64,000 nucleotides of DNA from Clostridium sp. AT4. Lineage in GTDB: Bacteria > Bacillota > Clostridia > Lachnospirales > Lachnospiraceae. Below the pieces are notes generated by a model that saw only the letters and a list, made by a program, of their open reading frames with translations, made no database searches and had not been told where the DNA came from. Made by a program: the position numbers and the translations under genes. The stretch spans positions 186,001 to 250,000 of the forward strand of contig NZ_LN999828.1 in NCBI RefSeq assembly GCF_001517625.2, read 5' to 3'. Shown here piece after piece: positions 1-64,000 of this stretch. How positions within the stretch are numbered: the first letter of the stretch is position 1; the number at the start of each line of letters is the position of its first letter.

Positions 1-16
1 GAGAGGAAATGATACA

Positions 17-964
17 ATGAAATATTCTGGAATCGGCGGTCAGGCGGTGATCGAGGGCATCATGATGCAGAACGGTGACGATTACGCCATTGCAGTCCGA
101 AAGCCTGACGGAGAGATTGAGGTAAAAAGAGATCGGTATGTGAGTCTTACGGAGAAATACCCCATCCTGGGCCTTCCTTTTATCCGCGGCGTTTTCAAAT
201 TTGCAGACTCTATGGTGGTGGGGATGCGTGCTTTAACCTGGTCCTGCAGCTTTTTTGAGGATGATGAGGATGCTCAGCCGGGAAAGTTTGAGCAGTGGCT
301 GGACCGGGTATTCGGTGAAAAGCTGGAAAGTATTCTTATGACGGTTGTCATGATTTTTTCTTTTATTATGGCAATCGGCATTTTCATGCTGCTTCCCCTT
401 GGGATCGCCCGTATCTGTAAGCCTTTTATCTCTTCGGAAACGGCGATGGCGGTTCTTGAGGGCGTGATCCGCATTGTGATTTTTATTATCTATATTAAAC
501 TGGTATCCCGTATGGAGGATATCCGCCGTACCTTTATGTACCACGGTTCGGAGCATAAATGCATCAACTGTCTTGAGCATGGACTGGCTTTAAATGTAGC
601 CAATGTCCGGGGCAGCTCCAAGGAGCACAAGCGCTGCGGAACCAGTTTTATCATGATTGTAATGATCATAAGTATCCTGTTTTTTATGGTGATTCGTACG
701 GATACAGTCTGGCTGCGCTTTTTAAGCCGGATCGTGCTGATACCGGTGATCGCAGGCGTGTCCTATGAGTTTCTCCGATTTGCAGGCCGCCATGACAGTA
801 AGCTTGTAAACCTTTTGAGCCGTCCCGGCATGTGGATGCAGGGTCTGACCACCACAGAGCCGGATGACTCCATGATCGAAGTGGCGATCGCGGCAGTGGA
901 AGAGGTTTTTGACTGGAAAGCGTACCTGGATGAAAACTTCCCAGGCTGGAAGGAAACAGAATGA
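17..964 (+). CDS. DUF1385 (YqhQ-like) membrane protein
   Basis: This 315-residue protein matches the DUF1385/YqhQ family. The family signature is visible in the N-terminal GGQAVIEGIMMQ stretch (residues 7-18) and in the central HGSEHKCINC segment with His and Cys residues (about 176-185). Hydrophobic segments near residues 105-135, 145-162 and 210-250 indicate a polytopic membrane protein. It begins at an ATG behind a gagaggaaat Shine-Dalgarno sequence, and its stop codon overlaps the prmC start by 4 bp (ATGA), so the two are translationally coupled. In many Firmicutes this family lies just before prmC and prfA, as here. Its biochemical role is not established; a metal-related or ribosome-linked function would be speculation. 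Confidence 0.9.
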   Translation: MKYSGIGGQAVIEGIMMQNGDDYAIAVRKPDGEIEVKRDRYVSLTEKYPILGLPFIRGVFKFADSMVVGMRALTWSCSFFEDDEDAQPGKFEQWLDRVFGEKLESILMTVVMIFSFIMAIGIFMLLPLGIARICKPFISSETAMAVLEGVIRIVIFIIYIKLVSRMEDIRRTFMYHGSEHKCINCLEHGLALNVANVRGSSKEHKRCGTSFIMIVMIISILFFMVIRTDTVWLRFLSRIVLIPVIAGVSYEFLRFAGRHDSKLVNLLSRPGMWMQGLTTTEPDDSMIEVAIAAVEEVFDWKAYLDENFPGWKETE

Positions 965-1878
965 GTGCGGAGAGAGTATGGGAAGAGACGACCTTAGGAC
1001 AGCTTTATGAGTCCGGGAGGAAAAAACTGGAAGAGTCCGGAGTGCCGGACGCTGCGCTGGATGCCAGACTTTTGCTGCTGGAGGCGTTTGATCTGAATTT
1101 TGCCTCTTTTCTCACCAGAAGAGACCAGCCTCTTTTTAAACAGGCCATTGGTGGAGAAGAGGAAATTTACAGGCTAAAACAGGCGGCAGAACAGTATGAA
1201 CAGGCGGTTCTTGCAAGAGCAGAGAGGATTCCCCTGCAACATTTGACTGGCTGCCAGTGCTTTATGGGACTGGAATTTAAGGTAAATGAATGGGTGCTTA
1301 TTCCCAGACAGGATACGGAAACACTGGTGGAGCGTGTTTTGGAGGAAAACAGAGATAAAAACAGCGCCATACTGGATGTGTGCACCGGCTCCGGCTGTAT
1401 TGCTATAAGCCTTGTAAAACTGGGGGAATACCGCTCAGTGACCGCTCTTGATATCTCTAAGGAAGCGCTCAAGGTGGCAGAGGCTAACAGGGAAAGGATC
1501 CTGGGAGAAGAAAAGGAGCGGCTCCGGCTGATAAAAAGCGATATGTTTGAAGGGCTGGAACCCAAAGCGCAGTTTGACGTTATTGTGTCCAATCCGCCCT
1601 ATATCCCCTCAGAGGTCATAGAAGGACTGGAACCTGAGGTGCGGGATCATGAGCCGCGGCTGGCTCTGGACGGGGAAGCGGACGGGCTGAAATTTTACCG
1701 GATTCTGGCAGAACGTTCCATGGCATATTTAAAGCCCGGAGGGAAGATCTATATGGAGATAGGCTTTGACCAGGGGAAGGACGTTTCAGAGCTTTTTGAA
1801 CAGGCCGGTTTTGAGGGCCTTAAGGTGATAAAGGATATGGCCGGGCTGGACCGGGTGGTGCAGGCTAAAAGGCCGTGA
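961..1878 (+). CDS. prmC: Release factor glutamine methyltransferase PrmC (HemK)
   Basis: This 305-residue SAM-dependent methyltransferase should methylate the glutamine of the GGQ motif in peptide chain release factors. The N-terminal helical domain (about 1-110) is followed by a Rossmann domain with the SAM loop [12 protein letters not shown] (about 140-151) and the diagnostic NPPY motif at residues 211-214, which positions the substrate glutamine. Its length is slightly above the usual 280-290 because of a short insertion around residues 60-75. It overlaps the DUF1385 gene by 4 bp and is followed 19 bp later by its substrate gene prfA, the standard bacterial arrangement. Confidence 0.96.
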
Positions 1879-1897
1879 TGATAGGAGAGAGAAGATT

Positions 1898-2971
1898 ATG
1901 TTTGATAAACTGGATGATATACTGATCCATTACGAAGAACTGATGCTGATGCTGGGGGATCCTGATGTGACTCAGGATACAAAGCGTTTTACCAGACTGA
2001 TGAAGGAGCAGGCGGATCTGGCTCCCATCGTAGAGGCATATAAGCAGTATAAGCAGGCGAAACAGGATGTGGAAGACAGCCTTGCAATGCTGGAAGAGGA
2101 GAGTGATGAAGATCTTCGGGAAATGGCGAAGGAAGAACTGTCTGACGCAAAGAAGCGCATCGAGGAGCTGGAGCATGAATTGAAGATCCTCCTTCTTCCC
2201 AAGGACCCAAATGATGAAAAGAACATCATTCTGGAGATCCGTGCAGGTGCAGGCGGAGACGAGGCAGCCTTGTTTGCTGCCGAGCTGTACCGGATGTATT
2301 CCAATTATGCGGACAGCCAGCGCTGGAAGGTGGAGATCGTAAGCTTAAATGAAAACGGGATCGGTGGCTTTAAGGAAGTGGTAGCCATGGTTACGGGAAA
2401 GGGCGCATACTCCAAGCTGAAATACGAGAGCGGCGTGCACAGGGTACAGCGTGTGCCTGAGACAGAGTCCGGCGGACGAATCCATACTTCCACAGCGACG
2501 GTAGCCGTGATGCCTGAGGCTGAGGATGTAGACGTACAGATCGATATGAATGACTGCCGCATCGACGTAATGCGTGCCTCCGGAAACGGCGGGCAGTGTG
2601 TAAATACCACAGACTCTGCCGTGCGTCTTACCCATATTCCCACAGGAATCGTAATCTACAGCCAGACGGAGAAATCCCAGCTTCAGAATAAGGAAAAGGC
2701 CTTCCGCCTCCTGCGCTCCAAGCTCTATGATATTGAGCTTGAGAAAAAGCAGAATGCAGAGGCAGCAGAGCGCCGCAGCCAGATCGGTACCGGCGACCGT
2801 TCGGAGAAAATCCGTACCTACAATTTCCCACAGGGCCGTGTGACGGATCACCGGATCAATCTGACCCTTTATAAGCTGGATAAGATTTTAAACGGAGATA
2901 TCCAGGAGATCCTGGATGCCTGCATTGCAGCAGATCAGGCAGCAAAGCTGGCTAAGATGAATGAGAACTGA
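1898..2971 (+). CDS. prfA: Peptide chain release factor 1
   Basis: This is a full-length RF1 (357 residues), which recognises UAA and UAG and triggers peptide hydrolysis on the ribosome. The GGQ catalytic motif is at residues 231-233, and the stop-codon-reading P-x-T tripeptide appears as PET at 187-189. A long helical N-terminal domain (1-110) precedes domains 2 to 4. The start is an ATG with an AGGAGAG Shine-Dalgarno sequence 10 bp upstream. It is the last gene of the yqhQ-prmC-prfA operon and is followed by a strong hairpin terminator. Nothing looks unusual. Confidence 0.97.
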
Positions 2972-3016
2972 ATAGTTACAACTAAATAAAGAATACGGAA
3001 CGAACGAATACGAAAG

Positions 3017-3067
3017 GGCTGGCGCAGAGCTGTGTGGAGATCACCACATAGCTGCGCCAGCCGTCTT
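3017..3067. terminator. Bidirectional hairpin terminator between prfA and the TRAP operon
   Basis: GGCTGGCGCA(G)AGCTGTGTGG pairs with CCACATAGCTGCGCCAGCC across an 8-base loop, followed on the plus strand by GTCTTTTA. It sits between two convergent transcription units (prfA on plus, dctM on minus), so it probably serves both. Confidence 0.85.
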
Positions 3068-3093
3068 TTATGTTATGGAAGAAAAAATATCGG

Positions 3094-4395
3094 TCAGATC
3101 AGTCCGGCCATTGCAGGGAGTCCCAGGCTCACCGCAGGGATATAGGTCACCATGAGAAGCCCTACAAGAATTGCCACATAGTACCAGAGCATATAGGGCA
3201 TGACGCGGGAAAGGGAACTTCGCCCGACCTTGATGGCTACAAACAGGGTATTTCCCACCGGCGGAGTAATATTTCCGATACAGAGGTTGTATACCAGGAT
3301 CAGGCCGAACTGAACCGGATCCATGCCAAAGGTCTTAACCACCGGAAGAAACAGGGGAGTGAAGATCAGGATAGCCGGAGTTACGTCCATAAAGGTTCCT
3401 GCGATTAAAAGGATGACATTCATGATCAGCAGGATGATAATGGGATTGCTTGTAAGGCCTAAGAGGGCGTCGGAGATGGCCTGAGGGATCTGGGTAAATG
3501 CCATGACCCAGCCAAGGATATTGGAAACGCCGATCAGGAATACAACCATACCGCTCATCTTGGCGCTGTCTACTGCGATTTTCCAGAAGGATTTTAAAGT
3601 AATGTTGCGGTAGAGGATGCCGAGGATCAGGGCGTAGATTACCGCAATGGCAGAGCCTTCTGTGGCTGTAAACACACCGCCGATGATGCCGCCGATTACC
3701 ACTACGATCAGGGAAAGGGAGGGCAGGGCTCTGAGGGTGCAGACCCACAGGTTTTTCCAGTCGTATTTTCCAGGGATTCCCTTATAGCCTTTTTTCTTTG
3801 AAATGATCACAGCAACTGCCATACAGGCCACCGCCCAGATGATGCCCGGAATATAACCGGCCATAAAGAGTGCTGCCACAGAGGTGCCTCCGGCTGCCAG
3901 AGAATAGGTGATCAGGGCATTGGAGGGCGGGATTAGGAGGCCTGAGGGAGCAGAAGCCCCATTGGTGGCAGCACAGAGCGCCTTGTCATAGCCCTGTTCC
4001 TCTTCGCCCTTTTCTACCATACTTCCTACGGCTGCTGCGGCGGCAGAGGCCGAACCGGAAATAGCGCCGAAAAGGGCGTTTGCCCCTACATTTGTCACTA
4101 AAAGGGCACCGGGCAGCTTGCCAAGGATTGCCATCACAAAATCAACCAGCCGTTTGGCGATGCCGCCCTGGTTCATCAGGTTTCCTGCCAGGATAAAAAA
4201 GGGAATGGCCGTCAGGCTGAATTTGCTCATGCCCACAAAGATACGCTGAGCGCCGGTTACCACCGATACTTCCAAAGGCACGGTCCGCAGGATGGCGATC
4301 AGGGCGGAAATGCCGATGGAATAGGAAATCGGTACGCCGACGATCAGGAGCACGGCCAGAACAACAATTATGATAAGCAGAGATTCCATTGCCAT
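3094..4395 (-). CDS. dctM: TRAP transporter large permease (DctM family)
   Basis: This 433-residue polytopic protein is the large membrane subunit of a tripartite ATP-independent periplasmic (TRAP) transporter, which moves carboxylate-bearing solutes with a sodium gradient. It shows about 12 hydrophobic segments and family-typical stretches such as FFILAGNLMNQGGIA (about 60-75), ATNGASAPSGLLIPPS (about 137-152) and a C-terminal GNITPPVGNTLFVA. The start is the first of two nearby ATGs; the GGAGG Shine-Dalgarno sequence partly precedes the stop of the upstream dctQ, only 4 bp away. The substrate cannot be read from this subunit. Confidence 0.95.
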   Translation of the reverse strand: MAMESLLIIIVVLAVLLIVGVPISYSIGISALIAILRTVPLEVSVVTGAQRIFVGMSKFSLTAIPFFILAGNLMNQGGIAKRLVDFVMAILGKLPGALLVTNVGANALFGAISGSASAAAAAVGSMVEKGEEEQGYDKALCAATNGASAPSGLLIPPSNALITYSLAAGGTSVAALFMAGYIPGIIWAVACMAVAVIISKKKGYKGIPGKYDWKNLWVCTLRALPSLSLIVVVIGGIIGGVFTATEGSAIAVIYALILGILYRNITLKSFWKIAVDSAKMSGMVVFLIGVSNILGWVMAFTQIPQAISDALLGLTSNPIIILLIMNVILLIAGTFMDVTPAILIFTPLFLPVVKTFGMDPVQFGLILVYNLCIGNITPPVGNTLFVAIKVGRSSLSRVMPYMLWYYVAILVGLLMVTYIPAVSLGLPAMAGLI

Positions 4396-4399
4396 AAGT

Positions 4400-4906
4400 C
4401 TATGCCTCCTTTTCTTCCTGCGCCGTAATGACGCCGTTTTTTGAGATATCCACGATGTTGAGAACTGTATAGATCATGTTTAAAATACCGCATAAAGGCA
4501 TTACCACATAAAACACACCTACAGCAACGCCCAGGGCAGAGGTCATCTGTCCCATGGCGAGGCTTGTGATCTTGATGCCGCCGTATACCAGGATGATCAG
4601 GGAAAAGGCAAATGCGATAAGCTCTCCAAAGATTGCGAGGAGCTTCTGGATGCCGGGAGTGAAATGGTCTGTGACAATGGGAATATTCATATGTCCCCGT
4701 TCTCCTGTGATGATGGAAGCGCCTAAAAGGCTGGCCCATGCAAAGAGGTAAGCCACAAGCTCCTCAGACCAGGGGGACGGATTCTGTAAGATGTATCGGG
4801 TAAATACCTGCCAGCAGGTGAGCGCAACCATAGCGATCAGGCTGGCGCCTGCCAGTATATTTAAAAGGGATGTAAATACATTTCTCAGCTTTTTCATGCC
4901 GGTCAC
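4400..4906 (-). CDS. dctQ: TRAP transporter small permease (DctQ family)
   Basis: This 168-residue protein has four predicted membrane segments and is the small TRAP subunit that pairs with DctM. The family-typical sequence TRYILQNPSPWSEELVAYLF lies at about residues 35-54, and further segments follow at about 55-75, 90-112 and 130-155. It lies between dctP (6 bp gap upstream) and dctM (4 bp gap downstream) in one minus-strand operon and has its own AAGGAGGTGACC ribosome binding site. Its length is normal for the family. Confidence 0.93.
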   Translation of the reverse strand: MTGMKKLRNVFTSLLNILAGASLIAMVALTCWQVFTRYILQNPSPWSEELVAYLFAWASLLGASIITGERGHMNIPIVTDHFTPGIQKLLAIFGELIAFAFSLIILVYGGIKITSLAMGQMTSALGVAVGVFYVVMPLCGILNMIYTVLNIVDISKNGVITAQEEKEA

Positions 4907-4912
4907 CTCCTT

Positions 4913-5944
4913 TTAGGATTCAGCTGACGGATACTTCTGGTTGTAAGCCTGTATCGCATCATAGATGGGAACAAAATCCGGGTGCTGGCCCAGCATGGAT
5001 TCATGCATGGGAATAACCGCTTCCTTAAATGGGGCTGTATCCGGGTAGAGGAAATTCACCTTCTGGTCTCCGGAAGCCCGTTTTTTAGCCGCATCCACTG
5101 CGATGGTCCATTCCTCTCTCTGGATCTGATTCACGAGGTCAAAGCCCTCGTCAAAAATGGCTCGTTCTTCCGGGGACAGACTGTCCAGAAAAGCAATATT
5201 TCCGATCAGGATATCAGGGATCATTTGGTGCATATCGTAGGAATAGTATTTGCATACATCTCCATGACCGTTGTCCGTCAGAGCCAGTTCATTATTTTCT
5301 GCTCCGTCGATGATCTTGGACTGGAGGGCCGTGTACACATCTCCAAAGCCCATGGGAGTGGCAGAGCCTCCTAAAAGGTTCATCATCTGTACGTTGGTAG
5401 GGGACTGCTGGACGCGGATCTTAAGTCCCTTTAAATCAGCAGGAGAATGGATGGGCTTATTTACCGTATAGAAATTCCGGGTGCCTGCATCCAGCCAGGT
5501 AACAGCCTCAAAACCAGCTTGTCTGGTTGAGTCAAAGATGGGTTCCGTGATGGAAGTATCATCCATGGACGCATGGTAGGCTTCGCTGGAAGAAAACAGA
5601 TAGGGAAGATTAAACAGAGTGTAGTTCTGGCTGAAGGTTTCCAGAAGAGAGTTGGAAGCCACGCAGAAATTGATGGCGCCTGTCTGCGTCAGCTGAACCA
5701 TTTCGTTCTGAGAACCTAAAAGCTCGCTTGGAAATACTTCCACATCATATTTGTCTCCCAGCCTGCTTTCGATAAATTCTTCAAAAGCAGCCAATGCTAT
5801 GTGGGTGGGATGGTTTGTGGACTGGTTGTGACCGATCCGGACGATCATTGTTTCACCGCCGGAGGCACTGCTGCAGCCGGTAAGCAGTCCGGCAGATAGC
5901 GCGGCTGTCAGTGCCAGCGCTGCTGCGCAAAATCTCTTCCTCAT
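4913..5944 (-). CDS. dctP: TRAP transporter solute-binding lipoprotein (DctP family)
   Basis: This 343-residue extracytoplasmic binding protein begins with a lipoprotein signal peptide ending in the lipobox LTGC, with the lipidated Cys at residue 24. The mature part is a DctP-type fold. The stretch GLKIRVQQSP (about 170-180) supplies the conserved arginine that in characterised members binds the ligand carboxylate, and PMGFGDVYTALQSKIIDGAE is the usual hinge and ligand region. It is first in the minus-strand operon. The ligand is unknown; organic acids and sugar acids are both common for this family. The adjacent island encodes galacturonide metabolism, so a uronate is possible but unproven. 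Confidence 0.94.
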   Translation of the reverse strand: MRKRFCAAALALTAALSAGLLTGCSSASGGETMIVRIGHNQSTNHPTHIALAAFEEFIESRLGDKYDVEVFPSELLGSQNEMVQLTQTGAINFCVASNSLLETFSQNYTLFNLPYLFSSSEAYHASMDDTSITEPIFDSTRQAGFEAVTWLDAGTRNFYTVNKPIHSPADLKGLKIRVQQSPTNVQMMNLLGGSATPMGFGDVYTALQSKIIDGAENNELALTDNGHGDVCKYYSYDMHQMIPDILIGNIAFLDSLSPEERAIFDEGFDLVNQIQREEWTIAVDAAKKRASGDQKVNFLYPDTAPFKEAVIPMHESMLGQHPDFVPIYDAIQAYNQKYPSAES

Positions 5945-5991
5945 AAAAATCTTCCTTTCTGTATTGTATTTTGAGAATCTTTCTCACTCCT

Positions 5992-6000
5992 ATTGTATCA
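5992..6000 (-). promoter_or_regulatory. Candidate extended -10 promoter for the TRAP operon
   Basis: On the minus strand the sequence reads TGATACAAT, an extended -10 element (TGn followed by TACAAT), about 50 bp upstream of dctP. A convincing -35 was not seen at 17 bp, so the call rests on the extended -10 alone. Confidence 0.35.
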
Positions 6001-6170
6001 ATTATGGACAGGGGCTTCCAGAAAAATACTGGGAAAATGTAGTAAAATATAGTAAAAATACATTAAGTTCCAGAAGTGGTAAGGTATTAATTAATAGTGG
6101 CTTTTTCTTTTGGAATGTTTGTGATAAAATTTATATTAAAAATTCTAAAGCAGTTTTTGGAGAGGGATAT

Positions 6171-7331
6171 ATGAAAAGCAGTTTTTGGAAGAAATTAGAT
6201 ACTTATATAGATGAATTATGCAGGGAAACTATTTCGGGATGTTCATGTTTGATACTTCAAAATGGCATAGAACAGTATAGAAAATATGCAGGAAAATGCA
6301 ATTTGCAAACTGGGGAAGCACCGAATGAGAATACACTTTATCGTATATATTCTCTTACGAAACTTTATACAGCTGTAGCTGCTCTACAACTGATAGAGCA
6401 GAAAAAATTACGGCTAGATGCAGCAGTTGCTGACTATATTCCAGAATATAAATATCTTAATGTTAACCATGTTGCGGCAAATGGATGGAATAATATTGAA
6501 AAAACCAGAAGCCCTTTGCTGATTTCTCACCTTTTAACTATGCGTTCGGGTATATCCTATTCTTATGACAATGACGGTCCGACTATGTGTCAGACGAAAA
6601 GAGAAGTGATCAATTTCCGCCAACAGAAAAAGGATTATACCACTCAGGAATATGCACGACTATTTTCCAGAATTCCTTTAGCCTTTGAACCGGGAACTCA
6701 TTTTTTATATGGAGCAGGGTATGACGTCCTTGCAGCAATTATAGAAATTGTGTCAGAAATGAGCCTGGGTGATTACTTGCAGCGTTATATATGGGAGCCA
6801 TTGGAGTTGGAAAATACCATGTTTCGTTTCAGAAGCATAAGGGATAAGGAAAATTTGTGTCAGATGTATCAACGTATGGAAAATGGCGATTTAATACCGG
6901 TTGCAGATAAAGATTGGTTTTATCAGCCGGGTCGAAAGTTTGAAGAAGGCGGAGGAGGGGTGCTGTCTACACTGGATGATTATATGAGATTTCAACAATG
7001 TTTGCTTGATGGAGGAATATGGAGAAAACATAGGATTTTGTCAGAGGGATATGTAGAAATGATGCATACAAATGTGCTTACACAAGAGCAAATGAGGGAT
7101 TTTACAATACCAGATTATGGATATGGATATGGGGTGAGAGTGAGAGTGAGAGAGGAGGGAAAGACACCGGTAGGTGAGTTCGGATGGTATGGAAGTTCAG
7201 GAAATTATGGGTTGATTGATCCGACTAACCGTCTCTGCTTCCTTTATATGCAGCAAATGATTCCGGGAGATGATAAAGAGATTCATCCTAAATTAAGAAG
7301 GTATTTATATGAAGATTTTTCAAAAGATTAA
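6171..7331 (+). CDS. Beta-lactamase-fold serine hydrolase (class C / esterase type)
   Basis: With a start at the ATG preceded by GGAGAGGG (6159-6166) this is a 386-residue protein; the longer open frame from 5964 lacks a ribosome binding site. The SxxK motif S-L-T-K is at residues 61-64, with a family-typical TLYRIYS approach. The usual YxN triad is replaced by YGA in FLYGAGYDVL, and a C-terminal GWYGSSGNYG stretch takes the place of KTG/HxG. This pattern fits the esterase-like members of PF00144 rather than resistance beta-lactamases. No signal peptide is visible, so it is probably cytoplasmic. It overlaps the downstream sensor kinase by 23 bp and opens an AT-rich galacturonide operon, so deacylation of imported pectic oligosaccharides is a plausible role. 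An extended -10 (TGATAAAAT, 6122-6130) lies upstream. Confidence 0.8.
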   Translation: MKSSFWKKLDTYIDELCRETISGCSCLILQNGIEQYRKYAGKCNLQTGEAPNENTLYRIYSLTKLYTAVAALQLIEQKKLRLDAAVADYIPEYKYLNVNHVAANGWNNIEKTRSPLLISHLLTMRSGISYSYDNDGPTMCQTKREVINFRQQKKDYTTQEYARLFSRIPLAFEPGTHFLYGAGYDVLAAIIEIVSEMSLGDYLQRYIWEPLELENTMFRFRSIRDKENLCQMYQRMENGDLIPVADKDWFYQPGRKFEEGGGGVLSTLDDYMRFQQCLLDGGIWRKHRILSEGYVEMMHTNVLTQEQMRDFTIPDYGYGYGVRVRVREEGKTPVGEFGWYGSSGNYGLIDPTNRLCFLYMQQMIPGDDKEIHPKLRRYLYEDFSKD

Positions 7332-9195
7332 ACATTCTATTACAAAGAAAATATTTTTACTGATTGTTTTATCAATTGGTGCATCTTTTGCAGTGAGTCT
7401 GCTGGTGATAAAAAAATTGGAAAATGCCTATGCTAATTATGTTTATGAAGCAAAGAGGGATTTATTGAACAGTTCTATGGCAGGAATTGAAGATAAACTT
7501 GCTGCGTATGAAAATGGAACATATCAGTTTATTACGAATGACCGTATACAGGTATATGCTTCGGCACTGAAGGAAGCATATGATATTCTTGCAGAGATGG
7601 AAAGGGCGAAGATGCAGGAAAGCGTTGGTGAAAATCTGCCTTTGATTTTAGAAAAACAGTCAAAAGCAAATCAGGTAAAAACATCCAGTCTGGTTGAAAT
7701 ATTAAAAGAACTGGATACAATACTGGTCAGTGGTTATAAAGTTGATGCAGGATATTTTGTAGATCTGTCAGGGAAGGTATACAATGGCTACGGAGCATCC
7801 AAATATAGGATATCGGATAAAAATCTTGAGCTTATTCTTAACAATGCAATGAAAAATAATGGAAGCGCTGGATGCGGAATTATTCAGATTACAGAAAAAA
7901 ATGGTGAATTATGTAATAAAATATACCTTTCAAGAATTCTTCGTGAAAGAAAGAACCTGAGTATGGAATATTGTGGAACTGTAATCTATCTGATTGCACC
8001 AGAGGAATTGGCGGCTTCCTTTTTGATGGAGCATGATGATCTTGTAATTTTAGATGAAAAGAAAAATGTAATATTTTCAAGTTTCCCAATACAGATTGTG
8101 CAGAACTTTTTTGAAAATCCACTATCAGAAATAAAAAACTATGAGATTACCGAGTTAGATGGAAAAAAGTATTTTACTACATCTATTCTGTCGCCAAAAT
8201 TGGGATGGCAGTATTATAATTTTTCAGATTATCTGAGGCAGTTTGCATTTATTCAAAAAATGGATATTTTTTATACAGCAGTTCTTTTAGGGATGTTGAT
8301 GGTGATAGGGATTCTGGCAGCAGGTGTATCTGTAAATATGGTGCGTCCTATTGTAGAGTTATCGGAACAAATAGATAAAATCAGCCGCGACTCTAATCCG
8401 GTAAAAGCACTAAATAATCCGGTAAAAACAAAATATGAAGAGAGAGATGATGAAATAGGGCACCTTGAGAAAAATTTTGCCAGTATGACAAGACGTCTTG
8501 GAGAGCTTATACATGAAAATTATGAACAAAAGCTGTATCTTCAGAATGCGCAACTGTCAGCTCTTCGTTCTAAATTGAATCCTCATTTTTTATACAACAC
8601 ATTAGATACGATACGTTGGATGGCTACAGAGGAAAAATACCATCAGATTCCGGGAATTGTTAAAGCACTGGGAGATATTTTGAGAATTTCTATTAATAGC
8701 AGAGAGGCATTAATTCCGATAAAACAGGAAATGGAATATATGAGAGGATATCTTGTTATCCAGAGAGCACGTTTTGGCGCACGATTAAATGTTCAAATGG
8801 ATATAGGCGAAGAAATGATGGAGATTAAAATTCCTGCGTTTAGTCTGCAGCCTCTGGTAGAAAATTCTGTAAAATATGCGATGGAGCAGGCTTCTACTCC
8901 CTGTAGGATCAGGATATCCGTTAAAGAAATGAAAAATGATATTTTATGTATTGTATCAGATAATGGAAATGGGATGGATTTGGATATTATTAAGAAACTA
9001 CAAAGTGGGGATATTAAAGCTCAGGGAAATGGAGTTGGATTAATTAATTTGGATGAGCGGCTGAAAAGTCTGTATGGTTTGCATTATGGAGTTATGGTCG
9101 AAAAGAATCAGGAAGGTGGAGCGACTGTTTCATTTCGGGTAAAAAAGGAGGCATCTTTGCAAAATGGACAGAATCAGGATTTTATTTGTAGATGA
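7309..9195 (+). CDS. YesM-type sensor histidine kinase
   Basis: This 628-residue membrane kinase has an N-terminal membrane segment (about 12-32), a large extracytoplasmic sensor region, a second membrane segment (about 320-342), a HAMP region and a cytoplasmic catalytic part. The phospho-acceptor motif NPHFLYNTLD places the histidine at residue 426, typical of the His_kinase (PF06580) family. The ATPase domain shows LQPLVENSVKYAM (N box) and DNGNGM and GNGVGLINLDERL (G boxes). It overlaps the upstream hydrolase by 23 bp and the downstream response regulator by 32 bp. YesM-like kinases usually control neighbouring oligosaccharide ABC importers, which matches the next genes. Confidence 0.93.
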   Translation: MKIFQKIKHSITKKIFLLIVLSIGASFAVSLLVIKKLENAYANYVYEAKRDLLNSSMAGIEDKLAAYENGTYQFITNDRIQVYASALKEAYDILAEMERAKMQESVGENLPLILEKQSKANQVKTSSLVEILKELDTILVSGYKVDAGYFVDLSGKVYNGYGASKYRISDKNLELILNNAMKNNGSAGCGIIQITEKNGELCNKIYLSRILRERKNLSMEYCGTVIYLIAPEELAASFLMEHDDLVILDEKKNVIFSSFPIQIVQNFFENPLSEIKNYEITELDGKKYFTTSILSPKLGWQYYNFSDYLRQFAFIQKMDIFYTAVLLGMLMVIGILAAGVSVNMVRPIVELSEQIDKISRDSNPVKALNNPVKTKYEERDDEIGHLEKNFASMTRRLGELIHENYEQKLYLQNAQLSALRSKLNPHFLYNTLDTIRWMATEEKYHQIPGIVKALGDILRISINSREALIPIKQEMEYMRGYLVIQRARFGARLNVQMDIGEEMMEIKIPAFSLQPLVENSVKYAMEQASTPCRIRISVKEMKNDILCIVSDNGNGMDLDIIKKLQSGDIKAQGNGVGLINLDERLKSLYGLHYGVMVEKNQEGGATVSFRVKKEASLQNGQNQDFICR

Positions 9196-9913
9196 TGAGG
9201 CAATTGTAAGAGAGGGGCTGAAAAAATGTATTGATTGGGAGGTAAATGGATTTGAAGTGGTTGGTGCAGCGGAAAATGGAGAAAAAGCTTTGGAATATTT
9301 GGGGCAATTATCTGTTAACATTGTAGTAACCGATATCAAAATGCCTGTTATGGATGGTTTGGAACTCATTCGAAACAGCAGAGAAAGTGGATATGATTCT
9401 AAATTTCTGATATTGTCTGGTTATGATGATTTTCAATATGCACAGAGGGCTCTTAGATATGGAGCAGATGATTATATATTGAAACCAATCAAGGAGGAAG
9501 AACTTTTAGACGCGTTAATACGCATCAGGGATTTGCATTTTCCCAAACAGCAGACGACACTTCAACTACATCCTCAAAAGTACTCAGGAACTGTTAAAAC
9601 AATTATATCTTGTGTAGAAATGAATTTAGATCAGCCGGAATTATCTTTAAAGCAAATTGCTGATGAAGTTTTGTTTATGAGCGGAAATTATTTGTCTAAA
9701 CTGTTTTTAAAAGAAACAGGATATAAATTTTCTACATTTCTGACGATTAAACGAATGGAGAAGGCGGCGCAGCTGCTTCGGGAAAATTGTGATGTTACGG
9801 TTTATGAAGTTGCTGAAAGAACGGGGTTTGGGAATAATCCACAGTATTTTAGTACGGTATTTAAAAAATATTTTGGGAAATCTCCTTCGGAATTACGAGA
9901 GAAATGTATATAA
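9164..9913 (+). CDS. YesN-type response regulator (receiver + AraC HTH)
   Basis: This 249-residue protein has an N-terminal receiver domain with the acidic pocket D10-D11, the phospho-acceptor D57 (VVTDIKMPVMDG) and K107 in YILKP. An AraC-family double helix-turn-helix fills about residues 145-247 (LSLKQIADEVLFMSGNYLSK; VYEVAERTGFGNNPQYFSTV). It is shorter than many YesN proteins, which carry a longer linker. It overlaps the kinase gene by 32 bp. It probably activates the transporter and hydrolase genes that start 130 bp downstream, after a hairpin and a TATAAT box. Confidence 0.93.
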   Translation: MDRIRILFVDDEAIVREGLKKCIDWEVNGFEVVGAAENGEKALEYLGQLSVNIVVTDIKMPVMDGLELIRNSRESGYDSKFLILSGYDDFQYAQRALRYGADDYILKPIKEEELLDALIRIRDLHFPKQQTTLQLHPQKYSGTVKTIISCVEMNLDQPELSLKQIADEVLFMSGNYLSKLFLKETGYKFSTFLTIKRMEKAAQLLRENCDVTVYEVAERTGFGNNPQYFSTVFKKYFGKSPSELREKCI

Positions 9914-9927
9914 TTACAAATTATAGA

Positions 9928-9980
9928 AAACACTTTTTTGCACAAAATAGACATTATTTTGGATTAAAGAAGTGTTTTTT
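9928..9980 (+). terminator. Hairpin with T-run after the response regulator
   Basis: AAACACTTTTTT (from 9928) pairs with AAAGAAGTGTTT (9966-9977) with one mismatch across a loop of about 25 bases, followed by a T-run. It may terminate or attenuate regulator transcription and so separate expression of the importer genes from that of the regulators. Confidence 0.5.
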
Positions 9981-9986
9981 TGTTTG

Positions 9987-9992
9987 TATAAT
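9987..9992 (+). promoter_or_regulatory. Candidate -10 element for the importer operon
   Basis: A perfect TATAAT lies 52 bp upstream of the binding-protein start. The -35 region is weak (TTAAAG at 9964-9969, 17 bp spacing), as expected for a promoter that needs an activator such as the adjacent AraC-type regulator. Confidence 0.45.
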
Positions 9993-10044
9993 AAAAATAT
10001 CAATAAAATCTGTAGTTTAAAACAGAGAGAAGGGAAGGTTGTTT

Positions 10045-11397
10045 ATGAAGAAAAGTTTATTGTTTTTAGCAGCAGCAGCGGTAGCAGGAGTAGCAGTGAC
10101 AGGATGTTCGGGAAACTCGGATGAAAAACCAACGGCTATTCAGAATGAAAATACTCAGGCGGATGCATCAGGGGAAAATGCATCTGCAAATGGAAAGACA
10201 GGCGAAGGTATTCGTATAGCATGGTGGGGAAATCAGAAACGGGCAGATGCGACGATTGCGGCATTTGATGCGTTTGCTGAGGCCAACGGTGCTGATTTTA
10301 CATATGAGTATAACAGTTATGATGCATACTGGGAAACGTTAGCGACACAGTCAGTAGGAAATAATCTTCCTGGCATTGTTCAGCAGGTAACGGATCAGTA
10401 TGCCGGTTATATTAATAATGGACTTTTACTGGATTTAAATCCATATGTGGAAAGCGGAGCGTTGGACTTAAGTAACTGTGACGATATTTATATTTCCGGA
10501 GGAAATTATAAAGATGGGTTTTATGGAGTGTCTCTTGGGGCCAATGTAATGACAATTATGTACAATCAGGATCTTTTTGATGCTGCCGGGGTAAAAACTC
10601 CGAAGATGGGTTGGACATGGTCTGAATTTATATCTGCTGCAAGAGAGATTTATGAAAAAACAGGGGTACAGACAGAGAATGTGGCATTAGGAATGCCGAG
10701 ATATTTATTAGAACCAATGATTCGTTCCAAGGGACAGGCTTTATATTCTGAGGATGGAAAAGGGTTTGGCTTTGACGATACAACGAAAGCCGAGCTTGTT
10801 CAGGTTCTGCAGGATTGCTATGATTTAACACAGGAAGGCGTATTTGTTAATCCGGGAGATCAGCTTTTGTGGAAAGATAATTCAGAAAGAGCGCTCTGTA
10901 CGGGAGAAGCTGCAATGGGAATGAACTGGAGTTCTCAATTTTCTAACTTTGCAGGCTACTTTGACCAGAATTTGGCAATGACTACACAGCCTTTGTTTGA
11001 TAATGGGACGGAAAAGGGAATGTATGTAAGGCCGGCTCAGTTCTTTTCCATAACAAAAGATTGTCCTGATCCTGAAACTGCCGCTAAAGCAATCAGTTTC
11101 TTTATCAATGATAAGACTGCAAATGAAACATTAAATGGAGAACGTGGAATACCGGCTTCAAAAATAATCCGTGAGGAATTAAAAACCAAAGCAGAGGGAA
11201 ATGAAAAAAAGGTATATGATTTTATGGATGAGGTAGTGGATTATTGCCGCGATGCAGATCCGGCAGAACCATCTACATCAAGACAGTGTGTAGAGGTATT
11301 GAACAATAATGTGAATGAATTGATGTATGGACAGATGACTGCACAGGAGTGTGTAGATAGTTGGATGGAGCAGTCGTTGGAAATTCTTGCAAAATAA
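10045..11397 (+). CDS. Carbohydrate ABC transporter substrate-binding lipoprotein
   Basis: This 450-residue binding protein starts at the ATG behind AGAGAAGGGAAGG; a TTG two codons earlier lies against that site and is unlikely. The signal peptide ends in the lipobox VTGC (Cys at residue 21), followed by a Ser/Asn/Glu-rich linker. The mature part has family 1 binding-protein features: IRIAWWGNQKRADATIAAFDAF near the start, and a GMNWSSQ segment typical of sugar-binding proteins. Two permease genes follow. With an LplD-like hydrolase in the same operon, the likely ligands are galacturonate-containing oligosaccharides, but this is inferred from context. Confidence 0.92.
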   Translation: MKKSLLFLAAAAVAGVAVTGCSGNSDEKPTAIQNENTQADASGENASANGKTGEGIRIAWWGNQKRADATIAAFDAFAEANGADFTYEYNSYDAYWETLATQSVGNNLPGIVQQVTDQYAGYINNGLLLDLNPYVESGALDLSNCDDIYISGGNYKDGFYGVSLGANVMTIMYNQDLFDAAGVKTPKMGWTWSEFISAAREIYEKTGVQTENVALGMPRYLLEPMIRSKGQALYSEDGKGFGFDDTTKAELVQVLQDCYDLTQEGVFVNPGDQLLWKDNSERALCTGEAAMGMNWSSQFSNFAGYFDQNLAMTTQPLFDNGTEKGMYVRPAQFFSITKDCPDPETAAKAISFFINDKTANETLNGERGIPASKIIREELKTKAEGNEKKVYDFMDEVVDYCRDADPAEPSTSRQCVEVLNNNVNELMYGQMTAQECVDSWMEQSLEILAK

Positions 11398-11421
11398 CAA
11401 AACAGCCAGGAGGTTAAAGAC

Positions 11422-12369
11422 GTGGAACGTGGCAGAAAAAAATGGTCCATCTATAATGAAAATGTAGTGGGATATGTATTTATTTTTCCATGGCTGGCAG
11501 GATTTCTCTGTTTTACATTAGTGCCCTTTATTATGTCCTTTATTTTGTCATTCACTAATTTTAATATTTTGTCTCCGGATACAAAATTTGTTGGATTGGA
11601 TAATTATGTAAAACTTTTCACACAGGATAAACTGTTTTTAAAATCACTGTTTGTTACATTTAAATTTGCGTTTATTTCTGTTCCATTAAGATTGATATTC
11701 GCTTTGTTTGTAGCTATGATTTTGAATCGTAAAAGCAGGGCAGTTCCGGTTTACCGGGTAGTTTATTACCTTCCATCTATAATCGGCGGATCAGTAGCAG
11801 TATCTGTGATGTGGAGAAACCTGTTTACAAAATCAGGTGTTCTTAACAGTATTCTCCAGGCGATGGGTATTAATTGTAAGATAAACTGGTTAGGAAATAC
11901 AGATACTGCAATTTATGTTTTGATATTGCTGTATGTATGGCAGTTTGGATCGTCTATGCTTATCTTTTTGTCGGGTTTAAAACAGATTTCAACTTCGTAC
12001 TATGAAGCAGCAGAGGTGGATGGAGCAGGAAAAATAAGGATGTTTTTCTCTATTACGCTGCCCCTTTTAAGTCCTATTATCCTGTTTAATCTGATTATGC
12101 AGATTATTAATGGTTTTATGGTATTTACACAGGCACAAATCATTACCGGAGGAGGACCTGTTAATGAAACACTGGTCTATATCCTTTATCTATACCAAAA
12201 TAGCTTTAAATATTATGAGATGGGATATGGGTCTGCTATGGCATGGATTCTTTTGGTAATTGTAGGATTTTTTACAGCAATGGTATTTCGTTCTTCAAAA
12301 CAATGGGTATTTTATGAAAATAATACAGATATGGCATCTAAAAAGAAGAAGGGGGTGAGCAGAACATGA
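11422..12369 (+). CDS. Carbohydrate ABC transporter permease (UgpA/LplB type)
   Basis: This 315-residue permease has six predicted membrane helices. It begins at a GTG codon behind CCAGGAGGT (11407-11415). The EAA loop, which contacts the ATPase subunit, is visible as YYEAAEVDGAGKIRMFFSITLPLL (split: YYEAAEVDGAG, then FFSITLPLL, about 195-215). Its stop overlaps the start of the second permease by 4 bp. No ATPase gene is present in the operon, as is common for this importer class in Firmicutes, which often share an MsmX-like ATPase encoded elsewhere. Confidence 0.94.
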   Translation: MERGRKKWSIYNENVVGYVFIFPWLAGFLCFTLVPFIMSFILSFTNFNILSPDTKFVGLDNYVKLFTQDKLFLKSLFVTFKFAFISVPLRLIFALFVAMILNRKSRAVPVYRVVYYLPSIIGGSVAVSVMWRNLFTKSGVLNSILQAMGINCKINWLGNTDTAIYVLILLYVWQFGSSMLIFLSGLKQISTSYYEAAEVDGAGKIRMFFSITLPLLSPIILFNLIMQIINGFMVFTQAQIITGGGPVNETLVYILYLYQNSFKYYEMGYGSAMAWILLVIVGFFTAMVFRSSKQWVFYENNTDMASKKKKGVSRT

Positions 12370-13220
12370 AGATGGGAATGAAAACAAAACGCAGATGGAA
12401 TGCAGTTGTTTTCCATGTGATAGTAGGAGGAATTGCCATTTTCATGTTTTATCCTATTGCATGGATGTTTCTCAGTTCATTTAAGCCCACAGATCAGGTT
12501 ATGACTACGGCTGCTCAGCTGATTCCGAGTCAATGGACGATTTTAAATTACATAACTGGTTGGAAGGGATTCGGTGGGATCACCTTTGCTACATTCTTCA
12601 AGAATTCGATTATAATTACAGTACTTGCAACGATTGGTGCGGTTATTTCTTCAACTATGGTAGCGTATGGTTTTGCAAGAGCTAACTTTACGGGAAAAAG
12701 GGGATTGTTTTTTTGCATGATGATTACAATGATGCTTCCGAATCAGGTAATTATGATTCCCCAATATATTATTTTTAATTTGTTAGGATGGGTAAATTCC
12801 CCGATGCCAATTGTAGTCCCGGCCTGGTGTGCTAAGCCATTGTTTATTTTTATGATAATGCAGTTTATTGAAGGAGTACCAAAGGATTTAGATGAGGCAG
12901 CAAAGATGGATGGATGTAGTCCATATACAATATTTACCAGTATTATGCTTCCGCTTGTAAAACCTGCAATGGTAACGTGTGCGATTTTTGAGTTCTACTG
13001 GAAATGGGATGATTACATGGGATCGTTGCTTTATCTTAATTCGCCAGAAAAATATACGGTATCCATTGCATTGAAAAATTTCACCGATCCTATGAGTTCC
13101 TCTGACTATGGTGCGATGTTTGCAATGTGCGTACTGTCCCTTATGCCGATTATTATCATTTTTATGCTGTTGCAGAAATATATCGTAGAGGGTGTGGCTT
13201 CCAGTGGAATTAAGGGATAA
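12366..13220 (+). CDS. Carbohydrate ABC transporter permease (UgpE/LplC type)
   Basis: This 284-residue second permease has six predicted membrane helices and the EAA loop PKDLDEAAKMDGCSPYTIF (about 171-189). Its start overlaps the preceding permease by 4 bp (ATGA), giving translational coupling and fitting a heterodimeric channel. It is followed 21 bp later by the FG-GAP-like gene. Composition is AT-rich like the rest of the island. Confidence 0.94.
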   Translation: MKMGMKTKRRWNAVVFHVIVGGIAIFMFYPIAWMFLSSFKPTDQVMTTAAQLIPSQWTILNYITGWKGFGGITFATFFKNSIIITVLATIGAVISSTMVAYGFARANFTGKRGLFFCMMITMMLPNQVIMIPQYIIFNLLGWVNSPMPIVVPAWCAKPLFIFMIMQFIEGVPKDLDEAAKMDGCSPYTIFTSIMLPLVKPAMVTCAIFEFYWKWDDYMGSLLYLNSPEKYTVSIALKNFTDPMSSSDYGAMFAMCVLSLMPIIIIFMLLQKYIVEGVASSGIKG

Positions 13221-13241
13221 GATGGAGAGAAGGTAACTATT

Positions 13242-15290
13242 ATGAGAAATATATGTCTGTTTTCAGATGATTTTAGGAAATTCCCTATAGGGGAATTTCC
13301 TTATGATCCAGATCACTCAGCTGCTGGAGAATATCACTATGTGACACCAAAAGGCGTTTGCGGCGAATGGAAGGATCAGGTATGTAATTACCGTTATAAT
13401 GGACATGGACCGTCATGGATTGTTACGGAAGAAAACGGAAAGCACTATATGGAACAGAGTCGTATTGAAAAAGGTATTCCACATCGTATTTTTCCAACGC
13501 TCCAGACAGGAAATACGGGCTGGAAGGATTATGACGTTTCTGTGTCTATGCGCAGGATTTCAACCAGTGGTATGGCAGGAATTGCATTTTGTATGAATAA
13601 TAGCATTGATACCCTCGTATTTTCTTTAGAAGAAAAGAAAACAGCAAGACTTGCATGGCGTCACAAGGAAGAAGTCCATATATTAACGGAAAAGAAATTT
13701 ATGTCTGATTCGGATCAGTGGTATAAAATAAAGGTATCCGTGGAGGGGAAAAATGTAAAGTGTTTTATAAACAGTACGCTGGTTATGGATATGGATACAG
13801 AGTTGGCAATGCGTGGAGGAAAGATAGGAATAACGGCCGATTGCCCAACACAGTTTACAGATATATATGTCAGTACGGAAGACAGCACTTTTAGAGAAAT
13901 TCAATATTTGGAAAAACAAGAGAAGAAACGTTTGAAGAAGCTTCAGGCGTCTTATCCTCATATGAAATTAGTGCGTAAGCTGGATCTTCAGAATTTTGGA
14001 ACCAGCCGTCAGATTCGTTTTGGACATCTTCTGGGAAATGATGAATGGCAGATTGTAATTCCACAGGCTCAGAAAAGAGTAGATAGAGATGCATATGCTC
14101 ATATAAGCTGTCTCACAGCTATAGATTTGAATGGAAATATATTGTGGCAGATTGGAGAACCCTCAGAAAACTCAAATATTCTTGGAAAGATCAGCGCGGA
14201 TCTTCCGTGTCAGGTTTATGATATTGACGGAGATGGATATGATGAGGTAATTACAGCAAAAAATTTTCAAATTCAGATTCTTGATGGAAGGACGGGAAAG
14301 ATAAAAAAATCAGCAGCTACACCTATATCAGATGAAGATAACGAAACGTTGATAGGTGTGCCCTATAATCAGTACGCTTTTGATAGAATTAACCCAGATG
14401 GAATTCGTATTTGCAATTTTAGAGGTCTGGAAAGGCCGAGTGATATTTTAATAAAAGATAGATATTGCCGTGTTTATGCATTAGACAGCAATTTAAATTT
14501 ATTATGGAAATACCAAAGTCCTAAGAATACAGGCCATTATCCGTTGGCCGTAGATGTAAATGGGGATGGACATGATGAGATTTTAGTGGGTTATACACTA
14601 TTAGATTGTCAGGGGAATGTTTTGTGGACGTATCCGATAGAACTGGATCATACCGATGAAATTGTGGCTGGTAAATTTAAAAATGATATAGATAAGGGGT
14701 ATTTTGCATGTGTTTCCGGTACTCAGGGATTTTTTATAGGAGATTTCCAGGGAAATATTTTGAGCAGGGACTATATTGGACATGCACAAAGAATCAGCAT
14801 TGCCAACTATCTGCCGGAACGTAAAGGATTTGAAATTGCAGTAACTAATTTTTGGGGACATCAGGGAGTGATTTATCTGTATGATTCAGATGGAAATGAG
14901 TTATGGGAAAAAGAGAATGAAATGAATGGCAATATACTTGCTCCTGTAAATTGGCTGGGGAATGGGACGGATTTTTTTCTTACGAACGCCGATGCTGAAA
15001 AAGGAGGACTGATGGATGGTCATGGAGATATTGCAGTTGTATTTCCAGATGATGGTCATCCAGTTATGTGCTGTGAGGCTATAGATTTACTCGGGGATAG
15101 CAGGGATGAACTTGTAGTATGGGATTACCATAGCCTGTATATTTATACACAGGAAAATGAAATAGAAGATAGTTCGTATCATCCAGTTAAATATCCGGTG
15201 TATAATGCTTCTAATTATAGAGGCGAATACTCATTTCCGGACATGTCATATATCACATTTAATGAAAATCCAAAGGAGACAAAAGAGTGA
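13242..15290 (+). CDS. Large LamG-like / FG-GAP beta-propeller protein, possible PL11-related lyase
   Basis: This 682-residue protein has no signal peptide. The N-terminal part (about 1-215) looks like a concanavalin/LamG beta-sandwich, with repeats of short beta strands such as WKDYDVSVSMRR and GIAFCMNN. The C-terminal part (about 240-660) contains several acidic calcium-type loops (YDIDGDGYDEV near 327; VDVNGDGHDEI near 437) of the FG-GAP/VCBS kind found in beta-propellers. Rhamnogalacturonan lyases of family PL11 have a related propeller with such loops, and the neighbouring LplD-like gene fits a pectin theme. I do not see enough to assign catalysis. It overlaps the next gene at TGATG. It could equally be a binding or scaffold protein. 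Confidence 0.6.
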   Translation: MRNICLFSDDFRKFPIGEFPYDPDHSAAGEYHYVTPKGVCGEWKDQVCNYRYNGHGPSWIVTEENGKHYMEQSRIEKGIPHRIFPTLQTGNTGWKDYDVSVSMRRISTSGMAGIAFCMNNSIDTLVFSLEEKKTARLAWRHKEEVHILTEKKFMSDSDQWYKIKVSVEGKNVKCFINSTLVMDMDTELAMRGGKIGITADCPTQFTDIYVSTEDSTFREIQYLEKQEKKRLKKLQASYPHMKLVRKLDLQNFGTSRQIRFGHLLGNDEWQIVIPQAQKRVDRDAYAHISCLTAIDLNGNILWQIGEPSENSNILGKISADLPCQVYDIDGDGYDEVITAKNFQIQILDGRTGKIKKSAATPISDEDNETLIGVPYNQYAFDRINPDGIRICNFRGLERPSDILIKDRYCRVYALDSNLNLLWKYQSPKNTGHYPLAVDVNGDGHDEILVGYTLLDCQGNVLWTYPIELDHTDEIVAGKFKNDIDKGYFACVSGTQGFFIGDFQGNILSRDYIGHAQRISIANYLPERKGFEIAVTNFWGHQGVIYLYDSDGNELWEKENEMNGNILAPVNWLGNGTDFFLTNADAEKGGLMDGHGDIAVVFPDDGHPVMCCEAIDLLGDSRDELVVWDYHSLYIYTQENEIEDSSYHPVKYPVYNASNYRGEYSFPDMSYITFNENPKETKE

Positions 15291-16696
15291 TGAAACAGCA
15301 TATAAAAGACTTGAAAATTGCTTATATTGGAGGAGGCAGTCATGCCTGGGCCTGGGTATTTATGACAGATTTGTCCAAAGAAACAAGTATAAGTGGAACG
15401 GTACGCTTATATGACATTGACAGAGAGGCGGCTCATGATAATGAAATAATAGGAAAAAGACTGTTTTCACGGGAGGATGTGAAGGGACAGTGGGAGTTTG
15501 AAACAAGTGAATCATTGGGAACTGCGTTGGAAGGAGCCGATTTTGTGGTAATTTCAATCCTTCCGGGAACATTTGATGAGATGGAATCAGATGTACATTT
15601 ACCGGAACGATATGGAATTTATCAATCGGTAGGCGATACTACGGGACCGGGAGGACTGGTACGTGCGTTACGTACTATCCCAATGTTTGCAGAAATTGCA
15701 GAGGCGATACATACATATTGTCCTGATGCATGGGTGATAAATTATACGAATCCCATGTCATTGTGTGTTAAGACATTATATCATGTTTTTCCCGGAATAA
15801 AAGCGTTTGGATGCTGTCATGAGGTGTTTGGAACTCAGAAGGTTCTGCGCGATATTGTTAGAATGGAAACAGGAATTAAGGAGATAGAAAGAGAAGAAAT
15901 ATTGGTAGATGTGATTGGAATTAATCATTTTACATGGTTTACCAAAGCATCTTACAAGGATATGGATTTATTTCCTGTTTATCAGAATTTTATTGAGCGT
16001 AATTTTGAAGAAGGATATCATGATCCGGATAGAAATTGGATGAATGGTACATTTAACTGTGCACATCGGGTGAAGTTTGATTTATTCCGCCGGTATGGCG
16101 CAATTGCTGCTGCAGGAGATAGACATCTGGCAGAGTTTATGCCTGGGGAGATGTATTTAAAAGATCCAGAAACCGTAAAGAAATGGAAGTTTGCATTAAC
16201 TACAGTAGCTTGGAGAAAAGAACGACAGGAACAGAAAAATAGACAGGCGGAGCGACTTGCTGGCGGTTTAGAAAACTTAGAATTAAAGGATACAGGAGAG
16301 GAGGGATTGCGTTTAATAAAAGCTTTATGTGGTTTAGAACGTTTTGTAACTAATGTAAATATTCCTAATTTTGCCGGTCAGATTCCAAATTTCCCCAGAG
16401 AATCTGTTGTAGAAACGAATGCGGTATTTAGCAGGGATCATATTGCACCAGTTTACGCTGGAGTATGTCCTGAAGAAATCAGAAGACTTACAATGCCTCA
16501 TATTGAAGGTTATGAAAAAATTTTGCAAGCTGCAATGGAATGTAACTTTGAAAAAGCCTATGAAGCTTTTATGAAAGATCCTTTGGTTCATGGGCGTATC
16601 AGTTTTGGAGATGGAGAAAAACTTCTGAAAGAAATGATTGGTAATACCAGAAAATATCTTCCTGAAGAGTGGGAAAAAGTATTTCTTAAAAAATGA
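15290..16696 (+). CDS. lplD: GH4 NAD-dependent glycosidase, LplD-like alpha-galacturonidase
   Basis: This 468-residue protein belongs to glycoside hydrolase family 4, which uses NAD and a divalent metal through an oxidation-elimination mechanism. The nucleotide loop IAYIGGGSHAW is at the N-terminus. NYTNPMSLC, the metal-binding GCCHEVFGTQ (Cys and His about 174-178) and GINHFTWF (His about 213) follow in order. The overall pattern, including DTTGPGGLVRALRTIP, strongly resembles B. subtilis LplD, an alpha-galacturonidase, from memory. I chose the ATG at the TGATG overlap; a GTG one codon earlier is possible. AAGGAG lies 11 bp upstream. A hairpin terminator follows. It probably releases galacturonate from imported oligosaccharides. 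Confidence 0.9.
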   Translation: MKQHIKDLKIAYIGGGSHAWAWVFMTDLSKETSISGTVRLYDIDREAAHDNEIIGKRLFSREDVKGQWEFETSESLGTALEGADFVVISILPGTFDEMESDVHLPERYGIYQSVGDTTGPGGLVRALRTIPMFAEIAEAIHTYCPDAWVINYTNPMSLCVKTLYHVFPGIKAFGCCHEVFGTQKVLRDIVRMETGIKEIEREEILVDVIGINHFTWFTKASYKDMDLFPVYQNFIERNFEEGYHDPDRNWMNGTFNCAHRVKFDLFRRYGAIAAAGDRHLAEFMPGEMYLKDPETVKKWKFALTTVAWRKERQEQKNRQAERLAGGLENLELKDTGEEGLRLIKALCGLERFVTNVNIPNFAGQIPNFPRESVVETNAVFSRDHIAPVYAGVCPEEIRRLTMPHIEGYEKILQAAMECNFEKAYEAFMKDPLVHGRISFGDGEKLLKEMIGNTRKYLPEEWEKVFLKK

Positions 16697-16710
16697 TATG
16701 AAGTAAACAA

Positions 16711-16740
16711 AAAGGAGTATGATTCAGTTCGTACTCCTTT
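16711..16740 (+). terminator. Hairpin terminator after the galacturonidase gene
   Basis: AAAGGAGTA pairs perfectly with TACTCCTTT around a 12-base loop, 14 bp after the stop codon. It marks the end of the AT-rich operon. The downstream T-run is short, so termination strength is uncertain. Confidence 0.7.
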
Positions 16741-16828
16741 AATCATTATATTGTGGTATATGTTTTCTTTAAATGCAGCATGAAAAAGGATAAAAGTAAT
16801 ATTCGGATATCCGGATTGCAAGGAATGG

Positions 16829-16857
16829 TTGTCTTCATGGGGAATTCAGAGTACAAT
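16829..16857 (+). promoter_or_regulatory. Predicted sigma-A promoter for the ThrE-like operon
   Basis: TTGTCT and TACAAT are separated by exactly 17 bp, 36 bp upstream of the ATG of the first exporter gene. The transcript would cover the two exporter halves, cutC and possibly the YitT-like gene. Confidence 0.6.
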
Positions 16858-16893
16858 AAAAATATGTGTTTAATAAGCAGGAGATAATATAAA

Positions 16894-17718
16894 ATGATCG
16901 AACAGAAACGACTACAGTCCCATCCCCCCATCTGCACCGTCCCTGAAGAACAGAAAGAAAAAATCATGGAAATCGCCATGCGTGCCGGGCATATCCTTTT
17001 GGAAAATGGGGCGGAGATCTCACGGGTGGAGGAAACTATTGACCGGATCTGCCGTCATTACGGGATTGAATCCGCCAATTCCTTTGTACTGAGCAACGGT
17101 ATTTTTTCTACCATGGGGAACGAAAGGGAAAGCTTTTTTGCCAGGGTACAGCACATTCCTGTCAGCGGGGCGCACTTAAACCGTGTGGCGGCTGTAAATC
17201 AGCTTTCCAGGGAGATTGAAGAGGGAAAGCATACGGTAGAGGAGCTTGGGAGATGCCTGGATGATATTGAACAGATGCCCGGAAAGAGAAAGGGCGTTCA
17301 GATCGGGGCTTCGGCGGTGGGAAGCGGGGCGTTCTGCTATCTGCTGGGCGGCGATCTGGCAGACAGCGCAGCTGCTTTTCTGTCCGGCCTTGTGCTGTAT
17401 GTCTATATTTTATATATAGGGAAAAATCTGTCAAAACTGGTGCAGAATATTCTGGGAGGAGCTCTGGTGACCTTCTGCTGCGTGGTGCTTTACCATCTGG
17501 GGCTGGGCCATCACATCAGCTCCATGATCATCGGTTCTGTGATCCCCATGATTCCGGGAGTGGCGTTTACAAACGGGATCCGCGATATTACGGATGGAGA
17601 CTACATTGCCGGTTCTGTGCGGATGATGGATGCAGGGCTGGTGGTTTTAAGCATTGCCCTGGGAATGGGATTTGTACTTACCATGTACTATAGATTGACA
17701 GGAGGAAATCTTTTATGA
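16894..17718 (+). CDS. ThrE-family exporter, N-terminal half (DUF1212)
   Basis: This 274-residue protein matches the PF06738 half of the threonine/serine exporter ThrE. The cytoplasmic N-terminal domain (1-125) contains the typical AGHILLENGAEISRVEETI stretch, followed by about five membrane helices with MIIGSVIPMIPGVAFTNGIRDI. In many Firmicutes ThrE is split into two genes, and the second half follows with a 4 bp overlap. An AGGAGAT ribosome binding site precedes the ATG. Amino-acid or related small-molecule export is the family role; the actual substrate is not known. Confidence 0.9.
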   Translation: MIEQKRLQSHPPICTVPEEQKEKIMEIAMRAGHILLENGAEISRVEETIDRICRHYGIESANSFVLSNGIFSTMGNERESFFARVQHIPVSGAHLNRVAAVNQLSREIEEGKHTVEELGRCLDDIEQMPGKRKGVQIGASAVGSGAFCYLLGGDLADSAAAFLSGLVLYVYILYIGKNLSKLVQNILGGALVTFCCVVLYHLGLGHHISSMIIGSVIPMIPGVAFTNGIRDITDGDYIAGSVRMMDAGLVVLSIALGMGFVLTMYYRLTGGNLL

Positions 17719-18176
17719 ATGCGTTTCCATGGGGAGAACTGGCAGGGGAAATGGCTGCCGCCGCAGTAGGAACGGCTGCTTTTTCAGTCCTCTTTTCTGT
17801 GCCGAAAAAATATTACGGGCTTTGTGCTGCCTGTGGTACCATCGGCTGGCTGGTGTATTTCTGTTTTCACTGGGACGGACTTTCGCCCGCAGAGTCTACG
17901 TTCTTTTCCGCAGCTGCCGTAATCTTTCTGTCCAGGCTCTTTGCGGTCTGGGAGCGCTGTCCGGCTACCCTGTTTATGATTCCAGGTATTTTCCCTATTG
18001 TTCCCGGAGCCGGCATCTACTGGACTGCCCATTACATTGTCACCGACCAGCTGGCGCTGGCAAGCCGCACGGGATTTGAGGCCGTGAAGGCAGCGGCAGC
18101 CATTGTGCTGGGAATTATATTTGTATTTGAAATCCCCCAGAGGTTTTTTGGGAGGATTGCAAAGAGAAAGGAGTAG
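17715..18176 (+). CDS. ThrE-family exporter, C-terminal half (ThrE_2)
   Basis: This 153-residue protein has about five membrane helices and the FMIPGIFPIVPGAGIYWT sequence (about 94-111) that mirrors the MIPMIPG repeat of the first half. It matches the PF12821 family and should form one transporter with the preceding gene, with which it overlaps by 4 bp. The downstream cutC starts 2 bp after its stop. Confidence 0.9.
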   Translation: MNAFPWGELAGEMAAAAVGTAAFSVLFSVPKKYYGLCAACGTIGWLVYFCFHWDGLSPAESTFFSAAAVIFLSRLFAVWERCPATLFMIPGIFPIVPGAGIYWTAHYIVTDQLALASRTGFEAVKAAAAIVLGIIFVFEIPQRFFGRIAKRKE

Positions 18177-18178
18177 TT

Positions 18179-18910
18179 ATGATAGAAATATGCTGCGGAA
18201 GCTATGAGGATGCCCTGGCCGCCTGGAAGGGAGGCGCAGAGCGGATCGAATTAAACAGTGCGGTGTATCTGGGAGGCCTGACGCCTTCCATCGGCAGTCT
18301 GCGGCTGGTAAAGGAAAATACGGGATTGAAGGTGATTTCCATGGTACGGCCCAGAGGAGCGGGATTTAGCTATACAGAAGCGGAAACAGAGCAGATGTTT
18401 GCAGACGCCCGTATTTTGATGGAAAATGGAAGCGACGGGCTTGCTTTTGGCTTTTTGACATCTGAGGGAAAAATTGACAGTGAAAGGACAGGCCGTATGA
18501 TCCGCCTGATCCATGAATTTCATGGGGAAGCCGTATTCCACAGGGCTTTTGACTGTGTGGAGGATCCATATGAAGCCATTGAGGAGCTGATCCGCCTGGG
18601 AACAGACCGTATTCTCACCAGCGGGCTTAAGGAAAAGGCAGCTGCCGGAGCCGGTCTTTTAAAGGAGCTTCAGGAAAACTATGGAAACCAGATCCAGCTT
18701 CTGGCAGGAAGCGGCATCAACGCAGATAATGCAAAAGCGCTGTTGGAGGAAACCGGCCTTACCCAGGTTCATTCCTCCTGCAGGGACTGGAAGCGGGATG
18801 AAACTACAATAGGCCCTTGGGTGAATTACTGCTTTGCTCCGGTGCCTCATGAAAATGATTACGATGCAGTAAATGAAACGCTGGTAAGAAAGCTGAAAGG
18901 GAGTGTATGA
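18179..18910 (+). CDS. cutC: CutC-family TIM-barrel protein
   Basis: This 243-residue protein matches the CutC family from the first residues (IEICCGSYEDALAAWKGGAERIELN) through MVRPRGAGFSYT and HRAFDC to the C-terminal LLAGSGINADNAKAL. The family has a TIM-barrel fold and was named for copper tolerance in E. coli, but its biochemical function remains unsettled. It is tightly packed between the ThrE-like half (2 bp) and the YitT-like gene (4 bp overlap). Length is normal. Confidence 0.92.
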   Translation: MIEICCGSYEDALAAWKGGAERIELNSAVYLGGLTPSIGSLRLVKENTGLKVISMVRPRGAGFSYTEAETEQMFADARILMENGSDGLAFGFLTSEGKIDSERTGRMIRLIHEFHGEAVFHRAFDCVEDPYEAIEELIRLGTDRILTSGLKEKAAAGAGLLKELQENYGNQIQLLAGSGINADNAKALLEETGLTQVHSSCRDWKRDETTIGPWVNYCFAPVPHENDYDAVNETLVRKLKGSV

Positions 18911-19773
18911 TGAAAAAGAACAGTAAAACGCTGAGGTATCTGATGACAGCGGCGGCCGTAACTCTTTCCGCTCTTTTGCAGGCCTTTGCTATGAATGTTT
19001 TTTTAATGCCTACGGGGATTCTTCCCAGCGGCTTTACGGGAGTGGCCCGTCTGACGGAGCAGATTACAGGCCTGTTGGGGATTCATTTTTCTACTTCCCT
19101 GGGAATGATCGCTTTAAATGTGCCGGTTGCCATTTTCTGTTACCGCCACATTGGAAAGAAATTTGTGATTTTCTCTATGATCCAGGTTTTTTTGGCCAGC
19201 TTCCTTTTGAAACTGTCCCTGTTTGAGCCTTTGTTTGAGGATGCGCTTTTAAATATCTGCTTTGGAGGCTTTATCTACGGTCTGGCTATTGTAGTTGCAT
19301 TAAAAGGAAACGCTTCTACCGCAGGGACGGACTTTATCGCCCTTTATGTGTCAAACCGTCTGGGAAAGGCCATCTGGCAGTATGTATTTGCCTTTAACGC
19401 AGGAATGCTTTGTGTGTTCGGTTATCTCTTTGGCTGGGAATACGCGGGCTATTCCATTATGTTTCAGTTCATTTCCACAAAGACCATTGACAGCTTTTAT
19501 CATCGGTATAAGCGTGTAACGCTTCAGGTGACAACGGAGGAGCCGGAAGCGGTGGTAAAGGCGTATGTAGGTCAGTACCGTCACGGAATCTCTGTCCTGG
19601 ACGGCCACGGAGGCTACAGCGGAAAGAAGATGAGCCTGCTCCACACCGTTGTCTCCGCGTATGAGGTTCAGGATATTGTCCACCTGATGCGCCAGGTGGA
19701 TCCCCATGTAATTGTAAATGTTCTGCCCACAGAAACATTTTTCGGCGGCTTTTATCAGAAACCCATTGAATAA
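18907..19773 (+). CDS. YitT-family membrane protein (DUF161 + DUF2179)
   Basis: This 288-residue protein has five to six N-terminal membrane helices with the YitT-type sequence NVFLMPTGILPSGFTGVARL (about 30-49). A soluble C-terminal DUF2179 domain spans about residues 205-285 (HGISVLDGHGGYSGKKMSLL). The family is widespread in Firmicutes without a firmly known substrate. Its start overlaps cutC by 4 bp; a second ATG directly after could also be used. It is the last gene before the glycan locus promoter. Confidence 0.9.
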   Translation: MMKKNSKTLRYLMTAAAVTLSALLQAFAMNVFLMPTGILPSGFTGVARLTEQITGLLGIHFSTSLGMIALNVPVAIFCYRHIGKKFVIFSMIQVFLASFLLKLSLFEPLFEDALLNICFGGFIYGLAIVVALKGNASTAGTDFIALYVSNRLGKAIWQYVFAFNAGMLCVFGYLFGWEYAGYSIMFQFISTKTIDSFYHRYKRVTLQVTTEEPEAVVKAYVGQYRHGISVLDGHGGYSGKKMSLLHTVVSAYEVQDIVHLMRQVDPHVIVNVLPTETFFGGFYQKPIE

Positions 19774-19809
19774 AAATCCTTAATATTCCCAAAATATTGC
19801 TTCCAGTAT

Positions 19810-19838
19810 TTGAAAATCAGGGGATTGTATGGTATAGT
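19810..19838 (+). promoter_or_regulatory. Predicted sigma-A promoter of the rfbABD operon
   Basis: TTGAAA and TATAGT are separated by exactly 17 bp, 57 bp upstream of the rfbA start codon. It is the first promoter of the surface-glycan region. Confidence 0.7.
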
Positions 19839-19858
19839 GGGGAAAGAAATAATGGTCG

Positions 19859-19878
19859 GATCCGCTGCGCGGCGGATC
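19859..19878 (+). promoter_or_regulatory. Small hairpin in the rfbA leader
   Basis: GATCCGC and GCGGATC form a perfect 7 bp stem with a 6-base loop, ending 3 bp before the AAGGAGG ribosome binding site of rfbA. It could affect mRNA stability or translation; no known riboswitch pattern was recognised. Confidence 0.4.
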
Positions 19879-19894
19879 TGCAAGGAGGAAATAT

Positions 19895-20803
19895 ATGAAG
19901 GGAATCATACTTGCCGGAGGAAGCGGAACCAGACTGTATCCGCTGACAAAGGTTACATCCAAGCAGCTTCTGCCTATTTACGATAAACCCATGATCTATT
20001 ACCCGCTGTCTGTGCTGATGAATGCAGGAATCCGGGATATACTGATCATTTCCACACCGGAGGACACGCCCCGGTTTAAAGCGCTTTTGGGAGACGGACA
20101 TCCCTTTGGCATCAATTTAAGCTATGCGGTTCAGCCAAGCCCCGACGGACTGGCTCAGGCCTTTATCATCGGAGAGGAATTTATCGGCGGCGATTCCGTT
20201 GCCATGGTTTTAGGCGATAATATTTTCCATGGACAGGGTCTTACAAAGCGGTTAAAGGCTGCGGCTGCCAGGGAAAAGGGCGCAACCGTGTTCGGCTACT
20301 ATGTGGACGATCCGGAGCGTTTCGGCATTGTGGAGTTTGATGAAAAGGGAAAGGCTATTTCCATCGAAGAAAAGCCGGAGAAGCCAAAGTCAAACTACTG
20401 TGTCACAGGACTTTATTTCTACGACAACCGTGTGGTAGAGTACGCAAAGAACTTAAAGCCTTCTGCCAGAGGAGAGCTGGAGATCACAGACTTAAACCGC
20501 ATCTATCTGGAAAACGGCGAGCTGGATGTGATCCTTTTGGGACAGGGCTTTACCTGGCTGGATACGGGAACCCATGAGTCTTTAGTTGAAGCTACCAATT
20601 TCGTAAAGACCGTAGAAACCCACCAGCACAGAAAGATTGCCTGCCTGGAGGAAATCGCCTACTTAAACGGCTGGATCACGAAGGAGCAGGTTCTTGAAAC
20701 CTATGAAGTGCTTAAGAAAAATCAGTACGGAAAGTATTTAAAGGATGTTCTGGACGGCAAATATGTGGATAAGCTGAAGGAACAGCAGAGTTTGGAGGAA
20801 TAG
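19895..20803 (+). CDS. rfbA: Glucose-1-phosphate thymidylyltransferase
   Basis: This 302-residue enzyme makes dTDP-glucose from dTTP and glucose-1-phosphate, the first step of dTDP-L-rhamnose synthesis. The nucleotidyltransferase signature [11 protein letters not shown] lies at residues 8-18, KPMIYYPLS follows at about 30-38, and LGDNIF and EEKPEKPKS are also conserved. The AAGGAGG site is 6 bp before the ATG. rfbB follows after 5 bp. Full length and apparently intact. Confidence 0.97.
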
Positions 20804-20808
20804 AATCA

Positions 20809-21831
20809 ATGAAGATCATCGTTACCGGCGGAGCCGGATTTATCGGAAGTAACTTTGTACACCATATGGTAAATAAATACCCGGATTATGAGATCATCAA
20901 TCTGGATCTTCTGACCTATGCAGGCAATCTGGAGAATTTAAAGCCGGTTGAAAATAAGCCCAACTACAAGTTCGTAAAAGGCGATATTGCAGACAGAGCA
21001 TTTATCTTCGATCTGTTTGAGAAGGAAAAACCGGATATGGTGGTGAACTTTGCGGCTGAGAGCCATGTAGACCGTTCTATTACTGATCCGGAAGCCTTTG
21101 TGCGTACCAATGTAATGGGAACTACTACACTGCTGGATGCCTGCCGTACCTACGGTATCAAGCGCTATCATCAGGTGTCAACGGATGAGGTGTACGGAGA
21201 TCTGCCATTAGATCGTCCGGATCTCTTCTTTACAGAGACGACCCCTCTTCACACATCCAGCCCTTATTCTTCCTCCAAGGCAAGCGCAGACCTTTTCGTG
21301 CTGGCTTACCACAGGACCTACGGGCTGCCTGTGACCGTATCCCGCTGCTCCAACAACTACGGTCCCTATCATTTCCCGGAGAAGCTGATCCCCTTGATCA
21401 TCAGCCGTGCTCTGGCAAATGAGGAGCTTCCCGTATACGGAACCGGTGAAAATGTCCGTGACTGGCTCCATGTGGCAGACCACTGCGAGGCCATTGATCT
21501 GGTGATCCACAAGGGCCGCGAGGGCGAGGTTTACAATATCGGCGGACACAACGAGCGCACCAATCTGGAGGTTGTGAAGACCATCTTAAAGGCCCTGGAC
21601 AAGCCGGAAAGCCTGATCCGCTTCGTTACAGACCGTCCGGGTCACGATATGCGCTATGCCATTGACCCCACCAAGATCGAGACAGAGCTTGGCTGGAAGC
21701 CAAAGTATAACTTTGACACAGGCATTGAACAGACCATCCAGTGGTACCTGGACAATCAGGACTGGTGGAAAAATATTTTAAGCGGCGAGTACAGCAGCTA
21801 TTTTGATAAAATGTACGGAAACCGCCTGTAA
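20809..21831 (+). CDS. rfbB: dTDP-glucose 4,6-dehydratase
   Basis: This 340-residue short-chain dehydrogenase-type enzyme converts dTDP-glucose to the 4-keto-6-deoxy sugar. The NAD loop GGAGFIGSNF is at residues 7-16, the STDEVYGDL segment carries catalytic Asp/Glu residues, and YSSSKAS gives the YxxxK catalytic pair. It follows rfbA by 5 bp. A 114 bp gap with an inverted repeat separates it from rfbD. Confidence 0.97.
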   Translation: MKIIVTGGAGFIGSNFVHHMVNKYPDYEIINLDLLTYAGNLENLKPVENKPNYKFVKGDIADRAFIFDLFEKEKPDMVVNFAAESHVDRSITDPEAFVRTNVMGTTTLLDACRTYGIKRYHQVSTDEVYGDLPLDRPDLFFTETTPLHTSSPYSSSKASADLFVLAYHRTYGLPVTVSRCSNNYGPYHFPEKLIPLIISRALANEELPVYGTGENVRDWLHVADHCEAIDLVIHKGREGEVYNIGGHNERTNLEVVKTILKALDKPESLIRFVTDRPGHDMRYAIDPTKIETELGWKPKYNFDTGIEQTIQWYLDNQDWWKNILSGEYSSYFDKMYGNRL

Positions 21832-21850
21832 ATAAGAGAAACAAACGTAT

Positions 21851-21901
21851 GGCTGACGGCGGCAAAGGCACTTAAAGAGAGTACATTTGCCGCTGCCAGC
21901 C
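21851..21901 (+). promoter_or_regulatory. Intercistronic inverted repeat between rfbB and rfbD
   Basis: GGCTGACGGCGGCAAA and TTTGCCGCTGCCAGCC form a long imperfect stem (three central mismatches) with a 19-base loop, followed by a weak T-run. Because rfbD continues in the same direction, it may be an attenuator or an mRNA-stabilising element rather than a full terminator. Confidence 0.55.
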
Positions 21902-21945
21902 TTTGTGCCATAGTAGAGATTCTAAAAGAATGAGGAGTTAAGGAT

Positions 21946-22806
21946 ATGAGAGTTCTGGTGACAGGTGTAAAGGGACAGTTAGGCCATGATGTGATGGATG
22001 AGCTGGCAGCAAAGGGAATCGAAGGCATTGGCGTGGATGTGGAGGAAATGGATATCACAGACGCAGATGCCTGCCAGAGAGTGATAAAGGAAGCAAAACC
22101 TGACGCAGTGATCCACTGTGCAGCATATACTGCAGTAGATGCGGCGGAAGACAATGTGGAGCTGTGCCGGAAGGTCAATGCAGACGGAACCAGAAATATT
22201 GCAAAGGTCTGCAAAGAGCTGGATATCAAGATGATGTACATCAGTACAGATTATGTGTTTAACGGACAGGGAGAACGGCCCTGGGAGCCGGATGACCACA
22301 GAGAGCCTTTAAATGTCTATGGACTGACAAAATATGAGGGTGAGATTGCAGTAGAGCAGAATGTGGAGAAATTCTTTACTGTCCGCATTGCCTGGGTATT
22401 CGGCATTAACGGAAAGAATTTCATCAAAACCATGCTGCGCCTGGGAAAGGAACGGGGAGCGGTGAGTGTAGTGGACGACCAGATCGGCTCTCCTACCTAT
22501 ACCTATGATCTTGCAAAGCTTCTGGTGGAAATGATACAGACTGACCGTTACGGCCGCTACCATGCTACCAATGAGGGACTGTGTTCCTGGTATGAATTTG
22601 CCTGCGAGATCTTTAAGCAGGCTGGTATGGATGTAAAGGTAAGTCCGGTGGATTCCTCCAGCTTTCCGGCTAAGGCAAAGAGACCATCAAACAGCCGTAT
22701 GAGCAAAGAAAAGCTCACAGAGAATGGCTTTGACCGCCTTCCCTCCTGGCAGGATGCTCTGGGACGATATTTAAAGGAGCTTAAGAAGGAAGGACAGGAG
22801 ATTTAG
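21946..22806 (+). CDS. rfbD: dTDP-4-dehydrorhamnose reductase
   Basis: This 286-residue reductase performs the last step to dTDP-L-rhamnose. The N-terminal loop GVKGQLGHDV (about 6-15), ISTDYVFNG (about 101-109) and YGLTKYEGE (YxxxK) are family marks. The epimerase gene rfbC is not adjacent but lies 21 kb downstream, so the four-step pathway is present but dispersed. An AGGAG site precedes the ATG. Confidence 0.96.
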   Translation: MRVLVTGVKGQLGHDVMDELAAKGIEGIGVDVEEMDITDADACQRVIKEAKPDAVIHCAAYTAVDAAEDNVELCRKVNADGTRNIAKVCKELDIKMMYISTDYVFNGQGERPWEPDDHREPLNVYGLTKYEGEIAVEQNVEKFFTVRIAWVFGINGKNFIKTMLRLGKERGAVSVVDDQIGSPTYTYDLAKLLVEMIQTDRYGRYHATNEGLCSWYEFACEIFKQAGMDVKVSPVDSSSFPAKAKRPSNSRMSKEKLTENGFDRLPSWQDALGRYLKELKKEGQEI

Positions 22807-22867
22807 TATCGGGGAAGGCAGCCTGCATGATGCAGGGAAAATCTGAGACAGAGAGGACATAAAAGCA

Positions 22868-24220
22868 ATGGGAAAATATTTTGGAACAGATGGCTTTCGA
22901 GGCGAAGCCAATGTGGATCTTACAGTAGAGCACGCATATAAGGTGGGCCGCTTTTTAGGCTGGTACTACGGACAGAAAAATCCGGGAGAGCGCTGCCGGG
23001 TTGTGATCGGAAAAGATACCCGCAGAAGCAGCTATATGTTTGAATACTCTCTGGTATCCGGTCTTACAGCTTCCGGAGCAGACGTATTTCTCCTTCATGT
23101 AACAACGACTCCAAGCGTTTCCTATGTGGTGCGCACAGAGGGCTTTCACTGCGGCATCATGATTTCTGCCAGTCACAATCCTTATTATGACAACGGCATT
23201 AAGGTCATCAATGAAAAGGGAGAGAAGCTGGAAGAAGCAGTGATTACGGAGATTGAGCGCTATCTGGACGGGAAGATGGAGGAGCTTCCTCTTGCAAAGC
23301 GGGATATGATTGGACGTACTGTGGATTTTGCAGCCGGAAGAAACCGCTATATCGGATATCTGATCTCGATTGCAACACGTTCCTTTAAAAACAGGAAGGT
23401 GGCATTGGACTGTGCCAACGGAAGCGCTTCTGCCATTGCAAAGAATGTATTTGACGCTTTGGGCGCTCAGACCTTTGTGATAAACAATGAGCCCAATGGC
23501 CTGAACATCAACACAGACTGCGGCTCTACCCATATTGAACACCTTCAAAAATTTGTAGCAGAGCAGGGCTGCGATGCCGGTTTTGCCTATGACGGTGATG
23601 CGGACCGCTGTATTGCTGTGGACAATGAGGGAAATGTAGTAGACGGCGACCGCATTATGTATATTTGCGGAAAATACATGAAAGAGCAGGGAAGCCTGTT
23701 TAACAATACGGTTGTTACGACCGTTATGTCTAATTTCGGACTGTACAAAGCCTTTGACAGAGAAGGGATTTCCTATGAAAAGACAGCCGTAGGCGATAAG
23801 TATGTGTATGAAAACATGGCGGCTACGGGAAACTGCCTGGGAGGCGAACAGTCCGGCCATATTATTTTCAGCAAGCATGCGACCACAGGAGACGGTATCC
23901 TGACATCCTTAAAGGTAATGGAAGTCATGCTGGAAAAGAAGCAGTCTCTGGCAAAGCTGGCTTCTGAGGTGGAAATTTATCCTCAGGTTCTTAAAAATGT
24001 AAGAGTAAAGGACAAAATTGCGGCTCAGGAGGATGAGGCAGTTCAGGCAGAGGTGAAGAAGGTAACAGAAGCTCTGGGAAGCGACGGACGGATCCTCCTG
24101 CGTTCCTCCGGCACAGAACCCCTGGTTCGCGTCATGGTGGAGGCGGCTGATATGGAAACCTGTGAGAAATATGTAGATCAGGTGATTTCGGTCATGAAGG
24201 CTCAGGGGCATTGCATCTGA
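22868..24220 (+). CDS. glmM: Phosphoglucosamine mutase-type phosphohexomutase
   Basis: This 450-residue alpha-D-phosphohexomutase interconverts sugar 6- and 1-phosphates. The phosphoserine loop ISASHNP places the catalytic Ser at residue 102, the GlmM-like position. The metal loop DGDADRC and the C-terminal phosphate loop RSSGTEPLVRVM follow. The opening KYFGTDGFRGEAN is typical of GlmM, needed for UDP-GlcNAc. A phosphomannomutase role serving this glycan locus cannot be excluded. It starts 61 bp after rfbD. Confidence 0.88.
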   Translation: MGKYFGTDGFRGEANVDLTVEHAYKVGRFLGWYYGQKNPGERCRVVIGKDTRRSSYMFEYSLVSGLTASGADVFLLHVTTTPSVSYVVRTEGFHCGIMISASHNPYYDNGIKVINEKGEKLEEAVITEIERYLDGKMEELPLAKRDMIGRTVDFAAGRNRYIGYLISIATRSFKNRKVALDCANGSASAIAKNVFDALGAQTFVINNEPNGLNINTDCGSTHIEHLQKFVAEQGCDAGFAYDGDADRCIAVDNEGNVVDGDRIMYICGKYMKEQGSLFNNTVVTTVMSNFGLYKAFDREGISYEKTAVGDKYVYENMAATGNCLGGEQSGHIIFSKHATTGDGILTSLKVMEVMLEKKQSLAKLASEVEIYPQVLKNVRVKDKIAAQEDEAVQAEVKKVTEALGSDGRILLRSSGTEPLVRVMVEAADMETCEKYVDQVISVMKAQGHCI

Positions 24221-24299
24221 GACGGAAATCAGCATTGCTGCAATAAAAAACAGGAATATCAACCATAACTATTATGAATAGTAAAAAGCCGTCCCTTGC

Positions 24300-24328
24300 T
24301 TGTAAGTTATAACTCACTATGCTATAAT
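24300..24328 (+). promoter_or_regulatory. Predicted sigma-A promoter of leuA
   Basis: TTGTAA and a perfect TATAAT are separated by 17 bp, 52 bp upstream of the leuA ATG. The leader is too short for a T-box, and no leucine-rich leader peptide is visible. Confidence 0.7.
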
Positions 24329-24380
24329 AAAGTAACATTCAAAAGCCTTGAGGAAAATGCTGGAAGGGAGGACATGGGAG

Positions 24381-26048
24381 ATGTTAAATTATAAGAGATA
24401 TAAGAGAGTGCCGGTGGTAGATTTTCCGGAGCGCACCTGGCCCAATAAAGAAATCATGAAAGCGCCGGTATGGTGCAGCGTAGACCTGCGGGACGGGAAC
24501 CAGGCTCTGGTGGAGCCCATGGTAGTAGAAGAAAAGGTGGAGATGTTCAACCTTCTGGTGAAGCTGGGCTTTAAGGAGATTGAGGTGGGGTTTCCTGCGG
24601 CGTCTCAGATCGAATACGATTTTCTGCGTACTCTGGTAGAGCGCAGGCTGATTCCCGATGATGTGGAAGTTCAGGTTCTGGTACAGTGCAGAGAGCACCT
24701 GATCCGCCGGACCTTTGAGGCATTGGATGGCGTTAAAAAGGCCATTGTGCACATTTATAATTCCACCTCCACTCTGCAGAGGGATGTGGTGTTCCACAAG
24801 GATATGGAGGAGATCAAGGATATTGCCATTGTAGGCACTAAACTGGTACAGCGCTATGCGGCAGACTGTGATACGAAAATCCGTCTGGAGTATTCGCCGG
24901 AGAGCTTTACGGGCACGGAACTGGAGTTTGCCCTTGATATCTGTACTGCCGTTCAGGAAACCTGGGGCGCTACAAAGGAAAATCCCATTATCATTAATCT
25001 GCCTTCTACGGTGGAGATGACAACTCCCAATGTATATGCGGATCAGATTGAATGGATGAATACTCATTTCAAAAACAGAGAAAGCATTATCTTAAGCGTA
25101 CATCCTCACAATGACCGCGGCGAAGGCGTGGCTTCTACGGAGCTTGCCATGCTGGCGGGGGCAGACCGTGTAGAGGGAACTCTGTTTGGAAACGGCGAGC
25201 GTACCGGAAATGTGGATATTCTGACCGTTGCTTACAATATGTTCTCTCAGGGTATTAACCCGGAGTTAAACATTGAAAATATCCGTGAGATTGCCGAGAT
25301 CTGCGAGCGGTGCACCAAGATGGATATCCCGCCCAGACATCCTTATGCAGGAAAGCTGGTATTTACCGCTTTTTCAGGCTCCCATCAGGATGCCATCAAC
25401 AAGGGAATGCAGTCTCTCAGAGAGAGAAACAGCGAGTATTGGGAGGTTCCCTACCTTCCCATTGACCCTTCCGATATCGGGCGGGAATACGAGCCGATCG
25501 TCCGCATCAACAGCCAGTCCGGAAAGGGCGGCGTAGCCTTTGTAATGGATACCTTCTATGGCTTCAAGCTGCCAAAGGGCATGCATAAGGAGTTTGCGGA
25601 TGTGATCCAGAAGATTTCAGAGAAGCAAGGTGAGGTAGCTCCCGAGCAGATCATGGATGAATTTAAGAAGGAATACTTAGAGCGCAAGGAGCCGATCCAT
25701 TTCCGCAAGTGCCGGATCACGGATACGGAGACGGCAGACGGCGAGTTTGCTACTCTTGCAAAGGTTGTTTATACGGATCATGGCATGGAAAAGCATTTCG
25801 ACGGCATTGGAAACGGCCCCATCGATGCGGTTCAGCGGGGGCTGGAGGATGCTCTCGGTATCCATATCAAGGTTCTGGATTATACCGAGCATGCCATGGC
25901 CTCCGGTTCCGGAGCGCAGGCAGCCTCCTATATCCATCTGGTAGACCAGACCACAGGAAAGGCAACCTACGGCGTAGGAATCAGCTCCAATATTACCCGG
26001 GCGTCGATCCGCGGTATTTTCAGTGCGGTGAACCGGCTGTTTTATTAA
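24381..26048 (+). CDS. leuA: 2-isopropylmalate synthase (long form)
   Basis: This 555-residue enzyme condenses 2-oxoisovalerate with acetyl-CoA, the first step of leucine synthesis. The SLRDGNQ-like motif appears as VDLRDGNQAL (about 38-47), the HxH metal motif as VHPHNDRGE (about 240-248), and a regulatory LeuA dimer domain occupies the C-terminal 150 residues. The ATG at 24381 has GGGAGG 9 bp upstream; an upstream in-frame TTG at 24348 lacks a good site. It stands alone with its own promoter and terminator, inside an otherwise glycan-related region. Confidence 0.94.
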   Translation: MLNYKRYKRVPVVDFPERTWPNKEIMKAPVWCSVDLRDGNQALVEPMVVEEKVEMFNLLVKLGFKEIEVGFPAASQIEYDFLRTLVERRLIPDDVEVQVLVQCREHLIRRTFEALDGVKKAIVHIYNSTSTLQRDVVFHKDMEEIKDIAIVGTKLVQRYAADCDTKIRLEYSPESFTGTELEFALDICTAVQETWGATKENPIIINLPSTVEMTTPNVYADQIEWMNTHFKNRESIILSVHPHNDRGEGVASTELAMLAGADRVEGTLFGNGERTGNVDILTVAYNMFSQGINPELNIENIREIAEICERCTKMDIPPRHPYAGKLVFTAFSGSHQDAINKGMQSLRERNSEYWEVPYLPIDPSDIGREYEPIVRINSQSGKGGVAFVMDTFYGFKLPKGMHKEFADVIQKISEKQGEVAPEQIMDEFKKEYLERKEPIHFRKCRITDTETADGEFATLAKVVYTDHGMEKHFDGIGNGPIDAVQRGLEDALGIHIKVLDYTEHAMASGSGAQAASYIHLVDQTTGKATYGVGISSNITRASIRGIFSAVNRLFY

Positions 26049-26073
26049 TAACCGGCAATATTCAGGATTGCAG

Positions 26074-26114
26074 CAGCGGCGGCTTCCACTCAAAGGAAGC
26101 CAGCCGCTGTTTTC
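26074..26114 (+). terminator. Hairpin terminator of leuA
   Basis: CAGCGGCGGCTTCC (26074-26087) pairs with GGAAGCCAGCCGCTG (26095-26109) with one bulged base and a 7-base loop, followed by TTTTC. Confidence 0.85.
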
Positions 26115-26226
26115 TATGGAAAAAAATCCTCTTTCCACAGGAGCTGATTCCTGATAGAATAGGAGGGTGACTGAAAATCAGATTTAATAAAAGGGGCATT
26201 TCCGGCCCGGACTTGGAGGAAATATA

Positions 26227-26817
26227 ATGCAGGAAATACATTTAGAGGGACGCCAGAGGATAAAAAGCCAGGAAATGGCATTTACCGGCCTGTTTGCGGC
26301 TTTGATCGCAGCAGGAGCCTATATGAGGATCGATATTCCGGTTCAGCCATTTCCCATGCATTTTACGCTGCAGTTCTTTTTTGTGCTTCTGGCAGGCTAT
26401 GTGCTGGGGGCCAGACGGGGAGCTGCCTGTGTGTGCGTTTACCTGGCAGTGGGATTGGCGGGGATTCCCGTATTTGCAGCAGGCGGAGGGCCGGCGTATC
26501 TGATCCGTCCTACCTTTGGTTTTTTGATCGGCTTTGTGGCTGCGGCCTGGATTACAGGAAAGCTGTGCTGGAAGCGTCCGGGGGGAGGGGTAGCCTGGCG
26601 GCTTTTTTCTGCCTTTTGGGGCATGATGACGTACTATCTGTGCGGAATGGTATATTTTTATGTGATCAGTAATTATGTGATCCATATGCCGGTAAGCTGG
26701 AAACTGGTGGTAATTAACTGTTTTCTGATTACGGCGGCAGAGGACTTTATCCTGTGTGTGATGGCGGCTGTGGTTGCCAGACGGCTGATACCTTTTGCAC
26801 TGGGGCAGTATCGATAG
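26227..26817 (+). CDS. bioY: Biotin transporter BioY (ECF S component)
   Basis: This 196-residue protein has about six membrane helices and the BioY-type sequences PFPMHFTLQFFFVLLAGYVLG (split: PFPMHFTLQ, then LLAGYVLGARRG, about 39-62), VYLAVGLAGIPVFAAGGGPAY and RPTFGFLIGF. It is the substrate-binding subunit of a biotin uptake system that uses a shared energy-coupling module encoded elsewhere. A CTTGGAGGAAATATA site precedes the ATG. I looked for a BirA-type operator upstream and did not see one. Confidence 0.92.
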   Translation: MQEIHLEGRQRIKSQEMAFTGLFAALIAAGAYMRIDIPVQPFPMHFTLQFFFVLLAGYVLGARRGAACVCVYLAVGLAGIPVFAAGGGPAYLIRPTFGFLIGFVAAAWITGKLCWKRPGGGVAWRLFSAFWGMMTYYLCGMVYFYVISNYVIHMPVSWKLVVINCFLITAAEDFILCVMAAVVARRLIPFALGQYR

Positions 26818-26830
26818 AAAATGGATATTT

Positions 26831-27643
26831 ATGAAAAATAAAATCACGCATGTTACCTGGACGGAACGAGTATGGCCGGAGAGAGGGCTTAACGGAGCGG
26901 CCCTTAAATGGATTGCCATGTGCTCCATGTTCATTGACCATATAGGGGCTGTGGTCCTGGAGTATGGACTGTATTATCAGGGCGGAGCAGAACGGATGGA
27001 TTTCCTTCTGGAACAGTCATGGGGAGTATTTTTATATCCGCTGTCGCTGCTTCTGAGGATTCTCGGCCGCCCGGCCTTTTTGATTTACTGTTTTCTTCTT
27101 GTGGAAGGCTTTGTACATACAAGGGACAGAAAGAGATACGGCAGAAACCTTCTTCTGTTTGGTCTGATATCGGAGATTCCGTTTAATCTGGCAGTGGCAA
27201 ACAGGGTGTTCGATCCCATGTATCAAAATGTGTTTTTTGAGCTTTTTATCGGCTTTTTAATCCTTTGCTGGATAGAACGGGCGGAGAAGAGGACATATGG
27301 ACTAAAGGAAATGGATCTGGTCTGTCTGTACACCTTTATCGGCTGCGGAGCTGCGGTCCTTGCAGGAGCGGATTATAATGCCGTCGGCATACTGATTATT
27401 GTATTTTTATACCGTTTCAGGAACAGCCGGAGGAAGCAGACTGTGGCAGCAGGAGTGCTGGGTTTTATAGAGACGCTGTTCCCTACTCTGGGAGCAGGGG
27501 CGCTGGCAGCGGTGCCCATATGGTTTTATAACGGAAAACGGGGAAAGCAGCAGGCAAAGTTTTTGTTTTACTGGTTTTATCCCCTTCACCTTTTTGTACT
27601 TTTTTTGATCAGATGGTATTTTCTTGGGATTCCTCTGGCGTAG
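26831..27643 (+). CDS. TraX-family membrane protein
   Basis: This 270-residue polytopic protein matches the TraX family, with LKWIAMCSMFIDHIGAV near the N-terminus (about 22-38), PAFLIYCFLLVEGFVHTRDR (about 79-98) and RNLLLFGLISEIPFNLA. TraX acetylates pilin in F plasmids, but chromosomal Firmicute members are not characterised and may act on other surface molecules. I chose the ATG at 26831; an in-frame TTG at 26795 would overlap bioY by 23 bp. No strong ribosome binding site is visible, so coupling to bioY is possible. In a glycan locus an acyltransferase role is attractive but unproven. Confidence 0.8.
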   Translation: MKNKITHVTWTERVWPERGLNGAALKWIAMCSMFIDHIGAVVLEYGLYYQGGAERMDFLLEQSWGVFLYPLSLLLRILGRPAFLIYCFLLVEGFVHTRDRKRYGRNLLLFGLISEIPFNLAVANRVFDPMYQNVFFELFIGFLILCWIERAEKRTYGLKEMDLVCLYTFIGCGAAVLAGADYNAVGILIIVFLYRFRNSRRKQTVAAGVLGFIETLFPTLGAGALAAVPIWFYNGKRGKQQAKFLFYWFYPLHLFVLFLIRWYFLGIPLA

Positions 27644-27647
27644 GAGC

Positions 27648-27676
27648 GTGACAGCCAGGAAGATAACTGATATAAT
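27648..27676 (+). promoter_or_regulatory. Predicted sigma-A promoter of glf
   Basis: GTGACA and a perfect TATAAT are separated by 17 bp, 54 bp upstream of the glf start codon. Confidence 0.7.
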
Positions 27677-27729
27677 GCGGGTATAGGATCAATGGTTCGA
27701 TCACGGATGGGAAAAGGAGCGGCAATCAT

Positions 27730-28827
27730 ATGAAAAAATACGATTATATTCTGGTAGGAAGCGGTCTTTATGCAGGCGTATTTGCCTGGTATGCAAAAAA
27801 ACAGGGGAAAACCTGTCTGGTTCTGGAAAAACGGGATCACATAGGGGGAAATATTTACTGCGAGGATGTGGAGGATATCCATGTACATAAGTATGGAGCC
27901 CACATTTTCCATACAAGCAATAAAAAGGTGTGGGAGTTTGTCAATTCCCTGGCAGAGTTTAACCGGTATACCAACAGTCCGGTGGCAAATTATAAGGGCG
28001 AGATGTATAATATGCCCTTTAATATGAACACCTTCAGCAAGATGTGGAACCTTTCCACTCCTGCCCAGGCGAAGGCGATCATTGAGGAACAGAAAAAAGA
28101 AATCCAGGGAGAGCCGAAGAACCTGGAGGAGCAGGCTATCAGTCTGGTAGGCCGGGAAATTTATGAAAAACTGGTAAAGGGCTATACGGAGAAGCAGTGG
28201 GGCAGAGACTGCAAGGAGCTTCCTTCCTTTATCATCCGCCGTCTGCCGGTGCGTTATACTTATGACAATAATTATTTCAACGATCTCTATCAGGGAATCC
28301 CCATCGGCGGCTACAATGTGATGATCTATAAGCTGTTCGAGGGATGCGAGATTGAAACCGGAGTGGACTATCTGGAAAACAGGGAGTATTACAACAGCCT
28401 GGGCGGCACGGTGGTTTATACGGGAACCATTGACGGCTTTTATGATTACTGCTTCGGACGGCTGGAATACAGGAGCCTGCGGTTTGAAACAGAGGTGCTG
28501 GAGGAAGAAAATCATCAGGGAGTGGCTGTGGTAAATTACACAGACAGGGAAACTCCTTATACCAGGATCATTGAGCACAAGCACTTTGAGTTCGGCACTC
28601 AGCCAAAGACTGTGATTACCAGAGAGTACCCCGTATCCTGGCAGGAGGGAATGGAACCCTACTATCCGGTGAATGATGAGAAAAACCAGGCATTATACCA
28701 GAAGTATGCAAAGCTGGCAGAGAAAGAGGAGAATGTAATCTTTGGAGGCCGTCTGGGCGAGTATAAGTATTACGATATGGATAAGGTGATCGAATCTGCC
28801 ATGAAGAAGGCGGAAGAGATATTTTAA
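27730..28827 (+). CDS. glf: UDP-galactopyranose mutase
   Basis: This 365-residue flavoenzyme converts UDP-galactopyranose to UDP-galactofuranose. The FAD loop YILVGSGLYAGVFA (about 6-19), the GGNIYCEDVEDIHVHKYGAH region (28-60) and the C-terminal FGGRLGEYKYYDMDKVIESA stretch (about 338-357) are family marks. Galactofuranose is common in surface polysaccharides, so this supplies a donor for one of the local GT2 enzymes; the GT2 at 31770-32726 has a GlfT-like acidic motif. The nudix gene follows after 17 bp. Confidence 0.96.
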   Translation: MKKYDYILVGSGLYAGVFAWYAKKQGKTCLVLEKRDHIGGNIYCEDVEDIHVHKYGAHIFHTSNKKVWEFVNSLAEFNRYTNSPVANYKGEMYNMPFNMNTFSKMWNLSTPAQAKAIIEEQKKEIQGEPKNLEEQAISLVGREIYEKLVKGYTEKQWGRDCKELPSFIIRRLPVRYTYDNNYFNDLYQGIPIGGYNVMIYKLFEGCEIETGVDYLENREYYNSLGGTVVYTGTIDGFYDYCFGRLEYRSLRFETEVLEEENHQGVAVVNYTDRETPYTRIIEHKHFEFGTQPKTVITREYPVSWQEGMEPYYPVNDEKNQALYQKYAKLAEKEENVIFGGRLGEYKYYDMDKVIESAMKKAEEIF

Positions 28828-28844
28828 AAGAGGGGGCAGACAGG

Positions 28845-29408
28845 ATGGATGAGTTAAGGCAGCTGGTAGAAGCGTATGTTCCGTATAATGAGCAGGAAGA
28901 AAGAGATCGGGAGCTGATATTAGAGCAGATTGATTCCGGACGGGATATATTGACGAGAAATAATAAAAATGCCCACATAACCGTTTCCGGCTGGGTGGTA
29001 AGCCCGGATCGTAAAAAGGTCCTGATGGCCTACCACAATATTTACCGCTCATGGGCCTGGCTGGGAGGCCATGCGGACGGAGATGAGGATGTAAGACGGG
29101 TTATCAAAAAGGAAATACAGGAGGAAAGTGGGCTTACAGAAGTGAAATTCCTTTCGGATGAGCTGTTTTCGCTGGAAATCCTCACCGTGGATGGCCACGA
29201 AAAAAGAGGTGAGTATGTATCCTCTCATCTGCATCTGAATGTGACCTTCCTCCTGGAGGGGGATACAGAGGCGCCTCTGGCTGTAAAACCTGATGAAAAC
29301 AGCCGTGTGGGCTGGATTCCGGCAGATGAGATAGAAAGCCGGTGCAGCGAACCGTGGTTTGCGGAGCGGATTTATTCTAAGTTGGGTGAGAAGGTGAAGA
29401 GGATTTGA
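28845..29408 (+). CDS. Nudix hydrolase
   Basis: This 187-residue protein has a Nudix box at about residues 73-95: the leading GGHADGDED and the core KEIQEESGL match G-x5-E-x7-REUxEExGU with Arg replaced by Lys. Enzymes of this class hydrolyse nucleoside diphosphates linked to other groups; the substrate here is not predictable. An AGAGGGGGCAGACAGG sequence precedes the ATG, and the next small gene follows directly after its stop. Confidence 0.9.
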   Translation: MDELRQLVEAYVPYNEQEERDRELILEQIDSGRDILTRNNKNAHITVSGWVVSPDRKKVLMAYHNIYRSWAWLGGHADGDEDVRRVIKKEIQEESGLTEVKFLSDELFSLEILTVDGHEKRGEYVSSHLHLNVTFLLEGDTEAPLAVKPDENSRVGWIPADEIESRCSEPWFAERIYSKLGEKVKRI

Positions 29409-29627
29409 ATGAGCGAACAGAAGGAGAAGATAGGTTTTACCGTTGCCTGTGTAAGTGAATTTGCCCAGCAGCATAATATCAGTTTACAAGAATCATTTCG
29501 CTATCTTTTTCAATTTAAGGGCATTGCTTTTATAAAAGAAAATTATGAAGTGGAGCATACGTTAGATTTTGGAACAATCGTGGAAGATCTGGAAATACTG
29601 TGCCGTAAAAACGGAGGTATACTGTGA
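29409..29627 (+). CDS. DUF3791 small protein
   Basis: This 72-residue protein fits the DUF3791 pattern: a short helical protein with SEFAQQHNISLQESFRYL and a C-terminal HTLDFGTIVEDLEIL. DUF3791 genes usually precede a DUF3990 gene in a conserved pair. Here no intact partner follows, only an 18-codon frame overlapping the stop. It begins immediately after the nudix stop and may be co-transcribed with it. Function is unknown. Confidence 0.75.
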   Translation: MSEQKEKIGFTVACVSEFAQQHNISLQESFRYLFQFKGIAFIKENYEVEHTLDFGTIVEDLEILCRKNGGIL

Positions 29628-29680
29628 AAGTGAATCGAAAAACAGGCAGACCATTTTTCGGGCGGATTTTCTATGTATAG
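29624..29680 (+). pseudogene. Possible remnant of a DUF3791 partner gene
   Basis: A GTG overlapping the DUF3791 stop (GTGA), with GGAGGT 7 bp upstream, opens an 18-codon frame ending in TAG. The start and coupling look real, but the product is far too short for the usual partner, and its sequence is not recognisable. It may be a truncated relic or just a chance frame. Confidence 0.25.
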
Positions 29681-29936
29681 AATGGGGGGCGGGAAATAGA
29701 TAGCCTAAAACAGGGGGGCATTGTGACTGGACAAGTCACAATGCCCCCCTGAAACTTTTCTCTTAAAAAGAGAAAAAGATGGCTAACGATAACCACCTTT
29801 CTCTCCGTTCCATGTTATAATGGAACTATGCTAAAGCAAAATTATTATAACGATTTTTGAAATTGGGAAACAAAAAATTAACTTTTGTTTCTTCAAATTG
29901 CATTTACCTGATGACGATTCTGTAAAGAGTTCTTTT
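29681..29936. other. Non-coding spacer with four inverted repeats
   Basis: Together with the remnant frame this makes a stretch of about 310 bp without an intact gene, between convergent units. It holds a perfect 18 bp stem (29711-29728 with 29734-29751), an A/T-rich hairpin (about 29755-29779), a perfect 7 bp stem (GTTCCAT at 29807, ATGGAAC at 29820) and a perfect 9 bp stem (GAAACAAAA at 29867, TTTTGTTTC at 29883). No coding frame was found. Confidence 0.7.
29711..29760. terminator. Perfect 18 bp stem terminator between convergent operons
   Basis: The arms at 29711-29728 and 29734-29751 are exactly complementary around a GGACA loop, and AAACTTTTCTCTT follows on the plus strand. It probably insulates the glf-nudix-DUF3791 unit from the opposing minus-strand genes. 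Confidence 0.8.
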
Positions 29937-31751
29937 TTACACCAAAACCGCTCTCAACGCATCCACCAGAACATCATCCTCTTCCTGGTTTCTCACTGCC
30001 AGCCGCAGGAACTGGCGGTTATCAGCAGAGAGCTTGGAGGACAGATCCTTTACCAGACAATGGTACTGATTTAACAGCCGTTCTGTGACCTGGCCGGCGC
30101 TGTGGCCGCCTGTAAGCTCGATCATCAGATAATCTGCCTGGGAGGGGATTACACGGATTCCGGGGATTTCGCCCAGGGCTTTCGCGAAGCGTTCCCGTTC
30201 TGCCTTTACCTTTACCAGAGCCGCGGCATAATCGTTTCTGTACTTTTCTTCAATCTGCATATAGAACTCCCCTAAGGAGTTGATATTCCAGATCGCTACC
30301 TCTTTTTTCAGCAGGCAGATGCGGGCTTTATTGCCGCTGGCAGCAATCCCTAAGCGCAGTCCGGGAATGCCGTAGGATTTGGAAATGCTCTTTATAACCG
30401 TAAGATGGGGATACTCATCTAAAAGCTCTTCCTGTAAAAGGGTGGCATTTTCCTCATCTGCAAAGTCAACAAAAGACTCATCTGCAATCATATGAATGTT
30501 TCGTTCGCCCGTCCATCGGATCAGCCGCAGCATATCCTCTCTGGGAATGTAGTTTCCGGAGGGATTGTCAGGATTGACCACGGTCAGACAGCTGATATCC
30601 TTATCCTCAAAAAAGTTTATCAGATCGTCAGCCGTATAGGAAAAGTTATCGTTATCCGGATAATATGGAACAACTTTGTCTGACTCATACCGGTTGGCAT
30701 ATTCTTCAAAGGTCGGACGGATCACGCCAAGTTTTCCAGTTGTATGACCGATGAGAGCCTTGATCAGTTCGGCGGCTCCATTTCCAACCAGAATCTGATC
30801 CTGGCGGAGAGAGAAGTTTCTGGCAGCCAGAAGGGAATTTACATACATTCCGGAAGGATACTGGCGGATCAGTACATCAAAATTGGATCGGATTTCATCC
30901 AGCATCTTTTTGGGCGGATAGTAGCTGTTTACCAGATAACAGAAATCCAGCATGCCGGGATAGCGCCAGTAGCCTCCGAACCGGCGGCTGATTAAGGCGG
31001 TGCGCTCTTTTTCAGGGGCAAACATGGATTCTGCAATATCCAGATCCTGAATATCGTCAATTTCGTACCATTTCTGGTCAGGGCTCAGACGTTTGGCCTT
31101 GATGCCGGGATCATCCAGAGCCACCAGCACCTTTAATACCTGCTCATAGTATTCGTTGTTTCCCAGAGCCTTTGTGTATGCTTCCAGGAAAGGAACGTAG
31201 TGGGTACGGGAAAATTCACGGCTGAATTTATAAAGATTTACCGTTTTATAATAATCCTCGATCTCTGAGAAACGGAACTGCTTTTTGGAGATCATATCTA
31301 CGATGTCATCCTGCTCAGACAGGCGCGCGCAGGTTCCGTCCATCCAGGATTCGTATTTTGCCACCAGAGCCAGACTGTCTCTGGAATCATTTACCAGACA
31401 GTCCAGGACAGAATCCTCAAAGATCACATCCGATTCCAGAAGAAGGGTATCCTCCTCCAGAAGATAGTCCTTTGCCAGAAACAGGGAATAGATATTGTTG
31501 GTCTTATTATAAATGGGGTTGTCTACAAAGACCACAGGAGTTTTGATATCAAGAGTGCGGATATGCTCCATGAGTTTCTGGCCTTCATATCCCACCACGA
31601 TCACGATCCGGGAAAGGGAGCAGCGCTCCAGCTGGCTTAAGGTGCGGTTGATCATGGGAACCCCGTTTACCTTTACCATGCATTTTGTGTTATTTTGTGT
31701 CAGCTGCTTCAGGCGTTTTCCCATACCTGCAGCAAGAATCATTGCCTGCAT
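29937..31751 (-). CDS. Nucleotidyltransferase / PLP-dependent aminotransferase-fold fusion
   Basis: This 604-residue protein joins two enzymes. Residues 1 to about 235 are a LicC-like nucleotidyltransferase (MILAAGMGKRLKQLT at 4-18; VEVNG-type segment VKVNGVPMINRTL). Residues about 245-604 are a class I/II PLP enzyme similar to HisC/CobD, with VNPDNPSGNY, an ADESFVDF segment and the PLP lysine K458 in SISKSYGIPGLRLG. Known fusions of similar layout make CDP-activated aminoethylphosphonate (PntC-type), and CobD-like enzymes can decarboxylate phospho-amino acids. The product here could be a CDP-amino alcohol or CDP-aminophosphonate; no PEP mutase gene is in the window. It follows the GT2 gene by 18 bp in a minus-strand operon, and a LicD gene lies nearby. 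Confidence 0.82.
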   Translation of the reverse strand: MQAMILAAGMGKRLKQLTQNNTKCMVKVNGVPMINRTLSQLERCSLSRIVIVVGYEGQKLMEHIRTLDIKTPVVFVDNPIYNKTNNIYSLFLAKDYLLEEDTLLLESDVIFEDSVLDCLVNDSRDSLALVAKYESWMDGTCARLSEQDDIVDMISKKQFRFSEIEDYYKTVNLYKFSREFSRTHYVPFLEAYTKALGNNEYYEQVLKVLVALDDPGIKAKRLSPDQKWYEIDDIQDLDIAESMFAPEKERTALISRRFGGYWRYPGMLDFCYLVNSYYPPKKMLDEIRSNFDVLIRQYPSGMYVNSLLAARNFSLRQDQILVGNGAAELIKALIGHTTGKLGVIRPTFEEYANRYESDKVVPYYPDNDNFSYTADDLINFFEDKDISCLTVVNPDNPSGNYIPREDMLRLIRWTGERNIHMIADESFVDFADEENATLLQEELLDEYPHLTVIKSISKSYGIPGLRLGIAASGNKARICLLKKEVAIWNINSLGEFYMQIEEKYRNDYAAALVKVKAERERFAKALGEIPGIRVIPSQADYLMIELTGGHSAGQVTERLLNQYHCLVKDLSSKLSADNRQFLRLAVRNQEEDDVLVDALRAVLV

Positions 31752-31769
31752 AGTGTTTGTTCTCCTTCG

Positions 31770-32726
31770 TTATATTCGTTTGCCGCTTCCGGGCAGATAG
31801 TCTTTACAGATCCCATTGGGCGTTTGGCGCAGGCCCTTTAATACCGCTTTATAGATTCCGGCCCGGTACCGCCGCATGGCAGGCTGATTTCCCAGAAGGG
31901 CCAAAAGGGAGTCCAGCACAATATGAGCCAGATGATTTAAAATAATATAGGCCATATAGAGGAAGGGATGCCGGGAATAGGTTTTCCCGATGTCAATGGC
32001 GTTGCGGAAGCCGTAGTAATTTTTCCAGCTGACCGTGGGAGCATCCCCAGGTGGAGCGGTACGGTGGTTTAAAACCGCGGTATTTACATTCAGGATCCGG
32101 GATCGGCTGTGAAAGCGCATGCAGTACTCCGTATCGTCAAACCAGATAAAATATTCCGTTTTTGGAAGGCCGATTTCCCGAACCAGAGAAGCCTTTACAA
32201 GGAGGCCGCAGAAGGTACTGATATCGTATTCAAAGGAAGGTGTTCCATAGGATGCTTCAGGAACCGGTTCATAGAACATAAACGTGGGGCATTTTAAAAA
32301 GCGCCGGTGGCTGGTATCAATGGCTCCCTTTGTGGTGACGGTGCCGGAGTAGGCCAAGTATTCGTGACTCAGGATGGCCTTTTTAAGCTCGGCTATATAG
32401 TCAGGTGCGATCATGGCGTCATCGTCAATAATTAAAATCCAGTCGCAGTCCGTGGCAGACAGACGTTTCATTCCATAAGCAAAGCCTCCTGCGCCTCCCA
32501 GATTTTCCTTAAGACGGCAGATATCAAAAAAAGGCCCGGTACAGGAGTCGGTTTCAGCCTGAAATGAGGCCGGCAGGTTTTTCAGCCAGTCTGCTGTCCC
32601 GTCACTGCTGTGGTTGTCTACAATACATATATTGGAAAATGGTTCGGTCTGGGACAGAACGCAGCTTACGCATTCCTTTAAGAGTGCAAGGCGGTTATAG
32701 GTTACAATGATAACTCCGAATTTCAA
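31770..32726 (-). CDS. GT2 glycosyltransferase, GlfT/rhamnosyltransferase-like
   Basis: This 318-residue GT-A transferase opens with KFGVIIVTYNR and carries a DxD-type ILIIDDDAMI motif (about 95-104) and a catalytic-base region YFIWFDDTEYCMRF. I chose the TTG at 32726 because AAGGAGG sits 7 bp upstream and because the consensus promoter at 32769-32797 covers the first ATG of the longer frame, which therefore cannot be the start. It is first in a two-gene minus operon. The WFDD-E pattern recalls galactofuranosyl- and rhamnosyltransferases, which matches the nearby glf and rfb genes. Confidence 0.85.
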   Translation of the reverse strand: MKFGVIIVTYNRLALLKECVSCVLSQTEPFSNICIVDNHSSDGTADWLKNLPASFQAETDSCTGPFFDICRLKENLGGAGGFAYGMKRLSATDCDWILIIDDDAMIAPDYIAELKKAILSHEYLAYSGTVTTKGAIDTSHRRFLKCPTFMFYEPVPEASYGTPSFEYDISTFCGLLVKASLVREIGLPKTEYFIWFDDTEYCMRFHSRSRILNVNTAVLNHRTAPPGDAPTVSWKNYYGFRNAIDIGKTYSRHPFLYMAYIILNHLAHIVLDSLLALLGNQPAMRRYRAGIYKAVLKGLRQTPNGICKDYLPGSGKRI

Positions 32727-32768
32727 GGGCTCCTCCTTCCATGATCTGCCGATCCGATTATGGTTCTG

Positions 32769-32797
32769 ATTATAAGTCATTTAAGGGGGTATGTCAA
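32769..32797 (-). promoter_or_regulatory. Perfect consensus sigma-A promoter, minus strand
   Basis: On the minus strand TTGACA and TATAAT are separated by exactly 17 bp, matching the consensus at all 12 positions. Transcription would start about 36 bp upstream of the TTG start of the GT2 gene. Strong constitutive expression is expected. Confidence 0.85.
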
Positions 32798-32867
32798 ACG
32801 GGATTGCAGTCGGCAGCTTCCGCAAGGGGTACAGCACACTGCAAAAGCGGATGAGCTCCAAATCGGA

Positions 32868-32896
32868 TTGCACCCTGCCTGCGAATATGCTACAAT
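32868..32896 (+). promoter_or_regulatory. Predicted sigma-A promoter for the flippase-licD unit
   Basis: TTGCAC and TACAAT are separated by exactly 17 bp, 41 bp upstream of the flippase ATG. It is divergent from the minus-strand consensus promoter 70 bp away. Confidence 0.7.
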
Positions 32897-32937
32897 TTCA
32901 GAAGGCAAATAAATGGAGAGATTGGAGCAGGATCCAT

Positions 32938-34422
32938 ATGAATAAAAACAAGTCCGGCAGGACACACAGGATGCCCAGTATCCGTAAAAATTATACCTAT
33001 AATCTGATTTATCAGGTTATGACGCTTTTGACCCCCTTTATTACCACTCCATACCTCTCAAGGGTTTTAGGGCCGGACGGAACGGGGATCCAGAGCTATA
33101 CCAATTCCGTGGTTCAGTATTTTGCCATTGCGGCGGCTCTTGGAACAGCCTCCTACGGGCAGAGGGAGATTGCCATGCACCGGGATGATAGGGAAGCGCT
33201 GAACCGTCTGTTCTGGGAGATTGAGCTTCTCTGCGCAGGGACGACGGCAGTCTGTCTGGTGTTCTGGCTGGGCGTGATCGGATGTTCAAAAGAGTATGCT
33301 CCCTATTACGCTGCATTGTCCATGACGCTGATTGCAGTGGCCTTTGATATTTCATGGTTTTTCGGAGGTCTGGAGGAATACGGGCTGATTGTTCTTCGGA
33401 ATATGGCTGTAAAATGTGTGGGCATTGTCCTTCTGTTCCTTTTTATCCGCACTAAAAATGATCTTCTCTTATATGTGGCTTTAACGGCAGCAACCGGACT
33501 TTTGGGAAATATTTCCATGTGGGGCTATTTAAAACCCTTTGTGGGAAAACCGGATATCCGCCAGCTTAAGCCTCTGCGCCATCTAAAGGAAACGCTGGTG
33601 TATTTTATCCCCACCATAGCCACCTCTGTCTATACGATCCTGGATAAAACCATGCTGGGATGGTTCACAGATGGGGACAAGTCCCAGAATGGCTACTACG
33701 AATACGCCACAGGGTTTGTGAATATGTCAAAGATTTTGATCATGTCCTTTAATGCGGTTATGTCTGCACGGATGTCCTATCTGTTTGGCGCAGGGAAACT
33801 GGATGAGGTGAGAGAGCGTCTTCGCGGTTCTCTGGATTTTGTGCTTCTTTTAGCCATTCCGATCACACTGGGACTTTCAGGGATTGCCGCAGGCTTTGTA
33901 CCCTGGTTTTTAGGTGATGATTACCTTCCGGTGATCCCTCTGATGTATGTCTGTGCGCCTCTGGTTTTAGTGGTGGGTCTAAGCGACTGTCTGGGAAGCC
34001 AGATTTTGACACCGGCAGGGTTAAGGGCTCAGAGCGGCCGTGCGATTGTAGGAGGGGCTGTGGTGAATTTTATCCTGAATTTGATCCTTATTCCTAAATT
34101 TCAGTCCTATGGAGCCGCTGCGGCTTCAGTGGCAGCGGAGTGCTTTATCACGCTTTTATATCTCCGGCTTGGCAGGGGATTTGTAAAACTGTCGCTTGTA
34201 TGGAAATACAGCTGGAGACGCCTGATTGCGGGCGTTTGCATGTTTATAAGCGTAGCTGTGCTGGGCCGTACACTTGTAAAGCTTTGGGGCTATAGTCCGG
34301 CAGTGACCTTCTTGCAGATTGGAGCCGGCGCCGTGGTGTATGGCATGATTCTCCTGGTGCTTAGAGATCCCTTTATATGGAAGCAGGTGGAGCGCATTAT
34401 AAAAAAACAGGAGTATGTTTAA
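32938..34422 (+). CDS. Polysaccharide flippase (MATE-like, Wzx/PST family)
   Basis: This 494-residue protein has about 12-14 membrane helices and the family opening NYTYNLIYQVMTLLTPFITTPYLSRVLG (split: NYTYNLIYQVMTLL and PFITTPYLSRVLGPDG). It should move undecaprenyl-linked oligosaccharide across the membrane. The ATG at 32938 has GGAGCAGG upstream, and the promoter at 32868-32896 excludes the longer frame from 32791. licD follows, starting 2 bp after its stop. Confidence 0.93.
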   Translation: MNKNKSGRTHRMPSIRKNYTYNLIYQVMTLLTPFITTPYLSRVLGPDGTGIQSYTNSVVQYFAIAAALGTASYGQREIAMHRDDREALNRLFWEIELLCAGTTAVCLVFWLGVIGCSKEYAPYYAALSMTLIAVAFDISWFFGGLEEYGLIVLRNMAVKCVGIVLLFLFIRTKNDLLLYVALTAATGLLGNISMWGYLKPFVGKPDIRQLKPLRHLKETLVYFIPTIATSVYTILDKTMLGWFTDGDKSQNGYYEYATGFVNMSKILIMSFNAVMSARMSYLFGAGKLDEVRERLRGSLDFVLLLAIPITLGLSGIAAGFVPWFLGDDYLPVIPLMYVCAPLVLVVGLSDCLGSQILTPAGLRAQSGRAIVGGAVVNFILNLILIPKFQSYGAAAASVAAECFITLLYLRLGRGFVKLSLVWKYSWRRLIAGVCMFISVAVLGRTLVKLWGYSPAVTFLQIGAGAVVYGMILLVLRDPFIWKQVERIIKKQEYV

Positions 34423-34423
34423 A

Positions 34424-35320
34424 ATGGAAACAGCAGAATTCTATAAAGAAGAAATCCGCTGCGGCTGGAGAGTGGATGAAAAGACAAAGAGGATCTGGGC
34501 TGTCCAGCTGGAAATGCTGGACGAGGTGGAGCGGATCTGCAAAAAATACGGTTTGAAATATTTTGCAGACAGCGGTACGCTTATCGGCGCGGTGCGCCAT
34601 CAGGGATATATTCCCTGGGATGATGATATTGATCTGGCAATGCTCCGGGAGGACTATGAAACATTTCTTAAGGTGGCTCCGGGAGAATTAAAGGAGCATC
34701 TGGTGCTACAGACGCCTTACAGGGAGAAAAATTATCTGCGGGCCCATGCCCAGCTGCGAAACAGCCGTACCACAGGCTGCAGCAGGGAGGACAGGAAAGC
34801 AGGATATAACTGTGGGATTTTCATTGATATTTTCCCCCTGGATGCCATGCCTGAAGGCCGTGTTCTCTCCAGGATCTGGGCTTTTTCCATCCAGACATTG
34901 TGGACGGTGCTTTACACCTGGTATCGGTTTGACTATTATGAAAATGCCACGGTATTTGGGAGGATTTTAAACAGGCTTGGAGCCTTCCTTTCGATTCCTA
35001 TGGAACGGGCTGTTTCCTTTTATGAAGCAGTCTGCAGGAGGTTTAATGGTACGAATGCCACAAGGGTCTGCGATACGGTATTTATCCGCCATCTGGAAAA
35101 AAATACCTGGAAGCGCCAGTGGTTTGATGAAATGGTGTATCTTCCCTTTGAAAACCGCCGGATTCCTGCCCCGGCAGGCTATGATGGACGGCTGAAACAG
35201 GAATATGGGGATTATATGAAGCCTGCGAAAGCCCCAACCATGCATGGAAGCCTGTTTCTGGATCCGGATGTTTCCTATGAGGAGTATCAAAAAAACAACT
35301 GGAGAGGTGCAGAAGAGTGA
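34424..35320 (+). CDS. licD: LicD-family phosphotransferase
   Basis: This 298-residue protein has the LicD hallmark FADSGTLIGAVRHQGYIPWD (about 44-63) followed by DDDIDLAM. LicD proteins attach phosphocholine or similar phospho-groups from CDP-donors to glycans. The ATG at 34424 has CAGGAG 10 bp upstream; an ATG at 34415 is too close to that site. It follows the flippase directly. The fusion enzyme 3 kb away on the minus strand could supply its CDP-donor. A terminator-like hairpin follows. Confidence 0.9.
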   Translation: METAEFYKEEIRCGWRVDEKTKRIWAVQLEMLDEVERICKKYGLKYFADSGTLIGAVRHQGYIPWDDDIDLAMLREDYETFLKVAPGELKEHLVLQTPYREKNYLRAHAQLRNSRTTGCSREDRKAGYNCGIFIDIFPLDAMPEGRVLSRIWAFSIQTLWTVLYTWYRFDYYENATVFGRILNRLGAFLSIPMERAVSFYEAVCRRFNGTNATRVCDTVFIRHLEKNTWKRQWFDEMVYLPFENRRIPAPAGYDGRLKQEYGDYMKPAKAPTMHGSLFLDPDVSYEEYQKNNWRGAEE

Positions 35321-35348
35321 AGCTGTCGTCTCATTGAAAATGGGCATA

Positions 35349-35398
35349 AAAATACCGGAGATCTGTCCTGCATCGGCGCGGACAGCCTCCGGTATTTT
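35349..35398. terminator. Bidirectional hairpin terminator between licD and the L,D-transpeptidase
   Basis: AAAATACCGGAG pairs perfectly with CTCCGGTATTTT, with an inner CTGTCC/GGACAG stem. A/T-rich ends flank both sides, as expected between convergent genes. Confidence 0.85.
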
Positions 35399-35401
35399 GT
35401 G

Positions 35402-36913
35402 TTATCTCAGCCCATTTTCCGGAACATTTACATCGGTAGGATCATAGGTCTGTGTTTCAGGGATCATCTTCTGGATGGCCGGACGGTCAAAGGGCCCCGG
35501 TACATCTGAATTGTATACATTTACAGTTGTCCCCAGAGCGCAGTGGTCATAAATCCACTTGGCATCCTCTGTGGTATAGCGGATACAGCCATGAGAGGGA
35601 GTCGCGCCCAGGTAGTTGTAGGTTACAGGCTTTAAGGTATAGGGATCCGGTCTCTCATAGATAACAGAGTGGAGCAGGATCGGAATTCCCTGATCCAGAC
35701 GGGTGCAGTACTGGCAGTATTCATCCGTGTTCATCAGTCTCCAGCGGTATTTCTCAGGCGTCTTGTGATCGCCCAGAGGCGTGTCGTCGCCGGTTGAACA
35801 AAGGAATGTCTTATAGGGGATGATAAAGCCGTTTGTACCGTCCTGTATGTAAACCGTGGTACAGTTCATCTGCTTGTTAATCTTAAGCATAAAAGGCCCC
35901 TGAGCGTTCAGATAAGGCTCCAGATCCTGTACCAGCTTTCCGTCTGCTTCAAAATAATACTTGTATCCGTCAATGTACTGCCAGCCGGTAACGATCGCGT
36001 TGTCTACCACATAGTAGCGGTCTCTGTCATTCCATACCCAGCCGGTGAACAGATCTCCGGTACCGTTGCTGAATACGGGGGTGCCGTTTACAAACTGGAT
36101 GCCGTCCGGTGCGGCAGATACAAGGGGAGCGTCCATTTTATAGACAGCGCCTTCCGTGCCTTTGCCCCAGAGGGAAAAACGCAGGCCGGTAATGTAGCGT
36201 CCGCAGGCCATGGCTCCGTTCGTTCCGCCGTTTTTTGACCAGTCGCAGACCGTTCCATCCGACAGGGTTGCGCAGTAGTATACGTCAAAGCTGTTTCCGA
36301 ATACGCCGTTTAAACGGATCTGGACCGCTTCAATGGGGCAGTCTGCAGCCCAGGATGTGTGGCCGCCGTTCATGGCCCAGTTACTCCAGCCGCGGGGAGC
36401 GCTGTAGGTGCGGTAAAGTACGTCGCCGGGAAGATTATTGGCGTAAATGGACATACTAATAAAGCCGCCTTCACCGGGATAAATGGTGGTATCGTCACGG
36501 ATGGGATCGGTCCAGGTCATATCCGGACGGAGAAGCTGCACCTGTAAAAAGGCCTGATTGGAAGGAACCTGGGTGCTTTCCTCCGGGGGGACTTCCTGAG
36601 CCTGTCCGGCTGTTTCGCCTGAGGCCTGTCCCTCTGTTCCTGCTTCTGGAGCTGGGGTTTCCGTTTCCGGAGAGGCAGTTTCAGACTGGGATGATTCCTG
36701 CCCGCCGGTTCCGCTTCCCGGCTCTACGATGATGCCGGGGCCGTTCTGGGTGGTGTCGCCGGAAACGCCGGGAGCCTCCTGTGAAACCTCGGGAGCCTGT
36801 GAAACGCCGGGGCCATGGTTGACGTCCTGATCCGCCAGAGCTGTAAGGGCATTTCCTGACAGCAGGGAAGCGGTAAGAACTCCCAAAGCCATATATCGAA
36901 GGGATCTTCGCAT
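35402..36913 (-). CDS. Secreted L,D-transpeptidase with cell-wall binding repeats
   Basis: This 503-residue secreted enzyme has a signal peptide (about 1-27), a Pro/Glu/Thr/Ser-rich linker (to about 115), a region with two Trp-rich repeats (GWSNWAMNGGHTSW; CDWSKNGGTNGAMACG) that recall ChW repeats, and a choline-binding-like repeat pair (GWVWNDRDRYYVVDN, GWQYIDGYKYYFEADGKL, about 290-335). A C-terminal YkuD catalytic domain carries SHGCIR (His441, Cys443). L,D-transpeptidases cross-link peptidoglycan or anchor proteins. The choline-type repeats suggest retention on a glycan carrying phosphocholine-like groups. It is monocistronic and convergent with licD. Confidence 0.88.
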   Translation of the reverse strand: MRRSLRYMALGVLTASLLSGNALTALADQDVNHGPGVSQAPEVSQEAPGVSGDTTQNGPGIIVEPGSGTGGQESSQSETASPETETPAPEAGTEGQASGETAGQAQEVPPEESTQVPSNQAFLQVQLLRPDMTWTDPIRDDTTIYPGEGGFISMSIYANNLPGDVLYRTYSAPRGWSNWAMNGGHTSWAADCPIEAVQIRLNGVFGNSFDVYYCATLSDGTVCDWSKNGGTNGAMACGRYITGLRFSLWGKGTEGAVYKMDAPLVSAAPDGIQFVNGTPVFSNGTGDLFTGWVWNDRDRYYVVDNAIVTGWQYIDGYKYYFEADGKLVQDLEPYLNAQGPFMLKINKQMNCTTVYIQDGTNGFIIPYKTFLCSTGDDTPLGDHKTPEKYRWRLMNTDEYCQYCTRLDQGIPILLHSVIYERPDPYTLKPVTYNYLGATPSHGCIRYTTEDAKWIYDHCALGTTVNVYNSDVPGPFDRPAIQKMIPETQTYDPTDVNVPENGLR

Positions 36914-36987
36914 GATAAAAAACCTCCTGAATGGATGATGTACTGTAACCTAATTTAACATATTTAAAGGAAAAATGCCATAGATGA

Positions 36988-37016
36988 TTTACTTTTTTAA
37001 GCTCTTATTGTAAAAT
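36988..37016 (+). promoter_or_regulatory. Predicted sigma-A promoter for the GT8 operon
   Basis: TTTACT and TAAAAT are separated by 17 bp, 42 bp upstream of the GT8 ATG. The gap between the L,D-transpeptidase and this operon is 145 bp and divergent. Confidence 0.55.
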
Positions 37017-37058
37017 CGTAAATAAAATGACCGGAGAATGTAAGAAACAGGTGATCGT

Positions 37059-38069
37059 ATGGCAGAAACAGACTCACGCATCAATATCATATATGCTTCC
37101 AATGACGGATACGCAGGCCATCTGGCGGCTTCTCTCTGCTCTCTGTTAGACCATAACCGCAGGGCAGAGCACATCGACATTTATGTTTTGTCTGTAGGGA
37201 TGTGCACAGAGTATCAGAACCGCCTTAAAAGCCTGGCAGCTTCCTTTGGGCGGAGCCTGAGCGTAGTGGAGCTGGGAAATTTAAAGGAGCGTTTTCCTTA
37301 TAAAATAGATACAAGAGGCTTTGATATCAGCGCCATGGGCCGTCTGTTTGCACCCAAGGTTCTGCCTGAAAGCGTTGAGCGGGCGTTGTATCTGGACTGT
37401 GATACCATTGTGTGCGGTTCGATTGAGCCTCTCTATGAGACAGAGCTGGGGGAATGCCTGACAGGAATGGTGATGGAGCCGACGGTATATCAGGAAATGA
37501 AAGAGACCATAGGGATGAAGCCGGAGGATGCATACTTTAATTCCGGGGTGATCCTGATGGATCTGGCCAGATGGAGAGCTGAGGATGTTTTAAAAAAGCT
37601 CCTTGATTTTTACGGCGCCCATGCAGGGAGCCTCTTTGCCTGCGATCAGGATACCATAAACGGCGCGTTAAGGGGGAGAATCTGTTCCCTGCCGCCCAAA
37701 TACAATTTTTTCACCAATTACCGCTATTTTCGCTATCAGACTCTTAAAAAGCTCTGCGCCACTTATGAAGAGGTGGGAGAGCAGGCGTTTTATGAGGCGA
37801 AGCGTGCTCCGGTGGTGATCCATTATCTGGGGGATGAGAGGCCCTGGATCAGGGGAAACCATAATCATTATAAAAAATATTATAAAAAGTATCTTACCAG
37901 GACGCCCTGGAAGGATATGCCTCTCACAGAGGGAAAATTCCTCTATATGCAGCTGTGGTGGTGCTTTAACCAGATGACGCGGCTGTGCCCCGCCCTTCGT
38001 CTTGCCATAAGCAGACGGCTTGGAATGCGGGTGATCGATGCAAGAAAGACAGGAAAGGAAAGAAAGTAA
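37059..38069 (+). CDS. GT8 family glycosyltransferase
   Basis: This 336-residue transferase has the GT8 pattern: INIIYASNDGYAGHLAASL at the N-terminus and the DxD motif LYLDCDTIVCGSIEPLY (about 110-126), then YFNSGVILMDL. GT8 enzymes transfer glucose or galactose with retention. The C-terminal HYLGDERPW is typical. It is first in a run of glycosyltransferase genes on the plus strand. Confidence 0.92.
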   Translation: MAETDSRINIIYASNDGYAGHLAASLCSLLDHNRRAEHIDIYVLSVGMCTEYQNRLKSLAASFGRSLSVVELGNLKERFPYKIDTRGFDISAMGRLFAPKVLPESVERALYLDCDTIVCGSIEPLYETELGECLTGMVMEPTVYQEMKETIGMKPEDAYFNSGVILMDLARWRAEDVLKKLLDFYGAHAGSLFACDQDTINGALRGRICSLPPKYNFFTNYRYFRYQTLKKLCATYEEVGEQAFYEAKRAPVVIHYLGDERPWIRGNHNHYKKYYKKYLTRTPWKDMPLTEGKFLYMQLWWCFNQMTRLCPALRLAISRRLGMRVIDARKTGKERK

Positions 38070-38076
38070 GTTTACA

Positions 38077-39036
38077 ATGGATAGTGACACGGACAGGGAT
38101 AAGATCTGCTGTATTATTTTAAACTATAATGATGCAGAAACTGCAGCAGGACTGGCAGAGGAGTTAAAGGAGAGCCGTCTGATTGACGATATCCTTCTGG
38201 TGGATAACTGCTCCACCGATGATTCATGGGAGAAGTTTAAGAAGCTGGAGCTTGGATGGAAAAAAGAGGAAAAGGAAGATAAAGAGGATATTCTTCCCAG
38301 CCTGTGGTTGATACGGACGGATGAAAACGGCGGCTATGGCAGCGGAAACCAGGCAGGAATTGATTATGCCATGGAGTATCTGGAACCGGATTATATTATA
38401 ATTGCCAATCCGGACGTTCATTTTTCCGATGACTGTGTAAAACGGCTGAAAGAGGTTCTTGAGGCCAGAGAGGATGGAGCCATAGCATCAGCCATGGTGA
38501 CAGATCCTGAGGGCCGGGAATTGTTTTCCTACTGGGACCTGCAGCCTATGTGGAAGGATCTTCTGGATACGGCTCCGTTAGCCAGACGGATGTTTGCGCC
38601 TGTATTAAAAACGCCTCTTTTGGAACTGCCTGAAGGCGGGGACGGCAATACGCGGATCGTGGGCGCACTGCCCGGGTCTTTTTTTATGATAAAGACAGGC
38701 TGCTTTACACCGGGTGATTTAGAGGAGCTGTTTGACAGAAATGTGTTCCTTTACTATGAGGAAAAGATTTTAGGGCAGAAGCTGAAAAACCTGGGTTTAA
38801 AGGCACTTCTGGCAGTGGATGCCAGATATGTCCATGCCCATTCAGTAACCATTGATAAATGCTATAAAAAGGCGGCTGACCGTCAAAGGCTGCTCCATGA
38901 GAGCAAGCTGTATTATTATAAACATTATCTTCATAAAGGCCCGACTTCCCTGACAGCCGCCGGGATGTTTCTGGGACTTGTACTGGCAGAGGTAAGTGTT
39001 TTGACCGGCCTTCTAAGGATTAAGGCCGGAAGATAG
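38077..39036 (+). CDS. GT2 glycosyltransferase
   Basis: This 319-residue GT2 has IILNYNDAETAAGL at the N-terminus, LLVDNCSTDDSW and a nucleotide-binding IIANPDVHF motif. The region after it (ALPGSFFMIKTG) is the acceptor loop seen in rhamnosyl- and galactosyltransferases. The ATG at 38077 has AGGAAAGGAAAG upstream; the longer frame from 38038 would overlap the GT8 gene by 32 bp. The C-terminal 25 residues are hydrophobic and may anchor it at the membrane. Confidence 0.87.
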   Translation: MDSDTDRDKICCIILNYNDAETAAGLAEELKESRLIDDILLVDNCSTDDSWEKFKKLELGWKKEEKEDKEDILPSLWLIRTDENGGYGSGNQAGIDYAMEYLEPDYIIIANPDVHFSDDCVKRLKEVLEAREDGAIASAMVTDPEGRELFSYWDLQPMWKDLLDTAPLARRMFAPVLKTPLLELPEGGDGNTRIVGALPGSFFMIKTGCFTPGDLEELFDRNVFLYYEEKILGQKLKNLGLKALLAVDARYVHAHSVTIDKCYKKAADRQRLLHESKLYYYKHYLHKGPTSLTAAGMFLGLVLAEVSVLTGLLRIKAGR

Positions 39037-39054
39037 GGATTTGAGAAAAAGAGG

Positions 39055-39774
39055 ATGACACAGATGGATAAGGTGCTGCTTGTAATACCGGCATATAATG
39101 AGGAAAAGAATATAGAGCGGGTGGTAGATCAGCTTACAGAAAGTTTTCCGGAGCTTGACTATATCGTAGTCAATGACGGCTCTAAGGATCGGACTGCAGA
39201 GATCTGCAGAAAACGGGGCTACCGTCTTTTGGATCTTCCGGTCAATCTGGGACTGGCCGGCTGTTTTCAGGCCGGGATGAAATACGCCTGGGAAAAGGGC
39301 TACCGCTATGCGATCCAGTTTGACGGAGACGGGCAGCACCGTCCGGAATTTATTAAAACCATGAGGGAGAAGATGGACGAGGGCTACGATATTGTGATCG
39401 GTTCCCGGTTTGTGACAGAGAAAAAAGACTGGTCTTTTCGCATGCTGGGCAGCCGTATCATCGGCGCGGCAATCCGGCTGACTACGGGGGCACACATAAA
39501 GGATCCGACCTCCGGCATGCGTTTGTTTAACCGGAAAATGATCGGGGAATTTGCCCTCAATCTGAACTACGGGCCTGAGCCGGATACCATCTCCTTCCTG
39601 ATCCACCAGGGGGCCAGAGTGGCTGAGGTTCAGGTGACGATTGATGACCGGACTGCCGGGGAAAGCTATCTTAAGCCGGTTACGGCTGTAAAATATATGG
39701 TTCGTATGCTCTTATCCATTCTGGTGATCCAGAATTTCAGGAAACGGCAGCAGGATGCAAAAACGAAAGGATAA
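39055..39774 (+). CDS. DPM1-like GT2 (polyprenyl-phosphate sugar synthase type)
   Basis: This 239-residue GT2 resembles dolichyl-phosphate mannose synthases and GtrB: VLLVIPAYNEEKNIERVV (about 7-24), VVNDGSKDRT (about 37-46), QFDGDGQHRPEF with the DxD motif and GSRFV. It has no long C-terminal membrane region, so it is a soluble-type catalytic domain. Such enzymes charge a lipid carrier with one sugar for GT-C transferases. The DUF2304 protein and the polytopic GT-C candidates nearby fit this scheme. AGAAAAAGAGG precedes the ATG. Confidence 0.88.
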   Translation: MTQMDKVLLVIPAYNEEKNIERVVDQLTESFPELDYIVVNDGSKDRTAEICRKRGYRLLDLPVNLGLAGCFQAGMKYAWEKGYRYAIQFDGDGQHRPEFIKTMREKMDEGYDIVIGSRFVTEKKDWSFRMLGSRIIGAAIRLTTGAHIKDPTSGMRLFNRKMIGEFALNLNYGPEPDTISFLIHQGARVAEVQVTIDDRTAGESYLKPVTAVKYMVRMLLSILVIQNFRKRQQDAKTKG

Positions 39775-41076
39775 ATGAGAATGAAACGGATGACGCAGAC
39801 TCTGTTATATAAGGGGGATCATATAAACCGGGCAAATGTGGTATGGAATATTGCAGGAAGCTTTGTCTATGCATTTGCAAGCATGGTTTTATCCTTTCTT
39901 GTAATCCGGCTGGCAGGAGAAGAACAGGGAGGAATTTTTTCCTTCGGCTTTTCGACTCTGGGCCAGCAGCTGTTTTTAGTGGCTTATTTTGGCATCCGCC
40001 CCTTCCACATTACAGACGGAGCTGGCGAATATACCTTTGGAGATTACAGAGAGCACAGAAATATAACCTGCCTGATCGCTCTGGCTGCCGGAGCTGTGTT
40101 TATGATGATCCGTCACGGGGCGTATCTTCGGGGAGTCGGTGATTATAATGGAGAAAAATGCACCATTCTACTCCTTTTGGTGGTCTATAAGGTGATTGAC
40201 GGATACGCGGACGTGTATGAATCGGAGTTTCAGCGCCAGGGAAGCCTGTATCTGACGGGAAAATCCAATTTTTTCCGAACCATTCTTTCCGTATCTGTCT
40301 TTACGGTCATACTGGCTGCCTTTGAAAACCTGCTTTTGGCCTGTCTGGCAGCAGTAGCGGCTCAGATCGGAGGAGTCATCCTTTTTAATCTGGATGTGAT
40401 CCATGCTCTTTCCGCTGTGAAATGGGAGGCAAAAAAGGGACAGTGCAGAAAGCTGTTTTTAAGCACAGGCTTTCTCTTTGTGTCTGTATTTCTTGATTTT
40501 TATATCTTTTCCTCTGCCAAATATGCCATTGACGCCAGGATGAACAATGCGGCTTCCGGGTATTTTAACTTGATTTTTATGCCTACCTCTGTTATCTATA
40601 TGGTAGCGAATTTTGTGATCCGCCCCTATCTGACCGTCCTGACAGAATTTTGGGGGAAGGATGACAGGAGGGCTTTTTTTAATACCCTTAAAAGGATCAG
40701 CGCGGTGATTGCCGGTCTTACGGTGCTGGCAGTGGGAGGAACCTTATGTCTGGGAAAATGGGTTCTTTCTGTGATGGAGCAGATCATGGGAGGGGATCCG
40801 GGCGTGCTGACGGCACATTTCTGGGCATTTACAGGAATCGTGCTGGGAGGCGGTTTTTATGCCTTTGCCAATCTGATGTACTATGCTCTGGTGATTATGC
40901 GCAGGCAGAAAACCGTATTTTTCGTATACGGCGCAGGCGCTCTGGCAGCAGCGGTCTTATCAGGCGCTCTGGTAGGAGCCTTTGGGATCGGCGGAGGCGC
41001 GCTGTGCTATCTGCTTCTTATGGCGGGCCTTTGCGCAGGCTTTGGCATCTGTACGGCAATCGGGCTGAAAAAGTGA
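39775..41076 (+). CDS. Second polysaccharide flippase-like membrane protein
   Basis: This 433-residue protein has about 12 membrane helices and resembles oligosaccharide flippases in length and layout (NVVWNIAGSFVYAFASMVLSFLV, split as NVVWNIAG and FASMVLSFLVIRL). It starts directly after the DPM1-like stop. The first flippase lies 5 kb upstream, so two lipid-linked intermediates may be exported separately. The family match is looser than for the first flippase. Confidence 0.78.
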   Translation: MRMKRMTQTLLYKGDHINRANVVWNIAGSFVYAFASMVLSFLVIRLAGEEQGGIFSFGFSTLGQQLFLVAYFGIRPFHITDGAGEYTFGDYREHRNITCLIALAAGAVFMMIRHGAYLRGVGDYNGEKCTILLLLVVYKVIDGYADVYESEFQRQGSLYLTGKSNFFRTILSVSVFTVILAAFENLLLACLAAVAAQIGGVILFNLDVIHALSAVKWEAKKGQCRKLFLSTGFLFVSVFLDFYIFSSAKYAIDARMNNAASGYFNLIFMPTSVIYMVANFVIRPYLTVLTEFWGKDDRRAFFNTLKRISAVIAGLTVLAVGGTLCLGKWVLSVMEQIMGGDPGVLTAHFWAFTGIVLGGGFYAFANLMYYALVIMRRQKTVFFVYGAGALAAAVLSGALVGAFGIGGGALCYLLLMAGLCAGFGICTAIGLKK

Positions 41077-41096
41077 GTGTTTAATAAGGAGGGCCT

Positions 41097-42053
41097 ATGG
41101 AAGATAGAAAAAAGGTGGATGTGGTGATCCCCACTTATAAACCGGGAAAGAAATTTTCAAGGCTTTTGAAAATGCTGCAGCGCCAGACTTGGCCTGTGGG
41201 GAAGATCATCGTGATGAATACGGAGAAATCATTTTGGAATGAACACGGGTTTGAGGGAATTAAAAACCTGGAGGTTCACCATCTGACAAAAGAGGAATTT
41301 GACCACGGAGAGACCAGAAACAGAGGAATGCGCTTCAGCCGGGCAGACATTGTGGTATTTATGACAGATGATGCGGTCCCTGCAGATGAACACCTGATCG
41401 AGGCGCTGGTGAAGGCCTTTGAACAGAGAGGACCTGAGGGAGAGGCTGTGATCATGGCTTATGCGAGACAGCTCCCGGATAAGGACTGCCCTTTGGCAGA
41501 GCGGTATACAAGGAGCTTTAATTACCCGGAGGAAAGCTGTGTAAAGACAAGGGCAGATCTGGAGCAAATGGGAATCAAGACCTTTTTTGCCTCTAATGTG
41601 TGCTGCGCTTATGACCGGGAGAAATTCTGGTTTCAGGGCGGTTTTATCCGCAGGACGATTTTTAATGAGGATATGATTTTTGCGGGAAAGGCCCTTTTGC
41701 AGGATGACTACGCAGTGGCTTATGCTGCCAGCGCCCGTGTGATCCATTCCCACAACTATAACTGCAGGCAGCAGTTTAAACGCAATTTCGATCTGGCGGT
41801 GTCTCAGGCAGACCATCCGGAGCTCTTTGGCTGCGTGCGGTCGGAAAGCGAGGGAATCCGTCTGGTGAAATCCACAGCCCATTTTCTGATCCACCGGGGA
41901 AAGCCCTGGCTGGTGCCGGGACTGGTGGTAAAGAGCGGTTTTAAATTTCTGGGTTACCGGGCAGGAAAATGTTACCGGCTGCTGCCAAAGTGGCTGATCT
42001 TAAAGCTTACCATGAACCGGGAATACTGGAAAAAGGCCTGTGACAGAGCGTAA
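41097..42053 (+). CDS. GT2 glycosyltransferase, rhamnosyltransferase-like
   Basis: This 318-residue GT2 has VDVVIPTYKPGKKFSRLL (about 7-24) and the EFDHGETRNRG motif (about 64-74), which is typical of rhamnosyltransferases such as those of rhamnan-type polysaccharides. FMTDDAVPAD (about 88-97) provides the DxD. The rfb genes in the same locus supply dTDP-rhamnose. AAGGAGGGCCT precedes the ATG. Confidence 0.88.
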   Translation: MEDRKKVDVVIPTYKPGKKFSRLLKMLQRQTWPVGKIIVMNTEKSFWNEHGFEGIKNLEVHHLTKEEFDHGETRNRGMRFSRADIVVFMTDDAVPADEHLIEALVKAFEQRGPEGEAVIMAYARQLPDKDCPLAERYTRSFNYPEESCVKTRADLEQMGIKTFFASNVCCAYDREKFWFQGGFIRRTIFNEDMIFAGKALLQDDYAVAYAASARVIHSHNYNCRQQFKRNFDLAVSQADHPELFGCVRSESEGIRLVKSTAHFLIHRGKPWLVPGLVVKSGFKFLGYRAGKCYRLLPKWLILKLTMNREYWKKACDRA

Positions 42054-42090
42054 AAGGGCGTGAGGACAGGCCTGGAAAGCGGGGTTTTTG

Positions 42091-42495
42091 ATGATGACAG
42101 TTATGCTTCGTGTTGCATTGATTTTTGTATCAGTATTTACCATGACATTTATGATGAGGAAGATACGGCAGGCAAAAATGGAGATTGAAGCTGCCCTTTT
42201 CTGGGTGATCATGGCTCTTATGCTGGTGGTTTTCGCCGTTTTTCCCTCTGTGGCAGATTTCTGCGCCAGACTTTTGGGAATCTATGCCACAACGAATTTT
42301 CTGTTTCTGTTTATGATCTTTCTGCTGATCGTAAAGCTTTTCAGTATGACGGTCCATATTTCCCAGCTGGAAAGCCGCCAGAGGGAGCTGATACAGAAGA
42401 TGGCTCTTGAAAAGCGGTTCAAAGAGGAGGAAGAGGAAATGAAGGACGGAGATGAAAGGCGGACGGCCGGGACTGTTTCGGAGCAGGTGCAGTAA
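42091..42495 (+). CDS. DUF2304 small membrane protein
   Basis: This 134-residue protein has three membrane segments and a charged C-terminal tail (RQRELIQKMALEKRF), the typical DUF2304 pattern. DUF2304 proteins often lie next to DPM1-like GT2 genes and may be membrane partners of them, as in this locus. I chose the ATG at 42091; a TTG one codon earlier is possible. It ends 1 bp before the DUF2142 ATG. Confidence 0.85.
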   Translation: MMTVMLRVALIFVSVFTMTFMMRKIRQAKMEIEAALFWVIMALMLVVFAVFPSVADFCARLLGIYATTNFLFLFMIFLLIVKLFSMTVHISQLESRQRELIQKMALEKRFKEEEEEMKDGDERRTAGTVSEQVQ

Positions 42496-42496
42496 T

Positions 42497-44155
42497 ATGG
42501 AAAAAAAAGGAAATATTTTGGGGCATAAGTGGGCGGCCGGGCCTTTGGCGCTGCTGTTTTTCCTGCTGTGGCACAGCCTGGATCTGAAAGCCTCTGTGAC
42601 AGAAACAGGAAATACCTGGCTGTTTGGCTGGTATGCAGGGCTTGGGGCTTTGGTGCTTGCAGCGGCGGTTTTTCTGGGGTATGAGCTGTTTATCCGCAGG
42701 AAAATGACGCTGGAAGCCTTGTTTGCGGTTTCGGTGCTGTGTCTGGGCGGGATTTATTCCCTAGTGCTCCCGCCTCTTTCTGCGCCCGATGAGGTAAGCC
42801 ACTATATCAGCGCCTATGAGTGTTCCAATCGTCTGATGGGGCTTCCTTCGGTCAATGAAAAGGGGCTGATCCAGATCCGGCCGGAGGACGCCTGGCTTGA
42901 AGATGTGGCGGATGTGCTGGCAGATGACGGAAGTGCTGAGGGCGGGGATGAAAAGCCCGTGATTTTAGGACAGAGCCTGACAGAAGAAACCTACAGGCGG
43001 ATCCATGAAGAACGTTCCGGTGAAAACGAAGCTGTTCATCGGGAGAACGTTCAAAGTTCTTCTTCTCAGGGCGCGGGTCAGATGGCAAGCTCTTATCAGT
43101 TTTCTGTGCGGACCACTCCGCTGGCCTATGGGCCTCAGGCTTTTGGTTTTGTCCTTGCAAGGCTTCTGGGACTTGGAAGCCTGGGCCTTTTGTATCTGGG
43201 ACGTCTGTTTAATCTGCTCTTTTTTGTAGCCGCCGGCTTTTTGACCTTAAGGCGGCTTCCCTTTGGAAAGACAGCCGTATTTGCCGTATATCTGCTGCCC
43301 ATGAACCTCCATCTGGTGTCTTCTTTATCGTATGATGTGCTGATTACGGCCTTCTGCGGGTATTTTACGGCAGTCTGCATGGATTTAGCCTATAAGGCGG
43401 ATAGGGTAAAATGGAAAGATGTGGTTCTTCTGGCATTTTTACTGGCAGTCATGGGACCCTGCAAGATGGTATACGGAGTGATCGCGGGGCTGTGCCTTCT
43501 GATCCCGGTGAAAAAGTTTGGGGGCTGGGGCCGGTGGACGGCTTCTGCGGCAGGGGTGCTGGGAGCCTTTGCGGCAGCCATGGCTGCAGTTAATCTGGGA
43601 ACCGTTTCCATGTATACTCAGGCAGAGGACAGCTATATTGCCTGGGCCGGAGAGACGGGATATACCTTTACGGAGCTGCTCCACCGTCCTCTTCATGTGC
43701 TGAAAATGTGTTATGACACGCTGGCGTGGAAGGGAACGCAGCTGTTTGAAGGAATGATCGGCGGCTCTCTGGGAAATCAGGATCCTGTTTTAAATACACC
43801 GACCGTGATCATATTGGCTCTGTGTACCATTTTAGTGGTGCTGGCGTTAAAAAAGCCGGGAGAAGAAGTGATGTTTTCCACAGGAAACAGGCTGTGGATC
43901 TGGTTTCTGGCGCTGCTGCTTTTAGGGGTGCTGATGTTTTCCATGCTGTTAGCCTGGACTCCCAGAAGCGCGTCCATGATTGAAGGCGTTCAGGGAAGAT
44001 ATCTGCTGCCCTTCCTTCCGGCGGTTCTGCTTACATTCCGCAGCAGCCGGGTGGTACGGACGGGAAGCGACGACAGAGGGCTGCTTTATGCGGTGATGAT
44101 GATGGATCTGTATGTGGCAGTGCGGATTTTTGCGGTGGTGTGCCTGCGGCTGTAG
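42497..44155 (+). CDS. DUF2142 polytopic membrane protein (GT-C candidate)
   Basis: This 552-residue protein has about 11-12 membrane helices and the DUF2142 signature LPPLSAPDEVSHYISAYECS (about 94-113). This includes the D-E pair in the first large external loop, where GT-C transferases place their catalytic acidic residue. It probably uses a polyprenyl-phosphate sugar to decorate an exported glycan. The ATG at 42497 is preferred over an upstream in-frame start inside the DUF2304 gene. Confidence 0.87.
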   Translation: MEKKGNILGHKWAAGPLALLFFLLWHSLDLKASVTETGNTWLFGWYAGLGALVLAAAVFLGYELFIRRKMTLEALFAVSVLCLGGIYSLVLPPLSAPDEVSHYISAYECSNRLMGLPSVNEKGLIQIRPEDAWLEDVADVLADDGSAEGGDEKPVILGQSLTEETYRRIHEERSGENEAVHRENVQSSSSQGAGQMASSYQFSVRTTPLAYGPQAFGFVLARLLGLGSLGLLYLGRLFNLLFFVAAGFLTLRRLPFGKTAVFAVYLLPMNLHLVSSLSYDVLITAFCGYFTAVCMDLAYKADRVKWKDVVLLAFLLAVMGPCKMVYGVIAGLCLLIPVKKFGGWGRWTASAAGVLGAFAAAMAAVNLGTVSMYTQAEDSYIAWAGETGYTFTELLHRPLHVLKMCYDTLAWKGTQLFEGMIGGSLGNQDPVLNTPTVIILALCTILVVLALKKPGEEVMFSTGNRLWIWFLALLLLGVLMFSMLLAWTPRSASMIEGVQGRYLLPFLPAVLLTFRSSRVVRTGSDDRGLLYAVMMMDLYVAVRIFAVVCLRL

Positions 44156-44174
44156 AGAGAAGCAGCATAAACAG

Positions 44175-44203
44175 TTGCACCCTTGTGGATAACGTGGTAA
44201 AAT
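44175..44203 (+). promoter_or_regulatory. Predicted sigma-A promoter of the rfbC-wzm operon
   Basis: TTGCAC and TAAAAT are separated by 17 bp, 74 bp upstream of the rfbC start codon. Confidence 0.65.
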
Positions 44204-44277
44204 TTCCTGATAGATGTGGAAAAGCGGCTTTCGGGCTGCTGAATGACTCAGGATGGATGAAAGAAGGAGAAAGAATC

Positions 44278-44832
44278 ATGGGAAAGATCAAAGTGACAAC
44301 ATGTGAAATTGAAGGACTTTATGTAATTGAGCCTACGGTTTTTAAGGATGAGAGAGGCTATTTTATGGAAACCTATAACCAGAATGACTTTAAGGAAGCA
44401 GGCCTTAATATGACCTTTGTACAGGACAATCAGTCCATGTCCGTAAAAGGCGTTTTAAGGGGCCTTCATTTCCAGAAGCAGTATCCTCAGGGCAAGCTGG
44501 TACGTGCGGTAAGGGGAACGGTCTTTGACGTTGCCGTAGACCTGCGTTCCGATTCCAAAACCTATGGAAAGTGGTTCGGCGTGACCTTATCTGCTGAAAA
44601 CAAGAAGCAGTTTTACATTCCGGAGGGCTTTGCACACGGTTTTCTGGTTCTCTCTGATGAGGCGGAGTTTGCCTACAAGTGCACAGACTTCTATCATCCG
44701 GGCGATGAGGGCGGCCTTCTCTGGAGCGACCCTGAGATCGGCGTAGAGTGGCCTATCGAGCCGGGAATGGAGCTGATCATTTCCGAGAAGGATAAGAAAT
44801 GGAGCGGTCTTAAGGATACCTTTAAATTCTGA
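44278..44832 (+). CDS. rfbC: dTDP-4-dehydrorhamnose 3,5-epimerase
   Basis: This 184-residue cupin enzyme completes the dTDP-rhamnose pathway. FKDERGYFMETYNQNDF (about 22-38), VLRGLHFQ (His in the active site, about 60-67) and FAHGFLVLSD are family marks. An AAGGAGAAAGA site precedes the ATG at 44278; the longer frame starting upstream would lie over the promoter. It is followed 18 bp later by the ABC exporter permease, linking rhamnose supply to export. Confidence 0.96.
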   Translation: MGKIKVTTCEIEGLYVIEPTVFKDERGYFMETYNQNDFKEAGLNMTFVQDNQSMSVKGVLRGLHFQKQYPQGKLVRAVRGTVFDVAVDLRSDSKTYGKWFGVTLSAENKKQFYIPEGFAHGFLVLSDEAEFAYKCTDFYHPGDEGGLLWSDPEIGVEWPIEPGMELIISEKDKKWSGLKDTFKF

Positions 44833-44850
44833 CAGTGAAGGATACGGATT

Positions 44851-45663
44851 ATGAATTATGCAGTTTCTCTGTTAAAGGAGATTATTACAAAGCGAAAGCT
44901 CATATGGGATCTTGGAAAGGCTGATTTCAGAAAACGGTTCGTGGGTTCTTACTTCGGTATTGTATGGATGTTTATTCAGCCCATTGTGACCGTAGTCATT
45001 TATGCGGTGATTTTCGGAATCGGTTTTAAGTCTCCGCCGCCTGTTCCTGGAGTCAGCTATGTGGCATGGCTGGTTCCGGGCATTGTACCCTGGTTCTTTT
45101 TCAGCGAGGCGTTAAACACAGGAACGGGCTGTCTTCAGGAATACAGCTATCTGGTCAAAAAGGTGGTTTTCAAAGTAGAGATCCTGCCGATCATCAAGCT
45201 GATTTCCTGTCTGCTGGTCCATGCCTTTTTCGTGCTGATCATGGCGGGAATGTACCTGATCGCCGGGATGCCGGTGCGCGTTACCTGGATCCAGGTTCTC
45301 TATTATACCTTTGCAGCCTCTGTGCTGGTGCTGGGACTGGGATATTTTACAGCTTCTGTCAATGTATTTTTTAAGGATATGGCTCAGATCGTGGGAATCT
45401 GCCTGCAGTTTGGCATCTGGCTCAGCCCCATTATGTATCATGAATCTATGTTTACAGACCGTATGCCCTGGATGGAACCGATTTTTAAACTGAATCCTTT
45501 TTACTATATCGTCACCGGATACAAGGACAGCATGATTACAGGCAACTGGTTCTGGGAGCGGCCGAAGCTGACGCTGTATTACTGGGCCTTCACCCTGATC
45601 GTACTTCTTTGCGGACTTAAGATGTTTAAAAAACTCAGGCCTCATTTTTCCGATGTTCTGTAA
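44851..45663 (+). CDS. wzm: Polysaccharide ABC exporter permease (Wzm family)
   Basis: This 270-residue protein has about six membrane helices and the ABC-2 pattern (KADFRKRFVGSYFG-like segment ADFRKRFVGSYFGIVW, about 24-39; WFFFSEALNTGTGC). The stretch SPIMYHESMFTDRMPW is typical of teichoic acid and O-antigen exporters. The ATPase partner wzt is 3.4 kb further on, separated by a metalloprotease-like gene, thioredoxin, chromate transporter genes and a LysR regulator. That split is unusual. Confidence 0.92.
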   Translation: MNYAVSLLKEIITKRKLIWDLGKADFRKRFVGSYFGIVWMFIQPIVTVVIYAVIFGIGFKSPPPVPGVSYVAWLVPGIVPWFFFSEALNTGTGCLQEYSYLVKKVVFKVEILPIIKLISCLLVHAFFVLIMAGMYLIAGMPVRVTWIQVLYYTFAASVLVLGLGYFTASVNVFFKDMAQIVGICLQFGIWLSPIMYHESMFTDRMPWMEPIFKLNPFYYIVTGYKDSMITGNWFWERPKLTLYYWAFTLIVLLCGLKMFKKLRPHFSDVL

Positions 45664-45669
45664 GCGGAT

Positions 45670-46269
45670 ATGATAGGAAAGATAGGGATTGGCTGGAGAC
45701 AGGGAGAGCGGGAAGGAACGATCGAGGCACAGGTGGTCTATTCCCGACGCCACAGTCTGGCACTGGAGATAAAGACGGATGGTCAGGTGATCATCCGTGC
45801 GCCGGAGGGCATTTCGGAAGGAGTGCTGATGGAGTTTGTACGAACCCGGCAGGAATGGATTCTGAAGAAATGGTTCGATTCGGAAACAAAGAGACGAAAT
45901 CTGGCTCAGGTATTTCCACATGACTATGAGGAAGATCCAAAGCTTGAGGCGGCTTACCGCAGGAAGGCACGGGAGCGGATTGGGCAGAGGATTGCGTATT
46001 TTGCGGCTTTGATGGGAGTAACCTATGGGCGGATTTCCATCCGCAGCGCCAAAACACGCTGGGGAAGCTGCAGCAGTGAGGGAAATTTAAATTTCCACTG
46101 GAAGCTGGTGCTGATGCCGCCGGAGGTTCTGGATTATGTGGTGGTCCATGAGCTGGCTCACCGAAAGGAGATGAACCATTCCCGGAAGTTTTGGGCAGAA
46201 GTAAAGAATGTGCTTCCCGATTATGAGAAGAGAAGAAAGTGGCTGAAAGAATTTGGAGGATACGTGTAG
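45670..46269 (+). CDS. YgjP-like metal-dependent hydrolase (PF01863)
   Basis: This 199-residue protein has the HExxH zinc motif in VVHELAHRKEMNHS (about 157-170) and a downstream KFWAEV, matching the YgjP/SprT-like metallopeptidase group. The N-terminal VVYSRRHSLALEIKTDGQVIIRAP stretch is typical (residues 22-45). It starts 6 bp after wzm. Substrate and role are unknown. A hairpin terminator follows. Confidence 0.88.
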   Translation: MIGKIGIGWRQGEREGTIEAQVVYSRRHSLALEIKTDGQVIIRAPEGISEGVLMEFVRTRQEWILKKWFDSETKRRNLAQVFPHDYEEDPKLEAAYRRKARERIGQRIAYFAALMGVTYGRISIRSAKTRWGSCSSEGNLNFHWKLVLMPPEVLDYVVVHELAHRKEMNHSRKFWAEVKNVLPDYEKRRKWLKEFGGYV

Positions 46270-46299
46270 GTACCCTGATTTCCGGCTGCGGGACAATAA

Positions 46300-46354
46300 A
46301 AGAGGATTGAATGCTTCGTTTGACAGATATCGCAGCGAAGGGTTCAATCCTCTT
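46300..46354. terminator. Bidirectional hairpin terminator after ygjP and trxA
   Basis: AAGAGGATTGAA pairs perfectly with TTCAATCCTCTT around a loop that holds an inner CTTCG/CGAAG stem. It lies between the convergent ygjP-like and trxA genes. Confidence 0.85.
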
Positions 46355-46367
46355 ATGTGTTTATGGT

Positions 46368-46685
46368 TTATTTGGATTTGGCAATGGCATTTTCCAGATC
46401 AGCAGGAGAAATGAGTCCTACGGTTTTATTTACGATCTCTCCTCTCTTGAAGTAGAGAAGGGTGGGAACGCTCATGACTCCGAAACGGGATGCCAGATCC
46501 ATTTCTTCATCAATGTCTACCTTGTAGAAATGTACCTCCGGATGAACCTCTGCCATGCGTTCTACTGCGGGAGCCAGCATTTTGCAGGGACCGCACCAGG
46601 TTGCAAAGAAATCAACGACTACTACGTCGTCACCGGCATTTACTGCCTGGTCGAAATCAGCGGATGTGAGATGTGAAAGTGCCAT
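46368..46685 (-). CDS. trxA: Thioredoxin
   Basis: This 105-residue thioredoxin has the active site WCGPC with Cys31 and Cys34, a conserved VVVVDFFATWCGPCKML approach and the cis-Pro region SVPTLLYFKRGE. The ATG at 46685 has CAGGAGG 9 bp upstream; a longer frame of 18 extra residues lacks support. It reduces protein disulfides in the cytoplasm. Confidence 0.96.
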   Translation of the reverse strand: MALSHLTSADFDQAVNAGDDVVVVDFFATWCGPCKMLAPAVERMAEVHPEVHFYKVDIDEEMDLASRFGVMSVPTLLYFKRGEIVNKTVGLISPADLENAIAKSK

Positions 46686-46787
46686 ATATATTACCTCCTG
46701 TAAATGTGAATTCGTTTTCTGTTGTATATAGGATACCACAGCCGCCCCTCTTTTTATGTGATAAAAGTCACGAAACAGAAAAAATAT

Positions 46788-47372
46788 TTACAGAAGCTTC
46801 ATAATGAGCTGCATGACAACTTCCGCCCCTCCGGAAAGAAGCATCACATGGATGGGATCCATTTTGAATCTTGCAAGAAGAATCAGGGAAAGCAGAAAGA
46901 TTCCCACAGCTCTTATATTTGTACTGGAGAGAATGGCATCCAGATGGAGGGAGGAAATGTCATTTCCCCAGAATGCGGTAACCAGAATGCTGACTCCGGC
47001 AGCTGCGATCATGGCGATTACGGCAGGACGGAGGGATTTTAAAATGCCTTGAAGAAGGCTTAAACTTCGGTATTTTAAGTAAATTTTTGCCAGAATCGTT
47101 ACAAGAATGCAGGAAGGGAGCACACAGCCGATGGTAGCTGCCAGCGCTCCGGGAACTCCGGCAATGCGGGTGCCTACAAAGGTTGCGGAATTGACTGCGA
47201 TCGGGCCGGGGGTCATCTGGGAAATGGTGATCAGATCCGTAAATTCGGACTGGGAAAGCCAGGGATGAAGCTGTACTACCTGATTCTGGATCAGAGGCAT
47301 TGCCGCATAGCCGCCGCCGAAGCTGAAGGCGCCAATCTGCAGAAAGCTTAAAAAGAGCTGTAAATAGATCAT
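46788..47372 (-). CDS. Chromate transporter family protein, second half (ChrA domain)
   Basis: This 194-residue protein has about five membrane helices and the CHR-domain signature FSFGGGYAAMPLIQNQVV (about 17-34) with TPGPIAVNSATFVGTRIAG. It matches the short-chain chromate transporter type, which works as a heterodimer of two such proteins. It overlaps the other half by 4 bp. Chromate export is the name of the family; the physiological anion here is unknown. Confidence 0.9.
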   Translation of the reverse strand: MIYLQLFLSFLQIGAFSFGGGYAAMPLIQNQVVQLHPWLSQSEFTDLITISQMTPGPIAVNSATFVGTRIAGVPGALAATIGCVLPSCILVTILAKIYLKYRSLSLLQGILKSLRPAVIAMIAAAGVSILVTAFWGNDISSLHLDAILSSTNIRAVGIFLLSLILLARFKMDPIHVMLLSGGAEVVMQLIMKLL

Positions 47373-47962
47373 AAGGAACCGCCTTTCTTCTGTTTTTCAC
47401 GGCTTAAGGTTGTGACGATACCAAGGCCGATGCACAGCAGGATAATGATAATGGCGCTGACGCCGAAGAAGTAGTTGGCAATAAAGGCTGCGGCCATGAC
47501 AAGAAGGGGAACTGTCTGCTTTTCTTTTATAATGCCAGAGGACATTTCCCAGACTACCTCCATGATTACGGCTCCTACTCCGGCCTGCATTCCGTTTAAC
47601 ATCCAGCCCACATACTGATTGGAGCGGAAGGCGGCATAGCAGAGTGAAATCAGAGAAAGGATGGCAAAGGGAGGGATGACCGTTGCAAGAACGGAGGTCA
47701 TGACTCCGGGAAGGCCTGCCAGCTTGTAGCCTACCACGATAGCCCCGTTGACTGCGATGGCGCCGGGGCAGGACTGGGCAATGGCTACCAGATCCAGCAT
47801 CTCTTCCTCATCGATCCAGTGGTACTGGTCCACAAAGGTTTTTTTCATCAGTGTTACAATTACATAGCCGCCGCCAAAGGTAAAGGCGCTGAGATAAAAG
47901 GTAGAAATAAAAAGCTTTTTTAAGATGACAGACCGCTTTTCATGATGGGATACAGCTTCCAT
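47369..47962 (-). CDS. Chromate transporter family protein, first half (ChrA domain)
   Basis: This 197-residue protein has the same CHR pattern (FTFGGGYVIVTLMKKTFVD, CPGAIAVNGAIVVGYKLAG) as its partner. AAAAGGAGTTCACCC leads to the ATG at 47962; the frame open further upstream has no ribosome binding site. It is the first gene of the pair and divergent from the LysR gene, which may control it. Confidence 0.9.
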   Translation of the reverse strand: MEAVSHHEKRSVILKKLFISTFYLSAFTFGGGYVIVTLMKKTFVDQYHWIDEEEMLDLVAIAQSCPGAIAVNGAIVVGYKLAGLPGVMTSVLATVIPPFAILSLISLCYAAFRSNQYVGWMLNGMQAGVGAVIMEVVWEMSSGIIKEKQTVPLLVMAAAFIANYFFGVSAIIIILLCIGLGIVTTLSREKQKKGGSL

Positions 47963-48131
47963 GGGTGAACTCCTTTTAAAACGGGAAGTATTCCCGGTTA
48001 TTTTGCCGGAAAATCCATCCGGCATTCCTACTATACGCCTTGCAGATACATATGTAAAATACTATAATATTATAATATATATAATGAAAATATTATGAAT
48101 ATACGAATCAGTGAAAGAAAGGAGAAGGATC
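47963..48131. promoter_or_regulatory. AT-rich divergent control region between chromate genes and lysR
   Basis: This 169 bp gap contains a run of A/T with overlapping TATAAT-like and ATATTAT sequences (about 48055-48100), the expected layout for divergent promoters controlled by a LysR-type protein. Exact operators could not be fixed by eye. Confidence 0.6.
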
Positions 48132-49013
48132 ATGACGCTGCGTCATTTAAGGATTTTTGTCACGGTCTGCGAGACGGGAAGCATGACTGCGGCAGCCCAG
48201 ATACTCTATATTGCCCAGCCCGCTATCAGTCTGGCTGTTTCAGAGATGGAGGAGCATTACAAAGTTCGGCTCTTTGACCGTATTTCACGCCGTTTGTATC
48301 TCACAGACAGCGGGCGGCAGGCTCTGGAATATGCCAGACATATTATCGCGCTTTTTGACGAGATGGAGCAGGGGGTGGGAGACGGCCAGGCGGCGAAAGA
48401 ATTGCGGATCGGTACCAGCATTACCATCGGCTCCTGCCTGCTTCCCGGATATATCAGGGAGCTGAAGGAACGTTTTCCGTCGCTGACCGTACAGGCGGCG
48501 GTGGGAAATTCAGAGGCCATTGAGCAGAAGCTGCTTGAAAATCAGATCGATATCGGTATCATTGAGGGAATGGTTCACAGTCCCTATATCCACTGTAGGA
48601 CCTTTCCCGGCGATCGGCTGGTATTTATCTGCCCTCCGGCCCATCCGTTTGCAGGGCATACCTTAAAATCGGCTGAAGAGCTGGCAGGACAGGATCTGAT
48701 CCTGCGGGAGCGGGGCAGCGCGGGGCGAGAGGTTCTGGACGGGATTCTGGCAGCAGGGGAAATTTCTGTGAAGCCCTTATGGGAGAGCGTCAGCAATGAG
48801 GCGGTGCTGGAAGGGGTAAAAGCCGGTCTGGGCTTGTCGCTTCTTCCTTATTATCTGGTTCGGGACAGCCTTGAGAAGGGGCAGGTTAAGGAGTTCTTTA
48901 TAAGAGGACTTGCACTGTCACGGAAGTTTTCCGTTATTTACCATAAGAACAAATTTTTGACAAAAGAGGCCAGAACGTTGATCGGGCTGGCGGCGGGGGA
49001 GGAAGAAGGGTAG
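48132..49013 (+). CDS. LysR-family transcriptional regulator
   Basis: This 293-residue regulator has an N-terminal winged helix (LRHLRIFVTVCETGSMTAAA, AAQILYIAQPAISLAVSEME, about 3-50) and a C-terminal effector-binding domain. AAAGGAGAAGG precedes the ATG at 48132, which removes seven residues from the longest frame. It is divergent from the chromate transporter genes, the usual arrangement for autoregulation and control of the neighbour. Confidence 0.93.
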   Translation: MTLRHLRIFVTVCETGSMTAAAQILYIAQPAISLAVSEMEEHYKVRLFDRISRRLYLTDSGRQALEYARHIIALFDEMEQGVGDGQAAKELRIGTSITIGSCLLPGYIRELKERFPSLTVQAAVGNSEAIEQKLLENQIDIGIIEGMVHSPYIHCRTFPGDRLVFICPPAHPFAGHTLKSAEELAGQDLILRERGSAGREVLDGILAAGEISVKPLWESVSNEAVLEGVKAGLGLSLLPYYLVRDSLEKGQVKEFFIRGLALSRKFSVIYHKNKFLTKEARTLIGLAAGEEEG

Positions 49014-49052
49014 TTTTTATTCTTTTTACCAGTATAAAAATTTGCCATTGTA

Positions 49053-49061
49053 TGATATACT
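49053..49061 (+). promoter_or_regulatory. Candidate extended -10 promoter for the wzt operon
   Basis: TGATATACT is an extended -10 (TGn plus TATACT), 52 bp upstream of the chosen wzt start. No clear -35 is visible, which is common with an extended -10. Confidence 0.5.
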
Positions 49062-49113
49062 TATCCCTAAAGTGGAGAATTATGCAGTTATGCAACTAGA
49101 TATGGAGAACGAT

Positions 49114-50538
49114 ATGGAAGTAAGAGAACAGGAAAATGCCATCAGCGTCCGGGACGTGACCAAGGTCTACCGGCTGTATGACAAGCCCATTGACCGTTTA
49201 AAGGAATCGATGAGCATTTCCCATAAAAATTATCACAGGGACTTTTATGCTTTAAGCGGACTTTCCTTTCAGGTAAAGAAGGGGGAAACCGTAGGGATCA
49301 TCGGTACAAATGGTTCCGGAAAGTCTACCATTTTAAAGATTATCACCGGAGTGCTGACGCCAACCACCGGGCAGGTGGATGTAAACGGCAAGATTTCCGC
49401 CCTTTTGGAGCTGGGAGCCGGTTTTAATATGGATTATACGGGAATTGAAAATATCTACATGAACGGCACCATGATGGGCTATACGAAAAAGGAGATGGAT
49501 GCAAAGCTTCAGGATATTCTGGATTTTGCTGAAATCGGAGATTTTGTCTATCAGCCGGTAAAGACCTATTCCAGCGGTATGTTTGTCCGTCTGGCCTTTG
49601 CTCTTGCGATCAACGTAGATCCTGAAATTCTGATCGTAGATGAGGCTCTGTCGGTAGGAGATGTATTCTTCCAGTCCAAATGCTACCGCCGGATGGAGGA
49701 GATCCGCAAAAAGGGCACGACCATCCTGATGGTTACACACGATATGGGAAGCATTATCAAATACTGTGACCGGGTGGTTCTGCTTCATAAGGGCGAATTT
49801 ATCGCTGAAGGGCCTGCGGGCAAAGTGGTGGATATGTATAAGAAGATTCTGGCCGGAAAGCTGGAGGAGCTGAAGGCGGAGCTGGCAGCAGGAGTCCATA
49901 AAACGGATCAGCAGTCCGGCACAGAGGATGACCTTTCCGATTTCTCAGGCGGTATGGACGTAGACGGCCTTGTTGATGCACAGCTGGCAAAAAAAACATT
50001 TCTTGACAGCCATGAGAGCGCCGGAACTACAAATCAGCATCCCAAGGGGCTGATGCGCGATCAGATGACGATCAATTCAGACCGCACGGAATATGGCGAC
50101 GGACGGGCGGAAATCTATGATCTGGGTCTTTTAGACGCCAGAGGCAATATTACAAATCTCCTGTTAAAAGGAGAGATGTTTACTATCCGTGAATGCATCC
50201 GTTTCCATGCGGATATTCAGTCGCCTATTTTTACCTATACCATTAAGGATAAAAAGGGAACGGAGCTCACTGGCACCAACACCATGTTTGAGGGAGCGGA
50301 CATTCAGCCGGTGAAAAAGGGCGAGGAATATGTGGTGGAATTTACCCAGAAGATGACCCTTCAGGGCGGTGAGTACCTGTTAAGCATGAGCTGTACCGGC
50401 TTCGAGGCCGGAGAGCATACGGTATATCACCGTTTGTATGATGTGACAAATATTACTGTTATTTCCAATAAAAACACCGTGGGCGTTTACGATATGGAAT
50501 CCCAGGTGAAAGCGGAAAAGAGGAAAGCAGATGAATGA
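49114..50538 (+). CDS. wzt: Polysaccharide ABC exporter ATPase with carbohydrate-binding C-terminus (Wzt)
   Basis: This 474-residue protein has an ATPase domain (Walker A GTNGSGKST, K70; signature YSSGMFVRLAF; Walker B ILIVDEALSVGD), a linker (about 240-320) and a C-terminal Wzt_C-type beta-sandwich (about 320-465). In O9a-type systems this C-terminal domain recognises the capped end of the glycan before export. The ATG at 49114 has GGAG 6 bp upstream; earlier in-frame ATGs (49090, 49102) remain possible. It overlaps the giant enzyme gene by 8 bp, which fits the terminal capping it may sense. Confidence 0.92.
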   Translation: MEVREQENAISVRDVTKVYRLYDKPIDRLKESMSISHKNYHRDFYALSGLSFQVKKGETVGIIGTNGSGKSTILKIITGVLTPTTGQVDVNGKISALLELGAGFNMDYTGIENIYMNGTMMGYTKKEMDAKLQDILDFAEIGDFVYQPVKTYSSGMFVRLAFALAINVDPEILIVDEALSVGDVFFQSKCYRRMEEIRKKGTTILMVTHDMGSIIKYCDRVVLLHKGEFIAEGPAGKVVDMYKKILAGKLEELKAELAAGVHKTDQQSGTEDDLSDFSGGMDVDGLVDAQLAKKTFLDSHESAGTTNQHPKGLMRDQMTINSDRTEYGDGRAEIYDLGLLDARGNITNLLLKGEMFTIRECIRFHADIQSPIFTYTIKDKKGTELTGTNTMFEGADIQPVKKGEEYVVEFTQKMTLQGGEYLLSMSCTGFEAGEHTVYHRLYDVTNITVISNKNTVGVYDMESQVKAEKRKADE

Positions 50539-53500
50539 TATAAGCTATGAGATTCTGGATCTCTTTAAAAAATACGGCTCCGATCCGGAGGGGATTCAGA
50601 AAATCCTTGAAAATGACAGCCGTCCGGAGGTGTTGTATGCTCTTTCCGATGTCCGGAAAAATCTTTTCGACTGGATGGAGCTGGAAAAATGTGAAAATGT
50701 ACTGCAGCTGGATTCCGGCTATGGGGTTCTCACCGGATTGTTTGCAGAGTGCTGCGCCCATGTGACTGTAACGGACCGCAGGGATGAAAATCTGGTGGTG
50801 AATGAGCAGAGAAACAGCAGTGCGGACAATATTTCCTATATAAAAGAAAACGATTGGAAGAAGGAAGACCACAGAGAAGCTTACGATCTTGTGGTTTTAG
50901 AATCTTCCCGCCCGGACATGGACTTAAAGGTCGTTGTAAAGGAGGCTTCTCAGTATGTAAAACAGGGAGGCCGTCTGGTGTTTTCCTGTGAAAATGCCCT
51001 GGGACTGTGCTTTTTATCTGGTGCTGTCCATGATGAGGATGAGAGTGCATTTACCAAGGGAGAACTGGAGGCGGCTTTTCGTGAGGCAGGCCTTGAAACC
51101 GTAGAATTTTATTATCCCATGCCGGAGTATAAGCGGGCTCAGACGGTGTATTCCGACCGGTATCTTCCCGGAAAGGGCGATATTCCCCATGTGACCGCAG
51201 TCTATGACCGCCAGCGCTGGGCCTGCATCCATGAGGATGAGATTTCCGATAAGCTGGTTCAGGAAAAGGCCTTTGGACTTTTCGCCAATGCCTATCTGGC
51301 AGTGGCCTCTAAGGAGCAGGAGCCCTTTGATACGATTTTTGCAAAATATAACCGGACCAGAAAACCTCAGTTTCAGATCCGCACCCGCATTTTAGAAGAA
51401 AATGGAAAGCGATATGTGGAAAAGGCTGCTCTTACAGAGGCATCCGGAGCACATATTGGTTCTATGGAGGAAAAGCATGAGAAGCTCTCCAAGGTAAATC
51501 CTGAAGTTCATGTGCTGGAACCGCATTTTTCTGAGGATAAACAGGCGGTACGGTTTGAGTTTCTTACAGGAAAGACGCTGGCAGAGGAGCTTGGCGGGCA
51601 GATCCGGGGAAAGAAGGCTCCGGTTGAGGCAATTCAGGCAGCGATGGAGCAGGTATTCTCAAAGGCAGCCCTGCGCCCGGAGTCCTTTTATGTGACGCCG
51701 GAATTTCTGGAGGTGTTTGGAAGGGATCCGGCAGAAGATTCACAGGATAGCGCTCCGGGAGAACTGGAACAGCAGCTGTCTGCCCTGTCGGATGCTTCCT
51801 ACGCAGTCAGCAATATTGACGGCCTGTTTGAAAATCTGATGGTAAGCGGCGGCAAGCTGTACTGCCTGGATTATGAATGGGTCTTTGATTTCCCTGTTCC
51901 GGCAGGTTTTGTCCGCTATAGGAATCTGGTTTATTTCTATTATAAATATGAAGGCCTGATGGACTATGAAAATGCAGCTGATTTCCTGAAGGAATTCGGA
52001 ATCGGGGAAGAACTGTCCGGGCTGTATGCTGCCATGGAGGAATCCTTCCAGTCCTGGGTACACGGAGACGGCACTCAGGGGTATATGGGTAATTATAAAC
52101 AGCGTCTGGTGACCTTAGAGGAATTAAAGGCCCAGGAAAAGGAACTGGATCAGGCCAGAGAGCGGATCAACCAGCTTCAGGAAGAGGTGGAGGAGCGCAA
52201 TATTCAGGTGAAAAAGGATCAGGAGATTCTGCGCCTTACCAATAATCATGTAAAGAACCTGGAAATCATGATTAAGGATCTGCGCCATGAGATTGACGAG
52301 CTGGGTAAGCTTGCCACCTATTTGAATGGTCATGAAGCGGCTGTATACAAGCTTCGCAGAAAGCTGGGGGTTCAGGTCAATAAGGCATTCCCAAAGGGAA
52401 CCAGAAAGCGCAAGGTATTGAACTACTGCTTCCATACGGTGCGCCACCCTGCAAGATACATGAAGATGTATGCCACCAAAGAGGGCCGTAACCTGATTGA
52501 GGGTGATTTTAAGATTGGCGAGGGCTATCTCACCGGAGGCCACCTTTCCTTCCCGCAGTATCCGGGAGAGGGAAAAGAGGGAAAAAATGGCTGGGAAGGG
52601 CCCTTAGTCTCCATTGTGATCCCCTGTTATAACCAGATCCACTACACCTATGCCTGTCTTCAGTCCATTCTGGAATATACGAAGGACGTGACCTATGAGG
52701 TCATCATTGCAGATGATGTGTCAACAGATGCAACGGCGGAAATCAGCCGTTTTGTGGACGGGCTGGTGATCTGCCGCAATCAGACCAATCAGGGCTTTTT
52801 AAGAAACTGCAACCAGGCGGCAAAGGCAGCCAGGGGCAAATATATCATGTTTTTAAATAATGATACCAAGGTGACGGAAGGGTGGCTATCTTCTCTGGTG
52901 AAGCTGATCGAATCCGACCCGTCTATCGGTATGGTAGGCTCCAAGCTGGTGTATCCGGACGGACGTCTTCAGGAGGCCGGAGGCATTCTGTGGAGCGACG
53001 GCTCCGGCTGGAACTATGGGCGGCTGGATGACCCGGATAAGGCAGAGTACAACTATGTAAAGGACGTGGACTACATTTCCGGCGCCGCCATCCTTTTATC
53101 CGTTCAGCTCTGGAAGCAGATCGGCGGCTTTGACGAGCGGTTTGCTCCTGCCTACTGTGAAGATTCTGATCTGGCCTTTGAGGTGAGAAAAGCCGGATAC
53201 CGGGTGGTATATCAGCCTCTATCCAAAGTCATTCATTTTGAAGGGGTGTCCAACGGTACGGATGTAAACGGTACGGGCCTGAAGCGGTATCAGGTGGAAA
53301 ACAGCAAAAAGCTTCGGGAAAAATGGGCGGATGAGTTTAAGCGTCAGTCTGTCAATGACGGAAATCCCAATCCATTCAGGGCAAGGGAGAGAAGCCAGGG
53401 TAAAAAGGTGATCCTGGTAGTGGATCACTATGTGCCTACCTTTGATAAGGACGCAGGCTCCAAGACCACCTATCAGTATCTGAAAATGTTCCTGAAAAAG

Positions 53501-54553
53501 GGCTATGTGGTAAAATTCCTGGGAGACAACTTCCTCCATGAGGAACCCTATTCCACGGCTCTCCAGCAGATGGGAATTGAGATCCTCTACGGGGATGACT
53601 GGGCTTCCGGTATCTGGGACTGGCTGAAACGGAATAAGGATGAAATTGATTTTGCCTATTTAAACCGGCCCCATATTGCCACAAAATATGTGGACTTTAT
53701 TAAGGAAAATACGAATATCAAAGTGATTTATTACGGCCATGACCTTCATTTCCTGCGTCTGGGACGGGAGTATGCTCTTACAGGCGATATTTCAATCAAG
53801 CGTGAGGCTGATTACTGGAAAGCCATTGAGCTGTCCATGATGCGGAAGGCGGCCATTTCCTATTATCCGTCCTATGTGGAGGTAGATGCCATCCACAAGA
53901 TTGACCCGGAAATCCCGGTAAAGGCCATTACAGCCTATGTATACGATGAATTTCTTGCCAATATCCAGGAGGACTTCGCAAAGAGAGAAGGACTGCTCTT
54001 TGTAGGCGGATTTGCTCATCCGCCCAATGCGGATGCAGTGCTGTGGTTCGCACAGGAGATCTTCCCGCTGATCCGGGAAAAACTTCCGGAGATAAACTTC
54101 TATGTGGTAGGATCCAAGGTTACGGATGAGATAAAGGCCCTTGAGCAGCCTGGAAACGGAATTATCATAAAGGGCTTTGTCAGCGAAGAAGAGCTGGCGG
54201 AGCTGTATGCCTCCTGCCGAATCGTAGTCGTTCCCCTGCGGTACGGGGCCGGCGTAAAGGGCAAGGTAGTCGAAGCCATCTACAACGGAGCCCCCATTGT
54301 CACAACCGGCACCGGAGCCGAAGGAATTCCGGAGGTAGAAACCATACTGGAAATCGAGGATGATCCGGCTGCATTTGCAGAAAAATGTGTATCTCTCTAC
54401 AACGATCCTGCCCGCTGCCGGAGTATGTGTCACGCCACTCAGGACTATATCCGCAGACACTTCAGCCTCGAAGGCGCATGGAAGGTGATAGAGGAGGACT
54501 TTCGCGACAGCAGTGAGCAGTGCAGCCATGCAGAATTTCACGTTGAAAAGTAA
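50531..54553 (+). CDS. Giant methyltransferase / kinase-like / coiled-coil / GT2 / GT4 fusion
   Basis: This 1340-residue protein has five parts. Residues 1 to about 235 are a SAM methyltransferase-like fold (VLQLDSGYGVLTG loop, VVLESSR). Residues about 240-515 are an APH/WbdD-like kinase fold with K298 (YVEK), the catalytic loop D430-xxxx-N435 (NIDGLFENLM) and D447 in LYCLDYEWVF. A charged coiled coil spans about 525-600, then a stem KLRRKLGVQVNKAF. A GT2 domain starts near 693 (VSIVIPCYNQ; IIADDVSTD) and a GT4 domain near 958 (VGGFAHPPNADAV; PLRYGAGVKGKVVEA). E. coli WbdD carries methyltransferase, kinase and coiled-coil ruler, while WsaE combines a methyltransferase with rhamnosyltransferases; this joins both ideas. 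Functions are inferred from motifs. Confidence 0.88.
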   Translation: MNDISYEILDLFKKYGSDPEGIQKILENDSRPEVLYALSDVRKNLFDWMELEKCENVLQLDSGYGVLTGLFAECCAHVTVTDRRDENLVVNEQRNSSADNISYIKENDWKKEDHREAYDLVVLESSRPDMDLKVVVKEASQYVKQGGRLVFSCENALGLCFLSGAVHDEDESAFTKGELEAAFREAGLETVEFYYPMPEYKRAQTVYSDRYLPGKGDIPHVTAVYDRQRWACIHEDEISDKLVQEKAFGLFANAYLAVASKEQEPFDTIFAKYNRTRKPQFQIRTRILEENGKRYVEKAALTEASGAHIGSMEEKHEKLSKVNPEVHVLEPHFSEDKQAVRFEFLTGKTLAEELGGQIRGKKAPVEAIQAAMEQVFSKAALRPESFYVTPEFLEVFGRDPAEDSQDSAPGELEQQLSALSDASYAVSNIDGLFENLMVSGGKLYCLDYEWVFDFPVPAGFVRYRNLVYFYYKYEGLMDYENAADFLKEFGIGEELSGLYAAMEESFQSWVHGDGTQGYMGNYKQRLVTLEELKAQEKELDQARERINQLQEEVEERNIQVKKDQEILRLTNNHVKNLEIMIKDLRHEIDELGKLATYLNGHEAAVYKLRRKLGVQVNKAFPKGTRKRKVLNYCFHTVRHPARYMKMYATKEGRNLIEGDFKIGEGYLTGGHLSFPQYPGEGKEGKNGWEGPLVSIVIPCYNQIHYTYACLQSILEYTKDVTYEVIIADDVSTDATAEISRFVDGLVICRNQTNQGFLRNCNQAAKAARGKYIMFLNNDTKVTEGWLSSLVKLIESDPSIGMVGSKLVYPDGRLQEAGGILWSDGSGWNYGRLDDPDKAEYNYVKDVDYISGAAILLSVQLWKQIGGFDERFAPAYCEDSDLAFEVRKAGYRVVYQPLSKVIHFEGVSNGTDVNGTGLKRYQVENSKKLREKWADEFKRQSVNDGNPNPFRARERSQGKKVILVVDHYVPTFDKDAGSKTTYQYLKMFLKKGYVVKFLGDNFLHEEPYSTALQQMGIEILYGDDWASGIWDWLKRNKDEIDFAYLNRPHIATKYVDFIKENTNIKVIYYGHDLHFLRLGREYALTGDISIKREADYWKAIELSMMRKAAISYYPSYVEVDAIHKIDPEIPVKAITAYVYDEFLANIQEDFAKREGLLFVGGFAHPPNADAVLWFAQEIFPLIREKLPEINFYVVGSKVTDEIKALEQPGNGIIIKGFVSEEELAELYASCRIVVVPLRYGAGVKGKVVEAIYNGAPIVTTGTGAEGIPEVETILEIEDDPAAFAEKCVSLYNDPARCRSMCHATQDYIRRHFSLEGAWKVIEEDFRDSSEQCSHAEFHVEK

Positions 54554-54637
54554 GCTCGCTTACTTTTCGACGGGGAAAGCTGCATGGCTATAGGGCGAAC
54601 GCCTGCGACCGAGGAAACGCGCAGCGTTTTCGAGGTC
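54524..54637. repeat. Nested inverted repeats at the end of the giant gene
   Basis: An outer 10 bp stem (AGCCATGCAG at 54524, CTGCATGGCT at 54580) encloses an inner 14 bp stem (54541-54554 with 54559-54572, one G-U pair) over the stop codon. A second hairpin (GACC/GGTC with AAACGC/GCGTTT, 54607-54637) follows. It may be a terminator or processing element, or the scar of a small repeat insertion. Confidence 0.7.
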
Positions 54638-54676
54638 AGCACTGAGGAATTTAAGTATACATTTAAGGAGAACAAA

Positions 54677-55384
54677 ATGCAGGCAATACTTCTCGCCGGA
54701 GGTCTGGGCACCCGTTTACGCAGCGTCGTAAGCGACCGTCCCAAGCCAATGGCTCTCATACAGGAAAAACCATTTATGGAGTACGTTACCAGAGAACTGG
54801 TGCGAAACGGCGTCAGGGATATTATTTTTGCCGTAGGCTATAAGGGCTCCATGGTGGAAGAATATTTTAAAGACGGCAGCGATTTTGGCTTTCATGCAGC
54901 TTACGCCTATGAGGAAACCCTCCTAGGCACCGCAGGGGCCATTAAAAATGCCGGAAAATTCATTACAGAGGATCGTTTTTTCGTTCTCAATGCAGATACC
55001 TTTTACCAGATTGACTATACAAGACTGGTAAGGCAGCAGGATGAGCAGCAGCTGGACATGGCGCTGGTGCTGCGCAGAGTGCCGGACGTATCCCGCTATG
55101 GTCAGGCTGTTTTAGATGAAAAGGGCATCCTTACAGGCTTTAATGAAAAGACACAGGAGGCAGAATCCGGCACCATAAACGGCGGTATTTACCTTATGAA
55201 AAAAAGCCTTTTAGACGAGATTCCGGAGGGAAAGGTATCTCTGGAAAATGACAGGATTCCCTGCTGGCTGTCAGAGGGAAAGCGGCTGGGCGGCTTTGTA
55301 AATGACGGTTATTTCATTGATATCGGTATTCCGGAGGCTTATTTCCAGTTCCAGAGGGATGTAGAAACAGGCGTTGTCCGGTAG
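54677..55384 (+). CDS. hddC: D-glycero-alpha-D-manno-heptose 1-phosphate guanylyltransferase
   Basis: This 235-residue nucleotidyltransferase has AILLAGGLGTRLRSVVSDRPKP-type opening residues (LAGGLGTRLRSVV at 5-17; KPMALIQEKPF) and VLNADTFYQID. With the next three genes (kinase, phosphatase, isomerase) it matches the GDP-D-glycero-alpha-D-manno-heptose pathway described for S-layer glycans. AAGGAG lies 6 bp before the ATG. The assignment depends partly on the neighbours; it could accept another sugar-1-phosphate. Confidence 0.88.
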   Translation: MQAILLAGGLGTRLRSVVSDRPKPMALIQEKPFMEYVTRELVRNGVRDIIFAVGYKGSMVEEYFKDGSDFGFHAAYAYEETLLGTAGAIKNAGKFITEDRFFVLNADTFYQIDYTRLVRQQDEQQLDMALVLRRVPDVSRYGQAVLDEKGILTGFNEKTQEAESGTINGGIYLMKKSLLDEIPEGKVSLENDRIPCWLSEGKRLGGFVNDGYFIDIGIPEAYFQFQRDVETGVVR

Positions 55385-55407
55385 GTAAGAAACGGAAGGA
55401 GAAAAAT

Positions 55408-56478
55408 ATGGTAATCAGAGGCAGAGCGCCCCTGCGGGTCAGCTTCGGCGGAGGCGGCACGGATGTAGCCCCTTTCTGCGAGGAGCAGGGCGGCGCAATT
55501 ATTGGGAGCACCATCAATAAATATGCCTACTGCTCTATCGTACCCAGAGAGGACGATCAGATCATTGTCCATTCTCTGGATTTCGATATGACAGTAAAGT
55601 ACAATACAAAGGAAAACTACGTCTATGACGGCCGTCTGGATCTGGTAACAGCGGCTCTTAAGGCGATGGAGATCAGCCAGGGCTGCGAGGTATATTTACA
55701 GTGCGACGCGCCTCCCGGCTCAGGCCTTGGAACCTCCTCTACTGTGATGGTAGCCATGCTTACGGCTATGGCAAGATGGAAGGGGATCATGATGGACGCC
55801 TATGCCATGGCGGATCTGGCCTATCAGGTGGAGCGGCTGGATTTAAAGATTGACGGCGGCTATCAGGATCAGTATGCGGCGGCCTTCGGCGGCTTTAATT
55901 TTATTGAGTTCCACGGCAGAAACAACGTAGTTGTAAATCCCTTGAGAATCAAAAAGGACATTATCCATGAGCTGCAGTACAACCTTTTACTGTGCTATAC
56001 GGGAAATATCCATGTATCTGCCAACATTATCAGGGATCAGGTACAGAATTACGAGAAAAAGGATGCCTTTGAGGCCATGTGTGAGGTAAAGGCCCTGGCT
56101 TATGCCATGAAGGACGAGCTGTTAAAGGGAAACCTCCACAGCTTCGGAAAACTCCTTGACTATGGATGGAAAAGCAAAAAGCGCATGAGCAGCAAGATCA
56201 CCAATCCTCAGATTGATATGCTTTATGACGAGGCGATCAAGGCCGGAGCCCTGGGAGGAAAGCTCCTTGGAGCCGGCGGCGGCGGTTATCTTCTCATGTA
56301 CTGCCCATACAATGTGCGCCACAAGGTAGCGGCCCGTATGGAGCAGGCAGGAGGCCAGCTGGCAGACTGGAATTTTGAACTGCGCGGAGCCCAGAGCTGG
56401 GTGGCAGACGAGGAGCGCTGGAAGTACGATCAGGTAAAGGTTCATATGCCAAATAAGATTTATACCTTTGATCTGTAA
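55408..56478 (+). CDS. hddA: D-glycero-alpha-D-manno-heptose 7-phosphate kinase (GHMP)
   Basis: This 356-residue GHMP kinase has the ATP loop PPGSGLGTSSTVMVAML (about 106-122), an N-terminal PLRVSFGGGGTDVAPF and a C-terminal GGKLLGAGGGGYLLM motif. It should phosphorylate D-glycero-D-manno-heptose 7-phosphate at C1. Homologues occur for fucose and other sugars, but the four-gene cassette supports heptose. It starts 23 bp after hddC. Confidence 0.9.
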   Translation: MVIRGRAPLRVSFGGGGTDVAPFCEEQGGAIIGSTINKYAYCSIVPREDDQIIVHSLDFDMTVKYNTKENYVYDGRLDLVTAALKAMEISQGCEVYLQCDAPPGSGLGTSSTVMVAMLTAMARWKGIMMDAYAMADLAYQVERLDLKIDGGYQDQYAAAFGGFNFIEFHGRNNVVVNPLRIKKDIIHELQYNLLLCYTGNIHVSANIIRDQVQNYEKKDAFEAMCEVKALAYAMKDELLKGNLHSFGKLLDYGWKSKKRMSSKITNPQIDMLYDEAIKAGALGGKLLGAGGGGYLLMYCPYNVRHKVAARMEQAGGQLADWNFELRGAQSWVADEERWKYDQVKVHMPNKIYTFDL

Positions 56479-56491
56479 GCAGGAATGAGAT

Positions 56492-57067
56492 ATGGAAAAA
56501 ATTGTATTTTTGGACCGGGACGGCACGCTGAATGAAGAGGTAAATTATCTGCACCGTCCGGAGGATATGCATCTGCTAGCCGGGGTGCCGGAAGCTTTGA
56601 GAAGGCTTAAGGAGGCCGGATTTAAGCTGGTGGTGGTCACCAATCAGGCCGGGGTAGCCAGAGGATATTATACGGAAGAGGATGTAAAAGTCCTTCATCG
56701 GTATATGAATGAGCTGCTGGCGGCAGAGGGGGCCGAAATAGACGGCTTTTATTACTGTCCCCACCATCCGGTTCACGGAATCGGGAGCTATAAAAAGGAG
56801 TGCAGCTGCCGGAAACCGGGAATCGGTATGTTTTTGCAGGCAGAAGAGCGGTTTACAGCAGATAAGTCCCATTCCTATATGATTGGAGATAAGCTTTTAG
56901 ACACGCAGGCGGGGAAGAACTACGGTGTGACCTCCATTCTGGTAGGAACGGGATATGGGAAGGAGCTTTATGAAGCCAGTCAGGCGAAGAAGGATGAAGC
57001 GCCCTCATATGATTATTATGCAGAGAATCTGCCCCAGGCTGCGGACTGGATTTTAAGGCGGCAGTAA
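56492..57067 (+). CDS. gmhB: D-glycero-D-manno-heptose bisphosphate phosphatase (HAD)
   Basis: This 191-residue HAD phosphatase has the motif FLDRDGTLNEEVNYL (DxDGT nucleophile at about 7-11), VVTNQAGVARG (motif II) and the Cys/His zinc cluster YYCPHHP...CSCRKP typical of GmhB. It removes the C7 phosphate of heptose 1,7-bisphosphate. It starts 13 bp after hddA and is part of the same operon. Confidence 0.93.
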   Translation: MEKIVFLDRDGTLNEEVNYLHRPEDMHLLAGVPEALRRLKEAGFKLVVVTNQAGVARGYYTEEDVKVLHRYMNELLAAEGAEIDGFYYCPHHPVHGIGSYKKECSCRKPGIGMFLQAEERFTADKSHSYMIGDKLLDTQAGKNYGVTSILVGTGYGKELYEASQAKKDEAPSYDYYAENLPQAADWILRRQ

Positions 57068-57110
57068 AGCAGAGGCGTGATATATTTCAGGAAAAAAGAG
57101 AGGTAACAGG

Positions 57111-57761
57111 ATGAACGGCAGTAAGGTAGATTTGATTCTTAAGGAGTTGATGGAGCGCTATCCGGTACTGATGCCTGTAAAAGAGGACATTTTTAAGACA
57201 TATGAAATTCTCAGGGATGCCTTTTTGCAGGATGGAACGCTTCTCATAGCCGGAAACGGCGGAAGCTGTGCGGACAGCGAGCATATTGTGGGGGAACTGA
57301 TGAAGGGGTTTGTAAAACGGCGTCCGGTGACTCCTGCCTTTGAACAGAAGCTTAAGGAGGCAGAGCCGGAGCTTGGAGAGGAACTGGCAAAGCGGCTTCA
57401 GGGGGCTCTTCCTGCCATTGCCCTTACGGGTCATCCCGCCCTTTCCACAGCCTTTTTAAATGATGTGGACGGAAGCATGGGCTTTGCACAGCAGGTCTAT
57501 GGTTACGGAAGAAAGGGAGACGTATTTTTAGGAATTACCACCTCCGGAAATTCAAAGAATATCCTGTATGCAGCAGCTGTGGCAAAAGCAGCAGGCTTAA
57601 AGGTCATTGGCCTTACAGGAAGGGATGGCGGCCGTTTAAAGGCGATGACGGATGCCTGTATTGTGGTTCCGGAGCAGGAAACCTTTAAGATACAGGAATT
57701 TCATCTGCCGGTTTATCATGCCCTGTGCCTGATGTTAGAGGAGTATTTTTATGAGGTATAA
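57111..57761 (+). CDS. gmhA: Sedoheptulose 7-phosphate isomerase (SIS)
   Basis: This 216-residue SIS-domain protein catalyses the first committed step to D-glycero-D-manno-heptose 7-phosphate. AGNGGSCADSEHIVGELMKGF-type residues (GNGGSCADSEHIVGEL at about 47-62) and GITTSGNSKNI (about 143-153) are family marks. It overlaps the next GT2 by 11 bp and follows gmhB by 43 bp. It completes the set needed to make GDP-heptose from sedoheptulose 7-phosphate. Confidence 0.94.
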   Translation: MNGSKVDLILKELMERYPVLMPVKEDIFKTYEILRDAFLQDGTLLIAGNGGSCADSEHIVGELMKGFVKRRPVTPAFEQKLKEAEPELGEELAKRLQGALPAIALTGHPALSTAFLNDVDGSMGFAQQVYGYGRKGDVFLGITTSGNSKNILYAAAVAKAAGLKVIGLTGRDGGRLKAMTDACIVVPEQETFKIQEFHLPVYHALCLMLEEYFYEV

Positions 57762-58536
57762 GCACGTGTTTGCCATTCCGGCCTATGGGCAGTCGCCCTG
57801 GCTGGAAACCTGTATCCGCTCTTTAAAGGCTCAGAGCCAGCCGTCGCCGGTTATCCTCTGTACATCTTCTCCCAGTGAATTTTTAGAGCAGATGGCAGAG
57901 AAGTATGAGCTACCCCTTTATGTGCGCCGGGGAGAGAGCAGCATCCGGGATGACTGGAATTATGCCTATGAAATGGCAGATGGGGAATATGTGACGATTG
58001 CTCATCAGGATGATGTGTATCATAAGGAGTATGCGGCAGAGCTTTTGAAGGCAGCCGGAAAATGGCCGGATATGACGGTTTTCACAACGGATTACGTGAT
58101 TACAAAGGGCGGAAAAACCATTACAGGAGACAGGCTTTTGTGGGTGAAACGCATCCTGCGCCTGCCTCTTCGCTGTCCTGCGTTTAATGGCTTTACCTGG
58201 GTAAAACGCCTGCCTTTGATGCTTGGAAACTCCATCTGCTGCCCTGCGACCACCTACCACAAGTCCCTGTTGGGAGAACCTCTTGTGCGTTCTGAGTACA
58301 GCTACGCGTTAGACTGGGATAATCTGGTGCAGCTTGCAGAGCGTCCGGGCCGTTTTATCTGCCGTGAAAAGCCTCTTATGTATTATCGGGTTCACGACGG
58401 GGCGGCGACAAAGGCCTGTATGGAGGATAACCGGAGGGCAAAGGAGGAACGGGAAATGTTTGCCCGTTTCTGGCCGGAGCCGGTGGTCCGGTTTTTGATG
58501 CGGGGATATGCCTCTGCATATAAGGAATACGAGTAA
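57751..58536 (+). CDS. GT2 glycosyltransferase
   Basis: This 261-residue GT2 has HVFAIPAYGQSPWLETCIRSL at the N-terminus (split: HVFAIPAYGQSPW and LETCIRSLKAQ), the DD-type motif IAHQDDVYHKEYA (about 89-101) and a C-terminal YYRVHDGAATKACM. It overlaps gmhA by 11 bp, so it may be the heptosyltransferase of this cassette; that is inferred from position. Confidence 0.85.
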   Translation: MRYKHVFAIPAYGQSPWLETCIRSLKAQSQPSPVILCTSSPSEFLEQMAEKYELPLYVRRGESSIRDDWNYAYEMADGEYVTIAHQDDVYHKEYAAELLKAAGKWPDMTVFTTDYVITKGGKTITGDRLLWVKRILRLPLRCPAFNGFTWVKRLPLMLGNSICCPATTYHKSLLGEPLVRSEYSYALDWDNLVQLAERPGRFICREKPLMYYRVHDGAATKACMEDNRRAKEEREMFARFWPEPVVRFLMRGYASAYKEYE

Positions 58537-58551
58537 AGGAAATGTTTCAGG

Positions 58552-60933
58552 ATGTGCGGCATCAGACGAAGAGAGATGAAAATGGTCCTGGTCCTGCTCT
58601 GGGCAGCCGGGGCCATTGTGCTGGGAATCGGAGTATTTGAGCTGTTTTTAACCGGTTCTCTGGGGGAGATACTGAAAAAAGAGGAAACAAAGACCATGCT
58701 GGCCCAGGTGCTGGCCGTATTTTTATGGAACCTTCTGTGGCTTTCCAGAGTAAAGAACCGTAAAGCCCAGATTTTGGGAATCAGTGTGGGAAGCCTTCTG
58801 TTTGCCTGGTGTCATCAGATGCTTGTTCCTGCTGTTATATCAGGAGTGTGGATTGCAGTTTTAATCTGTCTGGGAAGATGGCTGAACGGGTGGCTGATGG
58901 GAGACCGGAAAAGGATGCAGGATCTGACCAGGAAAGAATGGGAGAATATCCACTGGGCAGAGACTCTGGCTCTGGGCCTTGTAACAGGAAGCGCCTTATG
59001 GATGGTCATTGTCTGCGTGATTTCCCTTACAGGCCATGGAGGAGTTCCCTTCTGGCGGATTCTGGCTCTGATCCTTACTGCGGGAACACTGGCGGTATGT
59101 GCGGCAATCCAAATCAGGAGAGAAAATGAGAGCAGAAAGCAGCAGGAAAGAAAAGCGGTTCCGAACAGAGAGGCCTTCTGGCAGGCTGTACTTCCGGATA
59201 CCTTCCCACAGGCTCTTTTATGGGCGTTTATCCTTACCATGGTTCTTTTGCAGGCAGGACGGCTGAATATAGAGCTGGATTATGATTCCCTTCACTACGG
59301 CCTGCGTTCCGGTTTTGTGCTGGATAATGGGAAGGGAATTTATGAAAACCTGGGAATGAATAATCTGGTGTACAGCTACAGCAAGGGGCTGGAGGTTTTA
59401 AACCTTCCGCTGTCAGGTACGCCTACCTATGGTTTCGTCCTGGCCTTTTCCTTCTGGACAACTGTGGGAACAGTGCTTCTGGCCGGACATATAGGCGGGA
59501 GAAACGGCGGAAAAACCATGGCTTTGTGGACAGCCGCTGTATGTGCTGCCATTCCGGGCATTATGAATATGGCAGTGTCTGCAAAGAGCGACAGCATTAC
59601 CCTTTTGTACCAGCTGATCATTTATGATTTCCTCTGCCTTGCCATTGGTAAGAAGGAGCAGGGGAAACAGGCGGTTCCATGGCTGCTCTTTGCAGTGGCG
59701 GCTTATATTGTGACCCTTGTTTTCAAGCCTACCGCACTGGTGTTTTCTACGGCACTGGGCGCGGCAGGACTGTTATGCCTGCTGCTTGGGAAAAATTTAA
59801 AAATTGGAAATAAAAGGTTAGTTTTCCTCTGGATGCTTCCGCTTATGGCTGCAGCCGGATTGTGGTACCGCACATGGAGGATCACGGGAGTACCGATCAC
59901 TTCTATTTTTGCCGGAATGTGCGAAAAGATCGGTTTTGAGGTAAAATATCCCTTTAATTTTTCACGGGTCATCGGGGATCCCTGGGCTCTGTCGGCAGGT
60001 GAGAAGGCAGAAAGGCTCATGGAGCGTCTGAAAGGGATTCTTCTTGCACCTGTGGGAGAAGATATGGACCATGTGATCATTGCCTGGGGAACGGGGCTTG
60101 TGACCATCCTTCTCATTTTGTGGTGCATAAACCTTATTTTCCGGCTTCGCTCAGGAAAGCAGTCCGGGCTTTTTATGAACAGTCATGACCGATTTGACGG
60201 CGTTCTTACAGGAATCCTTCTGGCAGGCTCTGTTTTAAGCATTTATACATTGAGCCAGGTGGACGGAAATTATTTTATGCTGGTATATGCGGTTCTTGGA
60301 ATCAGCGCAGTGCGCATGACAGGAACGTGGATAAAAGCCCGGAAAGAGGCAGGGAATCGATGGGCTCACAAAAGCCTCTGTTTTCTGGCAGTTCCATTTT
60401 TTCTATTCAATACGCTGGTATCCTGCACCACCAGCTGGGCCGGCACACCGGGCTTTACCCCTGTGAAATGGACCGGGCCGGGCTGCTATAACCACAGGAC
60501 AGAACAGAACGAGCGGAAAATACGCCGGGGCTATGAAGCGCTGGCAGCCAGCTTTTCACCCAGAGACCGGGTACTGGCTTTTGGATACCACCCTGAGGTG
60601 CTGGATTTAAACTGCTGTGTTCAGAGCTATTATGATGTGACCGGCAGTGGGGGAGATGTTTATCTGGTAAAGAAGCTTGCGTATTTTGAAGAATTTCTGG
60701 AATATGCAGGGGTTGACTATTTCTTTGTCCAGGCTGGATATCTGGCCGATCGGGCAAGGGCCTTTGAAATCGTTGAAGACATGATCGAAGAGGGAACCCT
60801 GCGGGATCTTACCTTTGAGTGGGGAAATATGAAAGCCCGTGTGGCTTTAGATGAAAAGACAGAGGAGCTTCAGACAGAGGAGGCGGAGCGCTTCCGCCAA
60901 AACTACTGTATGAGAGAGAACGGATTCCGGTAG
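58552..60933 (+). CDS. Large polytopic membrane protein, GT-C or polymerase candidate
   Basis: This 793-residue protein has many hydrophobic segments (more than 12) with an external acidic stretch IELDYDSLHYGLRSGF (about 241-256), where GT-C transferases often carry catalytic Asp or Glu. The C-terminal 150 residues look soluble and lie outside the membrane part. I could not match it to one family. A role in transferring lipid-linked sugar to the glycan, or in polymerisation, is suggested by size and context. It starts 15 bp after the GT2. Confidence 0.72.
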   Translation: MCGIRRREMKMVLVLLWAAGAIVLGIGVFELFLTGSLGEILKKEETKTMLAQVLAVFLWNLLWLSRVKNRKAQILGISVGSLLFAWCHQMLVPAVISGVWIAVLICLGRWLNGWLMGDRKRMQDLTRKEWENIHWAETLALGLVTGSALWMVIVCVISLTGHGGVPFWRILALILTAGTLAVCAAIQIRRENESRKQQERKAVPNREAFWQAVLPDTFPQALLWAFILTMVLLQAGRLNIELDYDSLHYGLRSGFVLDNGKGIYENLGMNNLVYSYSKGLEVLNLPLSGTPTYGFVLAFSFWTTVGTVLLAGHIGGRNGGKTMALWTAAVCAAIPGIMNMAVSAKSDSITLLYQLIIYDFLCLAIGKKEQGKQAVPWLLFAVAAYIVTLVFKPTALVFSTALGAAGLLCLLLGKNLKIGNKRLVFLWMLPLMAAAGLWYRTWRITGVPITSIFAGMCEKIGFEVKYPFNFSRVIGDPWALSAGEKAERLMERLKGILLAPVGEDMDHVIIAWGTGLVTILLILWCINLIFRLRSGKQSGLFMNSHDRFDGVLTGILLAGSVLSIYTLSQVDGNYFMLVYAVLGISAVRMTGTWIKARKEAGNRWAHKSLCFLAVPFFLFNTLVSCTTSWAGTPGFTPVKWTGPGCYNHRTEQNERKIRRGYEALAASFSPRDRVLAFGYHPEVLDLNCCVQSYYDVTGSGGDVYLVKKLAYFEEFLEYAGVDYFFVQAGYLADRARAFEIVEDMIEEGTLRDLTFEWGNMKARVALDEKTEELQTEEAERFRQNYCMRENGFR

Positions 60934-60972
60934 GCGTCCGGCAAACACACCTGAATAAAGGAGGCAGAAGCA

Positions 60973-62835
60973 TTGGAAGCAAAGGACAGAATAAAATTCA
61001 GGATCGGATTTTCCAGAATGGAGAAAAAATATGAGTGGAAGGATCATCTGATCTTTATGGGACTGCTTTTCGGGCTGGCTGTGTGGGTCAACCGGGGAAT
61101 CGAGATCAAGGGCCTTTATATGGATGACCTGTATTTCTGGTCCTGCTACGGAGAGCAGAGCTTTCTGCAGTATGTATTTCCAATGGGAAGTACCCGTTTC
61201 CGCTTCCTTTATTATCTGGCAGCCTGGCTGGAAATGGCTGTGGTGGGAAATCATGTGTCATGGTTCGTACCCATTAACATCCTTTTAAACGGAGCTCTGG
61301 CCTGCTATCTGTATGGAATTGCCTGCAGGCTTTCCGGAGCAAAGGCCATTGGATTTTTTACAGGCGTCATGTTTTTATCTAGCCGTATGGCCTATTATCA
61401 GATCGGACAGGTGCTGGGGCTGATGGAAACCATGGCGCTGTGGATGGCAGCGGCAATTTTGTGGAATCTGTACCGGTATATCAATGAAGATCACAGAGAC
61501 AGCCTGTTTTTAAAGGCCTGTCTGCTGTATTTTGGTGTCTGCTTTGTCCATGAGCGTTATATGGCTCTCTTTCCTCTTCTCATTCTGGCCTTGATCGCGG
61601 TCCGGTGCAGACGGCCTGTCTGCATTGTGGGAGCGGTGGGAAGCTTCGGGTTGGTTCAGCTCATCCGGGCCTTTACCATCGGTACGGTGCTTCCGGCAGG
61701 AACGGGAGGCACTCAGGTGGCAGAAACATTAAATATCCCTCAGGCCATTGGCTTTGCCTTCAGTCAGGCAGCTTACATTTTCGGGATCAATGCGGGACCG
61801 GAGCACTTAAACGGCTGCCCCTGGGGCCAGAGCCCTTTTTGGGTTAAGCTTTTGGTGATCCTGGCAGATCTGGCGGTTCTTGCTATTGTGCTTGGTTTCC
61901 TTGTAATGTTGTTTGGAAGAAAAAGGAAAGAAAAACGGGCGGCCCTTTGGGTAAATGTCCTTTTATTTACGGGCTTTATTGCGCTTAATGTGGCATCCGC
62001 CAGCGTTACGATCCGTGTGGAACTGCGCTGGATCTATGTATCCTTAGCGGGTGCATTGCTGTTTCTGGCCTGGATGTACGGCGAGTTGACAAATGGAGTG
62101 AAAAAAGAGCTTTATCTGAAGCGCATCTGGCCCTGGGGCGTGCTCTTTGGAGCCTATGTGCTTTTCATGTTCCCTGTGGAGCTTTTTTACAGAGGCTGCT
62201 ATCCAAAGCTTTATCTCTGGCCAGATCAGCTGCGCTATAATTCTCTGGCAGAAGAAACTTATGAAAAATATGGGGATGAGATTTTCGGAAAAACCATCTA
62301 TATCATGGAAGACACCTATGAGATGAGTGATTTTACAGCCAGAACCTTCTTTAAGGTCTTTGACAAAAAGAGACTGGCCGAGGGAACGCAGGTAAAGAAG
62401 ATTGAAAGCATCCGCGACATCGGACTGGTGGATGACAGTATGCTGGTGCTGCGGGAGGATCCGGAGCACAATGGTTTTCAGGATATTACAGATTTTGTAA
62501 GGGATTTAAAGCTCAAGGTGGATTACGGCTACTATGAGGACGGCTGGATGGATGAACACGCCTCTCTGACCGTGATGGCGGGAGAAGAAGGAATCATTGA
62601 TCTGGAAATCATGTATCCCGGCATTATGAGCGGCGGAGAAATGATTACCATTACAAAGGATCAGGAGGAGCCATTAAAGCTTCCCCTTCACTCCAGTGTG
62701 TTGGATGCGCGCCTTACGGCCAGCCCCTGGCAGCTGGTGCACCTGACCTTTGACTATAATTTTTATATGCAGAATGCGATGGAGCAGAGGGGCGAAGACC
62801 GGCTGGCAGCTATTGTTCACATTTCGGCAGAATAA
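60973..62835 (+). CDS. Polytopic membrane protein, GT-C candidate
   Basis: This 620-residue protein has about 10 membrane helices and an early external acidic segment MDDLYFWSCYGEQSFLQYV (about 51-69), a pattern of GT-C transferases, with a soluble C-terminal part (about 420-620). The start is TTG with AAAGGAGG 8 bp upstream. It follows the 793-residue protein by 39 bp and precedes a third similar gene. Function is not recognised beyond the architecture. Confidence 0.72.
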   Translation: MEAKDRIKFRIGFSRMEKKYEWKDHLIFMGLLFGLAVWVNRGIEIKGLYMDDLYFWSCYGEQSFLQYVFPMGSTRFRFLYYLAAWLEMAVVGNHVSWFVPINILLNGALACYLYGIACRLSGAKAIGFFTGVMFLSSRMAYYQIGQVLGLMETMALWMAAAILWNLYRYINEDHRDSLFLKACLLYFGVCFVHERYMALFPLLILALIAVRCRRPVCIVGAVGSFGLVQLIRAFTIGTVLPAGTGGTQVAETLNIPQAIGFAFSQAAYIFGINAGPEHLNGCPWGQSPFWVKLLVILADLAVLAIVLGFLVMLFGRKRKEKRAALWVNVLLFTGFIALNVASASVTIRVELRWIYVSLAGALLFLAWMYGELTNGVKKELYLKRIWPWGVLFGAYVLFMFPVELFYRGCYPKLYLWPDQLRYNSLAEETYEKYGDEIFGKTIYIMEDTYEMSDFTARTFFKVFDKKRLAEGTQVKKIESIRDIGLVDDSMLVLREDPEHNGFQDITDFVRDLKLKVDYGYYEDGWMDEHASLTVMAGEEGIIDLEIMYPGIMSGGEMITITKDQEEPLKLPLHSSVLDARLTASPWQLVHLTFDYNFYMQNAMEQRGEDRLAAIVHISAE

Positions 62836-62872
62836 AGCCGGAAATAGCCGGGAATTTTGGAGGTAACGAATC

Positions 62873-64000
62873 ATGAAGGCAGAAACAAACAGAAAAGACG
62901 TATACAGAAAGGCGCTCTGCCTTCTGATTCCCGCAGTGGGGCTGGCGTTTCTTTTATGGTACATCAAAAATGCCACCTGCGATGTGGTTTATTCCGATTA
63001 TATCCGCCTGGTAAACAGCTACCTGCCGGATGTCTATGATCCGGATCGCTTTTTTGTGCCCGATGTCCTGACAAGAATTCCTATTAACTATCTGGGACGG
63101 ATCATCAATGTGGAGCTGTTTGGCTTTTCCATTACTTTTGACCGGGTTCTGGGGGCTGTAAGCACAGCGCTTGCGGCCTGGGTATTCGGCCTGTATTTTA
63201 TCCGTCACAAGCTGGGGAGCATATGGTTTTTTCTTATAATGGCCGTGACATTCAGCCTGAATCAATGGGAGATGCTTACAAATGGAAGCGGCTGGTCCCA
63301 CTTTTTTGCCTTTGCCTGTTTTTATTACCATGAATTGGTTTTTGACCGGGTGTGGACGGGACAGGAGAAGAAAGGAGATACCCTTCGCATGATCCTGCTG
63401 CCAGTACTTATTATCCTTGGAACTGCAGGGCCGTACTGCGCAATCTATGCGGTGGTAATGATCCTGGCTTCAGCAGCGGGAATTGTAAGAGACCTGTGGA
63501 GAAAAAAACAAAAGCAGTCAGAATGTTCCGCTTTGGAAGGGGAAGAAGGGCTGGGATTTAAGGGGGATTTTCGCAGGTATCTGGCATTTCTTTTTGCAGT
63601 TTTGATCCCCCTTCTGCTTTATATCCTCAGCAATTCCTTTGCGGTGGAGGAGCACGCCGGAGCGACGGGACGTTCCCTGGGAGAGCTTTTAATGGATGCG
63701 CCCTCCTTTCCGGTGCGTTTTCTTTTAAAATCTCTGGCGGGAATGCTGATCGGAGGAGAGGAGCTGATCCAGTGGATTTCAGACGGGAAAATCACAGATG
63801 GGTTCTGTTATCTTTTGGGGCTTTTTGTGTCGGCAGGCTATCTGTGGGCTTTATGGATGAATCTGCGGCACAAAATTTATGAGAGATCCCTTTTCCCTAT
63901 GATGCTCCTTACGGGAGGTGCCTTAAATCATGTGCTGATCTTTTTATCCAGATACATTTTTGAAAAGGAAAACTATGCGTTAAGCTCCCGGTATGCCCTG
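62873..64000 (+). CDS. Partial polytopic membrane protein (runs off the window)
   Basis: An ATG behind TTGGAGGTAACGAATC opens a frame without stop for 376 codons to the window edge. The protein begins with a cytoplasmic basic stretch, a membrane helix (about 17-31) and an acidic external segment with VVYSDYIRLVNSYLPDVYD, then several more helices. It resembles the two preceding proteins in layout and is probably a further GT-C or polymerase-like member. Its 3' end is outside the window. Confidence 0.75.
   Translation, partial: MKAETNRKDVYRKALCLLIPAVGLAFLLWYIKNATCDVVYSDYIRLVNSYLPDVYDPDRFFVPDVLTRIPINYLGRIINVELFGFSITFDRVLGAVSTALAAWVFGLYFIRHKLGSIWFFLIMAVTFSLNQWEMLTNGSGWSHFFAFACFYYHELVFDRVWTGQEKKGDTLRMILLPVLIILGTAGPYCAIYAVVMILASAAGIVRDLWRKKQKQSECSALEGEEGLGFKGDFRRYLAFLFAVLIPLLLYILSNSFAVEEHAGATGRSLGELLMDAPSFPVRFLLKSLAGMLIGGEELIQWISDGKITDGFCYLLGLFVSAGYLWALWMNLRHKIYERSLFPMMLLTGGALNHVLIFLSRYIFEKENYALSSRYAL

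Follow-up and report, generated by a model that had tools for sequence, protein, structure and literature searches.

A candidate phosphate-terminating glycan polymerase with a degraded methyltransferase domain in gut Clostridia

Main finding

The window analysed here is a 64,000-nucleotide stretch of Clostridium sp. AT4, in which a 1340-residue protein (50531..54553, + strand) joins a methyltransferase-like domain, a predicted kinase, a coiled coil and two glycosyltransferases, next to genes for an ABC transporter. The explanation that best covers the whole, and to which we give somewhat better than even confidence, is that this protein may be a phosphate-terminating polymerase of an ABC-transporter-dependent glycan whose methyltransferase has been retired. 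Its closest known counterpart appears to be ORF6 of Klebsiella pneumoniae O7 rather than WbdD, the latter being judged by its absence from a profile search of the PDB.

Domain organisation of the 1340-residue protein

Inspection of the ORF revealed an ATG start, an 8-base overlap with the end of wzt, and a GAGG stretch 7 bases upstream of the ATG. Profiles, alignment and a heptad count bore out the single-chain order proposed in the initial annotation, namely methyltransferase, kinase, coiled coil, GT2 and GT4:

50531..51265, + strand: methyltransferase-like domain (residues 1 to about 245), no YSDG element or LEY motif is present, and residues 58-65 (motif I) read LQLDSGYG
51266..52075, + strand: predicted APH-like kinase domain (residues about 246-515), with a hinge-like FEFLTG at residues 342-347 and D447 within LDYEWVFD
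52112..52330, + strand: coiled coil, putative ruler (residues about 528-600)
52331..52597, + strand: linker between coiled coil and GT2 (residues about 601-689), possibly in contact with the membrane
52601..53245, + strand: GT2 domain (residues about 691-905), with NND at 776-778 and EDSD at 877-880
53798..54481, + strand: GT4-like domain (Pfam Glycosyl transferases group 1; residues about 1090-1317)

Pfam matched GT2 at residues 694-818 (E 9e-27) and Glycosyl transferases group 1 at 1154-1292 (E 1e-24), "GT4" being the label of the initial annotation; of the two GT2 domains in the O7-type protein, the second is the closer to this GT2. At the N-terminus, Pfam Methyltransf_11 was matched at 62-151 below threshold (E 0.0018) and NCBIfam UbiG at 18-163 under the UbiG cut-off (E 4e-6). 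The Pfam search of the protein gave no kinase match.

The coiled coil had also been claimed beforehand, and the heptad test on the window protein agrees: between residues 528 and 600, I, L, V, M or F occupies 14 of 21 a/d positions versus 7 of 52 others, and only 1 of 5000 shuffles did as well (708 of 5000 for the control stretch 246-330). By this test it sits between the terminator domains and the glycosyltransferases, as in O7 ORF6-type proteins. The spacing from kinase to GT2 is 174-191 residues in 31 of the 32 kinase rows of the window clade (defined below), with L020 outside this count.

Eighty relative loci were compared, with the coiled coil outside the scoring. Methyltransferase, kinase, GT2 and GT4 were found on one chain in 21 of them, and kinase, GT2 and GT4 without the methyltransferase in a further 19; the shared domain order is therefore not a chance assembly. 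A separate methyltransferase frame lies upstream in 18 of those 19 loci, and the remaining locus, L028, is truncated and might carry a fusion. At least 10 changes between split and fusion were counted on the kinase tree, suggesting that methyltransferase and kinase have been separated or joined repeatedly.

The kinase domain

The kinase alignment comprised 66 rows, that is, the window and 65 of the 80 relative loci; the other 15 were mostly cut, interrupted or near-copies, with L069 omitted without such a reason. The residues K298, D430, N435 and D447, named in the initial annotation, were confirmed at these positions and are invariant in all 66 rows. Furthermore, all 15 kinase positions invariant in the 28 relatives with an intact methyltransferase are retained (95% or more) in the 32 rows of the window clade.

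Comparison by hhalign of the kinase profile with 14 APH proteins gave 76.9% (E 2e-5), and K298, D430, N435 and D447 fall on their APH equivalents in that alignment; the APH and protein-kinase sets had been chosen by a regular expression containing the catalytic motif, which 14/30 and 4/30 fetched loci passed, so the comparison favours that motif. The intact kinase rows matched APH at 79.6%, over 48 columns only, and the window-clade rows alone at 21.3%, while the two-row O7-type profile alone found no match (1.2%) and the segment preceding the catalytic loop was not significant by itself (1.1%, E 0.05). The four protein kinases gave 18.3% (E 0.0013 over 22 columns), and among the negative controls 15 unrelated neighbour families all stayed below 1% and reversed controls reached at most 0.1%. 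Judging from these profiles, residues about 246-515 are predicted to adopt an APH-like kinase fold.

The match to the O7-type proteins L090 and L091 was strong: 97.8% (E 6.8e-13) for the kinase alone, and 100% (E 7e-51, 475 columns) for methyltransferase plus kinase of the window family. The catalytic Asp of O7 ORF6, D441, is retained in the window as D430, which aligns with D443 of L090, two residues off the published number. Up to E 10, the kinase profile matched 12 PDB sequences, of which JAK1 was the best (E 0.1); WbdD was absent among them. Given the strong O7-type match and this absence, by which alone WbdD was judged, the window kinase appears to be of the O7 type, and WbdD was dropped as nearest relative. 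The kinase sequence is nonetheless remote from the O7 type, an HMM of intact kinases giving the window clade 196-235 bits and L090 11.6, with L091 not listed.

Decay of the methyltransferase in the window clade

The initial annotation overlooked an apparent degradation of the methyltransferase in the window clade, a group of 32 of the 66 kinase rows in which this domain lacks the N-terminal YSDG element, LEY and usually motif I. Rows carrying the loss form one clade, with support of 92/89 in the kinase tree and 100/99 in the methyltransferase tree; its stem measures 0.95 in the latter versus 0.14 in the former. Only 9 of the 47 methyltransferase positions invariant in the 28 intact relatives are kept in the 29 window-clade rows, 38 having been released. 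An HMM of intact methyltransferases scored the window clade at 95-157 bits (window 128) and the gammaproteobacterial O7-type pair at 226 and 220. L090 has all six SAM-site residues at the numbering of PMC11231755. Among their equivalents in the window, Y28 and Y158 are absent, D61 stands for G91 and D82 for E112, and two, Y36 and G63, are kept. The window-clade methyltransferase is thus probably without a working SAM site, and since the SAM-binding residues are not kept, the window protein was not filed as a methylphosphate terminator.

The domain is not a pseudogene, a possibility rejected because its dN/dS is low (0.07-0.25 in 8 pairs, similar to the kinase), which indicates purifying selection. 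Residue 82 is acidic (D or E) in 60/60 rows, as N155, G164 and Y195 are each kept in 60/60; together with the selection, these suggest that some ligand may still bind. New fixed residues were also found, A37 in 29/29 window-clade rows versus H37 in 28/28 intact rows, and N87 in 25/29 versus R87 in 28/28. A replacement methyltransferase was rejected, as the window-clade loci (at most about 22 kb) held no second member of the same family at E up to 0.01 beyond one marginal frame. That frame lies at 934-1878 of the window (E 0.0099).

Transporter genes

44851..45663, + strand: Wzm, ABC-2 permease
49042..50538, + strand: Wzt, ABC transporter ATPase, with a C-terminal carbohydrate-binding domain at residues 348-485

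The expected neighbouring Wzt with a carbohydrate-binding domain was found (Wzt_C, E 2e-42), and in 66 of 77 loci no more than 300 bases separate the end of Wzt from the methyltransferase frame. Across the clade (31 loci), median identity to the window is 0.86 for the carbohydrate-binding domain and 0.87 for the ATPase, the equal conservation expected for a shared cap. Between the window clade and its sister loci the values were 0.57 and 0.79, and between intact pairs 0.48 and 0.66; faster change of the carbohydrate-binding domain at the transition to methyltransferase loss was rejected, there being no extra change.

Proposed mechanism and alternatives

With kinase, coiled coil and two glycosyltransferases beside Wzm and a Wzt with a carbohydrate-binding domain, a capper, ruler and polymerase in one chain is the best reading, as initially proposed, but its methyl half is doubtful given the degraded SAM motifs. 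We suggest that the protein is a membrane-side polymerase-terminator of a surface glycan, in which the C-terminal GT2 and GT4 would lengthen a lipid-linked chain, probably containing L-rhamnose. When this chain has become long enough to bridge the coiled coil, its non-reducing end would be phosphorylated by the kinase at the distal end of the coil and growth would stop; the carbohydrate-binding domain of Wzt would bind the capped end and Wzm/Wzt would export the glycan. As the methyltransferase has lost most positions that never changed in relatives, it probably no longer methylates the phosphate, leaving a plain phosphate cap, and the domain may be retained for a structural role or some other new purpose. 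The initial annotation held that lack of a SAM pocket would sink the capper model; however, phosphorylation by WbdD alone was reported to be sufficient for chain termination (PMC3482155), and the capper role can survive. Whether a gut Lachnospiraceae clade turned a methylphosphate terminator into a phosphate-only one, with the methyltransferase as a conserved pseudo-enzyme in a new non-catalytic role and kinase, coiled coil and polymerase still cooperating, seems to us evenly poised.

Purifying selection would also fit a methyltransferase active through a remodelled SAM site, with a methylphosphate cap as in K. pneumoniae O7, and so would acidic residue 82 and N155 in every row, a strict motif I (E-x-G-x-G-x-G) in 5/29 window-clade rows, and the same Wzm-Wzt-terminator order as in O7-type locus L090. 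The altered O7 SAM positions and the 38 released positions stand against this, and we consider it unlikely. Less likely still is a fold repurposed for another ligand or target group, giving a different phosphate derivative as cap: residues 37 and 87, newly fixed under low dN/dS, would suit it, but no candidate ligand presents itself. That the protein is no terminator at all, its kinase acting on backbone or side sugars and transporter stoichiometry determining chain length, is rather improbable. Chain length in K. pneumoniae O2a is governed by transporter stoichiometry (PMC11231755), and the sole characterised relative found is O7; yet a carbohydrate-binding module is missing from the O1/O2 transporter but present in the window Wzt, and a kinase separated from the polymerase by a coiled coil is the terminator layout described in PMC11231755.

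Comparison with known systems

O7 ORF6 carries methyltransferase, kinase, CBM, coiled coil and two GT2 domains on one chain; it adds a methylphosphate cap, with phosphate and incomplete methyl transfer demonstrated in vitro, and its D441A variant abolished modification and export (PMC11231755). The window shares with it the N-terminal methyltransferase, a kinase of APH-like appearance that is unannotated, the coiled coil, the C-terminal polymerase glycosyltransferases and the adjoining Wzm/Wzt, but differs in its GT4-like last module, decayed methyltransferase and Bacillota host, and in that no stretch after the kinase was assigned to a CBM. WbbB of K. pneumoniae O12 likewise combines terminator, coiled coil and two polymerase glycosyltransferases, but terminates with Kdo, not phosphate (PMC11231755). 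A one-chain capper, ruler and polymerase is thus no novelty as a type, the layout being known from these Gram-negatives; what is new is the form, in Enterocloster-like Bacillota with a GT4.

WbdD of E. coli O9a has methyltransferase, kinase and coiled coil (PMC3482155) and a similar Asp-Asn-Asp spacing (D351, N356 and D369 versus D430, N435 and D447), but recruits a separate polymerase, whereas GT2 and GT4 of the window are on the same chain. The methyl-only WbdD of E. coli O8 shows that not both activities need be present; O8 is without the kinase, whereas the window has the degraded methyltransferase, and a phosphate-only terminator would, on our best reading, be its mirror image. WsaE of Geobacillus stearothermophilus is also Gram-positive and ABC transporter-dependent, with a methyltransferase and two rhamnosyltransferases on one chain; in the description available to us it is trifunctional, with a methyl cap and without a kinase (PMC2943079). 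Phosphate-only or Bacillota forms of the methylphosphate terminator were not found in the literature searched, most subscription journals being outside its reach.

The coiled-coil terminators of the cited literature belong mostly to Gram-negative O-antigens, and with this family the strategy reaches gut Clostridia. It also offers a natural comparison between the decayed window clade and related GT2-GT4 polymerases whose methyltransferase is intact (L059, L064 and L070), by which one could test if phosphate by itself suffices for capping, for length control and for recognition by the transporter. This is the other side of a question left open in PMC3482155, why O9a uses two activities while O8 manages with one.

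Sugar-supply genes

19895..22806, + strand: rmlA, rmlB and rmlD (dTDP-L-rhamnose), each above its family cut-off
44140..44832, + strand: RmlC-like dTDP-4-dehydrorhamnose 3,5-epimerase
54584..57761, + strand: hddC-, hddA-, gmhB- and gmhA-like genes (GDP-D-glycero-D-manno-heptose supply), gmhB alone above its NCBIfam cut-off
57751..58536, + strand: stand-alone GT2

The heptose-supply genes occur in just part of the window-clade loci. As hddA is patchy (14/31 decayed loci versus 0/34 others) although GT2 and GT4 are conserved, heptose was dropped as the polymer of the 1340-residue enzyme and is more likely added elsewhere. Loci L011, L012, L013 and L015 extend about 8 kb past the big gene with no hddA match; some loci stop soon after that gene. 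The window itself holds all of rmlA, B, C and D.

Domain composition of the big gene

50531-54553 (+): big gene, encoding 1340 residues and overlapping wzt by 8 bases

Pfam identified a GT2 and a group-1 (GT4-like) glycosyltransferase in the window protein, with the methyltransferase below threshold, and did not find the kinase. When 66 aligned kinase domains were searched against Pfam at E values up to 1, 25 families were hit, each in one or two members, and no kinase-named family was among them. The putative catalytic residues of the initial annotation, K298, D430, N435 and D447, lie exactly at the positions given there and are invariant in all 66 rows, as are K272, R277, T285, F396 and the string DYEWVFDF. 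The coiled coil it claimed is real, and its observation as a whole was confirmed.

The kinase fold was judged from profile comparisons. The kinase family matched 14 APH proteins at 76.9% (E 2e-5) and four protein kinases at 18.3%; as negative controls, 15 unrelated neighbour families gave less than 1% and reversed controls at most 0.1%. On the 14-protein APH profile, K298, the hinge-like FEFLTG, D430-x4-N435 and D447 fall on their APH equivalents. There are weak points: taken alone, the part ahead of the catalytic loop reached 1.1% against APH, the rows of the window clade 21.3% and the O7-type profile of two rows 1.2%, and the 79.6% of the rows with an intact methyltransferase extends over 48 columns only. 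The Asp-Asn-Asp spacing of the E. coli capper WbdD (D351, N356 and D369 in PMC3482155) equals that of the window kinase within one residue. The best PDB match of the kinase profile was the JAK1 N-lobe, non-significant at E 0.1, with K298 placed on the JAK1 lysine.

Comparison with Klebsiella pneumoniae O7 ORF6

The initial annotation proposed a capper, ruler and polymerase in one chain, as a self-contained chain-length control machine in a Gram-positive. The architecture is borne out but is known in kind, since the layout is already present in K. pneumoniae O7 ORF6, the best-characterised counterpart found. According to PMC11231755, the AmiN-like kinase of ORF6 is an unannotated domain between the methyltransferase and the coiled coil, the D441A substitution abolished both in vitro phosphorylation and surface O-antigen in vivo, and the C-terminal half carries two rhamnosyltransferases, of which the second module adds alpha-1,3 rhamnose. 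What is new is a Bacillota family carrying a GT4-like module and repeatedly fused and split, and methyltransferase decay across a whole clade while the kinase stays unchanged.

In sequence comparisons the Klebsiella protein was represented by two O7-type proxies, a Pseudomonas asturiensis plasmid protein (L090) and a Citrobacter homologue (L091). L090 has Y28, Y66, G91, G93, E112 and Y158 at the exact O7 numbering of PMC11231755, and its likely catalytic Asp is at 443. Profile comparison of the window family with these proxies gave E 7e-51 for both N-terminal domains and E 6.8e-13 for the kinase alone. The window GT2 is nearer to the second GT2 of L090 (29%, E 3e-27) than to the first (23%, E 2e-7).

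Distribution and architecture of relatives

One scan of genome contigs yielded at least 80 loci from at least 90 confirmed matches; the closest relative among the matches listed is from Enterocloster alcoholdehydrogenati (L006), which points to a Bacillota host. Architectures were counted over 80 listed loci, with the coiled coil left unscored.

Architectures among the 80 listed loci
Methyltransferase, kinase, GT2 and GT4 on a single chain: 21
Kinase, GT2 and GT4 on a single chain without methyltransferase: 19
Methyltransferase and kinase on a single chain, other tail or cut end (L008 cut, L016 apparently interrupted): 21
Methyltransferase and kinase as separate genes, other tails or cut ends: 19

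The methyltransferase adjoins the kinase in 78 of the 80, L028 and L082 starting too late to judge, and at least 10 fusion or splitting events are needed on the kinase tree. Of 77 loci with sufficient upstream DNA, a set that includes L090 and L091, 66 have a Wzt homologue whose end lies no more than 300 bases from the methyltransferase frame; in two of the remaining 11, L035 and L090, the Wzt overlap exceeds the 200-base limit, as stop-to-stop frames were used. Kinase profile matches, several of them partial and weak, occurred in 11 of 398 genomes drawn from the phylum, the window's own among them.

In L016 (3664-5766) the big gene is apparently interrupted: one frame of 700 aa holds the methyltransferase, the kinase and the beginning of GT2, and a separate frame follows. 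Relatives in L044, L046, L048, L058 and L079, from metagenome bins labelled Chloroflexota, Bacteroidota, Campylobacterota and Omnitrophota, reflect either wide transfer or mislabelled bins. Two human faecal entries filed as Bacteriophage sp., MT839147.1 (two pieces covering query residues 7-919) and MT836085.1 (residues 8-512), hold relatives at about 28% identity, either phage cargo or bacterial carry-over.

Methyltransferase decay

Three motifs are common to the distant relatives and the O7-type proteins: an N-terminal YSDG-like element that includes O7 Y28, motif I, and a GVLEY-like motif with O7 Y158. None of 29 window-clade rows has the YSDG-like element or the GVLEY-like motif, and five of the 29 keep E-x-G-x-G-x-G. 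Among 33 other rows (31 relatives and two O7-type), the YSDG-like element occurs in 30, and relaxed motif I and the relaxed LEY motif each in all 33. All three motifs are missing from three further clade rows (L040, L041, L051) and present in a further relative, L054. L049, L057 and L079, within the 33, have a partly decayed methyltransferase, possibly through separate losses outside the clade; in L049 and L057 Glu replaces the second Gly of motif I.

Of 47 methyltransferase positions invariant in 28 intact rows, nine remain conserved at 95% across the 29 clade rows, and all 15 invariant kinase positions are kept in 32 clade rows. An HMM from intact methyltransferase rows gave the clade 95-157 bits, versus 226 and 220 for the gammaproteobacterial O7-type proteins; the corresponding kinase HMM gave 196-235 bits, near the 200-279 of intact rows, most of which were training rows. 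The decay forms one clade in both the kinase tree (32 rows, support 92/89, stem 0.14 changes per column) and the methyltransferase tree (29 rows, 100/99, stem 0.95). Its kinase-tree neighbours are L059, L060 and L070 (support 92/74). L059, L070 and the related L064 (outside the trees) have a similar GT2 (71-74%) and GT4 (54-57%), and their methyltransferase is intact by motifs (L059, L070) or at 437 bits (L064). That the decayed domain is a pseudogene was ruled out by its dN/dS of 0.07-0.25 in eight pairs, with dS near saturation in some.

Proposed cap and ruler

A phosphate-only cap would be mechanistically plausible, because WbdD phosphorylation suffices for chain termination (PMC3482155) and O8 WbdD caps by methyl alone. 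The Wzt carbohydrate-binding domain has a median identity to the window's domain of 0.86 within the clade (31 loci) and 0.56 in the neighbouring group (4 loci). A common end group would predict this pattern, although the gap between the groups is no greater than elsewhere in the family. Kinase-to-GT2 spacing is 174-191 residues in 31/32 clade rows and 140-156 in L059, L060 and L070; such narrow spacing fits a putative ruler role.

Sugar supply and neighbouring genes

The window contains rmlA, rmlB, rmlD and rmlC, and heptose genes directly follow the big gene. L-rhamnose would be the likelier backbone sugar, with heptose as a probable decoration, because hddA is patchy (14/31 decayed loci versus 0/34 others, some of these loci being short).

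Other genes near the polysaccharide genes are:
27730-28827: UDP-galactopyranose mutase
34415-35320: LicD-family protein
35402-36913 (-): L,D-transpeptidase with choline-binding repeats

The large proteins at 58552-60933 (793 aa) and 60973-62835 (620 aa) matched nothing above threshold in Pfam and nothing in NCBIfam, and have relatives in 17/82 and 11/82 loci. The interval between wzm and wzt (45670-49013) holds genes for a YgjP-like protein, a chromate transporter and a LysR regulator; YgjP relatives occur in 9/82 loci and LysR relatives in 4/82. The low G+C of 6001-16000 (0.35-0.39 versus 0.44-0.52 in its surroundings) suggests a separate island.
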